47,762 nt of DNA, taken from positions 1 to 47,762 of the forward strand of contig CAMWPX010000002.1 of NCBI GenBank assembly GCA_947176205.1, given 5' to 3'. The translations under genes and the position numbers were made by a program. Every line of letters starts with the position of its first letter. Position 1 is the stretch's first letter. The notes beneath the pieces were generated by a model that ran no database searches, was not told the origin of the DNA, and saw only the letters and a list, made by a program, of their open reading frames with translations. Positions 1-47,762 of the stretch are shown piece after piece. This DNA comes from an uncultured Porphyromonadaceae bacterium (lineage in GTDB: Bacteria > Bacteroidota > Bacteroidia > Bacteroidales > Muribaculaceae).

Positions 1-2
1 CC

Positions 3-1010
3 GGTACGATTAATTGCTTCATCCGACGCCCCAACCATCTGACTGGTGATTATCTCTACTATATCCACAAGCCGGAAGATATTTCTATAAAGTACGGCAT
101 ACCACCAGTAAAAACACTCGCACTCGAAACGAGTGTCCTTCCATACGACCAGATTACGCGTCTTACCAAAGCATTTAATCCTACAGTCATTACCAATGGC
201 TCAGACATAATGCGCCATGCCCGTGCTGTAAAGACTCCATACGAACTCGGTCTCATCCGTGAGTCCGGCATCAGACAGGCCCACGTCTATTCGCAAGTAC
301 CACATATATATCGTGAAGGGATGACCGACCTTGAGCTTCAAGTGGAATTGGAGCGTTTGTCAAGACTTGAGGGTTGTCTCGGATTGTTCCGCATAAGCGG
401 AAATTCCATGGAACTGTATATGGCTAATATCCTCGTAGGAGACAATGCCGATACTCCCACCCCGTATGATTTTGCCATGGGGGGCGAAGGTCTTGACCCA
501 TCGATACCCGTAGGATGCAACGGCAGCATTATTCATGCAGGCGAGAGTGTAATGGTGGACGCAAACGGCAACTACACAGGCTACATGACTGACATGACGC
601 GAACGTTTGCCATAGGGGGCACTCTCTCTGATACAGCCATGAAAGCCCACCGGTGCTCCATAGATATATGCCATGCCCTCGCCCGGGAAGGCAAACCGGG
701 AAAAGCAGCCAAAGAATTATACGGACTTGCTGAAGAGATTGCTACAGATGCCGGATTACATGAATATTTCATGGGACACAGACAGAAAGCCGGATTCGTA
801 GGACATGGTGTGGGTATCGAAATAAACGAACTACCTGTAATAGCTCCGAGAAGCCGAGACATACTTACCGAAGGCAATGTCATAGCTTTAGAGCCAAAAT
901 TCGTAATACCGGGAGTAGGAGCAGTAGGAATAGAAAACACCTATCACGTAACCACCGACGGACTAATCCCCCTGACGATAATGCCCGAGGACATAATATC
1001 CCTGACATAG
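3..1010 (+). CDS. Xaa-Pro aminopeptidase (M24 family), 5'-truncated by the window edge
   Basis: The protein is a cytosolic metallopeptidase that removes N-terminal residues preceding proline. The reading frame is open from base 3, well upstream of the first listed Met at 210, so the true start lies outside the window. The 69 extra codons (for example HLTGDYLYYIHKPED) read like the end of a creatinase-type N-terminal domain. The pita-bread catalytic domain is complete. It shows the two metal aspartates (VDANG and TDMTRTF), the metal histidine in GHGVGIEINE, and the two glutamates in ALEPKF and GIENTYHV. All five metal ligands are present, so the enzyme should be active. It ends 11 bp before the nucleotidyltransferase gene and may be co-transcribed with it. 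Family assignment is firm; substrate preference is inferred. Confidence 0.93.
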   Translation, partial: GTINCFIRRPNHLTGDYLYYIHKPEDISIKYGIPPVKTLALETSVLPYDQITRLTKAFNPTVITNGSDIMRHARAVKTPYELGLIRESGIRQAHVYSQVPHIYREGMTDLELQVELERLSRLEGCLGLFRISGNSMELYMANILVGDNADTPTPYDFAMGGEGLDPSIPVGCNGSIIHAGESVMVDANGNYTGYMTDMTRTFAIGGTLSDTAMKAHRCSIDICHALAREGKPGKAAKELYGLAEEIATDAGLHEYFMGHRQKAGFVGHGVGIEINELPVIAPRSRDILTEGNVIALEPKFVIPGVGAVGIENTYHVTTDGLIPLTIMPEDIISLT

Positions 1011-1021
1011 CTATCAGAATC

Positions 1022-2449
1022 ATGGTGCATAATTTAAGCAAAATAGACACACACGTGTTTCACATAGTAGGAGATGCCGCTGATTCACTCGGGTATCCTT
1101 GTTATGCTGTAGGTGGCTACGTACGTGATTTGCTGCTCGGACGTCATTCAAAAGACATAGATTTCGTAAGCGTAGGACAAGACAGCGGCATCAATATAGC
1201 ACGTGAGGTGGCACATCGCTTAGGATCAGGGGCACATGTAAGCATATTCCGGACCTATGGCACAGCTCAAGTCAAACGAGGTGAACTCGAACTGGAATTT
1301 GTAGCGACCCGTCGCGAATCATACAAAAGCGACTCGCGCAATCCAATAGTAGAGGAAGGTACACTTGACGATGACATATCACGTCGTGATTTCACCATAA
1401 ATGCAATGGCTGTACAAGTCAATGCCGTCGGGTTCGGCTCACTTGTTGACAAATTCAACGGTTTGCAGGATTTACGCGACGGGATAATACGCACACCTCT
1501 CGACCCTGACATAACATTCAGTGATGACCCGCTGCGGATGATGCGTGCCATACGGTTTGCCACCCAGCTGCAATTCACCATCGAGCCCGTCACATTCAAG
1601 GCAATTTCGCGAAATGCATCACGTATAGAGATAATCACTCGTGAAAGGATAGCCACTGAGCTCAATAAGATACTTCTCGCCCCAATACCGTCCATAGGAA
1701 TCCGCCTGCTGTCAGATTGCGGATTGCTGGCTCTTATCCTTCCGGAACTTGAGGCGATGAAAGGAGTGGAAATCATCAAGGGACGCGGACATAAAGATAA
1801 CTTCCAGCATACCCTTGCCGTACTTGATAGCGTAGCTCAGGAGTCCGACAATCTATGGCTCAGATGGGCGGCACTCCTACACGATATCGCCAAACCGGTT
1901 ACCAAGCGATGGGATGAGAAAGTGGGCTGGTCATTCCACAACCATAACTTTGTAGGTGCAAAGATGGTACCTAAGATTTTCCGTGCGCTGAAAATGCCTA
2001 TGGGCGAACCGATGCGTTATGTAGCGAAGATGGTTGAACTCCACATGCGTCCTATAGCTCTTGTAGAAGATGAAGTTACCGACTCTGCTGTCCGGCGTCT
2101 GATTACTGAAGCCGCCGAGGACCTGCCGGACCTGATGATATTGTGCCGAGCCGACATCACTTCCCGTAATCAGGAGAAAGTAAAACGTCACCTGCAAAAT
2201 TTCGAAAACGTACTCCGAAAAATGGAAGACGTGACTGAACGTGACCATCTTCGCAACTTTGCTCCCCCAATCTTAGGTAGTGAAATTATGGAGGTTTTCG
2301 CTCTGACACCTTCTCGTGCTGTAGGAGATATTAAAACGAAAATCAAGGATGCGGTACTTGACGGCATTATACCTAACGACCATGATGCCGCTTTTGAATA
2401 CATGCTCTCTGTTGCCGCTGAAATGGGACTGAAACCCGTCAACAAATAA
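1022..2449 (+). CDS. CCA tRNA nucleotidyltransferase / poly(A) polymerase family protein with HD domain
   Basis: This is a class II nucleotidyltransferase that most likely adds or repairs the 3' CCA of tRNAs. The window fits that role, because its own tRNA-Pro gene lacks an encoded CCA. The head domain (about residues 20-150) has the GGYVRD signature followed by DIDFV, whose aspartates bind metal. Then come the RRDFTINAMA motif and the neck helix DDPLRMMRAIRFA. From about residue 255 there is an HD phosphohydrolase domain (KDNFQHTLAV, then LLHDIAKP), as in many bacterial CCA enzymes of about 475 residues. The ATG at 1022 is the first in-frame start. Sequence alone cannot separate CCA-adding from poly(A)-polymerase activity. 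Confidence 0.93.
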   Translation: MVHNLSKIDTHVFHIVGDAADSLGYPCYAVGGYVRDLLLGRHSKDIDFVSVGQDSGINIAREVAHRLGSGAHVSIFRTYGTAQVKRGELELEFVATRRESYKSDSRNPIVEEGTLDDDISRRDFTINAMAVQVNAVGFGSLVDKFNGLQDLRDGIIRTPLDPDITFSDDPLRMMRAIRFATQLQFTIEPVTFKAISRNASRIEIITRERIATELNKILLAPIPSIGIRLLSDCGLLALILPELEAMKGVEIIKGRGHKDNFQHTLAVLDSVAQESDNLWLRWAALLHDIAKPVTKRWDEKVGWSFHNHNFVGAKMVPKIFRALKMPMGEPMRYVAKMVELHMRPIALVEDEVTDSAVRRLITEAAEDLPDLMILCRADITSRNQEKVKRHLQNFENVLRKMEDVTERDHLRNFAPPILGSEIMEVFALTPSRAVGDIKTKIKDAVLDGIIPNDHDAAFEYMLSVAAEMGLKPVNK

Positions 2450-2467
2450 CCACTTATTTTCAAGCAG

Positions 2468-2809
2468 ATGTATTACATTACCAAACGTATAGAGATAGCC
2501 GGTTCACATCGACTCACACTTGACTATGACAGCAAGTGCTCCCAGCTTCATGGTCACAATTGGGTTATAACCGTGATGTGCAAGTCAAAAGAACTTGACC
2601 GAAACGGCATGGTTACGGACTTTACCATTATAAAAGAAAAAGTAGAGGAATACCTTGACCATAAGAATTTCAACGAAGTCCTTGACTTTAACCCGACCGC
2701 AGAAAACCTTGCACGCTGGATTCTCGAGCAGATTCCCAACTGCTATCGTGTGGAAGTAAGAGAAAGTGAAGGTAATACAGCTGCTTATGAGCTTGACTGG
2801 AACGAATAA
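2468..2809 (+). CDS. queD: 6-carboxy-tetrahydropterin synthase QueD
   Basis: QueD converts dihydroneopterin triphosphate to 6-carboxy-5,6,7,8-tetrahydropterin, the second step towards 7-deazaguanine and queuosine. The 113-residue length suits the compact QueD/PTPS fold. The zinc histidine lies in GSHRL, and the catalytic cysteine plus zinc pair lie in CSQLHGHNW. The C-terminal VEVRESEGNTAAYE carries the conserved substrate-binding glutamate region. It lies 18 bp after the nucleotidyltransferase gene and overlaps queE, so the three tRNA-related genes are probably one transcript. A eukaryote-type PTPS role is unlikely given the adjacent queE. Confidence 0.94.
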   Translation: MYYITKRIEIAGSHRLTLDYDSKCSQLHGHNWVITVMCKSKELDRNGMVTDFTIIKEKVEEYLDHKNFNEVLDFNPTAENLARWILEQIPNCYRVEVRESEGNTAAYELDWNE

Positions 2810-3359
2810 AAAATACGCCGTAAACGAAATATTTTATTCGCTTCAGGGCGAAGGATATTTCACCGGTACCGCAGCGGTATTCCTCCGCTTCAGCGGATGT
2901 AACCGCCGGTGTGACTTCTGTGACACAAATCATTCGGCATTCACTTTGATGTCTACAAAGCAAATTATCTCACTTCTCACCGCTTACCCAACCCGCCACA
3001 TAGTAATTACCGGTGGCGAACCGATGCTACAGGTGGATGATAATCTGATTGACGCCTTGCACTCCGCCGGATTCTTCATAACCGTGGAAACCAACGGAAG
3101 CAAACGCATAGACTGCAATATTGACTGGGTGACATGCTCGCCTAAAACAGCTCCATTGGAAATAAACCGCATAGATGAGCTGAAAATAGTCTATCAGAGC
3201 CAGGACGTAGAAAGCATAAAGGACTCTCTGCCTGAAGCCCGCCATTATTTTCTTCAACCATGCTCCGGCATCAATACAGCCGAAACGGTTGCCTACATCA
3301 AATCACATCCATGGTGGCGTCTGTCTCTGCAGACCCACAAACTGATAGACATACCTTAA
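2787..3359 (+). CDS. queE: 7-carboxy-7-deazaguanine synthase QueE (radical SAM)
   Basis: QueE rearranges the QueD product to 7-carboxy-7-deazaguanine using SAM and a [4Fe-4S] cluster. The cluster motif CNRRCDFC (CxxxCxxC) is visible, preceded by the family signature YSLQGEGYFTGTAAVFLRFSGC and followed by ITGGEPMLQ. The ORF track extends to a GTG at 2766. I prefer the ATG at 2787 (MSLTGTNKK), which gives 190 residues and a normal N-terminus just before the YAVNEIFYSLQGEG block. This start overlaps the end of queD by 23 bp, indicating translational coupling. The next pathway genes, queC and queF, are not in the window. Confidence 0.93.
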   Translation: MSLTGTNKKYAVNEIFYSLQGEGYFTGTAAVFLRFSGCNRRCDFCDTNHSAFTLMSTKQIISLLTAYPTRHIVITGGEPMLQVDDNLIDALHSAGFFITVETNGSKRIDCNIDWVTCSPKTAPLEINRIDELKIVYQSQDVESIKDSLPEARHYFLQPCSGINTAETVAYIKSHPWWRLSLQTHKLIDIP

Positions 3360-3424
3360 GAACCGCAACTATATGTGTTGACGCATTTTAACACTATACC
3401 TGCCTGTCAAAAAGATTTATTGAC

Positions 3425-3432
3425 TACTTTTG
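3425..3432 (+). promoter_or_regulatory. Bacteroidetes -7 promoter element
   Basis: TACTTTTG matches the Bacteroidetes -7 consensus TAnnTTTG and lies 21 bp before the ATG of the PD40 protein, after the 94-bp gap behind queE. I see no clear TTG at the usual -33 distance, so the call rests on the -7 box and its position. Confidence 0.55.
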
Positions 3433-3453
3433 TAAAAGCGTAATCCAATCAGT

Positions 3454-4719
3454 ATGAACCGACCCGTTTCCATCTTCCTGTGTGTAATGCTGGCTGTAAG
3501 CGTCACAATGCAGCTTTCAGCAGCTCCTGCCCGTGCCAAAACAAAAAAGAAAGTTGACCCGATGGAAAAATATGATGCGGCGATTACTGCTTTTGACAAT
3601 TATAACTTCAGTGAAGCCGTGCAGATGCTGGATGAATATCGTGCATCGGTCAACAAAAGCGATGGCAAGACATCATATCCCGATGAAGCGGACCTACGCC
3701 GGCGCAGCGAAATAGGCGCAGCGATGCTTGACCGTGTCGAACAGGTTGTAATCATTGACAGTATTGTAGTCAGCAAGCATGATTTCTTTAATACGTACCA
3801 GCTCTCCCATGCTGCAGGAACCTTATTGAAATCCGAATCCATAGCTCCGGATTTCAAGGCTGCTGACGAAACTCCGGTGTATGTGACCGAAAAAGGCAAC
3901 ACCATGATTTACTCCATTCTTGCTCCGGAAGACTCTCTGCTTAAATTGCACACCACCTCACGGTTAGTCGACGGGTCATGGGAAAAGCCATACAATATAG
4001 CCTCATCCATGATTGATAACGCCAATACAGCTTTCCCATTTCTGATGCCTGACGGTATCACGCTGTATTTCGCTTCTGACAACGATGAATCACTCGGCGG
4101 ATACGATATATTTATGTCACGCCGCGAGGGCAAGGACTATCTGAAGCCGCAAAATATCGGTATGCCGTATAATTCACCGTCTGATGATTATATGCTCGCC
4201 ATTGATGAGGTTAACGGAACCGGATGGTGGGCTACCGACCGTAATAATATCCCTGACAGTCTGACCATTTATGTTTTTGCTCCTGCAGAGTTACGCATCA
4301 ATTACCCGGCTGACACCCCGGAGCTTACCGACAAAGCCAGAATTACCGATATAGCCTCCTCTACCCGTCAGGAAGGCAAAACATATCCATCTGTAATACA
4401 ACGAAATCACAATACAGCATCACATAATGATGGAGCTAAAAGCGATTTTCATTTCGCGCTGCCGGATGGCAGCGTATGTACGTCTATAAGTCAATTGCAC
4501 AGCCCAGATGCCGTAGCAGCCATGCATCGTTATCTTGCTATTATTGACGAGACGACACAATTAAAATCAGACCTCAACGGCCTGCGTCAACGATATGCTG
4601 CAGGTGATAAGAATGTTAGTTCGGAAATACTTACACTCGAAAACGAGCTCCTCAAGCAACAACGGCTTATACGCGATATATCCAATAATATCATCAAAGC
4701 CGAATTCCCTAACCGGTAA
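3454..4719 (+). CDS. Exported PD40 (WD40-like beta-propeller) protein with N-terminal TPR-like region
   Basis: This is a probable periplasmic or outer-membrane-associated protein of unknown role. A Sec signal peptide is evident (hydrophobic IFLCVMLAVSVTMQLSA followed by a probable AxA-type cleavage). Residues of about 36-70 look like a single TPR hairpin. The middle carries PD40-type blades such as FPFLMPDGITLYFASD and GGYDIFMSRREG, and the C-terminal 60 residues form a charged, coiled-coil-like helix. The TPR-PD40 order recalls the PorE/OmpA-family proteins of Bacteroidetes, but the C-terminal OmpA peptidoglycan-binding domain and the carboxypeptidase-regulatory-like domain are absent. It has its own promoter and sits 11 bp before cstA, with no clear functional tie to either neighbour. 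Confidence 0.85.
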   Translation: MNRPVSIFLCVMLAVSVTMQLSAAPARAKTKKKVDPMEKYDAAITAFDNYNFSEAVQMLDEYRASVNKSDGKTSYPDEADLRRRSEIGAAMLDRVEQVVIIDSIVVSKHDFFNTYQLSHAAGTLLKSESIAPDFKAADETPVYVTEKGNTMIYSILAPEDSLLKLHTTSRLVDGSWEKPYNIASSMIDNANTAFPFLMPDGITLYFASDNDESLGGYDIFMSRREGKDYLKPQNIGMPYNSPSDDYMLAIDEVNGTGWWATDRNNIPDSLTIYVFAPAELRINYPADTPELTDKARITDIASSTRQEGKTYPSVIQRNHNTASHNDGAKSDFHFALPDGSVCTSISQLHSPDAVAAMHRYLAIIDETTQLKSDLNGLRQRYAAGDKNVSSEILTLENELLKQQRLIRDISNNIIKAEFPNR

Positions 4720-4730
4720 TCAAGTGTGAT

Positions 4731-6173
4731 ATGACAGCTTTCCTTATAGCTCTTGCAGTACTCGTGGGGGGGTACTTTCTTTACGGCTTGTTCATAGACC
4801 GGATATTAGAAACCAGCGCATCCAATCCTACACCGGCATACACAAAACGTGACGATATTGATTTTCACCCGATGCCTGTGTGGAAGGTATTTCTTATACA
4901 ATTTCTCAATATCGCCGGACTCGGACCAATATTCGGTGCGATTATGGGTATAATGTTTGGTCCGGCAGCATTCCTGTGGATTGCACTCGGCACCATATTC
5001 GGTGGCGCCGTACATGATTTCGCATCCGGCGTGATATCGCTGCGTCAAGGCGGGGCATCTCTTCCTGAAATAGTAGGCGGACAACTCGGCAACGGAGTAC
5101 GCCGTACCATGGTGATTTTCTCCGTTCTGCTACTGATACTTGTCACTGCTGTATTCGTATCGACTCCTGCCGGACTATTGGCATCCATGACACCTGACTA
5201 TCTTGACCGAAAATTCTGGCTGATAGCCATATTTGCCTATTATGTACTTGCCACTCTACTGCCTATCGACAAACTTATCGGAAAAATTTATCCGCTGTTC
5301 GGCTTCGCGTTGCTCTTTATGGCTTTAGGTCTGCTCGGTGTGCTGATTTTCACATCTGTGGAAATTCCGGTGAGTTTCTCTGAGATGATGCGACCGTCAA
5401 CGGCTCCAGCCGCAATATTTCCGATGATGTTTGTAAGCATAGCTTGCGGAGCCATATCGGGATTTCACGCCACGCAATCGCCCATGATGGCACGCTGTCT
5501 GACCAATGAGAAACTGGCTCGCCCGGTATTTTACGGTGCTATGGTAGCTGAAGGTATAGTGGCTCTGATATGGGCTGCGGCAGCAGTGACATACACTGGC
5601 GGTTACGAACAGTTAAGCACTTATATGACCATGGACGGTCATGATGCCGGTTCACTTGTAAAAGATGTATCATTCTCATGGCTGGGTACTTTTGGAGGTA
5701 TCCTCGCCATACTCGGTGTTATAGCCGCACCTATCACCACCGGCGACACGGCTCTGCGTAGCGCACGCCTTACGGTAGCTGATTTCCTCCACATAAGTCA
5801 AAGCAAGATAACCCGGCGGATACTTGTCACAATACCGCTGATTATAGTCGTGGCTCTACTTATGATGATGGATTTTTCCGTATTGTGGCGCTATTTCGCA
5901 TGGAGCAATCAGACTCTGTCGGTATTCACTCTATGGGCTGTCACCGTATATCTTGCCCGGCATGCCAAACCTTGGATTATCACTATGCTGCCTGCCATGT
6001 TCATGACCATAGTTTGCGTATCGTATATTCTGTGTGCGCCACGACCTGAAGGATTCGGTGTAGACATAACAGCTGCCACTCTTATCGGTCTGACCGTTGC
6101 CATTATTTTTGCGGCAATATTCCTTAAATATAAAAACCGCCTTACAGTCCATCAAACTGCCAACGATGATTGA
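4731..6173 (+). CDS. cstA: CstA-family carbon starvation protein / peptide or pyruvate transporter
   Basis: This is an inner-membrane transporter of the CstA family, members of which take up pyruvate or peptides during carbon limitation. The 480-residue protein is almost entirely hydrophobic helices. It shows the family hallmarks IAGLGPIFGAIMG, GGAVHDFASGVISLRQGG and GFHATQSPMMARC near the middle. It is the short form, far below the roughly 700 residues of E. coli CstA, which fits Bacteroidetes members. A G7 run falls inside codons GTG GGG GGG near the N-terminus. The gene overlaps the following phosphatase by 8 bp, implying coupled translation. The actual substrate cannot be read from sequence. 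Confidence 0.93.
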   Translation: MTAFLIALAVLVGGYFLYGLFIDRILETSASNPTPAYTKRDDIDFHPMPVWKVFLIQFLNIAGLGPIFGAIMGIMFGPAAFLWIALGTIFGGAVHDFASGVISLRQGGASLPEIVGGQLGNGVRRTMVIFSVLLLILVTAVFVSTPAGLLASMTPDYLDRKFWLIAIFAYYVLATLLPIDKLIGKIYPLFGFALLFMALGLLGVLIFTSVEIPVSFSEMMRPSTAPAAIFPMMFVSIACGAISGFHATQSPMMARCLTNEKLARPVFYGAMVAEGIVALIWAAAAVTYTGGYEQLSTYMTMDGHDAGSLVKDVSFSWLGTFGGILAILGVIAAPITTGDTALRSARLTVADFLHISQSKITRRILVTIPLIIVVALLMMMDFSVLWRYFAWSNQTLSVFTLWAVTVYLARHAKPWIITMLPAMFMTIVCVSYILCAPRPEGFGVDITAATLIGLTVAIIFAAIFLKYKNRLTVHQTANDD

Positions 6174-6975
6174 CCTTAAGCATATAACCAGAAACGAGAC
6201 TTTATATAATCTGCACTCGCATACCCAATTCTGTGACGGACGAGCCCAGATGGAAGCATTCGCCGCCGAAGCTGTACGTCGCGGATTCACACACTATGGA
6301 TTTTCACCGCACTCACCCGTACCTATCATATCGCCATGTAATATGCATCGCGATAAAGTTCCGGTGTACATGGCTGAAGTAAAACGTCTGCAGGACATCC
6401 ACGGGGATAAAATCAAGTTTTATACCTCGATGGAGGTAGACTATCTGGGAGCAGACTGGGGTCCGTCACATCAATATTTCCGTGACCTTAATCTTGACTA
6501 CATTATAGGGTCGGTGCATTTCATTCCCTCTCAGGAAGGTGAACTGATTGACATAGACGGACGTTTTGAGAACTTCCAGCGTAAAATGCATGAGAAATTT
6601 CATGACGACATCCGCTACGTGGTGAATAAATTTTATGACCGTTCCATAGAGATGGTAAGTCGCGGAGGATTCGACATCATCGGACACTTGGATAAAATCG
6701 TGCACAACGCATCACATTATTCTCCCGGTATCGAAGACGAACACTGGTACAATGATAGGGTCAACGAACTCATAGATGCCGTAATCGAATCAGGAAAGTC
6801 TGCAGAAATCAACACCAAAGCCTGGGCTGAACACCATAGGATGTTTCCGGCTGTCAGACATTGGAGCCGACTGAAAAATGCCGGAGTGCTGATGCCTGTC
6901 AACAGCGACGCCCACGTCCCTGCCCTAATAGATGCCTCACGCTCTTATGCCCTCGACATCCTCGCCTCTATATAA
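6166..6975 (+). CDS. PHP-domain histidinol-phosphatase family protein
   Basis: This is a metal-dependent phosphoesterase of the PHP superfamily, most like HisK-type histidinol phosphatases that carry out the penultimate step of histidine synthesis. Metal-binding motifs appear in order: NLHSHTQFCDG, FSPHSP, MEVDYLG, GSVHF, IIGHLDKI and NSDAHV. The ORF track starts at 6097, but the protein from there begins inside cstA with an unrelated stretch. The ATG at 6166 (MIDLKHITRNETL) overlaps the cstA stop by 8 bp, gives the usual length of 269 residues, and is preferred. No other his genes are nearby, so a role on another phosphorylated substrate is possible. Confidence 0.88.
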   Translation: MIDLKHITRNETLYNLHSHTQFCDGRAQMEAFAAEAVRRGFTHYGFSPHSPVPIISPCNMHRDKVPVYMAEVKRLQDIHGDKIKFYTSMEVDYLGADWGPSHQYFRDLNLDYIIGSVHFIPSQEGELIDIDGRFENFQRKMHEKFHDDIRYVVNKFYDRSIEMVSRGGFDIIGHLDKIVHNASHYSPGIEDEHWYNDRVNELIDAVIESGKSAEINTKAWAEHHRMFPAVRHWSRLKNAGVLMPVNSDAHVPALIDASRSYALDILASI

Positions 6976-6996
6976 TCCCATCCTAAAAAAAATCCT

Positions 6997-7284
6997 TCAC
7001 ACTATAACAACTATTTTACCGATTTGAGCCCGACTTTCTGCGAGAGCATGTGCTTCAGATATTCTATCAAAAGGGAATACACGGGCTATAGCCGGATGAA
7101 TATCCGACTTTTCAATAAGCGACATCATGCTATCTATTTGTCGCTGAGTAGGTGAATTACTATAAAATCCCGTCAAATAGACACCTGAAGGAATTTCCTT
7201 AATTGGGTCAAATGATTTAAGACCAAATACACCTCCGAGTAAACCTATATGACAAACTATACCATGAAGCGATGTCACACGCAA
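6997..7284 (-). pseudogene. 3' remnant of a zinc-type alcohol dehydrogenase / NADPH:quinone reductase
   Basis: The 95 residues match only the C-terminal third of medium-chain zinc-binding dehydrogenases/quinone oxidoreductases. GIVCHIGLLGG corresponds to the glycine-rich end of the Rossmann domain, and IPSGVYLTGFYS then FPFDRISEAHALAESRAQIGKIVV forms the typical C-terminus. The catalytic N-terminal domain and the first half of the cofactor domain are missing. The apparent start is a TTG immediately preceded by an in-frame stop, so it is not a real initiation site. Homology stops at roughly 7270, where plus-strand HxlR homology begins. The frame has no internal stops, which suggests the truncation is recent. 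It is almost certainly non-functional. Confidence 0.8.
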
Positions 7285-7583
7285 TTATACTGGTTCTTAA
7301 TGAAAACTCCCCGGTACGCTATAATGAACTGCGCCGTCTCATACCCGATATTTCAGCCCGGGTGCTATCAAATACGCTTCGGGCTCTTGAAGCTGATGGA
7401 CTTGTAAGGAGAAATTATTATCAGGAAATACCTCCAAGAGTAGAATATTCACTTACATCTACGGGAAAGTCTCTGGTACCCATAATTCTTAACCTGACAG
7501 AATGGGCACAAAACAACATGAAGACAATTACCACTCATCGTGCTAAGTTCAATCAAGAAAGCCAAATCAGCTCCGACAATTGA
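7272..7583 (+). pseudogene. 5'-truncated HxlR-family transcriptional regulator
   Basis: The 103 residues align with HxlR-type winged-helix regulators from just after the conserved GKW block. SHAIILVLNENSPVRYNELRRLIPDIS is helix-turn plus recognition region, VLSNTLRALEADGLVRR is the recognition helix, and PPRVEYSLTSTGKSL is the wing. About 20 N-terminal residues, including the Cys-Pro and first helix usual in this family, are missing. The first ATG codon stands where the conserved Trp would be. HxlR genes commonly lie divergent from the oxidoreductase they control, which fits the remnant on the other strand. The winged helix is nearly complete, so residual DNA binding cannot be excluded, but the native promoter is gone. 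Confidence 0.72.
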
Positions 7584-7596
7584 TTTAGATTCAATA

Positions 7597-7628
7597 GTTG
7601 CTATTTTAGTAAAAATAATTTATCTTTG
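7597..7628 (+). promoter_or_regulatory. Consensus Bacteroidetes promoter (-33 GTTG, -7 TATCTTTG)
   Basis: TTG at 7598-7600 is separated by exactly 20 bp from TATCTTTG at 7621-7628. This is the canonical Bacteroidetes -33/-7 arrangement and one of the two best promoters in the window. Transcription should start near 7633-7636, at the foot of the first predicted RNA stem, about 415 nt before the next start codon. Confidence 0.75.
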
Positions 7629-7632
7629 CCGA

Positions 7633-7995
7633 TAGATTGCGAAAACGTAGAGTGTACGGAGGTGCACGATATCAGGTTTCGTATATCTGAATACATATTA
7701 AAAGGCGTTTACCCGACGCGTTTGTACCTTGACGAATCCGAATCTCGCAAATTCCAATTCATCTCTTTCAAGGACACTCGCTATGGTAAATTTCTCGTCG
7801 ACTGCCGTAACCGGTTCAGTCGGGTTGCCACAGCGTCAACTTAAATGCGCTATAAGTGGCAATTCGTGTCAATGGTTTATCGCATAGTTGGCGTGGGGAT
7901 TTCCTAAGTGTTTGTTTGTAAAAGAGATGGGCTATGCGAGAGCCCGGGTTTGGAAAAACAGACTGAAGCGGATATTCTTCCCCACGTCTTTTATT
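7633..7995 (+). ncRNA. Candidate structured non-coding RNA or long structured leader
   Basis: This is the only stretch over 300 bp without a convincing protein gene (7584-8051). It follows a consensus promoter and folds into several hairpins visible by eye. At the expected 5' end AGAT/GCGAAA pairs with TTTCGT/ATCT, enclosing GTGTAC-GGAG-GTGCAC. CGACTG pairs with CAGTCG (7799-7822). TTGCCAC-AGCG pairs with CGCT-GTGGCAA (7825-7862). A long arm is closed by CGTGGGGA/TCCCCACG (7892-7899 with 7979-7986), contains GTTTGTTT/AAACAGAC and GGGCT/AGCCC, and is followed by a T-rich stretch TCTTTTATTTTAT. It lacks the hallmark sequences of RNase P RNA, tmRNA and SRP RNA. A 6S-like RNA, a lineage-specific RNA, or a regulatory leader of the downstream operon are all possible. 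The 3' end is a guess. Confidence 0.5.
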
Positions 7996-8002
7996 TTATC
8001 TC

Positions 8003-8026
8003 TCGATTATATGGGGGGGTAATCGA
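8003..8026 (+). promoter_or_regulatory. Hairpin with G7 loop upstream of the FlgT-like gene
   Basis: TCGATTA (8003-8009) pairs perfectly with TAATCGA (8020-8026) around a 10-nt loop TAT plus seven G. It ends 25 nt before the ATG at 8052, so it would sit in the 5' leader of the mRNA. No T-tract follows, so it is not a terminator. A translational control or protein-binding element is possible. Confidence 0.4.
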
Positions 8027-8051
8027 CTATAAATCAAATCATTACACAACA

Positions 8052-8864
8052 ATGAAAAAGGTAATCCTTACAATGACCGTGCTGCTTGTCTTCGCCATGA
8101 GCGCTTTTGCAGCAAAAGAAACAGTACAAGTTAATCAATTTACCGGTGCAAGCAATGTATCTCAAGACGAACTCTCTATGGTACGTGATGCCGTAGTAAT
8201 GGCTTTTTCTGACAAAGGTCGTTTTATCATCTTAGATGCAGCAACCGGAGCTGATGGTGCTACTGCCAAATATGCCGTAGATGGCAAAGTAAATCCTATA
8301 GTTTACACTTACACTACTACCAAAAATGATGACGGCACTGTGTCTAAAACCTATACAGCACCCGTTTCCGTTACCCTTACAGTTGTAGACCTCGCTACCG
8401 GTGCAACAAAAAGCAGCGTAATAGTTGACAGCAATAAAGGATTCTTTGGCGACTTAAATCCAGTAGATATATTTAAGGAAGAAACAGCATATACTCAAGC
8501 TATTGCGCTAAAAAACGCCACTATGTATATGACAAAGACCGGTAAAAAATTGCCAAAATGGATTGAAGAGAACTTCCCCGCCACGGGTTCTATTCTTGAA
8601 CTGGATGAAGTCAAAGGTGATGATGTCAAAACTGCCTTCATTTCACTTGGCTCACAAGACGGCATGGTCAAAGGTCAGAAATTCACCGTAAAACTCAAGA
8701 CTACCGTGGCTAACCGCACACGCTTCAAAGAAATCGGTGAAGCTCAGTGTGAAGCCGTGGAAGGTGAAGATATATCATTGGTTAAAATCAAAAAAGGTGG
8801 CAAGGAAATATTCAAGGCTTACAGCGAAACTCCCAACAACCTGATTATCGAAACCAAGAAATAA
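8052..8864 (+). CDS. Exported FlgT-like protein (TolB-like plus FlgT C-terminal-like domains)
   Basis: This is a 270-residue exported protein of unknown function. The ATG at 8052 gives a textbook signal peptide (MKKVILTMTVLLVFAMSAFA-A); the ORF-track start at 7908 lies in the structured RNA region and is rejected. Residues of about 22-170 resemble the CsgG/TolB-N-like fold seen in periplasmic assembly proteins. The block FISLGSQDGMVKGQKFTV (about residue 196) looks like the FlgT C-terminal domain found in the Vibrio flagellar H-ring protein. No flagellar genes are present. No lipobox is visible, so it is probably soluble periplasmic. It leads a seven-gene run of envelope proteins and is separated from the next gene by a 13-bp perfect hairpin, which may give it higher expression. 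Domain assignment is by eye. Confidence 0.72.
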   Translation: MKKVILTMTVLLVFAMSAFAAKETVQVNQFTGASNVSQDELSMVRDAVVMAFSDKGRFIILDAATGADGATAKYAVDGKVNPIVYTYTTTKNDDGTVSKTYTAPVSVTLTVVDLATGATKSSVIVDSNKGFFGDLNPVDIFKEETAYTQAIALKNATMYMTKTGKKLPKWIEENFPATGSILELDEVKGDDVKTAFISLGSQDGMVKGQKFTVKLKTTVANRTRFKEIGEAQCEAVEGEDISLVKIKKGGKEIFKAYSETPNNLIIETKK

Positions 8865-8902
8865 TACATCAAGTTACACAGACTTTTACATATTGCCAGA
8901 GC

Positions 8903-8939
8903 CGTTATCAATCCTTGCAAACTGTGAGGATTGATAACG
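8903..8939 (+). promoter_or_regulatory. 13-bp perfect inverted repeat between the first and second genes of the envelope operon
   Basis: CGTTATCAATCCT (8903-8915) is exactly complementary to AGGATTGATAACG (8927-8939) with an 11-nt loop. The T-run needed for an intrinsic terminator is missing. It may be an RNA-stabilising or processing hairpin protecting the 3' end of the first message, a partial attenuator, or a protein-binding site. Confidence 0.55.
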
Positions 8940-8970
8940 ACTTGAAATACACTTATTATTATCCTGAAAG

Positions 8971-10251
8971 ATGAAACGCCTTTGTTTAATATCCTTTTTA
9001 TGCCTGATATGCATCAATCCGCTGCTGGCTCAATTTGAATATTCACGTGAGATAATGCGTAGCGGCGGTTCCGACGAGCGGCCCACCCTGCGGGTCACCG
9101 TCATGGCTAACGATAAGAAAGAATTACAGGAAAAAGCCATATTGTCGGCACTCGATGCATATATATTTTATGGTATTGAGGGAGTGGGCACAGGCAAAGA
9201 ACTCATCAATGAGCGCGACCGTGACAAGCATTATGAATTTTTCCGTCGCGTATATAAAAACAAAATGAAATATGGTCTATATGCTGTCGACGTCAAAGAA
9301 ATCAGAAAAGCCAAGCGCAACGACGTCGGACTGCAGGAAGCCGTCTACACTCTTACGCTCAATAAAGCCGCATGGGACAAAGCTCTTGAAAACGAAGGTA
9401 TAATAAAGAAGGAAGTAGCCGTGGAGGTTGCTCCGGAAATAATGCCGTCAATTATGGTGGTACCGTATCGTAATGCCGGTGAGACATTCCGCGAGGTACT
9501 GGACAGAGCTCCGCATATACGAGTGGCTATCAGCGCCATACAGAATCTATTTGATGAGCATGGATATGAAACAGTTGACTTCATAGGGCTGCTTGAGTCA
9601 CGCGAACGCGACGGACAGTTTGCCCAGGACAATGCCGATTCGTTTGCAACACAGCTAATACGCTCCGGAGGTACTGACGTATACATTACCGTAGACGGAA
9701 CACGTTCGAGAATGGGCGGAGGCGAAGAACGTGTCGACCTGTTTCTTAAAGCCATGTACACCGCAAACGGCAAAATTCTTGCCAATAAAGACGCCTCAGC
9801 TCAAAGCCGTCACGGCATATCGAGTCTGTGCAAAGCAGCCATCCACCGGTGTGGCGATGACTTCATGCGTGTAATCAATGAGAAATTCAAGTCAATGACC
9901 GGCAGCGCTGACTCAGGCGGCAAGGGCGGGACGCAAAGTGCCAAACTCGTAGTAACCGTGGACGGCAATTCCACCATTGACCTTGACTCGGAAGTGGGCG
10001 ATGACATGTTTACCATCGGTGACTATATACGCCAGTACATCAAGAAGAATGCCCGCGGAGCCAAAATGGCAGGAACCACTCCGCTGCTTATGCAATATGA
10101 TACCATACTCATACCCACGCATAATAAAAAAGGGGAATCGGTGGAAGTAACGGACTTTGCCAATGCTCTTGTAAGATTCCTCCGCAGCAAAGGTGTGGGA
10201 TGCACCCGAATAATCGATGGTCTGACCATGCGAATCACCATATCTGACTGA
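8971..10251 (+). CDS. Exported DUF6175-like protein
   Basis: The protein has 426 residues with a signal peptide (MKRLCLISFLCLICINPLLAQ). The family looks like the Bacteroidetes-restricted DUF6175, whose function is unknown; I recognise it by overall pattern, not by a catalytic motif. Residues of about 40-130 (RVTVMANDKKELQEKAILSALDAYIFYGIEG) resemble an LPP20/FlgT-N-like alpha-beta module in which a long helix of alternating Ala and charged residues precedes a strand. The middle (PSIMVVPYRNAGETFREVL, then GGTDVYITVDGTRS) resembles a TolB-type nucleotide-free assembly fold. The C-terminal 100 residues form a third small domain. It is probably periplasmic and a partner of the neighbouring LPP20-like proteins. 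Confidence 0.7.
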   Translation: MKRLCLISFLCLICINPLLAQFEYSREIMRSGGSDERPTLRVTVMANDKKELQEKAILSALDAYIFYGIEGVGTGKELINERDRDKHYEFFRRVYKNKMKYGLYAVDVKEIRKAKRNDVGLQEAVYTLTLNKAAWDKALENEGIIKKEVAVEVAPEIMPSIMVVPYRNAGETFREVLDRAPHIRVAISAIQNLFDEHGYETVDFIGLLESRERDGQFAQDNADSFATQLIRSGGTDVYITVDGTRSRMGGGEERVDLFLKAMYTANGKILANKDASAQSRHGISSLCKAAIHRCGDDFMRVINEKFKSMTGSADSGGKGGTQSAKLVVTVDGNSTIDLDSEVGDDMFTIGDYIRQYIKKNARGAKMAGTTPLLMQYDTILIPTHNKKGESVEVTDFANALVRFLRSKGVGCTRIIDGLTMRITISD

Positions 10252-10285
10252 CTTTAGTTTATCCCTTTACTTCACACACAGTACA

Positions 10286-11731
10286 ATGAAACTGACAGGT
10301 AAAATACTATGCCTGATAACAATATCGCTCTTCTCAGCGAATATTTCTGCAGGGAAAAAAGAAGAACCGGCGGCTCCCGAATGGACCCGCATGAAACCCG
10401 CAGTTACGGGTTATTATGTAGGTATAGGAAGTGAATCGGTCTATGCCAAGGATTATCGCGAAAAAGCCAAGGAAAAGGCTCTCGCCGACATGATGTCGGA
10501 TATCGAGATAAAAATAGCGCAGCAATCGATGCTCAACCGACTTGAAGAAAACGACAGTTATTCCGAAGAATTTATCAATAATATCCGCTCGGAATCACAG
10601 GCTTGGCTTGAAAACTATGAACTGACCGACTCATGGGCTGACAACGAACGCTACTATGTACAATACCGTCTTAACAAGGAGGAGTATGAACGGTTGAAAC
10701 GCGACCGACTGAAGAAAGCTGCCACATTGGCAGCCGATTACTGGGTAAAGGGTCATAATGCCCAGTTATCCGGACGGTTCCATGACGCGGTAGAAATGTA
10801 TGTGACCGGAATAAAAGCTATCGAACCGTTTGCCAATGAGCGGCTTGAAGCTACTGCCGACGGTCACACGGTAAACATTGCCGCCGAGCTGCTCAACTCT
10901 CTATCGGGCATGTTCAGCACACTCACATTCCACCCTACACCGCTCAATGTCACCGTCACCCCCTTTAATCACGAGGTAGTGCCTCTGACCGTACGCGTAC
11001 TTTCCGACGGTCGACCGGTAAAAGGGGTAACTCTTTCCGCAAAATTTTCAAAAGGCGAAGGACACATCACCGTCAACGGACGCACAGGTGACGAAGGCAG
11101 AGCCGAAATAACCCTCAGCGACATCTCGGCCAAACCCAAGCGTCGCGAACTCGTGATAAGCGCAAAACTGGAAGTATCGTCACTCTTTGACACCCCTGCC
11201 ACTCAACAACTCGGACAGCGCATACTGGCTTCCATCCAACCGTTATACGTACCCATTAACATGGAGGAAACCAATCTGAAAGCCTATCTTACCACGGATG
11301 ATGACAATTCATCACCGTTACTGCGGTCACTATCAGCTTACGTCGCCACGAATTATTTCGACTGGGTGGACGACAAACGTGACGCCGACCTGCAGATTCA
11401 CATCAGCACTTCGTTCAAAAAAGGCGGTGACGTACGTGGCGACCTATACGATATGACGGAATACTTCACCTCATGTCTGGTAACCATAATGGACCTCAAC
11501 GCACCCTCAGAACCGGTGGTGATACGCGTCAGCATTGACGATGCCCGCTCACTGTCACCAAAATCAGCTTCATTTACCGCCGCACGCACCAATGCCCAGC
11601 GTGAAATGGCAAAAAGCATGTGCCGCCAGCTCGACCGAAAACTTGCAGAAGCAAAATTTGAGCGTCGCAGCAAATCCACTCAAGAAGACTCCATGCAGAC
11701 TGAAGCCGACTTTATCCCTGAAGATTTTTAA
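10286..11731 (+). CDS. Exported LPP20-domain protein with TPR-like and Ig-like regions
   Basis: This is a 481-residue exported protein with signal peptide MKLTGKILCLITISLFSANISA. Residues of about 30-135 form an LPP20-type domain: PEWTRMKPAVTGYYVGIGSES is the family opening, followed by a long helix with AKEKALADMMSDI and an edge strand YYVQYRLNKEEY. Residues of about 140-185 look like one TPR hairpin (KGHNAQLSGRFHDAVEMYVTGIKA). Residues of about 220-310 resemble a Big/carboxypeptidase-regulatory Ig-like fold (VRVLSDGRPVKGVTLSAKF then GRTGDEGRAEITLSD). The C-terminal 150 residues are unassigned. It lies 34 bp after the DUF6175-like gene and 39 bp before a second, smaller LPP20 gene. Function is unknown; a structural role in a periplasmic complex is inferred. 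Confidence 0.75.
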   Translation: MKLTGKILCLITISLFSANISAGKKEEPAAPEWTRMKPAVTGYYVGIGSESVYAKDYREKAKEKALADMMSDIEIKIAQQSMLNRLEENDSYSEEFINNIRSESQAWLENYELTDSWADNERYYVQYRLNKEEYERLKRDRLKKAATLAADYWVKGHNAQLSGRFHDAVEMYVTGIKAIEPFANERLEATADGHTVNIAAELLNSLSGMFSTLTFHPTPLNVTVTPFNHEVVPLTVRVLSDGRPVKGVTLSAKFSKGEGHITVNGRTGDEGRAEITLSDISAKPKRRELVISAKLEVSSLFDTPATQQLGQRILASIQPLYVPINMEETNLKAYLTTDDDNSSPLLRSLSAYVATNYFDWVDDKRDADLQIHISTSFKKGGDVRGDLYDMTEYFTSCLVTIMDLNAPSEPVVIRVSIDDARSLSPKSASFTAARTNAQREMAKSMCRQLDRKLAEAKFERRSKSTQEDSMQTEADFIPEDF

Positions 11732-11770
11732 CCCATACATTACCATTTCTAACCCTTAACAATTTTGATT

Positions 11771-12310
11771 ATGAAATTTTATTCTATCCTTACCGTCGTA
11801 GCCATGACAGCAGCCCTCACATGCTGTTCTGCCGCTAAAAAGAACAAGACCAACAAAGGTGAACAGGAGATAACCCAACTATGTAACTACTATACTGATG
11901 AAACCACTTTCTACGGCAACGGTATAGCTGAAAGCACCGATATGCAGATGGCTAAAGACAAAGCCACTACATCAGCCCGCGCACAGATTTCTTCCACACT
12001 CAATATAGCTGTGGAAAACTTCGTGAAACGTTACCGCACCGACACCAACGATACTCTTGACCAAAAGACCGAAGACCGTCTGCAGACTCTTACCATACAG
12101 ACTCTCGCCAACTCCACCGTGTGCTGCGAGCGTATAGTAAGAGCGGAAAACGGCAAATACCGTGCTTACGTATCAGTATCTCTTCCCAAAGCCGTGGTTG
12201 CTGATGCCGCCAAAAAAGCTATGGCTGAGCAGAAAGAAGCTACACTTGACGACCGTGCCGGTGCTTTTGACAAAATTGTCGAACAGGAAATAGTCAAAGC
12301 CGGTAAATAA
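11771..12310 (+). CDS. LPP20-family lipoprotein
   Basis: This is a 179-residue probable lipoprotein starting at the ATG at 11771; the ORF track begins at an upstream TTG. The signal sequence MKFYSILTVVAMTAALTCCS ends in an LTCC lipobox-like site, so it is likely lipid-anchored and processed by LspA. The LPP20 pattern is clear: FYGNGIAESTDMQMAKDKATTSARAQISSTLNIAVENFVKRY, then VCCERIVRAENGKYRAYVSVSLPKAVV. It is the same module as residues 30-135 of the upstream protein, here as a stand-alone unit. The stop codon overlaps the next start as TAATG, so translation of the transglutaminase is coupled to it. Confidence 0.85.
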   Translation: MKFYSILTVVAMTAALTCCSAAKKNKTNKGEQEITQLCNYYTDETTFYGNGIAESTDMQMAKDKATTSARAQISSTLNIAVENFVKRYRTDTNDTLDQKTEDRLQTLTIQTLANSTVCCERIVRAENGKYRAYVSVSLPKAVVADAAKKAMAEQKEATLDDRAGAFDKIVEQEIVKAGK

Positions 12311-13854
12311 TGACCCTCCGCAACAATTTACTCTACACCCTTGCAGCCGGCATATATTTACTTATGCCGGCGCAAGCTTTTGCTGACTGGGGCGACGAAT
12401 GGCGCGAGGAATTTAATCGTACCGCCCGCAGTCATCTGGAAGAATTCGAAAAAACGGCACGCGAGCATTTCAAGTTGATTCGCAATAATCTTGACGACGA
12501 TTTCCTGCGTACGCTTGACAGCATGTGGCATGACTATCGTGTCACAGCAGGCGAGGAACGCCCGCGCCGTCAGGAACCGGTCACGCCTCCTGTAGCTCCC
12601 GAGATTCCTGAAAACAAACCTGCCCCGGCTCCGATAGAACTCATTCCCGGTAGAATCAATCTGCCCGTAACACCCACTACCCCGGTAACACCTATTGACA
12701 TAAAATTTCCGGACAATACCACCCCGTCGCTTCCTGACATAAAGAAAGTGATGCAAGTGGACTTTTTCGGCAATAAATGTCAATTTATCCCTGTAGATTA
12801 CACCTATCTCAACGTCAGCCCTGACCAGACATCGATACGCTCATCCCTCGAACGTGTAATGAACGATGAGCAGACACCGCTGATTGTCAATGACTGTCTG
12901 CGATTACGCCAATCGCTCAACCTTCCTGACATTGGATATGTGTGGCTCGTTGAAGCGCTTGCTGAAGAAATTTGTCCCGGCAAACCTGATTCACAAGCAT
13001 TTCTTGCCACCACACTACTCAACCTTTCCGGTTACGATGTAAAGATAGGTTACAATCCCTCAGGTATAACCATGCTTTTCCCTACCGACGTACTCGTCTA
13101 TGCCACACCGCGACTCGAAATAAAGGGCAAGGATTTCTATGTGCGTAACCGGGCTATAAGCGATGCCGATTACATCCGCAGTTACGACAGCCAGTATTTC
13201 AAGAACGGTGTAGATGTACACCTCATTCCTGACCGTATGCCGGTGTTTCACAATGACGGACCTGAGCATGAATACTCATCGGACAAATGGCTACAGGAAC
13301 CGGCGTTCAAAATTCAGGTCAACGGTCCCCTTGTGGAATTTCTCGGCAAATATCCCCAGATATCATGGGAATATTACGCACAGGCTCCTTTGACTGAAGA
13401 ATTTCACAATAAAGTTATACCCACAGTAAAACAGCGAACCAAAGATGCCGGACTCAACACTTACGATGGCGTACGTAAAATTCTGAGTTTTCTGCATTAC
13501 GGATTCCCATATAAGGATGACGGTGCCCAATTCGGCTACGAGAAAGTTAATTTTCCCGATGAAAACTTCTACTTCCCGTATAACGATTGTGAAGACCGTT
13601 CGATACTTTTCGCCACTCTTGTACGTGAAATCTACGGACTTGACGTAGTGCTGCTTCACTATCCCAACCACCTCGCTACCGCCGTTAACTTCCGCGACCC
13701 CTCCGTGACCGGTGACTATATAGCCGTGGACGGAGTGAACTATGTGGTGTGTGACCCGACATATATAGGAGCACGCATAGGCATGAGTATGCCCCAATAT
13801 GCCTCGGTAGCTCCCGAAGTATTCAAAATCAAAATAACCGACAGTAACAAATAA
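12310..13854 (+). CDS. Exported transglutaminase-like cysteine protease-fold protein
   Basis: This is a 514-residue exported protein with a signal peptide ending near PAQAFA. It contains an N-terminal helical region, a Pro-rich linker of about 45 residues (near 95-140), and a C-terminal transglutaminase-like domain. The triad is readable: Cys427 in NDCEDRS, His454 in PNHLATAV and Asp482 in VCDPTY, with the usual spacing. Such domains in bacteria are usually proteases or amidases; cross-linking is less common. The central region (about 150-330) is unassigned. It is the only obvious enzyme of the seven-gene run, translationally coupled to the LPP20 lipoprotein before it and 7 bp from the CHASE2 gene after it. 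It is probably the effector of the system; its substrate is unknown. Confidence 0.83.
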   Translation: MTLRNNLLYTLAAGIYLLMPAQAFADWGDEWREEFNRTARSHLEEFEKTAREHFKLIRNNLDDDFLRTLDSMWHDYRVTAGEERPRRQEPVTPPVAPEIPENKPAPAPIELIPGRINLPVTPTTPVTPIDIKFPDNTTPSLPDIKKVMQVDFFGNKCQFIPVDYTYLNVSPDQTSIRSSLERVMNDEQTPLIVNDCLRLRQSLNLPDIGYVWLVEALAEEICPGKPDSQAFLATTLLNLSGYDVKIGYNPSGITMLFPTDVLVYATPRLEIKGKDFYVRNRAISDADYIRSYDSQYFKNGVDVHLIPDRMPVFHNDGPEHEYSSDKWLQEPAFKIQVNGPLVEFLGKYPQISWEYYAQAPLTEEFHNKVIPTVKQRTKDAGLNTYDGVRKILSFLHYGFPYKDDGAQFGYEKVNFPDENFYFPYNDCEDRSILFATLVREIYGLDVVLLHYPNHLATAVNFRDPSVTGDYIAVDGVNYVVCDPTYIGARIGMSMPQYASVAPEVFKIKITDSNK

Positions 13855-13861
13855 CCCAGCA

Positions 13862-15040
13862 ATGTCCGGCTCTTATAAAAGAATGCTGTGGGAGGCACTG
13901 ATAATAGCCCCGATAGCCACAATTCTGGCTATCGGAGCTTCATATCTGATACCGGGCGACATAACCACTCTCGAATCCGTAGCCCCGGAAACGAAAACAA
14001 GTGACTTCTGCTTCAGCGACTTTTATTCCATAGCTGTAAGCAATGACAAGACATACACCATTGACCCTAACATCACTATCGTAGCCGTAGACCGCTGCTC
14101 ACGCACGGAAATAGCCGCTGCCCTTGCCACGGCTGACTCAGCCGGAGCAAAAGCCATAGGCATAGACCTTATTTTAGAAAAACCGACAGTGGATTATGAC
14201 TCGCTGGCTGATTATCTCCGATACAACAAGAGGATAATACTACCCGTACTGCTTAAGGATTATGACGGTATATACTTCAACGATGCTGAGGCATCCTATT
14301 TCGACACATGGGAAATAAATGACAGCCGCCATGCATCCATCAATATCAACGGAAGCCACGAAGGATGCACCACCAGATATTTCAAACCGGAATTTGACCA
14401 CGTGGACTCACCCATCCCATCCATGGCTATGATGCTCGCCGAGACATATAAGCCCGGGAGCTTCGACCGTATCATGACTCGCGGTAACTCCATGGAGATG
14501 ATTGACTTCACAACCCATCAGTTCAATGTAATCCATGCAAAAGACCTTTATCGACACACTGACCTGCTGAAAAATAAAATAGTACTTTTGGGCTGTGTGG
14601 ACAATGCCGCTGACAAACACCGCATACCCCTTATCAACAATATGGCTGGCGTCATAATTCACGCCTACATAATCTCAACCATTATCAACGATGATTTCAT
14701 CGATGACTCGTCATGGCTCATCAACATGACTATAGCAGCGATAGTATGCCTCATAATAGTATTTCTCGGCGTACTTTTCCGCTCCACCGACTGGGGATGC
14801 ATGATGGTACGCATTCTTCAGATAGCCATACTCTTTACCATACTGTATATCGGCACGGCACTGTTCCGTACCTATCATTATAACCTCGATTTCGGCCCGA
14901 CCATACTCATATCTGTTCTCGGACTGCTCGTAATGGACATACTCATCGGACTTAACGCTATCATACGTCATATCATCATCCGGTTTCGTCGCCGCATATC
15001 ACCGACAACTCCGGATTGCGACCATACACCACAACAATAA
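13862..15040 (+). CDS. CHASE2-domain inner-membrane protein without an output domain
   Basis: This is a 392-residue membrane protein. An N-terminal membrane helix (ALIIAPIATILAIGASYLI) is followed by a periplasmic CHASE2 sensor of about 230 residues. The CHASE2 pattern is clear: ITIVAVDRCSRTEIAAALATADSAGAKAIGIDLILEKPTVDYDSLADYL, and later KNKIVLLGCVDNAADKHRIPL and GVIIHAYIISTII. Three C-terminal transmembrane helices follow, then only a short basic tail of about 25 residues. CHASE2 proteins usually carry a cytoplasmic kinase, cyclase or caspase-like output; none is fused here or encoded next door. It may sense a periplasmic signal and act by contact with the exported partners of the same operon. 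Confidence 0.85.
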   Translation: MSGSYKRMLWEALIIAPIATILAIGASYLIPGDITTLESVAPETKTSDFCFSDFYSIAVSNDKTYTIDPNITIVAVDRCSRTEIAAALATADSAGAKAIGIDLILEKPTVDYDSLADYLRYNKRIILPVLLKDYDGIYFNDAEASYFDTWEINDSRHASININGSHEGCTTRYFKPEFDHVDSPIPSMAMMLAETYKPGSFDRIMTRGNSMEMIDFTTHQFNVIHAKDLYRHTDLLKNKIVLLGCVDNAADKHRIPLINNMAGVIIHAYIISTIINDDFIDDSSWLINMTIAAIVCLIIVFLGVLFRSTDWGCMMVRILQIAILFTILYIGTALFRTYHYNLDFGPTILISVLGLLVMDILIGLNAIIRHIIIRFRRRISPTTPDCDHTPQQ

Positions 15041-15049
15041 TTATCTCTC

Positions 15050-15871
15050 ATGAATACTACATTTCTCAAGACAATCATTGCCACCGTTGTAATCACTATT
15101 GCCGGCACTCAAATACCTCTCAATGCAAAATATAGGGCATATAATGTGGTCAATCATCCCAAAGTAGCATCAGGCAACCGCTTCATTGACATAACCAGAA
15201 ACATGAAGCTTAATGACAACAGCATAATCCGGCTCTCGGCTAACGACCAGCTTACCGTACGCATGTCATCGTTCAACGGCCCGGTATATAAATTAACGAC
15301 CCCTACACCGGCTAAAGGTACATCACTCAAAAACCTTATAGCCCAAAAACAAAAAGAAAAAATATCCACCGTAAGACAGGTGAACAAGACCATTGCTCAG
15401 GGGCTTGCCAGTCATACTGTAGCCAAGGATGCCTTTGACCGCGGAGGAGTATCACACATCACTACTAACTCGCAAGGAAGCATCACCACTTTGAAATATC
15501 TGCTCGGTCCGGAAGAAATCTGTCCCGACGAATTACCCGCTCCCATGATTAAGGTAACCCGTCGCACCGACCCTGACAATCTGTATCATTTTATACTCCG
15601 GTCGGTTAAACATGATGGATTATACGTCAATATGCTAAAAAAAGACTCCGACCCCAATCATATAGAGCTACTGTTTCCCGAACCGATTCTGATTACCTCC
15701 ACCGCTGACCGCGAACTTGACGATTTCTTATTTGAAATGCCTGACAAATATGATGCCGGCATGATTGTTATCGTATCTGACATGCCTTTCACCACCAAAG
15801 ATATAGCGCACGAACTCAACGTCACTACTCAAAACATCCACCGCAATTACCACTACCAGATTATACGCTGA
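15050..15871 (+). CDS. Exported protein of unknown function, last gene of the envelope operon
   Basis: The protein has 273 residues and a signal peptide (MNTTFLKTIIATVVITIAGTQIPLNA). I do not recognise the family. After the signal comes a stretch predicted to be beta-rich (SIIRLSANDQLTVRMSS), a charged helix near residues 88-120 (AQKQKEKISTVRQVNKTIAQGLA), and a C-terminal alpha-beta region. The pattern FILRSVKHDGLYVNMLKKDSD may be a small beta-sandwich edge. The gene starts 9 bp after the CHASE2 stop and is followed by a 155-bp gap with the pyrB promoter, so it closes the operon. It is probably a dedicated periplasmic partner of the CHASE2 or transglutaminase protein. Confidence 0.7.
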   Translation: MNTTFLKTIIATVVITIAGTQIPLNAKYRAYNVVNHPKVASGNRFIDITRNMKLNDNSIIRLSANDQLTVRMSSFNGPVYKLTTPTPAKGTSLKNLIAQKQKEKISTVRQVNKTIAQGLASHTVAKDAFDRGGVSHITTNSQGSITTLKYLLGPEEICPDELPAPMIKVTRRTDPDNLYHFILRSVKHDGLYVNMLKKDSDPNHIELLFPEPILITSTADRELDDFLFEMPDKYDAGMIVIVSDMPFTTKDIAHELNVTTQNIHRNYHYQIIR

Positions 15872-15995
15872 TCTGACATTACGTGACAACCATATATCAG
15901 CGAAATGTAAGCTATCGGACCCGGTGATTTATGTATTATCAATGAAAGACATAGGAAAATCAGGCGCGTGTTGCTTAGGATTGCGGAGAAATTAG

Positions 15996-16003
15996 TACCT
16001 TTG
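15996..16003 (+). promoter_or_regulatory. -7 promoter element for pyrBI
   Basis: TACCTTTG fits TAnnTTTG and lies 23 bp before the pyrB ATG. A TTG occurs 22 bp upstream (15971-15973), slightly further than the usual 19-21. No attenuator-like U-tract leader of the enterobacterial pyrBI type is visible in the short leader. Confidence 0.6.
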
Positions 16004-16026
16004 CGAAAAGGTAAATAAATTTCGCG

Positions 16027-16962
16027 ATGAACAGTAACAGCCTCGTATCAATCGATGATATCTCACGCGACGAGATAGTCGATCTCTTGAAGCAGGCTCG
16101 ATATTTTGAGATGCACCCTGACCAGAAAATTCTTGACGGCAAGGTTGTAGCAACTCTATTCTTTGAGCCTTCCACACGCACACGTCTTAGTTTCGAGACA
16201 GCTGTAAACCGTCTTGGCGGTAGAGTAATCGGTTTTTCCGACGCCTCCACCACAAGCTCATCAAAGGGTGAAACCCTTAAAGATACCATAAAGATGGTAT
16301 CAAACTATGTGGACCTGATTATCATGCGTCATCATCTCGAAGGGGCAGCCCGCTACGCCACTGAAGTCACGGATACACCTGTGATTAACGCCGGCGACGG
16401 CGCTCATCAGCATCCTTCGCAGACCATGCTTGACCTCTACTCAATCTATAAGACCCAAGGGACGCTGCAAAACCTGTCGATAACCATGGTGGGTGACTTA
16501 AAATATGGTCGAACGGTGCATTCACTGCTCATGGCCATGCGGTATTTCAATCCCACATTTCACTTCATAGCATGCGAGGAGTTGCAGATGCCCAAGGAAT
16601 ACAAAGACTTCTGCGATAAATACAATATCCGTTATTACGAACACCGGGATTTCACACCCGAAGTAATAAACCAATCGGATATACTATACATGACCCGTGT
16701 GCAACGCGAACGCTTTACCGACATTATGGAGTACGAGCGCGTAAAGAACCTCTATACGCTCCGCTCTGATATGCTCGAAGGAGCGCGCAAGAATATGCGT
16801 GTACTTCACCCGCTGCCGCGTGTCAACGAGATAGCCTATGACGTGGACGACAGTCCTCATGCATATTATTTCGAACAGGCCCGTAACGGACTGTATGCGC
16901 GTCAGGCTATAATATGCAAGGCATTAGGAATAGATATACCCAAGATGGAGATTACATTATGA
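16027..16962 (+). CDS. pyrB: Aspartate carbamoyltransferase catalytic subunit
   Basis: PyrB joins carbamoyl phosphate and aspartate in the first committed step of pyrimidine synthesis. The 311-residue length is standard. Carbamoyl-phosphate-binding motifs are intact: [15 protein letters not shown], the [10 protein letters not shown] loop, HPSQTMLD, and the late HPLPRVNEI that positions both substrates. The stop overlaps the pyrI start as ATGA, so the two chains are made in a coupled ratio. Together they should form the allosteric class B holoenzyme (two catalytic trimers and three regulatory dimers). Confidence 0.97.
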
Positions 16963-17420
16963 AAGCCGACAAAAAAGAACTCGCTGTGGCGGCTCTGCGC
17001 TGCGGTACCGTGATAGACCACGTGCCTAACGATGTACTGTTCAAAGCCGTAAAAATATTAGGTATTGAGAATATAAAATCACACGTAACCATAGGCAATA
17101 ATCTTTCAAGCAAACGCCTCGGTTCGAAAGGTATCATCAAAGTAGCCGACGTGGAATTTGCAGAGGATGTAATAAACCGTATCGCACTCATAGCGCCTCA
17201 TGCCAAAATCAACATCATACGTGACTTCGACGTAGTGGAAAAACGCTATGTGACGCTCCCCGATGAAATAGTGGGGATAGTCCGTTGCGACAATCCCAAA
17301 TGCATAACCAATAACGAACCGATGCGTACGCGGTTCTCGGTGATTGACCGTGATAATCTTACCATACGGTGCCACTACTGCGGACGCACTGTCAAAAGCG
17401 AGGACGCCATAATCGATTAA
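16959..17420 (+). CDS. pyrI: Aspartate carbamoyltransferase regulatory subunit
   Basis: PyrI binds nucleotide effectors and imposes allosteric control on PyrB. The real start is the ATG at 16959 ([22 protein letters not shown]), 15 codons after the ORF-track start, giving 153 residues as in other PyrI proteins. The allosteric domain carries GTVIDHVP and [12 protein letters not shown], as in known nucleotide-binding regulatory chains. The zinc domain has the four cysteines in CDNPKC and CHYC needed to bind the catalytic chain. It overlaps pyrB by 4 bp and is followed 6 bp later by a flavin reductase-like gene. Confidence 0.96.
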
Positions 17421-17426
17421 GCCGAT

Positions 17427-17990
17427 ATGAAACAACAGTGGAAACCGGGCACCATGATTTACCCGCTGCCGGCTGTACTGGTAAGCTGCGGCACGTGGGA
17501 TAACAGCAACCTCGTGACGGTGGCTTGGACCGGGACACTGTGTACCAATCCCGCCATGTGCTATATATCACTGCGCCCCGAACGACATTCATATCCCATA
17601 ATCAAGAACCACATGGAGTTCACCATAAACCTCACCACTGAGAAAATGGCTGAAGCCACTGACTGGTGCGGGGTACGCTCAGGCAGGGAGTATGACAAAT
17701 GGGCACACACACATCTGACACCGGAGCGTGGTGTCATGGTGCAATGTCCGCATATAGCCGAATCGCCTCTGAGCATAGAATGCCGGGTTAAGGAAATAAT
17801 AGAGCTGGGCTCTCACCACATGTTTATAGCCGACGTGCTCGATGTACTCGCCGATTCATCGCTGATAGACGAAAGTACCGGTGCATTCAGACTGGATAAT
17901 GCCGGATTAATAAGCTATTCACATGGTCAATACTTCTCCCAAGGTGACCCGATAGGTAAATTCGGGTGGTCAGTAAAAAAGAAAAAATAA
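17427..17990 (+). CDS. Flavin reductase-like FMN-binding protein
   Basis: This is a 187-residue cytosolic protein of the flavin reductase-like split-barrel family. The N-terminus PGTMIYPLPAVLVSCGTWDNSNLVTVAWTGTLCTNPAMCYISLRPERHSYPII contains the FMN-phosphate binding segment typical of this family. Residues such as EFTINLTTEKMAEATDWCGVRSGREYDKW continue the pattern. It lies 6 bp after pyrI and 24 bp before glyA, so it may be transcribed with pyrimidine genes, but no link in function is evident. Electron donor and acceptor are unknown. Confidence 0.9.
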   Translation: MKQQWKPGTMIYPLPAVLVSCGTWDNSNLVTVAWTGTLCTNPAMCYISLRPERHSYPIIKNHMEFTINLTTEKMAEATDWCGVRSGREYDKWAHTHLTPERGVMVQCPHIAESPLSIECRVKEIIELGSHHMFIADVLDVLADSSLIDESTGAFRLDNAGLISYSHGQYFSQGDPIGKFGWSVKKKK

Positions 17991-18014
17991 CATATCATTC
18001 ATATTTTCATCATC

Positions 18015-19295
18015 ATGCAAGCAGACAACAGAATTTTCGAGTTAATTAACAAAGAATACAATCGTCAGAAAAAAGGTATCGAACTTATAGCCTCTGAAAA
18101 CTTCGTAAGCGATGAAGTTATGCGCGCCATGGGTTCATGCCTTACCAACAAATATGCCGAAGGTTATCCCGGTCACCGCTACTACGGTGGCTGTCAAGTG
18201 GTAGATGAAGTGGAACAGCTCGCCATTGACCGTGTTAAACAACTGTATGGAGCAGCTTATGCCAATGTTCAGCCTCACTCCGGCGCACAGGCCAATATGG
18301 CTGTATTCATGGCTTGCATGAAACCTGGCGATAAATTCCTTGGACTTAACCTCTCACACGGCGGTCACCTGTCACATGGTAGTCCGGTCAATTTCTCCGG
18401 TCTTGTATTTCATGCACTTGAATACAATGTTGACAGCGAAACCGGTCTGGTGGATTACGATGGTATGGAAGAAACAGCCCGTCGTGAACGCCCACGCCTT
18501 ATCATTGGTGGTGCCAGCGCTTATTCACGTGAATGGGATTATGCACGTATGCGCCGTCTGGCTGACGAAATAGGTGCTATCTTTATGGTAGACATGGCAC
18601 ATCCGGCAGGTCTTATAGCTGCAGGTCTGCTTGACAATCCGGTAAAATATGCCCATATTGTTACATCTACCACTCACAAGACCCTGCGTGGTCCCCGCGG
18701 AGGAATCATCCTGATGGGTCAGGATTTTGAAAATCCGTTCGGAAAGACCAATAACAAAGGTGAAATACGCATGATGTCCTCGCTTCTTGACTCTGCTGTT
18801 TTCCCCGGTGTTCAAGGCGGTCCGCTCGAACATGTCATAGCCGGTAAAGCCGTGGCATTCCATGAAGCCCTCCAACCCGAATACCGCACCTACCAGCTTC
18901 AGGTAAAAAACAATGCCGCAGCCATGGCAGCAGCTTTAGTCGACAAAGGCTACAAAATTGTGTCAGGCGGAACTGACAATCACTGTATTCTCGTAGACTT
19001 ACGCACAAAATTCCCCGAACTTACCGGTAAAGTAGCTGAAAAAGTACTCGTGGATGCAGACATTACCGCCAATAAGAATATGGTACCTTTCGACAGCCGG
19101 TCACCGTTTCAGACTTCCGGTATAAGACTTGGCACACCCGCCATCACCACACGCGGTGCCGAAGAAGCCTTCATGGGTGAAATAGTGGAAATGATTGATG
19201 CCGTACTTTCACATCCGGAAAATCCCGCCACTATAGCCGCAGTACGCGCAAAAGTAAATGCGACTATGGATAAATATCCGATGTTTGCCTGGTAA
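18015..19295 (+). CDS. glyA: Serine hydroxymethyltransferase
   Basis: GlyA interconverts serine and glycine and charges tetrahydrofolate with a one-carbon unit, using PLP. The 426 residues cover the whole fold. Family motifs seen are [40 protein letters not shown], and the PLP lysine segment [14 protein letters not shown]. The C-terminal domain has [15 protein letters not shown]. Codon use matches its neighbours. No -7 box is obvious in the 24-bp gap upstream, so it is probably read through from pyrBI. Confidence 0.97.
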
Positions 19296-19330
19296 AACCA
19301 CTTAACCATCATTTTCCGGTATTTTATTAC

Positions 19331-19338
19331 TACCTTTG
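19331..19338 (+). promoter_or_regulatory. -7 promoter element for ileS
   Basis: TACCTTTG matches TAnnTTTG 35 bp before the ileS ATG, in the 78-bp gap after glyA. No TTG is seen at the -33 distance. The leader is too short for a T-box. Confidence 0.55.
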
Positions 19339-19373
19339 CAGCAATATTATTACCTACCTTTTTGATTATAAAA

Positions 19374-22300
19374 ATGGATAAAAAATTCAAAGTATACGAT
19401 AATCTCAACCTTGCTGAAATCAACAAGGATATTCTTGAAGAATGGAAAGAAAAGAATCTCTTCCAGCAGACATTGACCGAACGAGAAGGAGCACCATCGT
19501 TTGTGTTCTTTGAAGGTCCGCCTTCAGCCAACGGTATGCCCGGTATCCACCATGTGATGGCTCGTACCATAAAGGATATCTTCTGCCGATTCAAGACCAT
19601 GAAAGGATTTCATGTAAAGCGTAAGGCAGGATGGGATACCCACGGACTTCCTGTGGAATTAGGCGTAGAAAAGAATTTAGGCATCACCAAGGAGGATATA
19701 GGTAAAAAAATTTCTGTAGATGATTACAATGCCGCCTGCCGTGCCGAGGTTATGAAATACACCAAGGAATGGGAAACCATGACCTCATCCATGGGTTATT
19801 GGGTAGACATGAACGACCCGTACATCACTTATGACAACCGTTATATAGAAAGCGTATGGTGGCTTCTGCGTCAGCTATATGACAAAGGCTATCTTTACAA
19901 AGGATATACCATTCAACCTTATTCACCGGCTGCCGGTACCGGATTAAGCTCACACGAACTCAACCAGCCCGGTTGCTACCGTGACGTCAAGGACACCACA
20001 TGCGTGGCTCAGTTTGAAATCACTGACCCCAAAGAGGTGATGACCGGCTGGGGTAAACCATATTTCCTCGCATGGACCACTACTCCGTGGACTCTGCCGT
20101 CCAATACAGCACTTGCAGTAGGTCCGAATATCAACTATAATGTAGTACGCACCTACAATCCATATTCCGGAAATAAAATCACCGTAGTGCTTGCTGCTGA
20201 ACTCATGGGAGCCATGTTTAATCCCAAAGCCGCCGATTTACAGCTTGATTCTTATCAGAAGGGTGACAAACTTATTCCCTACGAAGTGGTAGCTCATTTC
20301 ACAGGCTCGGAACTTGTCGGCATGCACTACCGTCAGCTCATACCGTGGGTCAATCCCGGCGAAGGCGCATTCCGGGTAATACCCGGCGATTACGTAACCA
20401 CTGAAGATGGTACCGGTATCGTCCACATAGCCGGCACATTCGGTGCTGATGACCTTCGTGTGTCAAAACAGGCTGGTGTACCTCCGCTGCACCTTATTGA
20501 CCGAGATAAGAATATTCGTCCGATGGTGGATTTGACCGGACGATTCTATCTGCTTGATGACCTTGACCCTGAATTTGTAGCTGAAATGGTCGATGTGGAA
20601 GCATATACACCTTGGCAAGGTAAATACGTAAAGAATGCGTTTGACCCTGCCAAAGGCTCCGATGACGAAACTCTCGACGTGGAATTATGTATGTGGCTAA
20701 AACAGCATGATTCGGTATTCAAAATCGAAAAACATGTGCACAACTATCCGCACTGCTGGCGCACAGACAAACCAGTATTATATTACCCGCTCGACAGCTG
20801 GTTCATCCGCACCACCGCCGCCCGCGAACGTTTGATGGAACTTAACGAGACCATCAACTGGAAACCGAAATCCACCGGAACAGGTCGCTTCGGCAAATGG
20901 CTTGAAAATCTTCAGGACTGGAATCTGTCACGTAGCCGCTACTGGGGAACTCCCCTTCCGATTTGGCGCACCGAGGATGCGTCAGAGGAAATGTGCATCG
21001 ATAGTGTAGCCATGCTTTACGATGAAATCGAGAAATCGGTGGCTGCCGGCATAATGAAATCGAATCCGCTGAAGGATAAAGGCTTCGTACCGGGTGATTA
21101 CTCAAAAGATAATTATGAGAAGATTGACCTGCACCGTCCTTATGTAGATGACATAGTGCTGGTAAGCCCTACAGGTCGTCCGATGCACCGTGAAACAGAC
21201 CTTATAGACGTATGGTTTGACTCAGGCTCTATGCCATACGCTCAGATTCATTATCCGTTTGAAAACAAAGAAGCTTTTGACAACGGCGAATTATACCCCG
21301 CTGACTTCATAGCCGAAGGTGTCGACCAGACTCGTGGCTGGTTCTTCACACTTCATGCCATCGCAGGGATGATTTTTGATTCCATAGCTTACAAAGCGGT
21401 TATCTCCAACGGTCTTGTGCTGGATAAAGACGGCAATAAGATGTCAAAACGATTAGGTAATGCCGTCGACCCATTTGCAGCCATAGCCAAATACGGTTCT
21501 GACCCGCTTCGCTGGTACATGATATCCAACTCATCGCCATGGGACAACCTGAAGTTTGACCCTGCCGGAGTAATGGAAGTGTCCCGCAAGTTCTTTGCCA
21601 CCCTCTACAATACCTATTCTTTCTTCGCTCTGTATGCTAATGTTGACGGGTGGAACAATTCCCAACCACAGATACCGGTAAACGAACGTCAGGAAATTGA
21701 CCGCTGGATTCTGTCTTTGCTCAACTCTCTGATTCAGACTGTCAATAATTCTCTTGAGAATTACGAGCCTACCCGGGCAGCGCGTGCCATAAATGATTTT
21801 GTCAATGACAATCTTTCCAACTGGTACGTGCGTCTCAACCGCAAACGTTTCTGGGGCAAGGATATGGACTCCGACAAACTCGCGGCATATCAGACCCTGT
21901 ACACATGTCTGGAAACGGTGGCTATGCTTATCGCTCCATTCGCACCATTCTTTGCCGACCGTCTGTACGCTGACCTGACTTCCGTCACAAACGGTAATAA
22001 GAAATCAGTGCATCTGATGCTAATGCCCGAAGCTGATACCGATACTATCGACAATGATTTGGAAAACCGCATGCATCTGTCACAGCAGATAACCTCTATG
22101 GTACTCGCACTGCGTCGCAAAGCCAACATCAAAGTTCGTCAACCGCTGCAACGCATTATGATTCCGGTAGCGGATGATGCACAGCGTCAGGCCGTAATGT
22201 CAATGAGCGAACTTATACTCAACGAAGTTAATGTGAAAGAACTGGAATTAGTCAGTGCCGATGCCGGTGTGCTTGTAAAGCGTGTCAAACCGGACTTCAA

Positions 22301-22805
22301 GAAACTCGGTCCGAAATTCGGGAAATCGATGAAATCCGTTGCAGCCGCTATCCAAGCAATGTCTCAGCCTGAAATTCTAAGTCTGGAGACCACGGGAACC
22401 ATAATGCTCAATGTCAACGGAAATGACATAGCTATCGAAGCTGACGACGTAGATATTATTTCGGAAGATATTCCCGGTTGGCTTGTAGCCAACGAGGGCG
22501 CGATTACCGTAGCTCTTGATATCACCGTGACTCCTGAATTACGACAGGAAGGAATAGCCCGCGAAATAGTAAACCGCGTACAGAATATACGCAAGAACCG
22601 CAACTATGACATCACTGATAAAATCGATATCGTAGTTTCGCCTTCGTCTCTCACTGATGAAGCTATGGCTAATTTCGGTGATTACATAGCCCGTCAGGTA
22701 CTTGCCACATCACTTATTGTCAAAGACTTCGTGCCCGGTGACAATACTGAAGTGCTTGAGCTTGATGACATCAATCTGCCGGTTGACATAACCCTGTCAA
22801 AATAA
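19374..22805 (+). CDS. ileS: Isoleucyl-tRNA synthetase
   Basis: IleRS charges tRNA-Ile. The ATG at 19374 (MDKKFKVYDNLNLAEI) is preferred over the upstream TTG in the ORF track, giving 1143 residues, typical of the long eukaryote-like type common in Bacteroidetes. The class Ia HIGH-equivalent appears as PPSANGMPGIHH, and KMSKRLG is the second signature. The editing domain lies between, with the conserved TTPWTLPSNTALAVGP. The WDTHGLPVE block and C-terminal anticodon-binding helices are present; there is no C-terminal zinc-finger motif of the short bacterial type. It starts the conserved Bacteroidetes order ileS-dksA-like-lspA-DUF4296. Confidence 0.97.
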   Translation: MDKKFKVYDNLNLAEINKDILEEWKEKNLFQQTLTEREGAPSFVFFEGPPSANGMPGIHHVMARTIKDIFCRFKTMKGFHVKRKAGWDTHGLPVELGVEKNLGITKEDIGKKISVDDYNAACRAEVMKYTKEWETMTSSMGYWVDMNDPYITYDNRYIESVWWLLRQLYDKGYLYKGYTIQPYSPAAGTGLSSHELNQPGCYRDVKDTTCVAQFEITDPKEVMTGWGKPYFLAWTTTPWTLPSNTALAVGPNINYNVVRTYNPYSGNKITVVLAAELMGAMFNPKAADLQLDSYQKGDKLIPYEVVAHFTGSELVGMHYRQLIPWVNPGEGAFRVIPGDYVTTEDGTGIVHIAGTFGADDLRVSKQAGVPPLHLIDRDKNIRPMVDLTGRFYLLDDLDPEFVAEMVDVEAYTPWQGKYVKNAFDPAKGSDDETLDVELCMWLKQHDSVFKIEKHVHNYPHCWRTDKPVLYYPLDSWFIRTTAARERLMELNETINWKPKSTGTGRFGKWLENLQDWNLSRSRYWGTPLPIWRTEDASEEMCIDSVAMLYDEIEKSVAAGIMKSNPLKDKGFVPGDYSKDNYEKIDLHRPYVDDIVLVSPTGRPMHRETDLIDVWFDSGSMPYAQIHYPFENKEAFDNGELYPADFIAEGVDQTRGWFFTLHAIAGMIFDSIAYKAVISNGLVLDKDGNKMSKRLGNAVDPFAAIAKYGSDPLRWYMISNSSPWDNLKFDPAGVMEVSRKFFATLYNTYSFFALYANVDGWNNSQPQIPVNERQEIDRWILSLLNSLIQTVNNSLENYEPTRAARAINDFVNDNLSNWYVRLNRKRFWGKDMDSDKLAAYQTLYTCLETVAMLIAPFAPFFADRLYADLTSVTNGNKKSVHLMLMPEADTDTIDNDLENRMHLSQQITSMVLALRRKANIKVRQPLQRIMIPVADDAQRQAVMSMSELILNEVNVKELELVSADAGVLVKRVKPDFKKLGPKFGKSMKSVAAAIQAMSQPEILSLETTGTIMLNVNGNDIAIEADDVDIISEDIPGWLVANEGAITVALDITVTPELRQEGIAREIVNRVQNIRKNRNYDITDKIDIVVSPSSLTDEAMANFGDYIARQVLATSLIVKDFVPGDNTEVLELDDINLPVDITLSK

Positions 22806-22839
22806 CACAGGATATTATCCATCAATAACCTCTACCGAT

Positions 22840-23220
22840 ATGAGTGAAAAGACTCGCTATTCCGATGAAGAATTACAGGAATTCAAGGAATTGATATTGG
22901 CAAAGTTAGAAAAAGCACAGCGGGATTATGACCTGCTTAAAGCCGATGTGACCAATACTGAAGGTAATGATGTAGCGGATACATCGCCTACATTCAAAGT
23001 ACTTGAGGAAGGCACCACGACTCTTAATAAAGAGGAGTCGGGACGTCTTGCCGAGCGACAACTCAAATTCATACGTCATCTGCAAGCGGCACTTATCCGT
23101 ATTGAAAACAAAACGTACGGAATATGTCGCGAGACAGGGAAACTGATACCTAAAGAACGCTTACGTGCCGTACCTCACGCCACTCTAAGCATCGATATTA
23201 AAAACAACCCCGGACATTGA
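22840..23220 (+). CDS. TraR/DksA-type zinc-finger family protein with degenerate finger
   Basis: This is a 126-residue protein of the DksA/TraR superfamily, whose members bind the RNA polymerase secondary channel and modulate the stringent response. The N-terminal half is a charged coiled coil (EELQEFKELILAKLEKAQRDYDLL, with acidic residues near the turn), then LIRIENKTYGICRETGKLIPKERLRAVPHATLSI. Only one of the four zinc cysteines remains (YGIC), which I believe is common in Bacteroidetes homologues, so zinc is probably not bound. It lies 34 bp after ileS and 14 bp before lspA. Confidence 0.88.
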   Translation: MSEKTRYSDEELQEFKELILAKLEKAQRDYDLLKADVTNTEGNDVADTSPTFKVLEEGTTTLNKEESGRLAERQLKFIRHLQAALIRIENKTYGICRETGKLIPKERLRAVPHATLSIDIKNNPGH

Positions 23221-23234
23221 GCGATACTATATAG

Positions 23235-23867
23235 ATGAAAATTTCCAAAGGCTATCTGGCTCTGATAATAATTGTGGCAGTGGTCATAATCGACCAATTG
23301 CTGAAAATTTGGGTCAAGACACATTTTTATATTGGCGAAAGTTACCATATCACCGATTGGTTTCAGATATATTTTATAGAAAACAACGGCATGGCTTTCG
23401 GTATGGAGATAGGAAGCAAATTGATACTCACCCTATTCCGCCTGATTCTCGCATCATTGCTGATATGGTATATTATCCGCATAAAATCACGTAAGTATAT
23501 AAAGGCCGGTTTTATAGCTTGCTTGTCGTTAGTAGTGGCAGGAGCATTAGGCAACATTATTGACTGTATGTTCTACGGCATCATATTCCCTGCCGAGCCC
23601 GGATTTGACACCTTATTTCACGGTCGGGTGGTAGACATGCTGTATTTCCCTCTGTTCAGTTTCGTATGGCCCGATTGGTTACCGCTTATCGGAGGAGAAG
23701 AGTTCAGTTTCTTCCCGGCTATTTTCAATTTCGCGGATGCCGCCATATCCGTAGGCATGATAGCGATACTACTGTTTTATCCACGACAGCTGACTGCTCC
23801 CGGAGAATCTTCCGCCAACGTTACACCCGACAATGATTCCACCGACACTACAGATTCCGAATCCTGA
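23235..23867 (+). CDS. lspA: Lipoprotein signal peptidase (signal peptidase II)
   Basis: LspA is the inner-membrane aspartic protease that cuts prolipoprotein signal peptides after diacylglyceryl transfer. At 210 residues it is longer than the usual 160-170 because of an insertion around residues 110-150 and a C-terminal Ser/Thr/Asp-rich tail, both usual in Bacteroidetes. Four membrane helices are evident. Catalytic aspartates sit in GRVVDMLYF and FNFADAAISVG, and the conserved ENNGMAFG is present. Many lipoproteins in this window (pilins, anchors, TamL, DUF4296, LPP20) depend on it. It lies 3 bp before the DUF4296 gene. Confidence 0.96.
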   Translation: MKISKGYLALIIIVAVVIIDQLLKIWVKTHFYIGESYHITDWFQIYFIENNGMAFGMEIGSKLILTLFRLILASLLIWYIIRIKSRKYIKAGFIACLSLVVAGALGNIIDCMFYGIIFPAEPGFDTLFHGRVVDMLYFPLFSFVWPDWLPLIGGEEFSFFPAIFNFADAAISVGMIAILLFYPRQLTAPGESSANVTPDNDSTDTTDSES

Positions 23868-23870
23868 AAA

Positions 23871-24674
23871 ATGTCACGCCTGATTCACATACTGATTCCT
23901 TCGCTGATGCTGGTAGCAGCGCTTGCCTGCTCGGACCGACCGGACAATATCATAGACCATGACACCATGGCAAAGATTCTCGCTGACATTCATAAAGGCG
24001 AAGGTGTAATTCAGTCAAATCAGAGGCATTTCACCAATGACTCGGTAAAACGCTTGTTCCGCCAGTCAATCTATGACCGTCACGGTGTAACCTCTGATGA
24101 TTTTTATTCGTCGCTTGACTGGTACGGCTATCATGTGGAGGAATTCGATGAAATTTACAATACCACCATAGCCATACTTGAAGATGAACTGGAAAAAGCT
24201 CAGTCACTCGCCGGCTCCGCAGCGGAATTAAATGCGTCGGCTGCGAGCACATCAATGGACGGAGACTCAATAAATGTATGGCGTTCAGAACGCTACCGAC
24301 GTTTTTCATCAAATATGCCTACCGATCACATGTCATTCTCTCTGCGGTCTGACCGCTTCTGGGATAAAGGCGATGTGTACATATTCCGTGGCAAATTCTC
24401 CGGAGTAAAAGCTCCCGTAGATTATGTAATGACTGTGGAATATCAGGACGGAACAAAAGAATACATGCATGAACGCATAGCCGGGGGTGGCTGGCATGAA
24501 GTAGGCATAGCCATGAATCCGGAACGTAAAGCCAACATTATTTACGGCTATGTAATGTGTCCTACTACCGAAAGACAGATAGCGATGGTGGACTCCATAA
24601 CCCTGACACGAACACGCTGGGGCGGGCACTACAATTATCTTCGCGACAAAGTAAAGTCGTATGGAAAGAAGTGA
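23871..24674 (+). CDS. DUF4296 lipoprotein
   Basis: This is a 267-residue lipoprotein with signal sequence ending in the lipobox VAALAC. Residues of about 28-115 form the DUF4296 helical domain (DHDTMAKILADIHKGEGVIQ, then FRQSIYDRHGVTSDDFYSSLDWYGYHVEEFDEIYNTTIAILEDEL). The C-terminal part, of about 130 residues, looks beta-rich (DVYIFRGKFSGVKAPVDYVMTVEYQDG), reminiscent of a carbohydrate-binding-like sandwich. The gene directly follows lspA, an order seen widely in Bacteroidetes. Function is unknown; an envelope role is inferred from the lipobox. Confidence 0.88.
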   Translation: MSRLIHILIPSLMLVAALACSDRPDNIIDHDTMAKILADIHKGEGVIQSNQRHFTNDSVKRLFRQSIYDRHGVTSDDFYSSLDWYGYHVEEFDEIYNTTIAILEDELEKAQSLAGSAAELNASAASTSMDGDSINVWRSERYRRFSSNMPTDHMSFSLRSDRFWDKGDVYIFRGKFSGVKAPVDYVMTVEYQDGTKEYMHERIAGGGWHEVGIAMNPERKANIIYGYVMCPTTERQIAMVDSITLTRTRWGGHYNYLRDKVKSYGKK

Positions 24675-24882
24675 CAAAAAAAATACTGCCCTCTGGGTGG
24701 TGCACCGCATAATGGCTCACCGCATAATATATCAAGGACACTGTTATGACATGCATGTAGCTACCATCTACTCTGATGGCTCATGCTCTTTGGAACCATT
24801 CGTACACGAGACTCCCAACACACAGTTTTGCAACGGCACAATAACCATAAATAAAAATTTTATTGCTACATTTGTACCGTAA
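24661..24882 (+). CDS. Small conserved-looking protein of unknown function
   Basis: The 73-residue ORF overlaps the DUF4296 stop by 14 bp. The core HRIIYQGHCYDMHVATIYSDGSCSLEPFVHETPNTQFCNGTITI reads like a real small beta-rich protein and resembles a short family I associate with this position in Bacteroidetes. A second in-frame ATG at 24712 (MAHRIIYQG) may be the real start and would give 56 residues. There is no signal peptide or membrane helix. The mraY -7 element lies inside its 3' end. Gene status is probable; function is unknown. Confidence 0.6.
   Translation: MERSDKKNTALWVVHRIMAHRIIYQGHCYDMHVATIYSDGSCSLEPFVHETPNTQFCNGTITINKNFIATFVP
24867..24874 (+). promoter_or_regulatory. -7 promoter element for mraY
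   Basis: TACATTTG fits TAnnTTTG and lies 44 bp before the mraY ATG, inside the end of the small upstream ORF. It implies that mraY has its own promoter rather than relying only on the lspA transcript. No matching -33 TTG is seen. Confidence 0.5.
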
Positions 24883-24918
24883 ACCAGCCGGCTAACGGCA
24901 CTAAACATATCATTTATC

Positions 24919-26178
24919 ATGTTAATTCCTCTATTTGAATGGTTTGATAAATTAGGAATCAGCGGTACAGGCGTAATGCAATACGTCACGTTCCGTGCTC
25001 TTCTCGCGTTTATATTCGCCCTGATTCTCGCCACACTTGTTGGTAATAAAATAATAGACTACCTCCGTCATCATCAGATAGGCGATATGCCACGTGATAT
25101 AGGTGTTGACGGTTTTGACTTAAAAAAAGGTACACCTACCATGGGTGGAGTCATTATATTCATAGCCATAGTGGTTCCAGCACTTTTATTTTGTGATCTG
25201 ACAAATGTGTACGTATGGCTCATGCTTGCCACTACAGTCATACTCACTTCATTAGGTTTTTTAGATGACTACATAAAGGTGTTCCGTAAAAATAAGGAAG
25301 GCTTGTCAGGCAAATGGAAAATAGTCGGACAGATAGCTGTAGGACTTATTCTGGGTCTAACACTATATCTGGATTCCGACGTTGTGATACGCGAAAATGT
25401 AGAAACCGTACAGACCGAAGAAATCACTCAGATAAATTACAGTCAGCATGACATAAAGTCCACCCAGACTACCATACCATTTGTAAAGAACAATAACTTT
25501 GACTACAAATGGCTTGCCTCAGCCCTACCAGATGACTGGCAGCAGACTGCCGGCTGGATAATATTCATAATTGTGGTAATATTCATAGTCACCGGTACCT
25601 CAAACGGCAGTAATCTCACTGATGGACTTGACGGTCTGACAGCAGGTATATGTGCTATAATCGGACTCGGACTGATGATTTTGGCTTACGTATCATCGCA
25701 CATCGAATTTGCATCATACCTCAACATCATGTATATACCGGGAGCTCAGGAGGTGTTCATATATATGGCGGCATTTACAGGAGCCTGCATGGGATTCCTT
25801 TGGTTCAACGGCTATCCTGCACGCGTATTCATGGGTGACACTGGGTCACTTATGTTAGGAGGACTAATTGCAACAGTGGCTATTATCCTCCACAAGGAGA
25901 TAATGCTGATACTCTTCTGCGGTGTGTTCCTCGTAGAATCAATATCAGTAATGATGCAACGCGGATATTACAAATATTCCCGCCGACGCACCGGTAATCC
26001 TGTACGTATATTCCGCCGTGCTCCCCTGCACCATCACTTCCAGATGGAACCCGGCTCAGTGGAAAGCCTGATAAAACGCCCGTCGCATAAATGGCACGAG
26101 CAGACCATAGTGCTTCGGTTCTGGCTAATAACCGTATTGCTCTGTGCCTTTGCAATAATCACACTGAAAATCCGATAA
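24919..26178 (+). CDS. mraY: Phospho-N-acetylmuramoyl-pentapeptide-transferase MraY
   Basis: MraY is the polytopic inner-membrane enzyme that moves phospho-MurNAc-pentapeptide to undecaprenyl phosphate, forming lipid I. The 419-residue protein contains the family motifs KKGTPTMGG, FLDDYIKVFRKNKEGLSGKWK, the catalytic NLTDGLDGLTAG, GDTGSLMLGG and the C-terminal RRAPLHHHFQ, with about ten membrane helices. A periplasmic insertion of about 50 residues around position 155-205 (REN-VQTEEIT and following) matches the longer Bacteroidetes form. No murD, murE, murF, murG or ftsW is adjacent. It is therefore detached from the division/cell-wall cluster where mraY usually sits. Confidence 0.96.
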   Translation: MLIPLFEWFDKLGISGTGVMQYVTFRALLAFIFALILATLVGNKIIDYLRHHQIGDMPRDIGVDGFDLKKGTPTMGGVIIFIAIVVPALLFCDLTNVYVWLMLATTVILTSLGFLDDYIKVFRKNKEGLSGKWKIVGQIAVGLILGLTLYLDSDVVIRENVETVQTEEITQINYSQHDIKSTQTTIPFVKNNNFDYKWLASALPDDWQQTAGWIIFIIVVIFIVTGTSNGSNLTDGLDGLTAGICAIIGLGLMILAYVSSHIEFASYLNIMYIPGAQEVFIYMAAFTGACMGFLWFNGYPARVFMGDTGSLMLGGLIATVAIILHKEIMLILFCGVFLVESISVMMQRGYYKYSRRRTGNPVRIFRRAPLHHHFQMEPGSVESLIKRPSHKWHEQTIVLRFWLITVLLCAFAIITLKIR

Positions 26179-26245
26179 ATCCGTTCAATCAAATAAAATA
26201 ATAAAATAACCGTGCGATTGTCTCGGATAATTAAAAAAATTTCCG

Positions 26246-26253
26246 TAAATTTG
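26246..26253 (+). promoter_or_regulatory. -7 promoter element for the tRNA-Pro gene
   Basis: TAAATTTG fits TAnnTTTG and lies 23 bp before the mature tRNA 5' end, in an A/T-rich stretch after mraY. Confidence 0.55.
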
Positions 26254-26276
26254 CACCGCAAATACGAAAGCTGACT

Positions 26277-26349
26277 CGGGGTGTAGCACAGTTGGCAGCG
26301 CGCCACGTTCGGGACGTGGAGGTCGGAAGTTCGAGTCTTCTCACCCCGA
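26277..26349 (+). tRNA. tRNA-Pro (anticodon CGG)
   Basis: A full cloverleaf can be drawn. The acceptor stem is CGGGGTG/CACCCCG with discriminator A. The D arm is GCAC...GCGC around AGTTGGCA, and the anticodon arm is CCACG-TTCGGGA-CGTGG with anticodon CGG. A 5-nt variable loop follows, and the T arm is GGAAG-TTCGAGT-CTTCT. It reads the proline codon CCG. The 3' CCA is not encoded, so it must be added by the nucleotidyltransferase (compare the gene at 1022). The D stem has one A-C mismatch. A strong terminator follows 10 bp downstream. Confidence 0.95.
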
Positions 26350-26359
26350 CTCTTACTAA

Positions 26360-26394
26360 AAAGAAGATATAGCTCAATGAGTTATATCTTCTTT
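26360..26394 (+). terminator. Intrinsic terminator after tRNA-Pro
   Basis: AAAGAAGATATAGCTC (26360-26375) pairs over 16 positions with GAGTTATATCTTCTTT (26379-26394), with one G-U pair and a 3-nt AAT loop. The A-rich 5' arm and T-rich 3' arm make it usable in both directions, which suits its place between the plus-strand tRNA and the minus-strand fimbrial locus. Confidence 0.85.
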
Positions 26395-26476
26395 ATCATT
26401 ATAATATCGGGACAGCAGCAAAATCATCATGTGAATTATCTACTGAGCCAAATCACATTACATGAGTCGCGTAAAC

Positions 26477-27379
26477 TCAAAACGAAAGGGTTTCGGAGGG
26501 AGAAATATAGCGGCGGAGTATGCGGGCATCGGAATCAAGCAAAAATATGGTGGGTAACTGAGGTATATGATAAAGTTCTTCTTCATCAATCATGCCATCA
26601 GGCGATACTCCTACAACCCAACTATCAGGTAATACGATATTACCTTTGAATGCCGATGTACCATATGGATTTATAAACAAAAGAGTCAATTTTTTATCTT
26701 TGACCAACTGTGATACATGTTCATCATGGATCAGACGATATTCGAACAGTTCACAATCGTGACAGCCCGGGTTATAAAACACCAAGAGGGTGAGTGGCGT
26801 ATCTTTTACAACTTTATGAAGAGTATTGGAGTTACCGGTTCTGTCAGTAAAGACAAAATCGGTAGCCGGCGAACCGACACGATGCAGTTCAAGCTGCGAT
26901 GCGCGGTAAGCGAGTATCAGCGAATCGGTATGATTCAATGCCGGTGAGTCAAGTAACTTGTGAGTCACTATATCATAACAATCCACATTATAAACCGGAG
27001 ATTCCGGCTCGTCAAGATATTGTGCCGAACAGTCAAATATAGTGTGTACAGCCTCAGCACTGACCGAAGCGTCTTTAACCATCTTACCCACAGCTTCGGC
27101 TATACTCAAAGAATCGGTATGCGGAACAAGACTATAAAAATTGGCAAGGTTCTGCTCCATAAACGTGCGGTCAGCCACAGCGAGTGAGTCAGTCCAATCC
27201 ATTGCGTCCCAGAAATGAGCCATCACATAAGCGGCTCGCTGCGATGTAACAGTCAAAGTATCAGGAACCGGAGGTAAAGGCAATTCCCTTATGCCGGTAT
27301 AAAAATTATCGCCAGATGCGGCAAGATTAAGAGTGATGCACCCGGTCATAACCGAAATTATGGCAAATGTACGTTTCAT
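26477..27379 (-). CDS. DUF5106 protein with thioredoxin-like domain
   Basis: This is an exported or lipid-anchored 300-residue protein. I start it at the ATG at 27379 (MKRTFAIISVMTGC), which gives a proper signal sequence. MTGC could be a lipobox; an ATG at 27406 is the alternative. The N-terminal half is DUF5106 (RAAYVMAHFWDAMDWTDS). From about residue 160 there is a TlpA/AhpC-like thioredoxin fold (VGSPATDFVFTDRTGN, TLLVFYNPGCHDCELFEYRL) with CxxC active site CHDC, and a cis-Pro in IPQLPTIFLLD. It probably acts as a periplasmic thiol-disulfide protein. It is the last gene of the minus-strand fimbrial run, immediately after an accessory pilin gene. A role in pilus assembly is only suggested by position. 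Confidence 0.85.
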   Translation of the reverse strand: MKRTFAIISVMTGCITLNLAASGDNFYTGIRELPLPPVPDTLTVTSQRAAYVMAHFWDAMDWTDSLAVADRTFMEQNLANFYSLVPHTDSLSIAEAVGKMVKDASVSAEAVHTIFDCSAQYLDEPESPVYNVDCYDIVTHKLLDSPALNHTDSLILAYRASQLELHRVGSPATDFVFTDRTGNSNTLHKVVKDTPLTLLVFYNPGCHDCELFEYRLIHDEHVSQLVKDKKLTLLFINPYGTSAFKGNIVLPDSWVVGVSPDGMIDEEELYHIPQLPTIFLLDSDARILRRYISPSETLSF

Positions 27380-27395
27380 ATAACCACTCTTTGAT

Positions 27396-28550
27396 TTAGT
27401 ATTCATTACCAAAAGTCGTCACACATCTCACGATGCAGGCATCCGACCTAAAGATATTGTCACTATTTGAACCAAAGCTATAAGAACTTCTCGCACCATC
27501 ACCATCGTTAAGGTTATGAATGAAAACATTTACTATTACATGGGTGTTGCGCGGCATCTGCGACAGATTGGGAAGATAGGCCTTATACTCAATGTCGTTC
27601 ATACGCATACGCACCATGTAATTCAAATCATCATTCTCTTGGGTGGGGTCGTGATATTTACTCTCAAGGAGATAAAATACAGGCAAGTCCACCGGAATGT
27701 TGTCGCCTTTAGCGGTAATGCCAGTATATTCACGCACAAACGAATAGTAATCGTCACCACCTACATTGGGCACTTCAAAGGAAGTTATCTCGTGAACATC
27801 GTTGTAAACGGCGGCATTGGGGAAAAGATATTCACGGGAGGATACTTTGTCGATAGCAAGACTCTGTATATCGAAATCAATATCCTTTAACTCATTCGTT
27901 ATATGGAACTCGAACTTCACGGCTGCCCGCGTAAGAAAAAGGTTATACGGAAACACCACCTTGGGTGATTCCGGATCTGTAAGAGGAATGTCTATCTTAT
28001 GACATTCAGCCATAGGCAATACTCCATTAAGAGTAGCTGTATCAGCATCAAGCGTGATATTCAATGCCGCAATCTCGGCAGCAGGAAATTTGTCGCCGGC
28101 TTCAAGGGCTGAAAAATCATAGTCAATCAGCGGAACTTTCTCTCCGCTGGCAGCAGTACGGCAGGCATTCTCATTGGCAAGAAGATACACGGATTTTTCT
28201 TCACCGGAAAGCACCTGATACTGAAACGAACCAACAGCGACGAGCGGGTTATTGAGAAATGGCGTTGAGATGAAATCGTTATGCTCGATAGTTAGGTCGG
28301 GACGTACAATGATTATACGCAATTCCTGCATCATCTCGTTTGCTCCCGCAACCGCGGAATAATCCGTACGGCTACCGGAAGAAGCATTGGCAAGAGCAAT
28401 ATGCAGATGCATGAATGCCTGACCCGCTTCCGGCTCTACCGGCAGCACAGGATTCAGGGTGCTGTCAACCGACTGACTGCACGACGACACAGCTACAGCA
28501 GCAAGTACCACCGCAAGAATACTGATAATATGCCGGATTTTAATAATCAC
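27396..28550 (-). CDS. Accessory pilin-like lipoprotein (Mfa2/fimbrillin-related)
   Basis: This is a 384-residue lipoprotein starting at GTG 28550, 2 bp after the anchor B stop. The signal sequence ends in SSC. The fold pattern is fimbrillin-like, with repeated beta segments such as QELRIIIVRPDLTIEHNDF, VYLLANENACR and LTRAAVKFEFHI (a core fimbrillin strand). Shortly after the first strand comes SGSR, which looks like the arginine-cleavage site of type V pilins that is absent from anchors. So, despite lying where a second anchor might be expected, it is more likely a polymerised accessory or tip subunit, comparable in position to Mfa3/Mfa4. The family name is tentative. Confidence 0.75.
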   Translation of the reverse strand: MIIKIRHIISILAVVLAAVAVSSCSQSVDSTLNPVLPVEPEAGQAFMHLHIALANASSGSRTDYSAVAGANEMMQELRIIIVRPDLTIEHNDFISTPFLNNPLVAVGSFQYQVLSGEEKSVYLLANENACRTAASGEKVPLIDYDFSALEAGDKFPAAEIAALNITLDADTATLNGVLPMAECHKIDIPLTDPESPKVVFPYNLFLTRAAVKFEFHITNELKDIDFDIQSLAIDKVSSREYLFPNAAVYNDVHEITSFEVPNVGGDDYYSFVREYTGITAKGDNIPVDLPVFYLLESKYHDPTQENDDLNYMVRMRMNDIEYKAYLPNLSQMPRNTHVIVNVFIHNLNDGDGARSSYSFGSNSDNIFRSDACIVRCVTTFGNEY

Positions 28551-28552
28551 TG

Positions 28553-29614
28553 TTATTCTACATCAATATCGTTAATTCTAACCACCCAGTCGTTAATTTT
28601 TACTTCAACCCGATTCCACTGGTCATTCTCGTTGAGAAGGAAAAGCATGGTCCAGTGACTCTGACGGTCAAGATATTCCTGAGCATCCATATCTGCATAA
28701 TGCTGGCTACGCATCTGTAAAAGGAGATTATTCAAAGGTACATCAAGAGTGGACTTGGTACTTCCGGATTTGGTGATACGAAGTATGGGACCGACTTTTT
28801 TAGATTCAGCCCGGGCGGCATCAGCCACCTGAGCGTCAGTAACAAGACGTGCTATAGAGAACTCACCGTAAGCTGCCAAAACAGCCGAACCATCATCCAT
28901 GGCACCCATCACAGCCTGACCTGTAGCCCAAGGTCTGTATGTTACGGCACCGACAGGCTTCACTTTGTTGTCATGAGTCATGTGAGTGTTATCATCAATA
29001 AGTTCCCATGTAAAATCAGTGGGATCAACAGGCTTGCCGGTAACATGCTGCAGAAGGACACGCACATTATTCGTATCCTTAATCATTTCCACGGTAGCTT
29101 CGGTATAGACTCCGGTGGTCTTGCCCACAGAGATGTTGACCGAACCATAATACAAGTCATGCACAGGAGCCGTAGGCTCGCCCTGATGATGTACCGGCTT
29201 CATGGTCAATGCAAGTTCGGTAAAATGCTGACCGACCGAAGGAGCTCCAGCAGGATGAGCGAATGAAGTATTTTCACATTCCAGACCACCATAGGCTACC
29301 ACACGATATTTACCCTCGGGTAAATCCACAGTCATACGATAATTCTCATCGGCAAGGACAGAAGATGTCTCCGTACGTGTCAGAACAAGTTTATCGGATT
29401 CATCGTAGATATATACCGTCAGACAATCAACGGCATGCATGAACGCATTGGCATACTCCATGTTGTAATCATAGATGAACCGCAATTTGGCACCACACAC
29501 GGATTCGGGCGAATCATTAGATTCAGTTCCACATGAAGTGATTACTGAAACCGCCAACACAGCCATCATCATAGCTGACACCGCTTTTATATATAGTTTG
29601 TCAAAAATTGCCAT
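28553..29614 (-). CDS. Mfa2/FimB-type fimbrial anchor lipoprotein (copy B)
   Basis: This is a 353-residue lipoprotein (start at ATG 29614; an ATG at 29626 is also possible) with lipobox VITSC. It resembles the Mfa2/FimB anchor family. FIYDYNMEYANAFMHAVDCLTVYIYDESDKLV opens the first domain, PEGKYRVVAYGG is a recurrent anchor motif, and EYLDRQSHWTMLFLLNE followed by KINDWVVRIND closes it, closely echoing EYLDRRSDYSALFFIDN in copy A. No arginine cleavage site is seen after the first strand, as expected for an anchor that stays lipid-attached and limits pilus length. It follows stalk pilin B, separated by a terminator-like hairpin. Confidence 0.85.
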   Translation of the reverse strand: MAIFDKLYIKAVSAMMMAVLAVSVITSCGTESNDSPESVCGAKLRFIYDYNMEYANAFMHAVDCLTVYIYDESDKLVLTRTETSSVLADENYRMTVDLPEGKYRVVAYGGLECENTSFAHPAGAPSVGQHFTELALTMKPVHHQGEPTAPVHDLYYGSVNISVGKTTGVYTEATVEMIKDTNNVRVLLQHVTGKPVDPTDFTWELIDDNTHMTHDNKVKPVGAVTYRPWATGQAVMGAMDDGSAVLAAYGEFSIARLVTDAQVADAARAESKKVGPILRITKSGSTKSTLDVPLNNLLLQMRSQHYADMDAQEYLDRQSHWTMLFLLNENDQWNRVEVKINDWVVRINDIDVE

Positions 29615-29642
29615 AATCAGGGTCATAGGGGGGGAAGAGAAA

Positions 29643-29673
29643 ATAAGGGCAACGCGGCTCGCGCCACCCTTAT
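29643..29673 (-). terminator. Terminator-like hairpin between stalk pilin B and anchor B
   Basis: On the minus strand ATAAGGG pairs with CCCTTAT (7 bp) around a G/C-rich loop with an inner GCG/CGC pairing, and TTTTCTC follows. It lies between the stalk stop and the anchor start and would partially end transcription after the abundant stalk message. A run of seven C follows just before the first possible anchor ATG. Confidence 0.6.
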
Positions 29674-29701
29674 GGTTCTATCGTAACGGACAGAGTGCCG
29701 A

Positions 29702-31714
29702 TTAGAATTCGATGTTGTTGACACGAACGACCCAAGGAAGCACCTCGCACTCAACGGTAAGATAAACATCACCTTTTTCATTAGGAGTATCTGGCGTGGG
29801 AGGTTCGGGGTCATTTTCAGAGATACGCGGGTGACCAAGCTGCTTTATGTTGGTAACAGCGAGTTTATATACGTTGTTACGAACCACAGCAAATTCCATG
29901 GGCCCCATCTGGCTGGCTACGTTATTGTCGTTATGACGGTTCCAATAATAGTAATAGCAGTAGTAGCCCCAGCCGTCATCAACATCATTACTTGCCTGAT
30001 AGATAGTGATACCGCTACCGGTAGCGGCCTTCTTGAACGCAAGGAGAGCTGCATCAGATATACGCCCGTCTTTATCCCACTGATTCCACAGATAATTGGC
30101 ACTGCCGGTATCTTCAGCGAGTTCATCATAATCCTCACCTGTACCGCCATTGCCGAACACAGCTTTATAAAGAGTGTTTGTACGGTTCCATTCCTGGGTA
30201 TCGGCACTATAAGATACAGAGATAGCCTGCTGGCGTATATTGGGCCATGAACAATAAAGGATATTGCTATAAGCGTAGATTATCGGGCGGGTTTTAGATG
30301 AAACAAGTACATCGCCAACGTTTGCAATAGCGTTATAGAGAGCCTGGTCATATTCATCGGCGGAGTTTTTAAGTTCTTCAGTAACCTCCATCTTACCCTT
30401 GAATACCACACCGGTAGTGATACCGTTAACCTGATTGCGAGCTTCACCGGGGATGGTGTTTTCAGTTACATAACGCCATACTTTGTAATCACCGTATTTC
30501 TTATCGGTATCCCAATCTGGATTGTCATCATTACCATTTTTAAGTACATCTTCGATGCGTGACAGATACCAGCGGTTAGTCGTTCCGGTGTTATCACATA
30601 CACCGTTATCATCAAAGAAAGAGTAATTGAAATACTTGCTGAACTGGGTCTCAACACCATCCATCTTTTCCTGAGCGTATGCGTCAACCACGTAGTTACC
30701 TGTTAAACCGGGAACGGGAAGACCGTTGTTATCGGTATACCATGGCATTTCAGAGCCACAAAGTATAGAATTAGTAGGAGTGCCGTTAGCAGAAACCCTA
30801 CGGAGGAAGTAGAATGAATTGCTCATGTTGACAAGAAGCATCTTATTAAGCTTGATATTCACATGAACATCCCCGATAGTACCATCCTCATTCACATGGC
30901 GAACCACAGGATAAGTATTGGCAGGCAGATTGAATTCAGCATTAGCAGCAATATCCTTACTACCGTCACGGAAATCAAAACGGGCGCATGCGCGTTCTAC
31001 CTTCACAGCACCTTTACCGGCACCGCCGTTATTGATTTCTTTGTCTTCGCCTTCAGAGTTCACTCCGGAAAGATTAAACGGATTAGTCTCAACACTGAAC
31101 GGATTCCAGTCATCGATAGATTTAGGAAGAGTACGGGTAGCGATTTCAGAGTTGGACATCAGGAAGTAATTGTTTGCCCAGATGGATTCACCTTCACCGA
31201 GCTGACACATGGCATTATACCAATCGGCAGCCACGACGTTCTCACTAAATACCTCAAGAAGGTCACTGGTAGGATTACAGAATACAAACACATGGATATC
31301 TGTGTGGGCACCGCCGGTCAAGCCTGCATAATAATCTGCAAGGTCGCTCTTGCTTATTTTACCTTTAGCAGAGTAGCTTTTACCGTTATTAATCGAAACT
31401 ATGCTGTTATCAACCAAAGCATGAGCTATATACTCATTGTTGGACTGCTTGGCAAGCACTATAAGCATTGAAGACACGCGGTTTTCAGCATCACTACCTA
31501 CTTCACTTCCACCGGTAGAAGAGCCGGGACCGGATGTAAAGCTACGCGAGCCTTCGGGCATAGAAACGACAACCTGCATGTAAACACCCGAGCCATCAGC
31601 AACAGTATTACCATTGCCATCGGGATTTCCGGGATTATCTACAACCACATCGTCGGAGCAGGATGCAAACATAGCTAATGAAAGCAGACCTACGAAAAGA
31701 GATTTAATTTTCAT
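29702..31714 (-). CDS. Mfa1-family major fimbrial stalk subunit (copy B)
   Basis: This is a 670-residue type V pilin precursor. The lipoprotein signal MKIKSLFVGLLSLAMFASCSDD is almost identical to that of copy A. After an acidic/Gly/Asn linker and a first strand (GVYMQVVVSMPEGSRSF), the GSR site is where a trypsin-like protease should cut to free the groove for donor-strand exchange. Middle segments such as VERACARFDFRDGS are typical of fimbrillins. The C-terminus (VYLTVECEVLPWVVRVNNIEF) is the conserved strand and W-motif region of Mfa1. It is larger than P. gingivalis Mfa1 (about 560). A 228-bp gap separates it from the tip gene, with no -7 box seen. Confidence 0.87.
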   Translation of the reverse strand: MKIKSLFVGLLSLAMFASCSDDVVVDNPGNPDGNGNTVADGSGVYMQVVVSMPEGSRSFTSGPGSSTGGSEVGSDAENRVSSMLIVLAKQSNNEYIAHALVDNSIVSINNGKSYSAKGKISKSDLADYYAGLTGGAHTDIHVFVFCNPTSDLLEVFSENVVAADWYNAMCQLGEGESIWANNYFLMSNSEIATRTLPKSIDDWNPFSVETNPFNLSGVNSEGEDKEINNGGAGKGAVKVERACARFDFRDGSKDIAANAEFNLPANTYPVVRHVNEDGTIGDVHVNIKLNKMLLVNMSNSFYFLRRVSANGTPTNSILCGSEMPWYTDNNGLPVPGLTGNYVVDAYAQEKMDGVETQFSKYFNYSFFDDNGVCDNTGTTNRWYLSRIEDVLKNGNDDNPDWDTDKKYGDYKVWRYVTENTIPGEARNQVNGITTGVVFKGKMEVTEELKNSADEYDQALYNAIANVGDVLVSSKTRPIIYAYSNILYCSWPNIRQQAISVSYSADTQEWNRTNTLYKAVFGNGGTGEDYDELAEDTGSANYLWNQWDKDGRISDAALLAFKKAATGSGITIYQASNDVDDGWGYYCYYYYWNRHNDNNVASQMGPMEFAVVRNNVYKLAVTNIKQLGHPRISENDPEPPTPDTPNEKGDVYLTVECEVLPWVVRVNNIEF

Positions 31715-31734
31715 AAATGTGTGATTGATAAAAA
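31665..31734. repeat. Direct repeat, copy at the 5' end of stalk gene B
   Basis: The stretch covers the start codon, the signal-peptide codons and part of the 5' leader. The 40 bp from 31695 to 31734 are identical to 40034-40073, and the rest of the signal-peptide region differs at only a few bases. The two copies lie in the same orientation 8339 bp apart. Confidence 0.9.
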
Positions 31735-31942
31735 TTATTGTATTGTATTTTATTTCGAAGATGAATTCATTACCGACAAAACAGCCATAATCAGATACTT
31801 CATAAAAAAGAATCTGATGTGCGGCTCTTTAGGTTTAACGTAGTGATACTATAAAAATTACATAAGGCTGACAGAAAAATTCCCCTAATGAAAGAATTAA
31901 TCCGTCGGCCTATGTAGAATGTTTTCTCCGCACCGGAAAATA

Positions 31943-34900
31943 TTACTGATAAATCAATTTTATCGGGAGCGCATCAGATGAGTATGCAACGGAGGTTGAA
32001 CTATATTGATGTGTTCTATCGGTCCACCCTCCTAGTGAATTATAGGCGTAGGGATTGAAAACGAGGGTACGATAGTTGATGTCCCATGAAGCATAATCAG
32101 GATATGGTTTATTCAAATGTCCGTCAGATGTGCCGGGTTTCGTCACGGGCTGCTTAATCCAATAAAGTCCTCCGGGATCACGATAAAGATTATATGTGTA
32201 GGGACGGTTGCGGTTACCTGTTCCTACCAACACCTCACGCAAATTACCATAAGTGAGCGAACCCACACCGGGATCGGCAATTGGAGCGTTGTCGGTGCCG
32301 TAAGGAGCAGTGCACGCTCGACGTATCTGCCCTTCGGAACCGAGGGGAAAGATAATATTTCTACCATCGTTTTCATCGTAGACAACACATGCACGCACTC
32401 CGCGCTCATCATCATTTCCAAGATTATCAAAGTCGGTATAGCCACAAGCCTTTTTGTAATTAGACTGCGTAGTCGTGGCTCCGTCGGCATATACAATGCC
32501 ATAACCGAAGTCGCAGTTAGCGAGCAGGCTCTGATAATTTTCAGCTGTAGGAACGGAGAATTTCTCATTGTCACGGAATCCACCTACAGCCGTCCATGTA
32601 TCGGCCCAATGTTTCGTGTAACGTTCCTGTGACGCTCCATAATTAACCCATGCATAGCCTTGAATCGTGTCCCATTTAGCAGTTCGGCTATCATCGACCG
32701 TATTTGATGCGGTGATATGAGTCGTTAACAACTTAACACCGGTAACCGACTGAAGCCAGCCACAGCCATTCTCGATATTCTTTTCCCTGATACTATAGTT
32801 GTATTGACATCTCTTAAGAAGAGAGCCAACTGACAGCGGGCTTCTGGTCAAAGCTACAGGCACGGAAGTTTCATCAGTGGGTGCAACAGTGTTAGGACTG
32901 TTGTCGCCTGCTGCAGATGTGGCATACACGTTGTAGCAACTCCAATTGGCATCACCGAGCCGGACACCCTTATGATAGCCCTGCCTTACGAAGATGAGGT
33001 GGAAGCAGTTATAGTCGTGATATTCAACTTTTATAACGCCTGAACGTGTATGGTCATCACTGATTATCCCACTTGGCTTGTACTTAAACACAATATCGTC
33101 GTCAGTAACACCTTTAATAGTGTCACCCTTCACACCATTGCGGTCGTAAAGCTCAATGAAGCTCTCGGTCTGACGGTCGACGTATGCCCGCCAGGGACCG
33201 TCGGACGTGAATGTCACGAAATAGTCAGCATCAGCCTGTGGCAGAACCATCAGTTTAATTTCAAACTCGTCATCTCTACCGGCATCGCGGTAAATGGCCT
33301 TGGGATTCTCGATTCGCGGCACTTGATAAATCGTGGCCATGCGCTCGGTTTCCCATTCTCCCTCTTCGTTTTTGAAATCTATCATCTTATCGCCTGAACC
33401 GGTCTTTTGCCATAACGTGAAGCGTACCTTAGCATAACGGTAATAGGCATTGAACGGGTTATTTCCGGTAAAGTCAGAGGAAGGAACCATTTCCTTATTT
33501 CTGGTGTACATAGGGATTTTCATATGTACGGATTTGTCAATGGGATCGTAGGAGGTATTTGCACCGGTGAGAGAGTATTCGTTTACGGCGAGATTATTAG
33601 CCTTATAATACCATTGGAGATACGAATTGGCATGACTACCATAGCCATTGGCATCCAACCCACCGGTCTGAGCCTGAACTTCGGCATCAGTACCGATAAC
33701 GTCGGCAGTATTGGGTCGAAGCGAGAGGAACCCGACGTAATTTCCACCTGTGTAGGGATCTCCTTTGTAAGTGTCCTTGTTGTATTTGACAGGTGTATAG
33801 ATGTCAAGTGAGCCCGTGTTCCACGCAAATCCGTATTCGACTGCTTGAGAACCTACAAATTCATCCGGACTGCAGTTGTGTTTTCGGTCCCATGGAATCC
33901 AGTTATTCTCGACGATTTCAGCCTTGACGTAGAATTGAGACTTATCCCATTCCTCAGGAAGAATCACACGGGCGGGGAAATCCATCCGCTGATCGTAGAG
34001 ATAAGAGATATAGTAAGGCTCGGGAGTAATCAGTGTGGGAGTATACTCCTTGTAGGAAATATGCCAGTCGGCTTCATTGGCCCAACCGCGGAATTTAAGA
34101 GTGAGCTTGTAGTGATAGTTGCGTTCAGCATTGTAATCGTATGTGCTGTTTTTACCGAGCATGAAGCGATAACGAATCGGACCCTGAGATACTTTATCTT
34201 TGTGGCGACTATCATAGTATCCTACGACTTCTACATAGGTTCCGTAAAGTCGTGAATCCTTATAGTCAGGACCATCAGCAAGACTATCAATGGGAGTACC
34301 GACTGCATCGGGGTCCTGACGCTTGTCCATCGATGCCAGACCGGGATAGTTTCCCTGCATATTCTCATAAAAATAGAGCGAGGGGTCGCTTTCCGTGTGT
34401 TCAGTCTGACCGCCATAAGGTAATCCCTTTGAAAGAACGATATTCCATTTCTCGTGGTCGGCGTCGTTTTCTTCACCGGCATTGTAGTAAGTGAACGATT
34501 CACCTCTTTTAATGAGCTGGTCAGCATCAGAAGGCGCATTTACCTCACCTAAAGCACAACTTGCCGGTATATCATGTATAGTCACGCTCTTGATATATAT
34601 ACGTACGTTATCCTTAAGGTCGGAGGCATCAAACGACACGGTAACCTTAGAAACCAAACGCTTAATCCACGAATGGAGCGAAACCGCACTTTGATTTATC
34701 ACAAGCATAGGAGCATCGAATCCGGCAGATGTTTCAGCCGACGCCGGAGACGTCATAGTAAAATAGCCGAACATCTGATTATCAAGACTGACATTGGTCT
34801 GCCAGTCAAATCGTTTGCCGCGCAAATCGCTTATCGTGGTACAGTCCACATCGGTGAGGTCTACATTAGCCACAGCAAACATCTTATACCGTCCGTATGG

Positions 34901-35356
34901 AATATGAGTGAGCCTGAAAGTAGCGCTTGGTGTCTTCTCGCCAGTTCCGCCTATAGTTCCATCCGCGGGTCCAACGTTTTGATTACCGGACGGCGTCACC
35001 GTTTCGGCATCGACGGGAACGTCTGAATTACCTGCCTGGTCAATATTGAAATTTGACCCGGGCAAGGTGTAACCTGTCTCACTGTCATAGAGACGCACCT
35101 TTTCATATAGTCCGGCCTCGGAGCCATCGGCATTAATTTTATAAATAACAATCCAAAGTTCATCCACCCTGTCAACAGCATTGCCGGCTGAACGTGAACC
35201 GAGAGCTGGCTCGAGCGAATGAAATTCAATCAGAACATTGAGATTTGCCTCCCCTTCGCCTATCACGGTAGTGTCATAGAGCAACTCATCCACACACGCA
35301 GTGAAGATTAGAACCGGGAGTAAGAATAGGAAGGATATATAGCGAGAGAATTTCAT
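31943..35356 (-). CDS. Large fimbrial tip/adhesin-like lipoprotein (DUF4906-like)
   Basis: This is a 1138-residue lipoprotein starting at ATG 35356 (MKFSRYISFLFLLPVLIFTAC). The first 300 residues are fimbrillin-like: ANLNVLIEFHSLEPALGSRSAG holds a likely arginine-cleavage site (GSR), then VDELWIVIYKINADGS, FRLTHIPYGRYKMFAVANVD and LVSKVTVSFDAS. The central and C-terminal parts are unlike pilins and contain segments typical of Bacteroidales DUF4906-type tip proteins, such as FHLIFVRQGYHKGVRLGDANWSCYNVYATSAAG. The middle may hold an adhesion domain. By size and position, it is probably the distal tip of the pilus, like Mfa5 or FimE. The ligand is unknown. Confidence 0.78.
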   Translation of the reverse strand: MKFSRYISFLFLLPVLIFTACVDELLYDTTVIGEGEANLNVLIEFHSLEPALGSRSAGNAVDRVDELWIVIYKINADGSEAGLYEKVRLYDSETGYTLPGSNFNIDQAGNSDVPVDAETVTPSGNQNVGPADGTIGGTGEKTPSATFRLTHIPYGRYKMFAVANVDLTDVDCTTISDLRGKRFDWQTNVSLDNQMFGYFTMTSPASAETSAGFDAPMLVINQSAVSLHSWIKRLVSKVTVSFDASDLKDNVRIYIKSVTIHDIPASCALGEVNAPSDADQLIKRGESFTYYNAGEENDADHEKWNIVLSKGLPYGGQTEHTESDPSLYFYENMQGNYPGLASMDKRQDPDAVGTPIDSLADGPDYKDSRLYGTYVEVVGYYDSRHKDKVSQGPIRYRFMLGKNSTYDYNAERNYHYKLTLKFRGWANEADWHISYKEYTPTLITPEPYYISYLYDQRMDFPARVILPEEWDKSQFYVKAEIVENNWIPWDRKHNCSPDEFVGSQAVEYGFAWNTGSLDIYTPVKYNKDTYKGDPYTGGNYVGFLSLRPNTADVIGTDAEVQAQTGGLDANGYGSHANSYLQWYYKANNLAVNEYSLTGANTSYDPIDKSVHMKIPMYTRNKEMVPSSDFTGNNPFNAYYRYAKVRFTLWQKTGSGDKMIDFKNEEGEWETERMATIYQVPRIENPKAIYRDAGRDDEFEIKLMVLPQADADYFVTFTSDGPWRAYVDRQTESFIELYDRNGVKGDTIKGVTDDDIVFKYKPSGIISDDHTRSGVIKVEYHDYNCFHLIFVRQGYHKGVRLGDANWSCYNVYATSAAGDNSPNTVAPTDETSVPVALTRSPLSVGSLLKRCQYNYSIREKNIENGCGWLQSVTGVKLLTTHITASNTVDDSRTAKWDTIQGYAWVNYGASQERYTKHWADTWTAVGGFRDNEKFSVPTAENYQSLLANCDFGYGIVYADGATTTQSNYKKACGYTDFDNLGNDDERGVRACVVYDENDGRNIIFPLGSEGQIRRACTAPYGTDNAPIADPGVGSLTYGNLREVLVGTGNRNRPYTYNLYRDPGGLYWIKQPVTKPGTSDGHLNKPYPDYASWDINYRTLVFNPYAYNSLGGWTDRTHQYSSTSVAYSSDALPIKLIYQ

Positions 35357-35377
35357 TGTCATGATAATGGTTTATTA

Positions 35378-36694
35378 TTAATCGCGGTCAAGTCCGAAGA
35401 ATGGCTCAAGCACACACGAACGGTAAGGCACCACATCGACCTGCAGATTGAGTTTGGCTCCGAAATCATTGACCGACAAAGTATAGATATGATTTCTCAG
35501 TATGTTTTGTCCGAAAGAAAAATTGACACCATTGTATGAGGTCATAGGCACGTAAAAATCAAGGTATTCCATCGTGGTGTCCGCCTTGCGATTAGCGATT
35601 GTTACGTGAAACACAGGCATACCCTCATCTACATTGTTGTTAGGATGACCTATCCTCTGCTCCGGCACAAAACCGATGAACACATTACCTGTACGTTGCG
35701 ACGACGGAGTTATAGTCCATGACTCCGGTATAGTGCCCAACTTATATGTCTCTGCGAGGGTCAGATTGCTATTTTCCTGAAAGATATTGGGAGTATGAAC
35801 CTGCTGTCCGTCCTCGTAATTGAGAGCTCCGGCAGGAAGTTGTCTTGCCTGAGACTGCGAACTGAGAAATTCTACAGAAGTAATGCAAGGATATCCGTAA
35901 TCATCTTTTTCCTGAATATTATCCACGACCCTGACTTTTGCAAGCGCGCGGAGAAGATTGACCTCACCAAGATATATACGTCCCCCCGGAGTGCTATAGA
36001 CAAGGTCAGCTTCTGTAATAGCAAACATATTAGTACCGAACATAGGGACATGATTCTTCTTATTGCTATAAATAGTCTCCGCATCTGGTCCGCCATCGGC
36101 ATTATATATATCGCTCATAGGAAAGTTCCACTCTGCAAGTTGCGCTATGACTGTGGGGTAAGTCTGACCGGTAATGGCATCCCACTTGGCGGTTGCACTT
36201 GCGCCGGACTGCAAGCAGTTAGCCAAAAGCAAGAAGCGGAAAGAAATTATAGACTTACCTTCGCGTGTTATCTCATATCCGTCAAGCACATCTTTAAGGT
36301 CATCCTTACGTATCATGAGATTGACGAAATAACTACCCTTACCACCCGCAACAATATTGATGCGCGCATCATCGGAATCAAGCAGATTCGTAAGCTTATA
36401 CACGAGCTTTTCATCGGAAGTAGAACCGGCTATTTTAGCAAAGACAAATATTCCGAGATCCCTTATATCGATACCGTCCTCGAAGTCACGAAATTCGCTG
36501 TCGGTCTCGCCATGACCCTGACTGTCGGCGCGGGAGCGTGTAATCGCACTGCCAGTCACCATATTGAAACTGAGCGACATGCATTCACCCGACACGACAT
36601 ATGTAGGGTCAGGGGCAGGAACTGGTTCATCTGACGAGGAACACGCTGCCAGCAACAACAAGGTGGGTATGAGGAAGATATATATATATTTCAT
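35378..36694 (-). CDS. Accessory fimbrial subunit (FimC/Mfa3-like)
   Basis: This is a 438-residue lipoprotein, started at ATG 36694 (MKYIYIFLIPTLLLLAAC) because it puts the lipobox at the usual place. Fimbrillin features include the first strand SGECMSLSFNMVTGSAITRSRADS with an arginine-cleavage candidate (RSR), IDIRDLGIFVFAK, YFVNLMIRK, and VNLLRALAKVRVVDN, a core strand of the family. The C-terminal NHIYTLSVNDFGAKLNLQVDVVPY matches the conserved last strand, including the VxPY end. It sits between anchor A and the tip gene, as accessory genes do in P. gingivalis loci. Its exact place in the fibre is inferred. Confidence 0.8.
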   Translation of the reverse strand: MKYIYIFLIPTLLLLAACSSSDEPVPAPDPTYVVSGECMSLSFNMVTGSAITRSRADSQGHGETDSEFRDFEDGIDIRDLGIFVFAKIAGSTSDEKLVYKLTNLLDSDDARINIVAGGKGSYFVNLMIRKDDLKDVLDGYEITREGKSIISFRFLLLANCLQSGASATAKWDAITGQTYPTVIAQLAEWNFPMSDIYNADGGPDAETIYSNKKNHVPMFGTNMFAITEADLVYSTPGGRIYLGEVNLLRALAKVRVVDNIQEKDDYGYPCITSVEFLSSQSQARQLPAGALNYEDGQQVHTPNIFQENSNLTLAETYKLGTIPESWTITPSSQRTGNVFIGFVPEQRIGHPNNNVDEGMPVFHVTIANRKADTTMEYLDFYVPMTSYNGVNFSFGQNILRNHIYTLSVNDFGAKLNLQVDVVPYRSCVLEPFFGLDRD

Positions 36695-36721
36695 CTGATT
36701 CACTGGAATCATTAAAATCTA

Positions 36722-37768
36722 TCAGTATATAGGGTCAGACTGCGGAGGCACAACCGCCCAACCGCATATATAAATACCGGCTGCAGTATACCATCCCAAA
36801 TTATTATCAATAAAGAATAATGCCGAGTAATCGCTGCGACGATCGAGATACTCTTGGTCAGAATATTGGTTGAAACGGTTACCCTTGGCATATATGAAAT
36901 AGTCGATAAGAGGAATATGGATTATGCGTACACCATCAGTATTACGTATAATGTCAAGATAAGCATCGCCGTCAACCATAAGCCGGCTCACGGACATTTC
37001 ATAAAGAAGTGAGGAACGCACGGGCTGGTCATCATCGCCATCGGCACGTCCCTTAGTTGTCTCACCGTAGAGTACGCTCCACGGCGTATAAGTTACAGCG
37101 GGGCTATCGTCCCTGACTGCGTTGTCCCACGCCAGCCATGAATCGGCGTAGGTGAATGTAACGGTAAAATCACTTTCTTTTAGAGCGGTACCGTCTTCAT
37201 TTACGAGCATCACTGCGATGTCGTTGGTGTCCTTTATCAACGGTATGGTTACTGTAGTAATAGAAGGAGCGTTAGGTTTGATTTTATGCTCGACTCCTGA
37301 TTTCTTGCCGTGAAATAAGGCCTTGAAATGCGACGAACTTACGTTCAATCCGTCTTTTTCTATAGTATTAAGTTTCATTTCGAGCTCCTCCATACTTACC
37401 GGTGTGTAAGTGGCAAGAGAGAAATCATCATTGCCATCCAGTCCGCACCATGCCACGAAGTCATACGTTCCTCCTCCGAGTGGTGTTTCCAGCATGAAAT
37501 CTGGGTCTTTAAGTCTATCGCCCGAAGCTGAACCGGTCCAGACTAAATTTCCGGCCTGGTCAAAAGCCCACACATTGACACTGTGTACCTGCGCGGCAAA
37601 TGCCTCACCACGGTCAAGAGTGTAGTTGAACTGAAACTTCACATTGAGCTGCGCGGGACATTCAGGCAGGTCGTCATATATAAGCGAGGAGCAACCTGTC
37701 ATTGTCAGACCAAAGGACAGCACCATGATAATCAGACTGAATATGTTGCGGATAGTATTTTGAAGCAT
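36722..37768 (-). CDS. Mfa2/FimB-type fimbrial anchor lipoprotein (copy A)
   Basis: This is a 348-residue lipoprotein with lipobox TMTGC. The anchor pattern is clear: CPAQLNVKFQFNYTLDRGEAFAAQVHSVNVWAFDQAGNLV (Mfa2/FimB opening), GGGTYDFVAWCGL, a middle with IPLIKDTNDIAVMLVN, and EYLDRRSDYSALFFIDNN near the end. No arginine site follows the first strand, so it should stay lipid-anchored at the outer membrane and hold the fibre base. It is separated from stalk A by an 11-bp GC hairpin, and is followed 10 bp later by the stop-to-start junction with the accessory subunit. Confidence 0.87.
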   Translation of the reverse strand: MLQNTIRNIFSLIIMVLSFGLTMTGCSSLIYDDLPECPAQLNVKFQFNYTLDRGEAFAAQVHSVNVWAFDQAGNLVWTGSASGDRLKDPDFMLETPLGGGTYDFVAWCGLDGNDDFSLATYTPVSMEELEMKLNTIEKDGLNVSSSHFKALFHGKKSGVEHKIKPNAPSITTVTIPLIKDTNDIAVMLVNEDGTALKESDFTVTFTYADSWLAWDNAVRDDSPAVTYTPWSVLYGETTKGRADGDDDQPVRSSLLYEMSVSRLMVDGDAYLDIIRNTDGVRIIHIPLIDYFIYAKGNRFNQYSDQEYLDRRSDYSALFFIDNNLGWYTAAGIYICGWAVVPPQSDPIY

Positions 37769-37788
37769 AAATGATTAGGATTAAAATA

Positions 37789-37816
37789 CCCCGGAGGGAG
37801 GGATTTCCCTCCGGGG
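37789..37816 (-). terminator. GC-rich hairpin between stalk pilin A and anchor A
   Basis: CCCCGGAGGGA (37789-37799) and TCCCTCCGGGG (37806-37816) form a perfect 11-bp stem with a 6-nt loop. On the minus strand it is followed by TATTTTAA, a weak U-tract. It lies in the stalk-to-anchor gap, so it would lower anchor expression relative to stalk and protect the stalk mRNA 3' end. Confidence 0.7.
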
Positions 37817-37863
37817 TTATCTTTGGATGTGCACTAAATTCTAATAGCGCGAGGAATAGGATG

Positions 37864-40053
37864 TTAGAGTTTAACGTTCTGCGTAGGAACTACAGCCCAT
37901 TTCAGAATATTCACGGAGTAAGCCATGAAATAATCTTCAGTGTTGGCCGGGGGAACGATAGGATTATCATCGTCACCGATACCGGAAGCAAGACCCACAA
38001 TTTCGGTAACATTTACCTGATAGCTGTGGTTACGAACCATACCGAAGTCACCTACACGCACACGGTTCCAATCGATTTTGGCAGCGTTCTTCTGTTCATT
38101 ACCCTGACGGTACCAACCGAAGTGTTTAACGGGGATTGAGTAATAGGCATGACCTGTAGTGTAGTAGTAGGAGAGACCTACCTGACGCATAAGCGTTACG
38201 TTAGCATCAGTCAGATGAATCTGAGTGTTCTCATCAAAAGTTGCAGCGTTATCGGGGACAATCTCCATATAACCTCCACTGGTCACGATGTAGATACCAT
38301 CAGCATCTTCAGCGCTGGTAAACTGGAGTGTGCGAGCATTGTTCTGAAGCTTCAACACGGTAGTAGTATTGCCGTCATAATTCTGCTTAACTTTATCGGA
38401 TATTTCAGAAACTGTAAGCGCATTCACCATCATGTCTATATCAGTGGGGTTAGCTATAGTCAGACGGGTATATTCGCCGGCATCCTTTTCTTCGTCGGTC
38501 TGAGATTTTCTGTAAAGAATAGTTGTCTGAGCAAAGAAACGAAGGAGCATTGACTCGCCACCGTCTATAGCGCTCTTAACACCATTAGAGGTATTGAAAT
38601 AGATGTAAGGACGGTCTTCTGTCACTTCCGGACTGGGCACATTACCGGAAAGATAAGTGTAGAAACTGGTGCCTTCGGGAAGAGTAGTGCCGTCAAGATT
38701 GAGGTTGTACTGACCTACATAAATTACGGAAGCAACAGCGGCATTGGGATTCTTGGAGTTAAGCGCACGATAACCCACGGTAGTCTCACGGAAATACTGG
38801 GGCGCAGTCTCCGTAGCGGCAAAGCCTATGTTGTTACCATTAGTAGCAAGTTCGTTATATGAGATATACTTCTGATTAACAGTAATATCCTTGAGATCGG
38901 AAGATACCTCGGGATATTCCTGTGTAAAGTAAGCGGGTGACATTCCCCAGAATGAACGGTGAAGGTCAGGATTGTTCCATGCCCAACGGTTACCGGCTGA
39001 AAGTACATTGGCACCGTCGGAATAATCCCAGCTGTTGTTACCCTCCACATAAGTAGCAGGATTTACACGGGCATTTAGCTGACCGAAAGTATAGTTATCG
39101 GCAAGAATTCCACCTAACTCAGATTCCTGACGGAACGATTTGATAACATAAGAGCTGTTTGATTCAGCATTTACAGCCCAATACTGAGGTACGAACTGGA
39201 GAGTAACAAGCTTGGTAGTGGTGCTTGAAGTTGCTGCAGGATTTTCTGCGGTCAGGTCATAGACGCGGGTAGCTGTAACGTAATTAGTGGGGTCAACAGC
39301 ATTGAAAGCAAGCTTGGTTGCATAACGCTCCACATATATATTAAGAGTGTTATTAGAACCAAGAGCGTCTTCGGCAGCCTTTTCGGTAGTATATAAATAC
39401 GTTTCAGGAATAGGTACCGCAACCTGAGGCAGTCCGTCATTAGGGGCAAGACCGGTAGTAGCTCCTGCACTGCGGGGATAGTACACAGAGTTACTCATAG
39501 CAAAGTACTTCGTCGCACCGCCACCTATCGTACTCCATGTGGCTGTACGCGATATGGTCTGAATCACATTGAGAGGATTCTGGAGCGTAGCGGGCGAAAT
39601 CGGGTTGATGTAGCAGATAACCTGAGCAGGCTTTTTCTCACCTTTCTTAACGCTTACCGGAACTACCGACTTATAAGAGCGTTCGATAGTTAAATCGTCA
39701 TTAATATCTTCATTAAGATGAGAGTCATCGAGTTCAACAGGAACGATGTCACCGACTACGTTACCATCTTCGTCATAGAATACGAAATAGGCGTTGTTAA
39801 TCTGATTCTCAGAATTCGGAGTGCCATCTTCAAAATCAGTACCGGGAGAAGGGGTACCATTGTCACCAGCGGCGCGGGACTCGGTTCCGTCACCGGCGAT
39901 TTTCATACTGACGTAGAATGTCTGGTCTGCTTCCAGAATAGGATTCCCGTTACTGTCGGGATTCTGAATAGCTTCTGCAACCACATCGTCGTCAGAACAA
40001 GACGCAAACATAGCTAAAGAAAGCAGTCCTGCAAAAAGAGATTTAATTTTCAT
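37864..40053 (-). CDS. Mfa1-family major fimbrial stalk subunit (copy A)
   Basis: This is a 729-residue type V pilin precursor, longer than copy B. The signal MKIKSLFAGLLSLAMFASCSDDD differs from that of copy B by one residue up to the double Asp, although the mature regions are very different. The first mature strand QTFYVSMKIAGDGTESRAAGD contains a cleavage candidate (ESR). VERYATKLAFNAVDP is a core fimbrillin strand. The C-terminus HSYQVNVTEIVGLASGIG and MAYSVNILKWAVVPTQNVKL resembles Mfa1 C-terminal strands. It lies 32 bp after the OmpA-like gene, which makes it the first stalk gene of the locus and probably the main pilin. Confidence 0.87.
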   Translation of the reverse strand: MKIKSLFAGLLSLAMFASCSDDDVVAEAIQNPDSNGNPILEADQTFYVSMKIAGDGTESRAAGDNGTPSPGTDFEDGTPNSENQINNAYFVFYDEDGNVVGDIVPVELDDSHLNEDINDDLTIERSYKSVVPVSVKKGEKKPAQVICYINPISPATLQNPLNVIQTISRTATWSTIGGGATKYFAMSNSVYYPRSAGATTGLAPNDGLPQVAVPIPETYLYTTEKAAEDALGSNNTLNIYVERYATKLAFNAVDPTNYVTATRVYDLTAENPAATSSTTTKLVTLQFVPQYWAVNAESNSSYVIKSFRQESELGGILADNYTFGQLNARVNPATYVEGNNSWDYSDGANVLSAGNRWAWNNPDLHRSFWGMSPAYFTQEYPEVSSDLKDITVNQKYISYNELATNGNNIGFAATETAPQYFRETTVGYRALNSKNPNAAVASVIYVGQYNLNLDGTTLPEGTSFYTYLSGNVPSPEVTEDRPYIYFNTSNGVKSAIDGGESMLLRFFAQTTILYRKSQTDEEKDAGEYTRLTIANPTDIDMMVNALTVSEISDKVKQNYDGNTTTVLKLQNNARTLQFTSAEDADGIYIVTSGGYMEIVPDNAATFDENTQIHLTDANVTLMRQVGLSYYYTTGHAYYSIPVKHFGWYRQGNEQKNAAKIDWNRVRVGDFGMVRNHSYQVNVTEIVGLASGIGDDDNPIVPPANTEDYFMAYSVNILKWAVVPTQNVKL

Positions 40054-40073
40054 AAATGTGTGATTGATAAAAA
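40004..40073. repeat. Direct repeat, copy at the 5' end of stalk gene A
   Basis: This is the partner of the repeat at 31665-31734. Positions 40034-40073 are identical over 40 bp, spanning the last leader bases, the ATG and the first signal-peptide codons. Further identity runs through the signal peptide with a few substitutions. Same orientation, 8339 bp apart. Confidence 0.9.
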
Positions 40074-40085
40074 AATTATTGTTAG

Positions 40086-41564
40086 TTATTTATTTGATTT
40101 CGAGGTTAAATTCAATTCTACGGAGTTTTTGACCCCCTTAATATTTTCAAGAGCGGCAGCTGCGGCAGCATTCGTAGGCGCGAGTTGCTCAAATATCGCT
40201 ATTGCTCCGTCGTAATCACCCGACATTCCTTTGTATACGCCACGGTAATATCTGGCTTCTTCGGAATCACCGGATTTTTCAAGGTAACGGACTGCACGGT
40301 CAAGTTCACCGCGGCGCAATGTGATTGCGGCAGCGTTTACATTAGCCACCGGGTCGGTTGGATAGAGAGCAGCTGCAAGCTCAAACACTTCCTGATATTC
40401 CGGCGAAGCAGGGTCATAAGTCTGACCGAGCAAATATAGTTCGTTGAGTGACAGTTTATTTGGTTCGGTACGCATCACGCGGGCTATCTCGTTGACATCA
40501 GTAAACGTACGAATTATGTACTGAATCTTGTAATCAGAGTGACGCAAGGCCGGGTATACATTTTCCAACAGGAATTTATACTGCTTGGGATAAGTATATC
40601 GTATCTTATTGTCCTTGGGATCAGGAGCAAGATTTGAGTCTATGATGGCAAGTATTTTCTCACGGTTGCCAAGAGTGGTATCGGAAACCACATAATTGCG
40701 TAATCCTTCCCAGTCTTCAGGCTCATAAGCTGTAGCTATAACCGAAGGGTCAAACGAGTAGAGGCTCTGCACGTAATCGGCAAGTGTAGCGGTACGCCCC
40801 TTGGCAAGACGGACATTGTTGGAGTAAGAACCTTCGGGCGATGCATAACCCTTGATAGTGATAGATGAGATTTGAGCCTCTGGATCGTTGACAACGAAGT
40901 CGATTGATTTGAGAATCTTCTCGATTTCGGCACGGTTGTTACGATAATCAGGTTTCAGCTCGGTACGGTTGACGGGGAAGTCAATGAAGGCAGACCCTTT
41001 GAGTTCACGCGTTTTCACGACTTCGGCTACCGGAGTCATAGTGATAAACGTAGGTGCAAACTCCATAATTTCAGGCAGCGGCGGACGGAAGTCAGCAGTG
41101 GTTATAAGCGTATCGATACTTTCCACCGGAGCACACGAACATCCGCGTAAATCTGTCACAAGCTTAACATCCACCGGATTCTGCTCCATCCATTCGCTGA
41201 ACGGAACTGCCGATGAGTATGCTACCACTCCAAGCTTACCTGCTCGCTGCATACGGTCAGATGACTCGATATCATTTTCGCGAAGATGCAGATAATAACG
41301 GTCACGTCCGGCAAGATAAAGCGAAGGGAAACGTACTTCATTTCCGAGCGAATCACTTGCCACAGGCGTAAAAATCACTTCGCGCGAAGATGACAGCTTC
41401 ACAGCGGAAGCATCGATATTCATTGCCACCTTAAGGCTGTCGGTAGCCGAGCGAGTAACGGACAGGTCTGACACCGGCAATTCAAGTGACGCCGAAGTCT
41501 GCGCGAAAGCGGCACCTGTCACGGCTGCGCCGCACAAAACCAATATGTATCTCAAAGTCTTCAT
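40086..41564 (-). CDS. OmpA-like and TPR-containing DUF3868-type protein of the fimbrial locus
   Basis: This is a 492-residue exported protein starting at ATG 41564 (MKTLRYILVLCGAAVTGAAFAQ). The ORF-track start is 22 codons upstream and lacks a proper signal. The N-terminal 170 residues are beta-rich (VIFTPVASDSLGNEVRFPSLYLAGR), consistent with DUF3868. Residues of about 190-290 are OmpA-C-like (DFPVNRTELKPDYRNNRAEIEKILKSI, ITIKGYASPEGSYSNNVRLAKGRTATLADYV), where Asp/Arg contact peptidoglycan. The C-terminal 110 residues are TPR-like. In Bacteroides, a pair of this gene with a DUF3575 gene precedes Mfa-type loci and may anchor or help assemble the fibre. Confidence 0.85.
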   Translation of the reverse strand: MKTLRYILVLCGAAVTGAAFAQTSASLELPVSDLSVTRSATDSLKVAMNIDASAVKLSSSREVIFTPVASDSLGNEVRFPSLYLAGRDRYYLHLRENDIESSDRMQRAGKLGVVAYSSAVPFSEWMEQNPVDVKLVTDLRGCSCAPVESIDTLITTADFRPPLPEIMEFAPTFITMTPVAEVVKTRELKGSAFIDFPVNRTELKPDYRNNRAEIEKILKSIDFVVNDPEAQISSITIKGYASPEGSYSNNVRLAKGRTATLADYVQSLYSFDPSVIATAYEPEDWEGLRNYVVSDTTLGNREKILAIIDSNLAPDPKDNKIRYTYPKQYKFLLENVYPALRHSDYKIQYIIRTFTDVNEIARVMRTEPNKLSLNELYLLGQTYDPASPEYQEVFELAAALYPTDPVANVNAAAITLRRGELDRAVRYLEKSGDSEEARYYRGVYKGMSGDYDGAIAIFEQLAPTNAAAAAALENIKGVKNSVELNLTSKSNK

Positions 41565-41626
41565 TATATCAACAGAAGTAAATGTATTCGGAATAGAGAT
41601 TAGATTATTAAAGGTAACTAATGATA

Positions 41627-42205
41627 TCAAAACACATACACCAGATTCACCGCAGCCTTTGTCGGACCAACATAGTGGTGAGGCTTGTCATTCTCGCTTT
41701 TGGAACCGCACTCTGTACAGGGAAAACGGTCAAAGCGGGTATATGCCCAGCCAAAACCGATTTCAGCCTCAAGATTCCAATGCTTGCCGAGAATCCAGCT
41801 ATAACCGTAAGCCACACCGGCTCCCACAAACCAGCCCTGTACACGGGTATCTTTCAACAAGCTGAAGTTTGTTCCGAGAAAATCGGGAAGTCCGGAAAGA
41901 TTGCCGAGATTATACTGACCGCCAAGCAGATGTGCGCCTATAAAATGACCGGTAAAATGGTCGCAGAACCAATAACGAGCCTCAGGCTGCAAAAGCCAGT
42001 GTTTCCAGCTATGGTCACTTACACGCCAGGCATTGAGGTTGCCGGAAACATCTATCGACCACTTCGGAGCCAAAAGTACTTCCGCACCGACATTGATTGT
42101 AGCAGCGGCATCATAAAGCAAGTTAGTCTTCACAGCTACATTTTGGGCTCGCAACGAACCCACGATGCCAAGAATAGTCAGTACAACCAATAACAAACGT
42201 TTCAT
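41627..42205 (-). CDS. DUF3575 outer-membrane protein, first gene of the fimbrial operon
   Basis: This is a 192-residue exported protein (ATG 42205, MKRLLLVVLTILGIVGSLRAQ). The mature part reads as an amphipathic small beta barrel: VAVKTNLLYDAAATINVGAEVLLAPKWSIDVSGNLNAW is the DUF3575 opening, followed by ARYWFCDHFTGHFIGAHLLGGQYN, and it ends with an aromatic AAVNLVYVF outer-membrane sorting signal. Function is unknown; its constant pairing with the OmpA-like gene suggests a role at the outer membrane in pilus assembly. It is the first gene after the promoter near 42330, which leaves a 5' leader of about 100 nt. Confidence 0.85.
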   Translation of the reverse strand: MKRLLLVVLTILGIVGSLRAQNVAVKTNLLYDAAATINVGAEVLLAPKWSIDVSGNLNAWRVSDHSWKHWLLQPEARYWFCDHFTGHFIGAHLLGGQYNLGNLSGLPDFLGTNFSLLKDTRVQGWFVGAGVAYGYSWILGKHWNLEAEIGFGWAYTRFDRFPCTECGSKSENDKPHHYVGPTKAAVNLVYVF

Positions 42206-42316
42206 AAGTATAGAATATGATATACGATTCATTAATTTCAACATACTATAGCACAATTACATACAATATCAAGACACAAATTCTTAACGCTAAGGAATGT
42301 GCAAAAATTCAGTGTG

Positions 42317-42348
42317 CAAAATTAAACAATATTTTACACATAAACAAC
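42317..42348 (-). promoter_or_regulatory. Consensus Bacteroidetes promoter of the fimbrial operon
   Basis: On the minus strand GTTG (42348-42345) is followed, after exactly 20 bp, by TAATTTTG (42324-42317), the same layout as the promoter at 7597. Start of transcription is expected near 42309, giving a leader of about 100 nt before the DUF3575 ATG. The surrounding DNA is extremely A/T-rich, and a C8 tract (42377-42384) lies about 30 bp upstream of the -33 box. Confidence 0.75.
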
Positions 42349-42376
42349 TACACAATACTTAAAAAAATACAATCTA

Positions 42377-42384
42377 CCCCCCCC
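42377..42384. repeat. C8 homopolymer tract upstream of the fimbrial promoter
   Basis: Eight consecutive C (G8 on the transcribed direction) sit in an otherwise A/T-rich 240-bp intergenic region, about 30 bp upstream of the -33 box. Length changes by slipped-strand pairing could shift upstream activator contacts; this is inference. Confidence 0.6.
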
Positions 42385-42447
42385 AATTTTAATTTTATTT
42401 AACACACAAAAACATTATTTCTGACGGAAACACCGTAAGAAATCGCT

Positions 42448-43116
42448 TCACGAGAGCGGTTCTGACAGATTTTGACGCGCAAGCCGTAGAATCTCGGCTG
42501 TGTCAGAAGCTATGTAATCGGCATAATGCTCCGTTAGTTCCGATCCGGGACGGAATCCCCATGTCACACCAATAGATGTAACCCCTGCCCGGCGTGCAGT
42601 ATCCATATCCACGCCCGAATCACCTATATATAATACTTGGGATTTAGGCACTGACGCTTGTGCGAGAATTTCAAACACAATAGACGGGTCGGGCTTGGTC
42701 GGAACTCCTTCTTTCTGTCCTTCCACCGCTACCCACTCTACATCAGGGAAGAAATGAGATATTAATTCGGACACCGCCGCCTGATATTTATTGGATGCCA
42801 CAGCGAGTTTATATTCCATCGAATGCAATTCATCCAGCAACTCCCGTACTCCGGGGTACGGCGAGGTATGGTCAGTAAGATGCGTACCGTAATATTGATA
42901 GAAATGCAGCGAAAGCGCATCGACATTGGCATCGGTACGGCAATCTTCAGGTAATACCCGATAAAGAAGACGGCGCACTCCATTGCCTACGAAATAAGGG
43001 TATGCCTCCAACGCGTGTGTAGGAAATCCCGTCTTCCGCAGAGCATAATTGGCAGCTTCAGCCAAATCAGCTATAGTATTGAGAAGTGTGCCGTCAAGGT
43101 CAAAAATCGCAAGCAT
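42448..43116 (-). CDS. HAD-family phosphatase (phosphoglycolate phosphatase-like)
   Basis: This is a 222-residue cytosolic haloacid dehalogenase-type phosphatase. The start is the ATG at 43116, giving MLAIFDLDGTLLNT right at motif I (DxDGT); the extra 32 residues in the ORF track overlap tamL. Motif II Ser/Thr is in LAVASNK, the lysine in TKPDPS, and motif IV in YIGDSGVDM. A helical cap domain lies between. It is most like Gph/PGMB-type enzymes; substrate uncertain. It lies 26 bp after tamL and may share its transcript. Confidence 0.9.
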   Translation of the reverse strand: MLAIFDLDGTLLNTIADLAEAANYALRKTGFPTHALEAYPYFVGNGVRRLLYRVLPEDCRTDANVDALSLHFYQYYGTHLTDHTSPYPGVRELLDELHSMEYKLAVASNKYQAAVSELISHFFPDVEWVAVEGQKEGVPTKPDPSIVFEILAQASVPKSQVLYIGDSGVDMDTARRAGVTSIGVTWGFRPGSELTEHYADYIASDTAEILRLARQNLSEPLS

Positions 43117-43142
43117 ATATAATATATTAAGGTGTAAAATAA

Positions 43143-45482
43143 TCAGAACGGATAGCCTACAGCGAAATGAAACGTAGCATCCCGGCTCCATTTGGGATGA
43201 ATCAAAGGCCACGGCTCCTGATTGTATGCCGGATTATAGGCTTTCATTCCAAGGTCAAACCGAAGCAGGAAATAAGTAAAATCAAGGCGGATACCGGCTC
43301 CATAGGATAGGGCTATCTGCTTATAGAACGAATTAAAATCAAATACACCGCGCGGCTGATTCTCATACGAACGTATGGTCCACACATTTCCGGCATCGAC
43401 AAATAATGCTCCCTCAAACACCCAGAATAGTTTAGCCCGATATTCAGCCGAAAGATTCAGCATTATGTCACCGCACTGATTGATAAAGTCAGTAACAGAG
43501 TTACGCGAATCAAACGCTCCGGGTCCGAGCGTACGCACCCCCCACCCTCGCACTCCATTGGCGCCACCGGCATAGAAACGCTTCTCAAACGGCAGCATTG
43601 TGGAATTCCCATAAGGCACACCTATGCCGAAGCCCACATGAAACGCGAGCGAATGCCGCGATGACAGATTGCGTGTGAGCGAGTAATCTATTTCCGCTTT
43701 GGCGTACTGCGAATATTGTATACCGAATATGGTATAGACCCCACCCTTGCGTTCCTGACCTGACAGAGCGCTTATGCCATAAAGCAGATTACCGGCAGTC
43801 TCTACGGCAAGACGGAGCGTATACACCCTCGGCTGCAAAGTATATTTCTGAATCTGAGGCGAAGGTATGCGTCTGTTTGAACGATAATAAGTGTAACCGA
43901 TACGCATTATGAAGTGGTCCTCGTAGCTGTAGCGCAAAAGCGGATTGGATGGAGCTATCTGATTGAGAAAATCAATAGTGCTCTCGGGCAGATATACATA
44001 ATTGACATCAAGCAAATCGAAGGTATTTCGTTCGCGTCCGTTACGTGACGACCAGCGGTATTTCCAAGCCGCACCGGCTATAATACGTGTGTATTCCGGG
44101 CGCTGCTGATAGTTGAACGACGCGGATACTTCCGTTGATGCCTTACTGCGCTGACGTGTGGCTTTGGAGATAAACGGAAACATGAACTTGGGAAATGTTA
44201 TTCCGGCTTCGGCAGCATATTCAGTGTAGCGGTCATTAATCAAATCGGTAAAATTACCCGACAAACTCTCGTAATTGACACGCAGCTTCATGGTAAGCAG
44301 ATTTGACCGACGTCCAAGATTACGATACCTATACTCCATACCTAATCCGAAACCAAGGTCACCCTCGGAGTTGGTACCTTCGAGTTCAAACGTTACTCCC
44401 TGTTTTTTATTTCTTGTAACATAAATCACGACATCAAGCCTATACACATCATCGACCACCGGAAGAGGGATAAGGTCAATATTGACCGATTTTATAATGC
44501 CAAGCCGCGCCAAAGCCTCATATGTACGGTCGACAGCCCTTGCATTATAGACCTGTCCCGGCTGAATGTGACATTTTTCATCAAGTATCGACGGTACAAG
44601 ATAATGGTCGCCATCGCCGTACGCCACAGTAATATCGCCATAACGAATCACGTCGGCTGAAGGCAACGATGCTAAAGAATCAATCCCTCCCCTTACACCG
44701 AGCATAAACACTACGCGATTGACTATGTAGCGACGATGCGGCTGCAGAAGTGACATTTGCTCTCCAGAGGACGTCCTCGGCGCTCCGATAGTCATTGTAA
44801 GGTCTACATCCAGCGAATTATCCGCCGTATCGGCAATGAAGTTGATATAATCTTTGGTAAATGAATAATAACCGTTGTTACGCAAACGCTCGGTAATGAG
44901 CACCCGCTCGCTTTCCAGAGCTTCGCGGTCAAACTTATCGCCCGGCGACAAAGTGAATCTGAGTGAATCGCGTAACACTATCCGTGCTACAGCCGTGTCC
45001 GGAATATCATAGCTTACCGATGATATACGGTGGGGCACACCTGCATTGACACGATAACGGACTTCCATTTTCTTTTTAGCCCGTGACTGAGTGTCGACAT
45101 CTACTGCCGCATGCATATACCCTTTATTGACCATAGCTTGCCGTAACTGCCGACGCGATGCCTCGGTAAGCATCGAATCGTAAATAACCGGTGCCTGCCC
45201 CAGACGCCTCACCCAACGGTTATACCACTTGGTAGTGTCTTTTCCCGACAGATTGTACATACCGAGCTGCAGTTTGGCGAATCCGAGCACCTTATGATTA
45301 GGCTGCTGACGCAGATAATTACGTAATTCCGAACGGTCCACACCCACCGTGTCATCCATCACTATCTCCACTTTATCAAGCAGATAGCTTCCATCCGGCA
45401 CGTGACGCACAGAACTGCAACCACCGCCTGCGACGATGACCAGAAGCAACAAAACAGCAAATAGTATCGATGACCTGCTCAT
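43143..45482 (-). CDS. tamL: TamL-type outer-membrane assembly lipoprotein (BamA/TamA superfamily)
   Basis: This is a 779-residue lipoprotein (ATG 45482, lipobox VAGGGC) of the Omp85 family, the Bacteroidetes lipid-anchored relative of TamA that helps insert outer-membrane proteins. After the signal come three POTRA-like repeats over about residues 25-380 (for example YLLDKVEIVMDDTVGVDRSELRNYLRQQPNHK and VRYRVNAGVPHRISSVSYDI), with the third ending near DVVIYVTRNKKQGVTFELEGTNSEGDLGFG. The C-terminal 16-strand barrel includes the lid-lock-like motif GGANGVRGWG and ends in HFAVGYPF with the terminal Phe sorting signal. Its usual partner, TamB, is not next to it. A -7 element lies only about 10 bp upstream. 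Confidence 0.9.
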   Translation of the reverse strand: MSRSSILFAVLLLLVIVAGGGCSSVRHVPDGSYLLDKVEIVMDDTVGVDRSELRNYLRQQPNHKVLGFAKLQLGMYNLSGKDTTKWYNRWVRRLGQAPVIYDSMLTEASRRQLRQAMVNKGYMHAAVDVDTQSRAKKKMEVRYRVNAGVPHRISSVSYDIPDTAVARIVLRDSLRFTLSPGDKFDREALESERVLITERLRNNGYYSFTKDYINFIADTADNSLDVDLTMTIGAPRTSSGEQMSLLQPHRRYIVNRVVFMLGVRGGIDSLASLPSADVIRYGDITVAYGDGDHYLVPSILDEKCHIQPGQVYNARAVDRTYEALARLGIIKSVNIDLIPLPVVDDVYRLDVVIYVTRNKKQGVTFELEGTNSEGDLGFGLGMEYRYRNLGRRSNLLTMKLRVNYESLSGNFTDLINDRYTEYAAEAGITFPKFMFPFISKATRQRSKASTEVSASFNYQQRPEYTRIIAGAAWKYRWSSRNGRERNTFDLLDVNYVYLPESTIDFLNQIAPSNPLLRYSYEDHFIMRIGYTYYRSNRRIPSPQIQKYTLQPRVYTLRLAVETAGNLLYGISALSGQERKGGVYTIFGIQYSQYAKAEIDYSLTRNLSSRHSLAFHVGFGIGVPYGNSTMLPFEKRFYAGGANGVRGWGVRTLGPGAFDSRNSVTDFINQCGDIMLNLSAEYRAKLFWVFEGALFVDAGNVWTIRSYENQPRGVFDFNSFYKQIALSYGAGIRLDFTYFLLRFDLGMKAYNPAYNQEPWPLIHPKWSRDATFHFAVGYPF

Positions 45483-45491
45483 AACAAGATG

Positions 45492-45499
45492 CAAAGGTA
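45492..45499 (-). promoter_or_regulatory. -7 promoter element very close to the tamL start
   Basis: On the minus strand TACCTTTG matches TAnnTTTG and ends 9 bp before the tamL ATG at 45482. Transcription would start 3-5 nt before or at the ATG. A CAAA (TTTG on the minus strand) lies 23 bp further upstream, a little beyond the usual -33 spacing. Confidence 0.5.
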
Positions 45500-45577
45500 A
45501 CGCCCCGAACCGAGAATTAAAACAAATACGTCAATAAAAATTACTCCCGCATGGCTTCAAATACCGGAAAAAAAGGC

Positions 45578-45585
45578 TAACTTTG
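45578..45585 (+). promoter_or_regulatory. -7 promoter element for the AspT/YidE-type transporter
   Basis: TAACTTTG matches TAnnTTTG, 71 bp before the ATG at 45657, in the 174-bp divergent gap shared with tamL. No clear -33 TTG is visible. Confidence 0.5.
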
Positions 45586-45656
45586 CAGAAAATTTCAGCG
45601 CACAAAGCGCATTTTGCTATAATTCAACCTTTTAACAACCGTCTTAATCCCATTTT

Positions 45657-47315
45657 ATGGATTTTACTTGGTTTAACAATCTGCTTGGTCCGGGCAACGT
45701 GTCACTGGCAAGCACACTTATTCTTTACTCATTCGTTATAGCCTTAGGTGTCTATCTCGGCAAACTGAAAGTAGGCGGCGTGTCACTCGGGGTGACATTC
45801 GTGCTGTTTGTAGGTATTCTTATGGGGCATTTCGGCTACACAGTCGATGCCGAAGTCCTGAAATTCGTTAGAGAATTCGGTCTGATACTCTTCATCTTCT
45901 CCATAGGCATACAGGTAGGTCCCGGTTTCTTTTCATCGTTCAAGAAAGGGGGCATGCGGCTCAACGGACTGGCAGTGCTCGCTATCGCTCTCAACGTAAG
46001 CATAGTGCTTATCATATACTACCTTGACGGCGAGACATCCATGGACGCACTGGTTGGCGTTATGTCAGGTGCGGTAACCAATACCCCCGGTCTGGCAGCA
46101 GCGCAACAGACAGCCAACAATGCCGAAGCCATCAATACCATGTCGATGGGCTACGCCGCCGCTTATCCGCTTGGTGTATGCGGCATAATCGGAGCTATGC
46201 TTCTTATCAAGGCTCTGTTCCGCATCGACACCAAGAAAGAGGTGGAAGCTCTTGAAGCCGAATCGCAGAACACCCGACAGAAACCCAACATCATATCGGT
46301 AGAAGTCAACAATCCGCTTATCAACGGTAAATCACTCCGTGAGATACATGACATTATCCAGTGTGACTTCGTGATTTCACGACTCATGGACCATAACGGC
46401 AATATCATCATACCCACATCAGCCACACAGGTTCGCGTGGGCGACAAACTCCTTGTGGTAATCGCCACCAATGATGTAGTGCGCTTTGAAGCCGTGATAG
46501 GTCCGCAGATTTCACTCGACTGGGAGTGCGTGACTCCGAGCGAGGTAGTTTCACGCCGAATACTCATTACCAAAAGCCAGTTTAACGGCGTGGCTCTCGG
46601 CTCGCTGCGTCTGCATCAGGCTTATCAGCTAAATGCCACACGCGTCAACCGCGCCGGTGTCGACCTCCTTGCCGCCCCCGACCTTCGCCTGCAGATGGGC
46701 GACCGTCTTACCGTAGTAGGCAACCTTAACGACATCGAGCGACTCGCCAACCGCATGGGCAATTCCATGAAGCGACTCAACGAACCCAACATGATTACCA
46801 TCTTCGTAGGCATCATGTTCGGTATAATTCTCGGCTCCATCAACATTGGCTTCGGCATGAAGTTAGGACTTGCCGGCGGACCGCTGGTGGTGGCAATCCT
46901 CCTGAGCCGCTTCGGCTACAAATTCAAGCTTGTCACCTATACCTCATCATCGGCATCTCTACTTATGCGCGAATTGGGCATCTGCCTGTTTCTTGCATCG
47001 GTAGGCATATCATCCGGAGCCGGATTTGCCGATACGGTTTTCAACACCACCGGTATGTGGTGGGTGATATGGGGCTTCATAATCACCTTCGTACCTCTGG
47101 TAATAGTAGGCATTATAGCCCGTGCCGCATATAAAATCAACTTCCTCTCCATCATGGGTCTGTTCTCGGGCGGTTACACCGACCCGCCGGCCCTGGCTTA
47201 TGCAGGCAGCTCCACAGGAAGTGACTCTCCGGCAGTAGCATACTCCACCGTCTACCCGCTCACCATGTTCCTGCGCGTAGTAGCGGCGCAGGGTCTCATA
47301 CTCTGCTTCATGTAA
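45657..47315 (+). CDS. AspT/YidE-family putative transporter with RCK_C (TrkA-C) domains
   Basis: This is a 552-residue inner-membrane protein of the aspartate:alanine exchanger family. Two blocks of about five helices flank a central cytoplasmic part. The first block contains GLILFIFSIGIQVGPGFFSSFK, and the second has LGICLFLASVGISSGAGF, the paired inverted-repeat motifs of the family, each followed by a GxxTNTPGLAAA or GGYTDPPALAYA segment. In the centre (about residues 210-370) lie two RCK_C-like domains (INGKSLREIHDIIQCDFVISRLM, and GVALGSLRLHQAYQLNATRVNRAG) that probably bind a regulatory ligand. The substrate is unknown; amino-acid exchange is only a family guess. Confidence 0.9.
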   Translation: MDFTWFNNLLGPGNVSLASTLILYSFVIALGVYLGKLKVGGVSLGVTFVLFVGILMGHFGYTVDAEVLKFVREFGLILFIFSIGIQVGPGFFSSFKKGGMRLNGLAVLAIALNVSIVLIIYYLDGETSMDALVGVMSGAVTNTPGLAAAQQTANNAEAINTMSMGYAAAYPLGVCGIIGAMLLIKALFRIDTKKEVEALEAESQNTRQKPNIISVEVNNPLINGKSLREIHDIIQCDFVISRLMDHNGNIIIPTSATQVRVGDKLLVVIATNDVVRFEAVIGPQISLDWECVTPSEVVSRRILITKSQFNGVALGSLRLHQAYQLNATRVNRAGVDLLAAPDLRLQMGDRLTVVGNLNDIERLANRMGNSMKRLNEPNMITIFVGIMFGIILGSINIGFGMKLGLAGGPLVVAILLSRFGYKFKLVTYTSSSASLLMRELGICLFLASVGISSGAGFADTVFNTTGMWWVIWGFIITFVPLVIVGIIARAAYKINFLSIMGLFSGGYTDPPALAYAGSSTGSDSPAVAYSTVYPLTMFLRVVAAQGLILCFM

Positions 47316-47343
47316 ACTACCTCAGTAGATAACCGAATAATTC

Positions 47344-47386
47344 GAGCCCGGCGCAGCAACCTGAAAAACTGCACCGGGCTCTCTTT
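47344..47386 (+). terminator. Intrinsic terminator after the transporter gene
   Basis: GAGCCCGG (47344-47351) pairs perfectly with CCGGGCTC (47374-47381). The stem may extend by GCA/TGC past one mismatch, and TCTTT follows on the plus strand. It lies 28 bp after the transporter stop, between convergent genes. Confidence 0.65.
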
Positions 47387-47437
47387 AGATATATGCTGAC
47401 GGAGTGACTACCGCTCCGATTCTAATCAGAAAGAGTG

Positions 47438-47752
47438 TCAGATATCACTCTTCAGATTGAAAAACTCGCTGAGTTTGGCTACAAGCTGTTCTTTGGAGTG
47501 AACACCATAACCGCGCCATACAGCCTCACCCTTGACAAACACTATCAAAGTAGGAATAGAACGCACTGAATATCGCTGTGAAAGTGCCGAATTTTTATCA
47601 ACATCTACTTTCAGCACATTTACCTTATCGCCCAATTCGTGTTTGACTTCATCGATGATGGGCGCCTGCATTTTGCACGGACCGCACCATGTAGCATAAA
47701 AATCAACCAACGTGGGTTTTTCTTCACTGATTATTTTATCGAAATCTTCCAT
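47438..47752 (-). CDS. trxA: Thioredoxin
   Basis: This is a 104-residue cytosolic thioredoxin that reduces protein disulfides using thioredoxin reductase. The active site is WCGPCK in YATWCGPCKMQAP, the buried Asp is in VDFYATWC, and the cis-Pro follows in RSIPTLIVF. The length is normal and the start ATG at 47752 is unambiguous. Its promoter lies beyond the window end. Confidence 0.96.
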   Translation of the reverse strand: MEDFDKIISEEKPTLVDFYATWCGPCKMQAPIIDEVKHELGDKVNVLKVDVDKNSALSQRYSVRSIPTLIVFVKGEAVWRGYGVHSKEQLVAKLSEFFNLKSDI

Positions 47753-47762
47753 AATATAGATA

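Follow-up and report, generated by a model that had tools for sequence, protein, structure and literature searches.

The Mfa1 and FimA fimbriae of Porphyromonas gingivalis (Mfa1-5 and FimA-E) are type V pili composed of a stalk, an uncleaved anchor and accessory tip proteins. Mfa2 is not cleaved and anchors the fibre, and the C-terminus of Mfa1 is required for polymerisation (PMC5789003). Mfa2 forms the base and stops elongation, while Mfa1 polymerises without Mfa3-5 (PMC5954841). Two distinct type V fibres are possible on one P. gingivalis cell (PMC5789003). These are encoded at separate places with a full set of genes each, whereas the locus described here has both sets in one gene run and the second set lacks a tip. 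The first-pass annotation had compared this locus with P. gingivalis, where a locus has one stalk and one anchor. This is a fair comparison but not the nearest one, which is the usual single-stalk locus of the Muribaculaceae. In about 150 Muribaculaceae loci, the standard layout is DUF3575, OmpA, one stalk, one anchor, accessory and tip, sometimes followed by a DUF5106-thioredoxin (Trx) gene. Single-stalk loci such as G151/L022, G147/L014 and G119/L100 have the same front (DUF3575 and OmpA), stalk, Mfa2-type anchor, accessory, tip of ~1100 aa and optional DUF5106-Trx gene as our locus, and follow the same leader and tail logic. However, they carry one stalk/anchor pair per front, whereas our locus has two co-directional pairs and one tip.

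The window, which is the whole stretch of DNA analysed (47,762 nucleotides), belongs to a 1.93-Mb assembly in 187 contigs. Ten ORFs, all on the minus strand, span positions 26477-42256. They are listed below in gene order, with the two hairpins found between them.

41627..42256, minus strand: DUF3575 outer-membrane protein, gene 1 of the shared front (PF12099, 4.6e-74)
40086..41630, minus strand: OmpA/DUF3868/TPR protein, gene 2 of the shared front (PF12984, 1.6e-7; OmpA and TPR matches weak)
37864..40053, minus strand: stalk pilin A, 729 aa, tail ...NILKWAVVPTQNVKL (Fimbrillin_C, 1.4e-12; PDB 9y6o profile match, 0.0011)
37788..37817, minus strand: hairpin of 12 pairs between stalk A and anchor A
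36722..37768, minus strand: anchor pilin A, tail ...YICGWAVVPPQSDPIY (Mfa2, 3.7e-52)
35378..36712, minus strand: accessory A (adaptor/tip-complex pilin), tail VVPYRSCVLEPFFGLDRD (weak NCBIfam Mfa1/FimD similarity; family tails)
31943..35362, minus strand: cassette A tip protein, 1139 aa (DUF4906, 6.7e-8; 74-82% identity to tips of A-only loci)
29702..31714, minus strand: stalk pilin B, 670 aa, tail ...EVLPWVVRVNNIEF (Fimbrillin_C, 8.1e-20; NCBIfam Mfa1; PDB 4jrf, 7.4e-8)
29643..29673, minus strand: hairpin of 14 pairs between stalk B and anchor B
28553..29626, minus strand: anchor pilin B, tail ...KINDWVVRINDIDVE (Mfa2, 1e-58; PDB 4qdg, 1.4e-79)
27396..28550, minus strand: accessory B, cut short and running in frame into a tip B remnant (aligned to the L022 accessory to about residue 351)
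26477..27412, minus strand: DUF5106 and thioredoxin-like protein, 3' border of the locus (PF17127, 1.2e-22; 3' of the tip gene in L022)

This is the gene order that had been proposed from the letters alone, with all ten ORFs in place, matching Pfam domains and the DUF3575 frame ending at 42256. Both stalks match PF15495 (Fimbrillin_C) and both anchors match PF08842 (Mfa2), and a genome-wide search returned no Mfa2 or Fimbrillin_C match beyond these four genes. Stalk B scores 188 bits against the NCBIfam Mfa1 family major subunit model NF038041 (cut-off 130); stalk A has no NCBIfam match, and membership of that family is claimed for stalk B alone. The accessories have no Pfam match and weak NCBIfam similarity to Mfa1/FimD-type pilins, and the accessory A tail is kept across A cassettes. 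An AlphaFold model of stalk A (nine close relatives) was too weak to judge whether the protein has the two beta-sandwich fold, with a mean pLDDT of 54.6. Intergenic gaps are short, with three exceptions: 95 nt 3' of stalk A, 75 nt 3' of stalk B and 228 nt separating the tip gene from stalk B. The hairpins, one in each post-stalk gap, are strong and perhaps lower anchor output. By predicted gene content, a single DUF3575-OmpA front in this locus is followed by two stacked type V pilus cassettes.

The earlier description of two complete sets does not hold for set B. Pair A is accompanied by its own tip gene; for pair B, the tip gene is gone and accessory B ends in a fragment of a tip protein.

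27396..27497, minus strand: tip B remnant, the C-terminal ~30 residues (SYSFGSNSDNIFRSDACIVRCVTTFGNEY), matching the ends of the L022 and L049 tips, with the tip-Trx junction kept

Accessory B aligns with the accessory of L022, a close B-only locus, to about residue 351, after which the conserved PYxxVxLNPxFG tail is replaced by GARSSYSFGSNSDNIFRSDACIVRCVTTFGNEY. This segment matches residues 1003-1026 of the 1031-residue L022 tip (46% identity; E 2.2 with a short query), and it also matches SDACYVRCVT near the end of the tip of L049, a B-type locus. The tip-Trx junction is retained: the stop codon precedes the Trx start by 16 nt in the window and by 15 nt in L022, within a shared GGTTATATG. 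The piece is short and its BLAST scores are individually weak, and the case is made by position, register and junction combined. Compared to L022, ~3.1 kb is missing from the window, and a search of the genome found no second tip B. Tip B has been lost, and an in-frame deletion appears to have taken nearly all of it, joining accessory B to its last residues. Since only this C-terminal remnant of its own tip is left, set B alone is not a complete type V pilus set.

We then compared the arrangement with other loci. An OmpA front lies immediately upstream of 95 of 123 distinct anchor genes, and for 75 of those the downstream side is resolved as well. Only in the window does one front serve two co-directional stalk/anchor pairs (1/123 distinct anchor loci). 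An order-wide search of 296 genomes gave 93 anchor matches (E<=1e-20); on the listed coordinates, the window is likewise the only place where anchors of the same direction lie within 12 kb of each other. The other comparisons covered the best ~150 matches, with many short contigs, so further tandem cases may exist. Four other candidates were rejected as tandems: L082 (G072) has a second 'stalk' (tail ILRWHETSQNVPG) with no recognisable anchor in its contig, and we read it as an accessory; in L023 and L145, the cassettes are set apart by fronts of their own; and L071 (G300) has two pairs that stand head-to-head with no front nearby. The stacked arrangement is real and rare. It should also be noted that in L078 and L147 the stalk cassette comes after a DUF5106-Trx gene and has the DUF3575-OmpA front downstream rather than upstream of it, and that L034, with a stalk lacking the usual tail and a tip in three frames, is probably a broken locus.

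At such fronts, relatives have a single cassette, either A or B. The front of G147 is the same (OmpA 89% identical) and is followed by cassette A only (stalk 88%, tip 82%); no stalk B appears in the 478 nt by which its contig extends beyond the tip, and the genes flanking the locus are unrelated to those of the window. In G151, the front leads into cassette B with a tip, followed by Trx (identity to the window: 61% for stalk B, 38% for Trx), and the nearest B relatives compared are ~61-63% identical. The closest relative at the locus, among those compared, is a Paramuribaculum sp., so the gut bacterium from which the window comes falls within the Muribaculaceae. In six loci (L100, L123, L063, L139, L148 and L065), a stalk A body 83-87% identical to that of the window stands behind an OmpA that is only 39-51% identical. 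Because near stalk bodies stand behind distant OmpA proteins, cassette A has been exchanged between lineages or genera.

Each stalk gene in the window begins with a copy of the same leader.

39980..40073, minus strand: leader repeat copy 1 (5'UTR and stalk A signal peptide), 94-nt direct repeat
31641..31734, minus strand: leader repeat copy 2 (5'UTR and stalk B signal peptide), 94-nt direct repeat

The two copies are 87% identical over the 94-nt repeat and 90% over 91 nt, compared to 24% for the stalk bodies, so the remark that the stalks share a signal peptide but little else extends to the DNA level. The genome contains just these two copies, with no silent leader elsewhere. The leader peptide MKIKSLF.GLLSLA.FASCSDD is common to window A, window B and G147; A stalks of other genera begin with MKKTYLFGAMAMGLLFTGCSDD and similar sequences. 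Leader peptides were compared here, and leader DNA identities to distant genera, which come partly from tiny alignments, were set aside. On this comparison, the signal peptide does not move with cassette A, and leader and front remain with the lineage. As a separate observation, contigs of G285 (L066/L067) and G034 (L069/L070) end within the stalk leader, as if one leader joined several stalk bodies in the population.

A Trp lies ~10 residues from the C-terminal end of stalks and anchors, the window pairs included, and this C-terminal strand Trp has already been described for Mfa1 and Mfa2 (PMC5789003). The new observation is an agreement, within stalk-anchor pairs, of the residues that follow the Trp. 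In the window, stalk and anchor A both end in …WAVVP.Q, and stalk and anchor B in …WVVR.N.I. Across loci, type R stalks (PWVVRVNNIEF) pair with type R anchors (NDWVVRINDxx) and type V stalks with type V anchors, and within type V, Pro at +4 and Gln at +6 occur jointly in both partners. Pair A is of type V with Pro/Gln and pair B is of type R. In 76 non-redundant pairs, the class at W+3 is concordant in 75, Gln+6 in all 76 and Pro+4 in 72, and mutual information peaks on the same-position diagonal at +1, +3, +5 and +6. In genomes with several loci, the true pairing beats the swapped one in 34 of 39 comparisons and loses in four, with a score of +61 for the window. The signal stays within V pairs that lack Pro (16 pairs; 0/20000 permutations as high). 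Permutation z-scores (11.6 for the non-redundant set) overstate independence, as the pairs share ancestry on the anchor tree. In the anchor-body tree, the R/V split is one clade and one ancient event, other tail features co-change only about two to three times independently, and independent-pair tests have too few events for significance. The putative Bacteroides anchor BthFim3B (PDB 4qdg) aligns with anchor B over nearly the full length (1.4e-79), tail KINDWTVRINDI included, while anchor A is in the other tail class.

An Arg processing motif, [STGP]R[ASTGV] at 15-70 residues past the lipobox Cys, is present in 76/76 stalks, 67/73 tips, 50/60 accessories and 18/76 anchors. Such a distribution would be expected if cleavage opens a groove in stalk and tip pilins while anchors stay uncleaved (PMC5789003; PMC12632263). 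Stalks and tips mostly have the motif and anchors mostly lack it, and cleavage at these sites is predicted. Given this pattern and the role of Mfa2 as base and terminator, the best reading of the anchor tail is a final donor strand, which would close the anchor's own fibre.

The simplest history consistent with these data is that cassette A (stalk, anchor, accessory and tip) was placed between the front and a resident B cassette through one crossover in the leader; this would leave A ahead of the resident B and give both stalks near-identical leaders of the lineage's own type. Both stalks would be surface lipoproteins in which processing at the Arg site should expose a groove, and both anchors would be of the kind that mostly lacks that site. 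The anchor tail, of the same type as that of its own stalk, would serve as the final donor strand and cap its own fibre at the base. One transcript would then give two fibres that do not mix, A with accessory and tip and B with no tip of its own. Two separate fibres are favoured because each stalk's tail type matches its own anchor and not the other; that each tail type is excluded from the other's groove is assumed. On balance, if only narrowly, we consider it probable that the locus consists of stacked cassettes in which tip B was lost and that it makes two fibres that stay separate, one (A) with a tip and the other (B) lacking a tip of its own. More tentatively, the C-terminal tail may be a sorting code, in which the anchor copies the stalk tail and would enter the same groove, giving two unmixed fibres per operon with B as a tip-less companion.

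The strongest competitor is that set B is a decaying remnant displaced by A, its stalk and anchor frames still open but with little expression or no fibre. In its favour are the loss of tip B and of the accessory B tail, and the position of B: a complete A set lies upstream, and the 228-nt gap ahead of B contains no exact -7 box. However, stalk B and anchor B are full length, their leader, processing motif and cognate tails are intact, and the hairpin layout is as in A. We regard decay as somewhat unlikely, and two segregated fibres with B tip-less as modestly favoured over it. It is improbable that the B fibre borrows the single remaining tip: tips do recombine across types (the tip of L113, a B-type locus, scores 1101 bits against the window tip, and that of L069, an A-type locus, 498 bits), but accessory B is without the C-terminal tail that other accessories keep. 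Still less probable is a mixed fibre of A and B stalks on either anchor. While the single gene run and near-identical leaders mean that the two stalks are probably exported alike, stalk and anchor tails match within and not between pairs, and the bodies are only 24% identical. Finally, it is least probable of all that the tandem is a chimera, assembled from an A strain and a B strain in the genome bin: although the genome is in 187 contigs and contigs of G285 and G034 end inside the same kind of leader, a join of two single-cassette loci through the leader would require OmpA sequence in the 208 nt that separate the tip from leader copy 2, and there is none; GC is alike in front, A and B (0.45-0.47), separating A neither from B nor from the front.

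Three features may bear on the expression of the locus.

42317..42324, minus strand: TAATTTTG, exact match to the Bacteroidota -7 box TAnnTTTG (consensus match only)
42377..42384, minus strand: G8 tract upstream of the operon promoter (C8 on the plus strand); G9 at the same place in G147
29628..29634, minus strand: C7 tract just before the anchor B start codon (run search)

An exact TAnnTTTG box is present upstream of DUF3575 and none is found in the 228-nt gap between the tip and stalk B, so the simplest reading is one polycistronic unit, in which the whole locus would be co-transcribed. The first-pass annotation had offered two fibres or a switch between them. Separate fibres are favoured by the match of each stalk tail to its own anchor. 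Switching has no support in the window: no short-range inverted repeats flank a promoter there, and we rejected an invertible A/B switch within it.

The G8 tract sits 52 nt upstream of the -7 box. Runs of at least seven G or C within 400 nt upstream of DUF3575 occur at 44 of 92 distinct fronts, compared to 21 of 623 other genes, many of which are divergent neighbours sharing the same tract. In 14 fronts, the run ends 18-22 nt ahead of a -7 box. Away from contig ends, only about nine such tracts occur in the genome, several of them in a TTAAC..G8-10TA setting before other genes. The element TTAAC-N3-5-G8-12-TA recurs, often ~20 nt before TAnnTTTG, and is strongly enriched upstream of type V pilus fronts, with examples at a few other genes of the genome (L150, L155, L166 and L167). 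It is possibly a slipped-strand or regulon promoter, and slippage at the G8 tract (G9 in G147) is possible. The C7 run before anchor B is nearly unique: among 141 anchor ORFs, a run of this kind within 120 nt was seen at only one other.

Invertible promoters (invertons) have been described near fimbrillin genes in gut bacteria (PMC11892184). Relatives of the locus have promoter segments flanked by inverted repeats, while the window has none. Inverted-repeat pairs with arms of at least 17 nt occur upstream of DUF3575 at 11 of 92 fronts (L007, L027, L035, L087, L140 and L141 among them), compared to 9 of 543 other genes and none in shuffles. The arms mostly have a TCTCT-N5-AGAGA-like dyad in common, and a -7 box often lies 9-14 nt from one of the two; these pairs are probably invertible promoters. 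Inverted repeats also lie between head-to-head pilus loci in L071 (same contig as L138), in L026/L077 (between two DUF3575 genes) and in L145 (between two fronts), with -7 boxes that point one way (one in L071, one in L026/L077 and three in L145). In L071, A and B cassettes face each other across a 113-nt inverted repeat (89%; 11955-12067 and 12255-12367). These loci are candidate two-way promoter switches between two pili. Outside the Muribaculaceae, G505:C20 and G453:C4 have divergent anchor pairs 6-9 kb apart, and head-to-head pilus loci may be common in the order.

The locus touches on how a type V anchor joins the shaft and on how several pili of this type are kept separate in one cell. 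Tail matching is a sequence rule open to swap mutants, and this locus has both tail types in one operon. Furthermore, the stacked cassettes and the tip scar point to adhesin exchange between gut species, in which front and leader would stay while the stalk-anchor-accessory-tip block moves.
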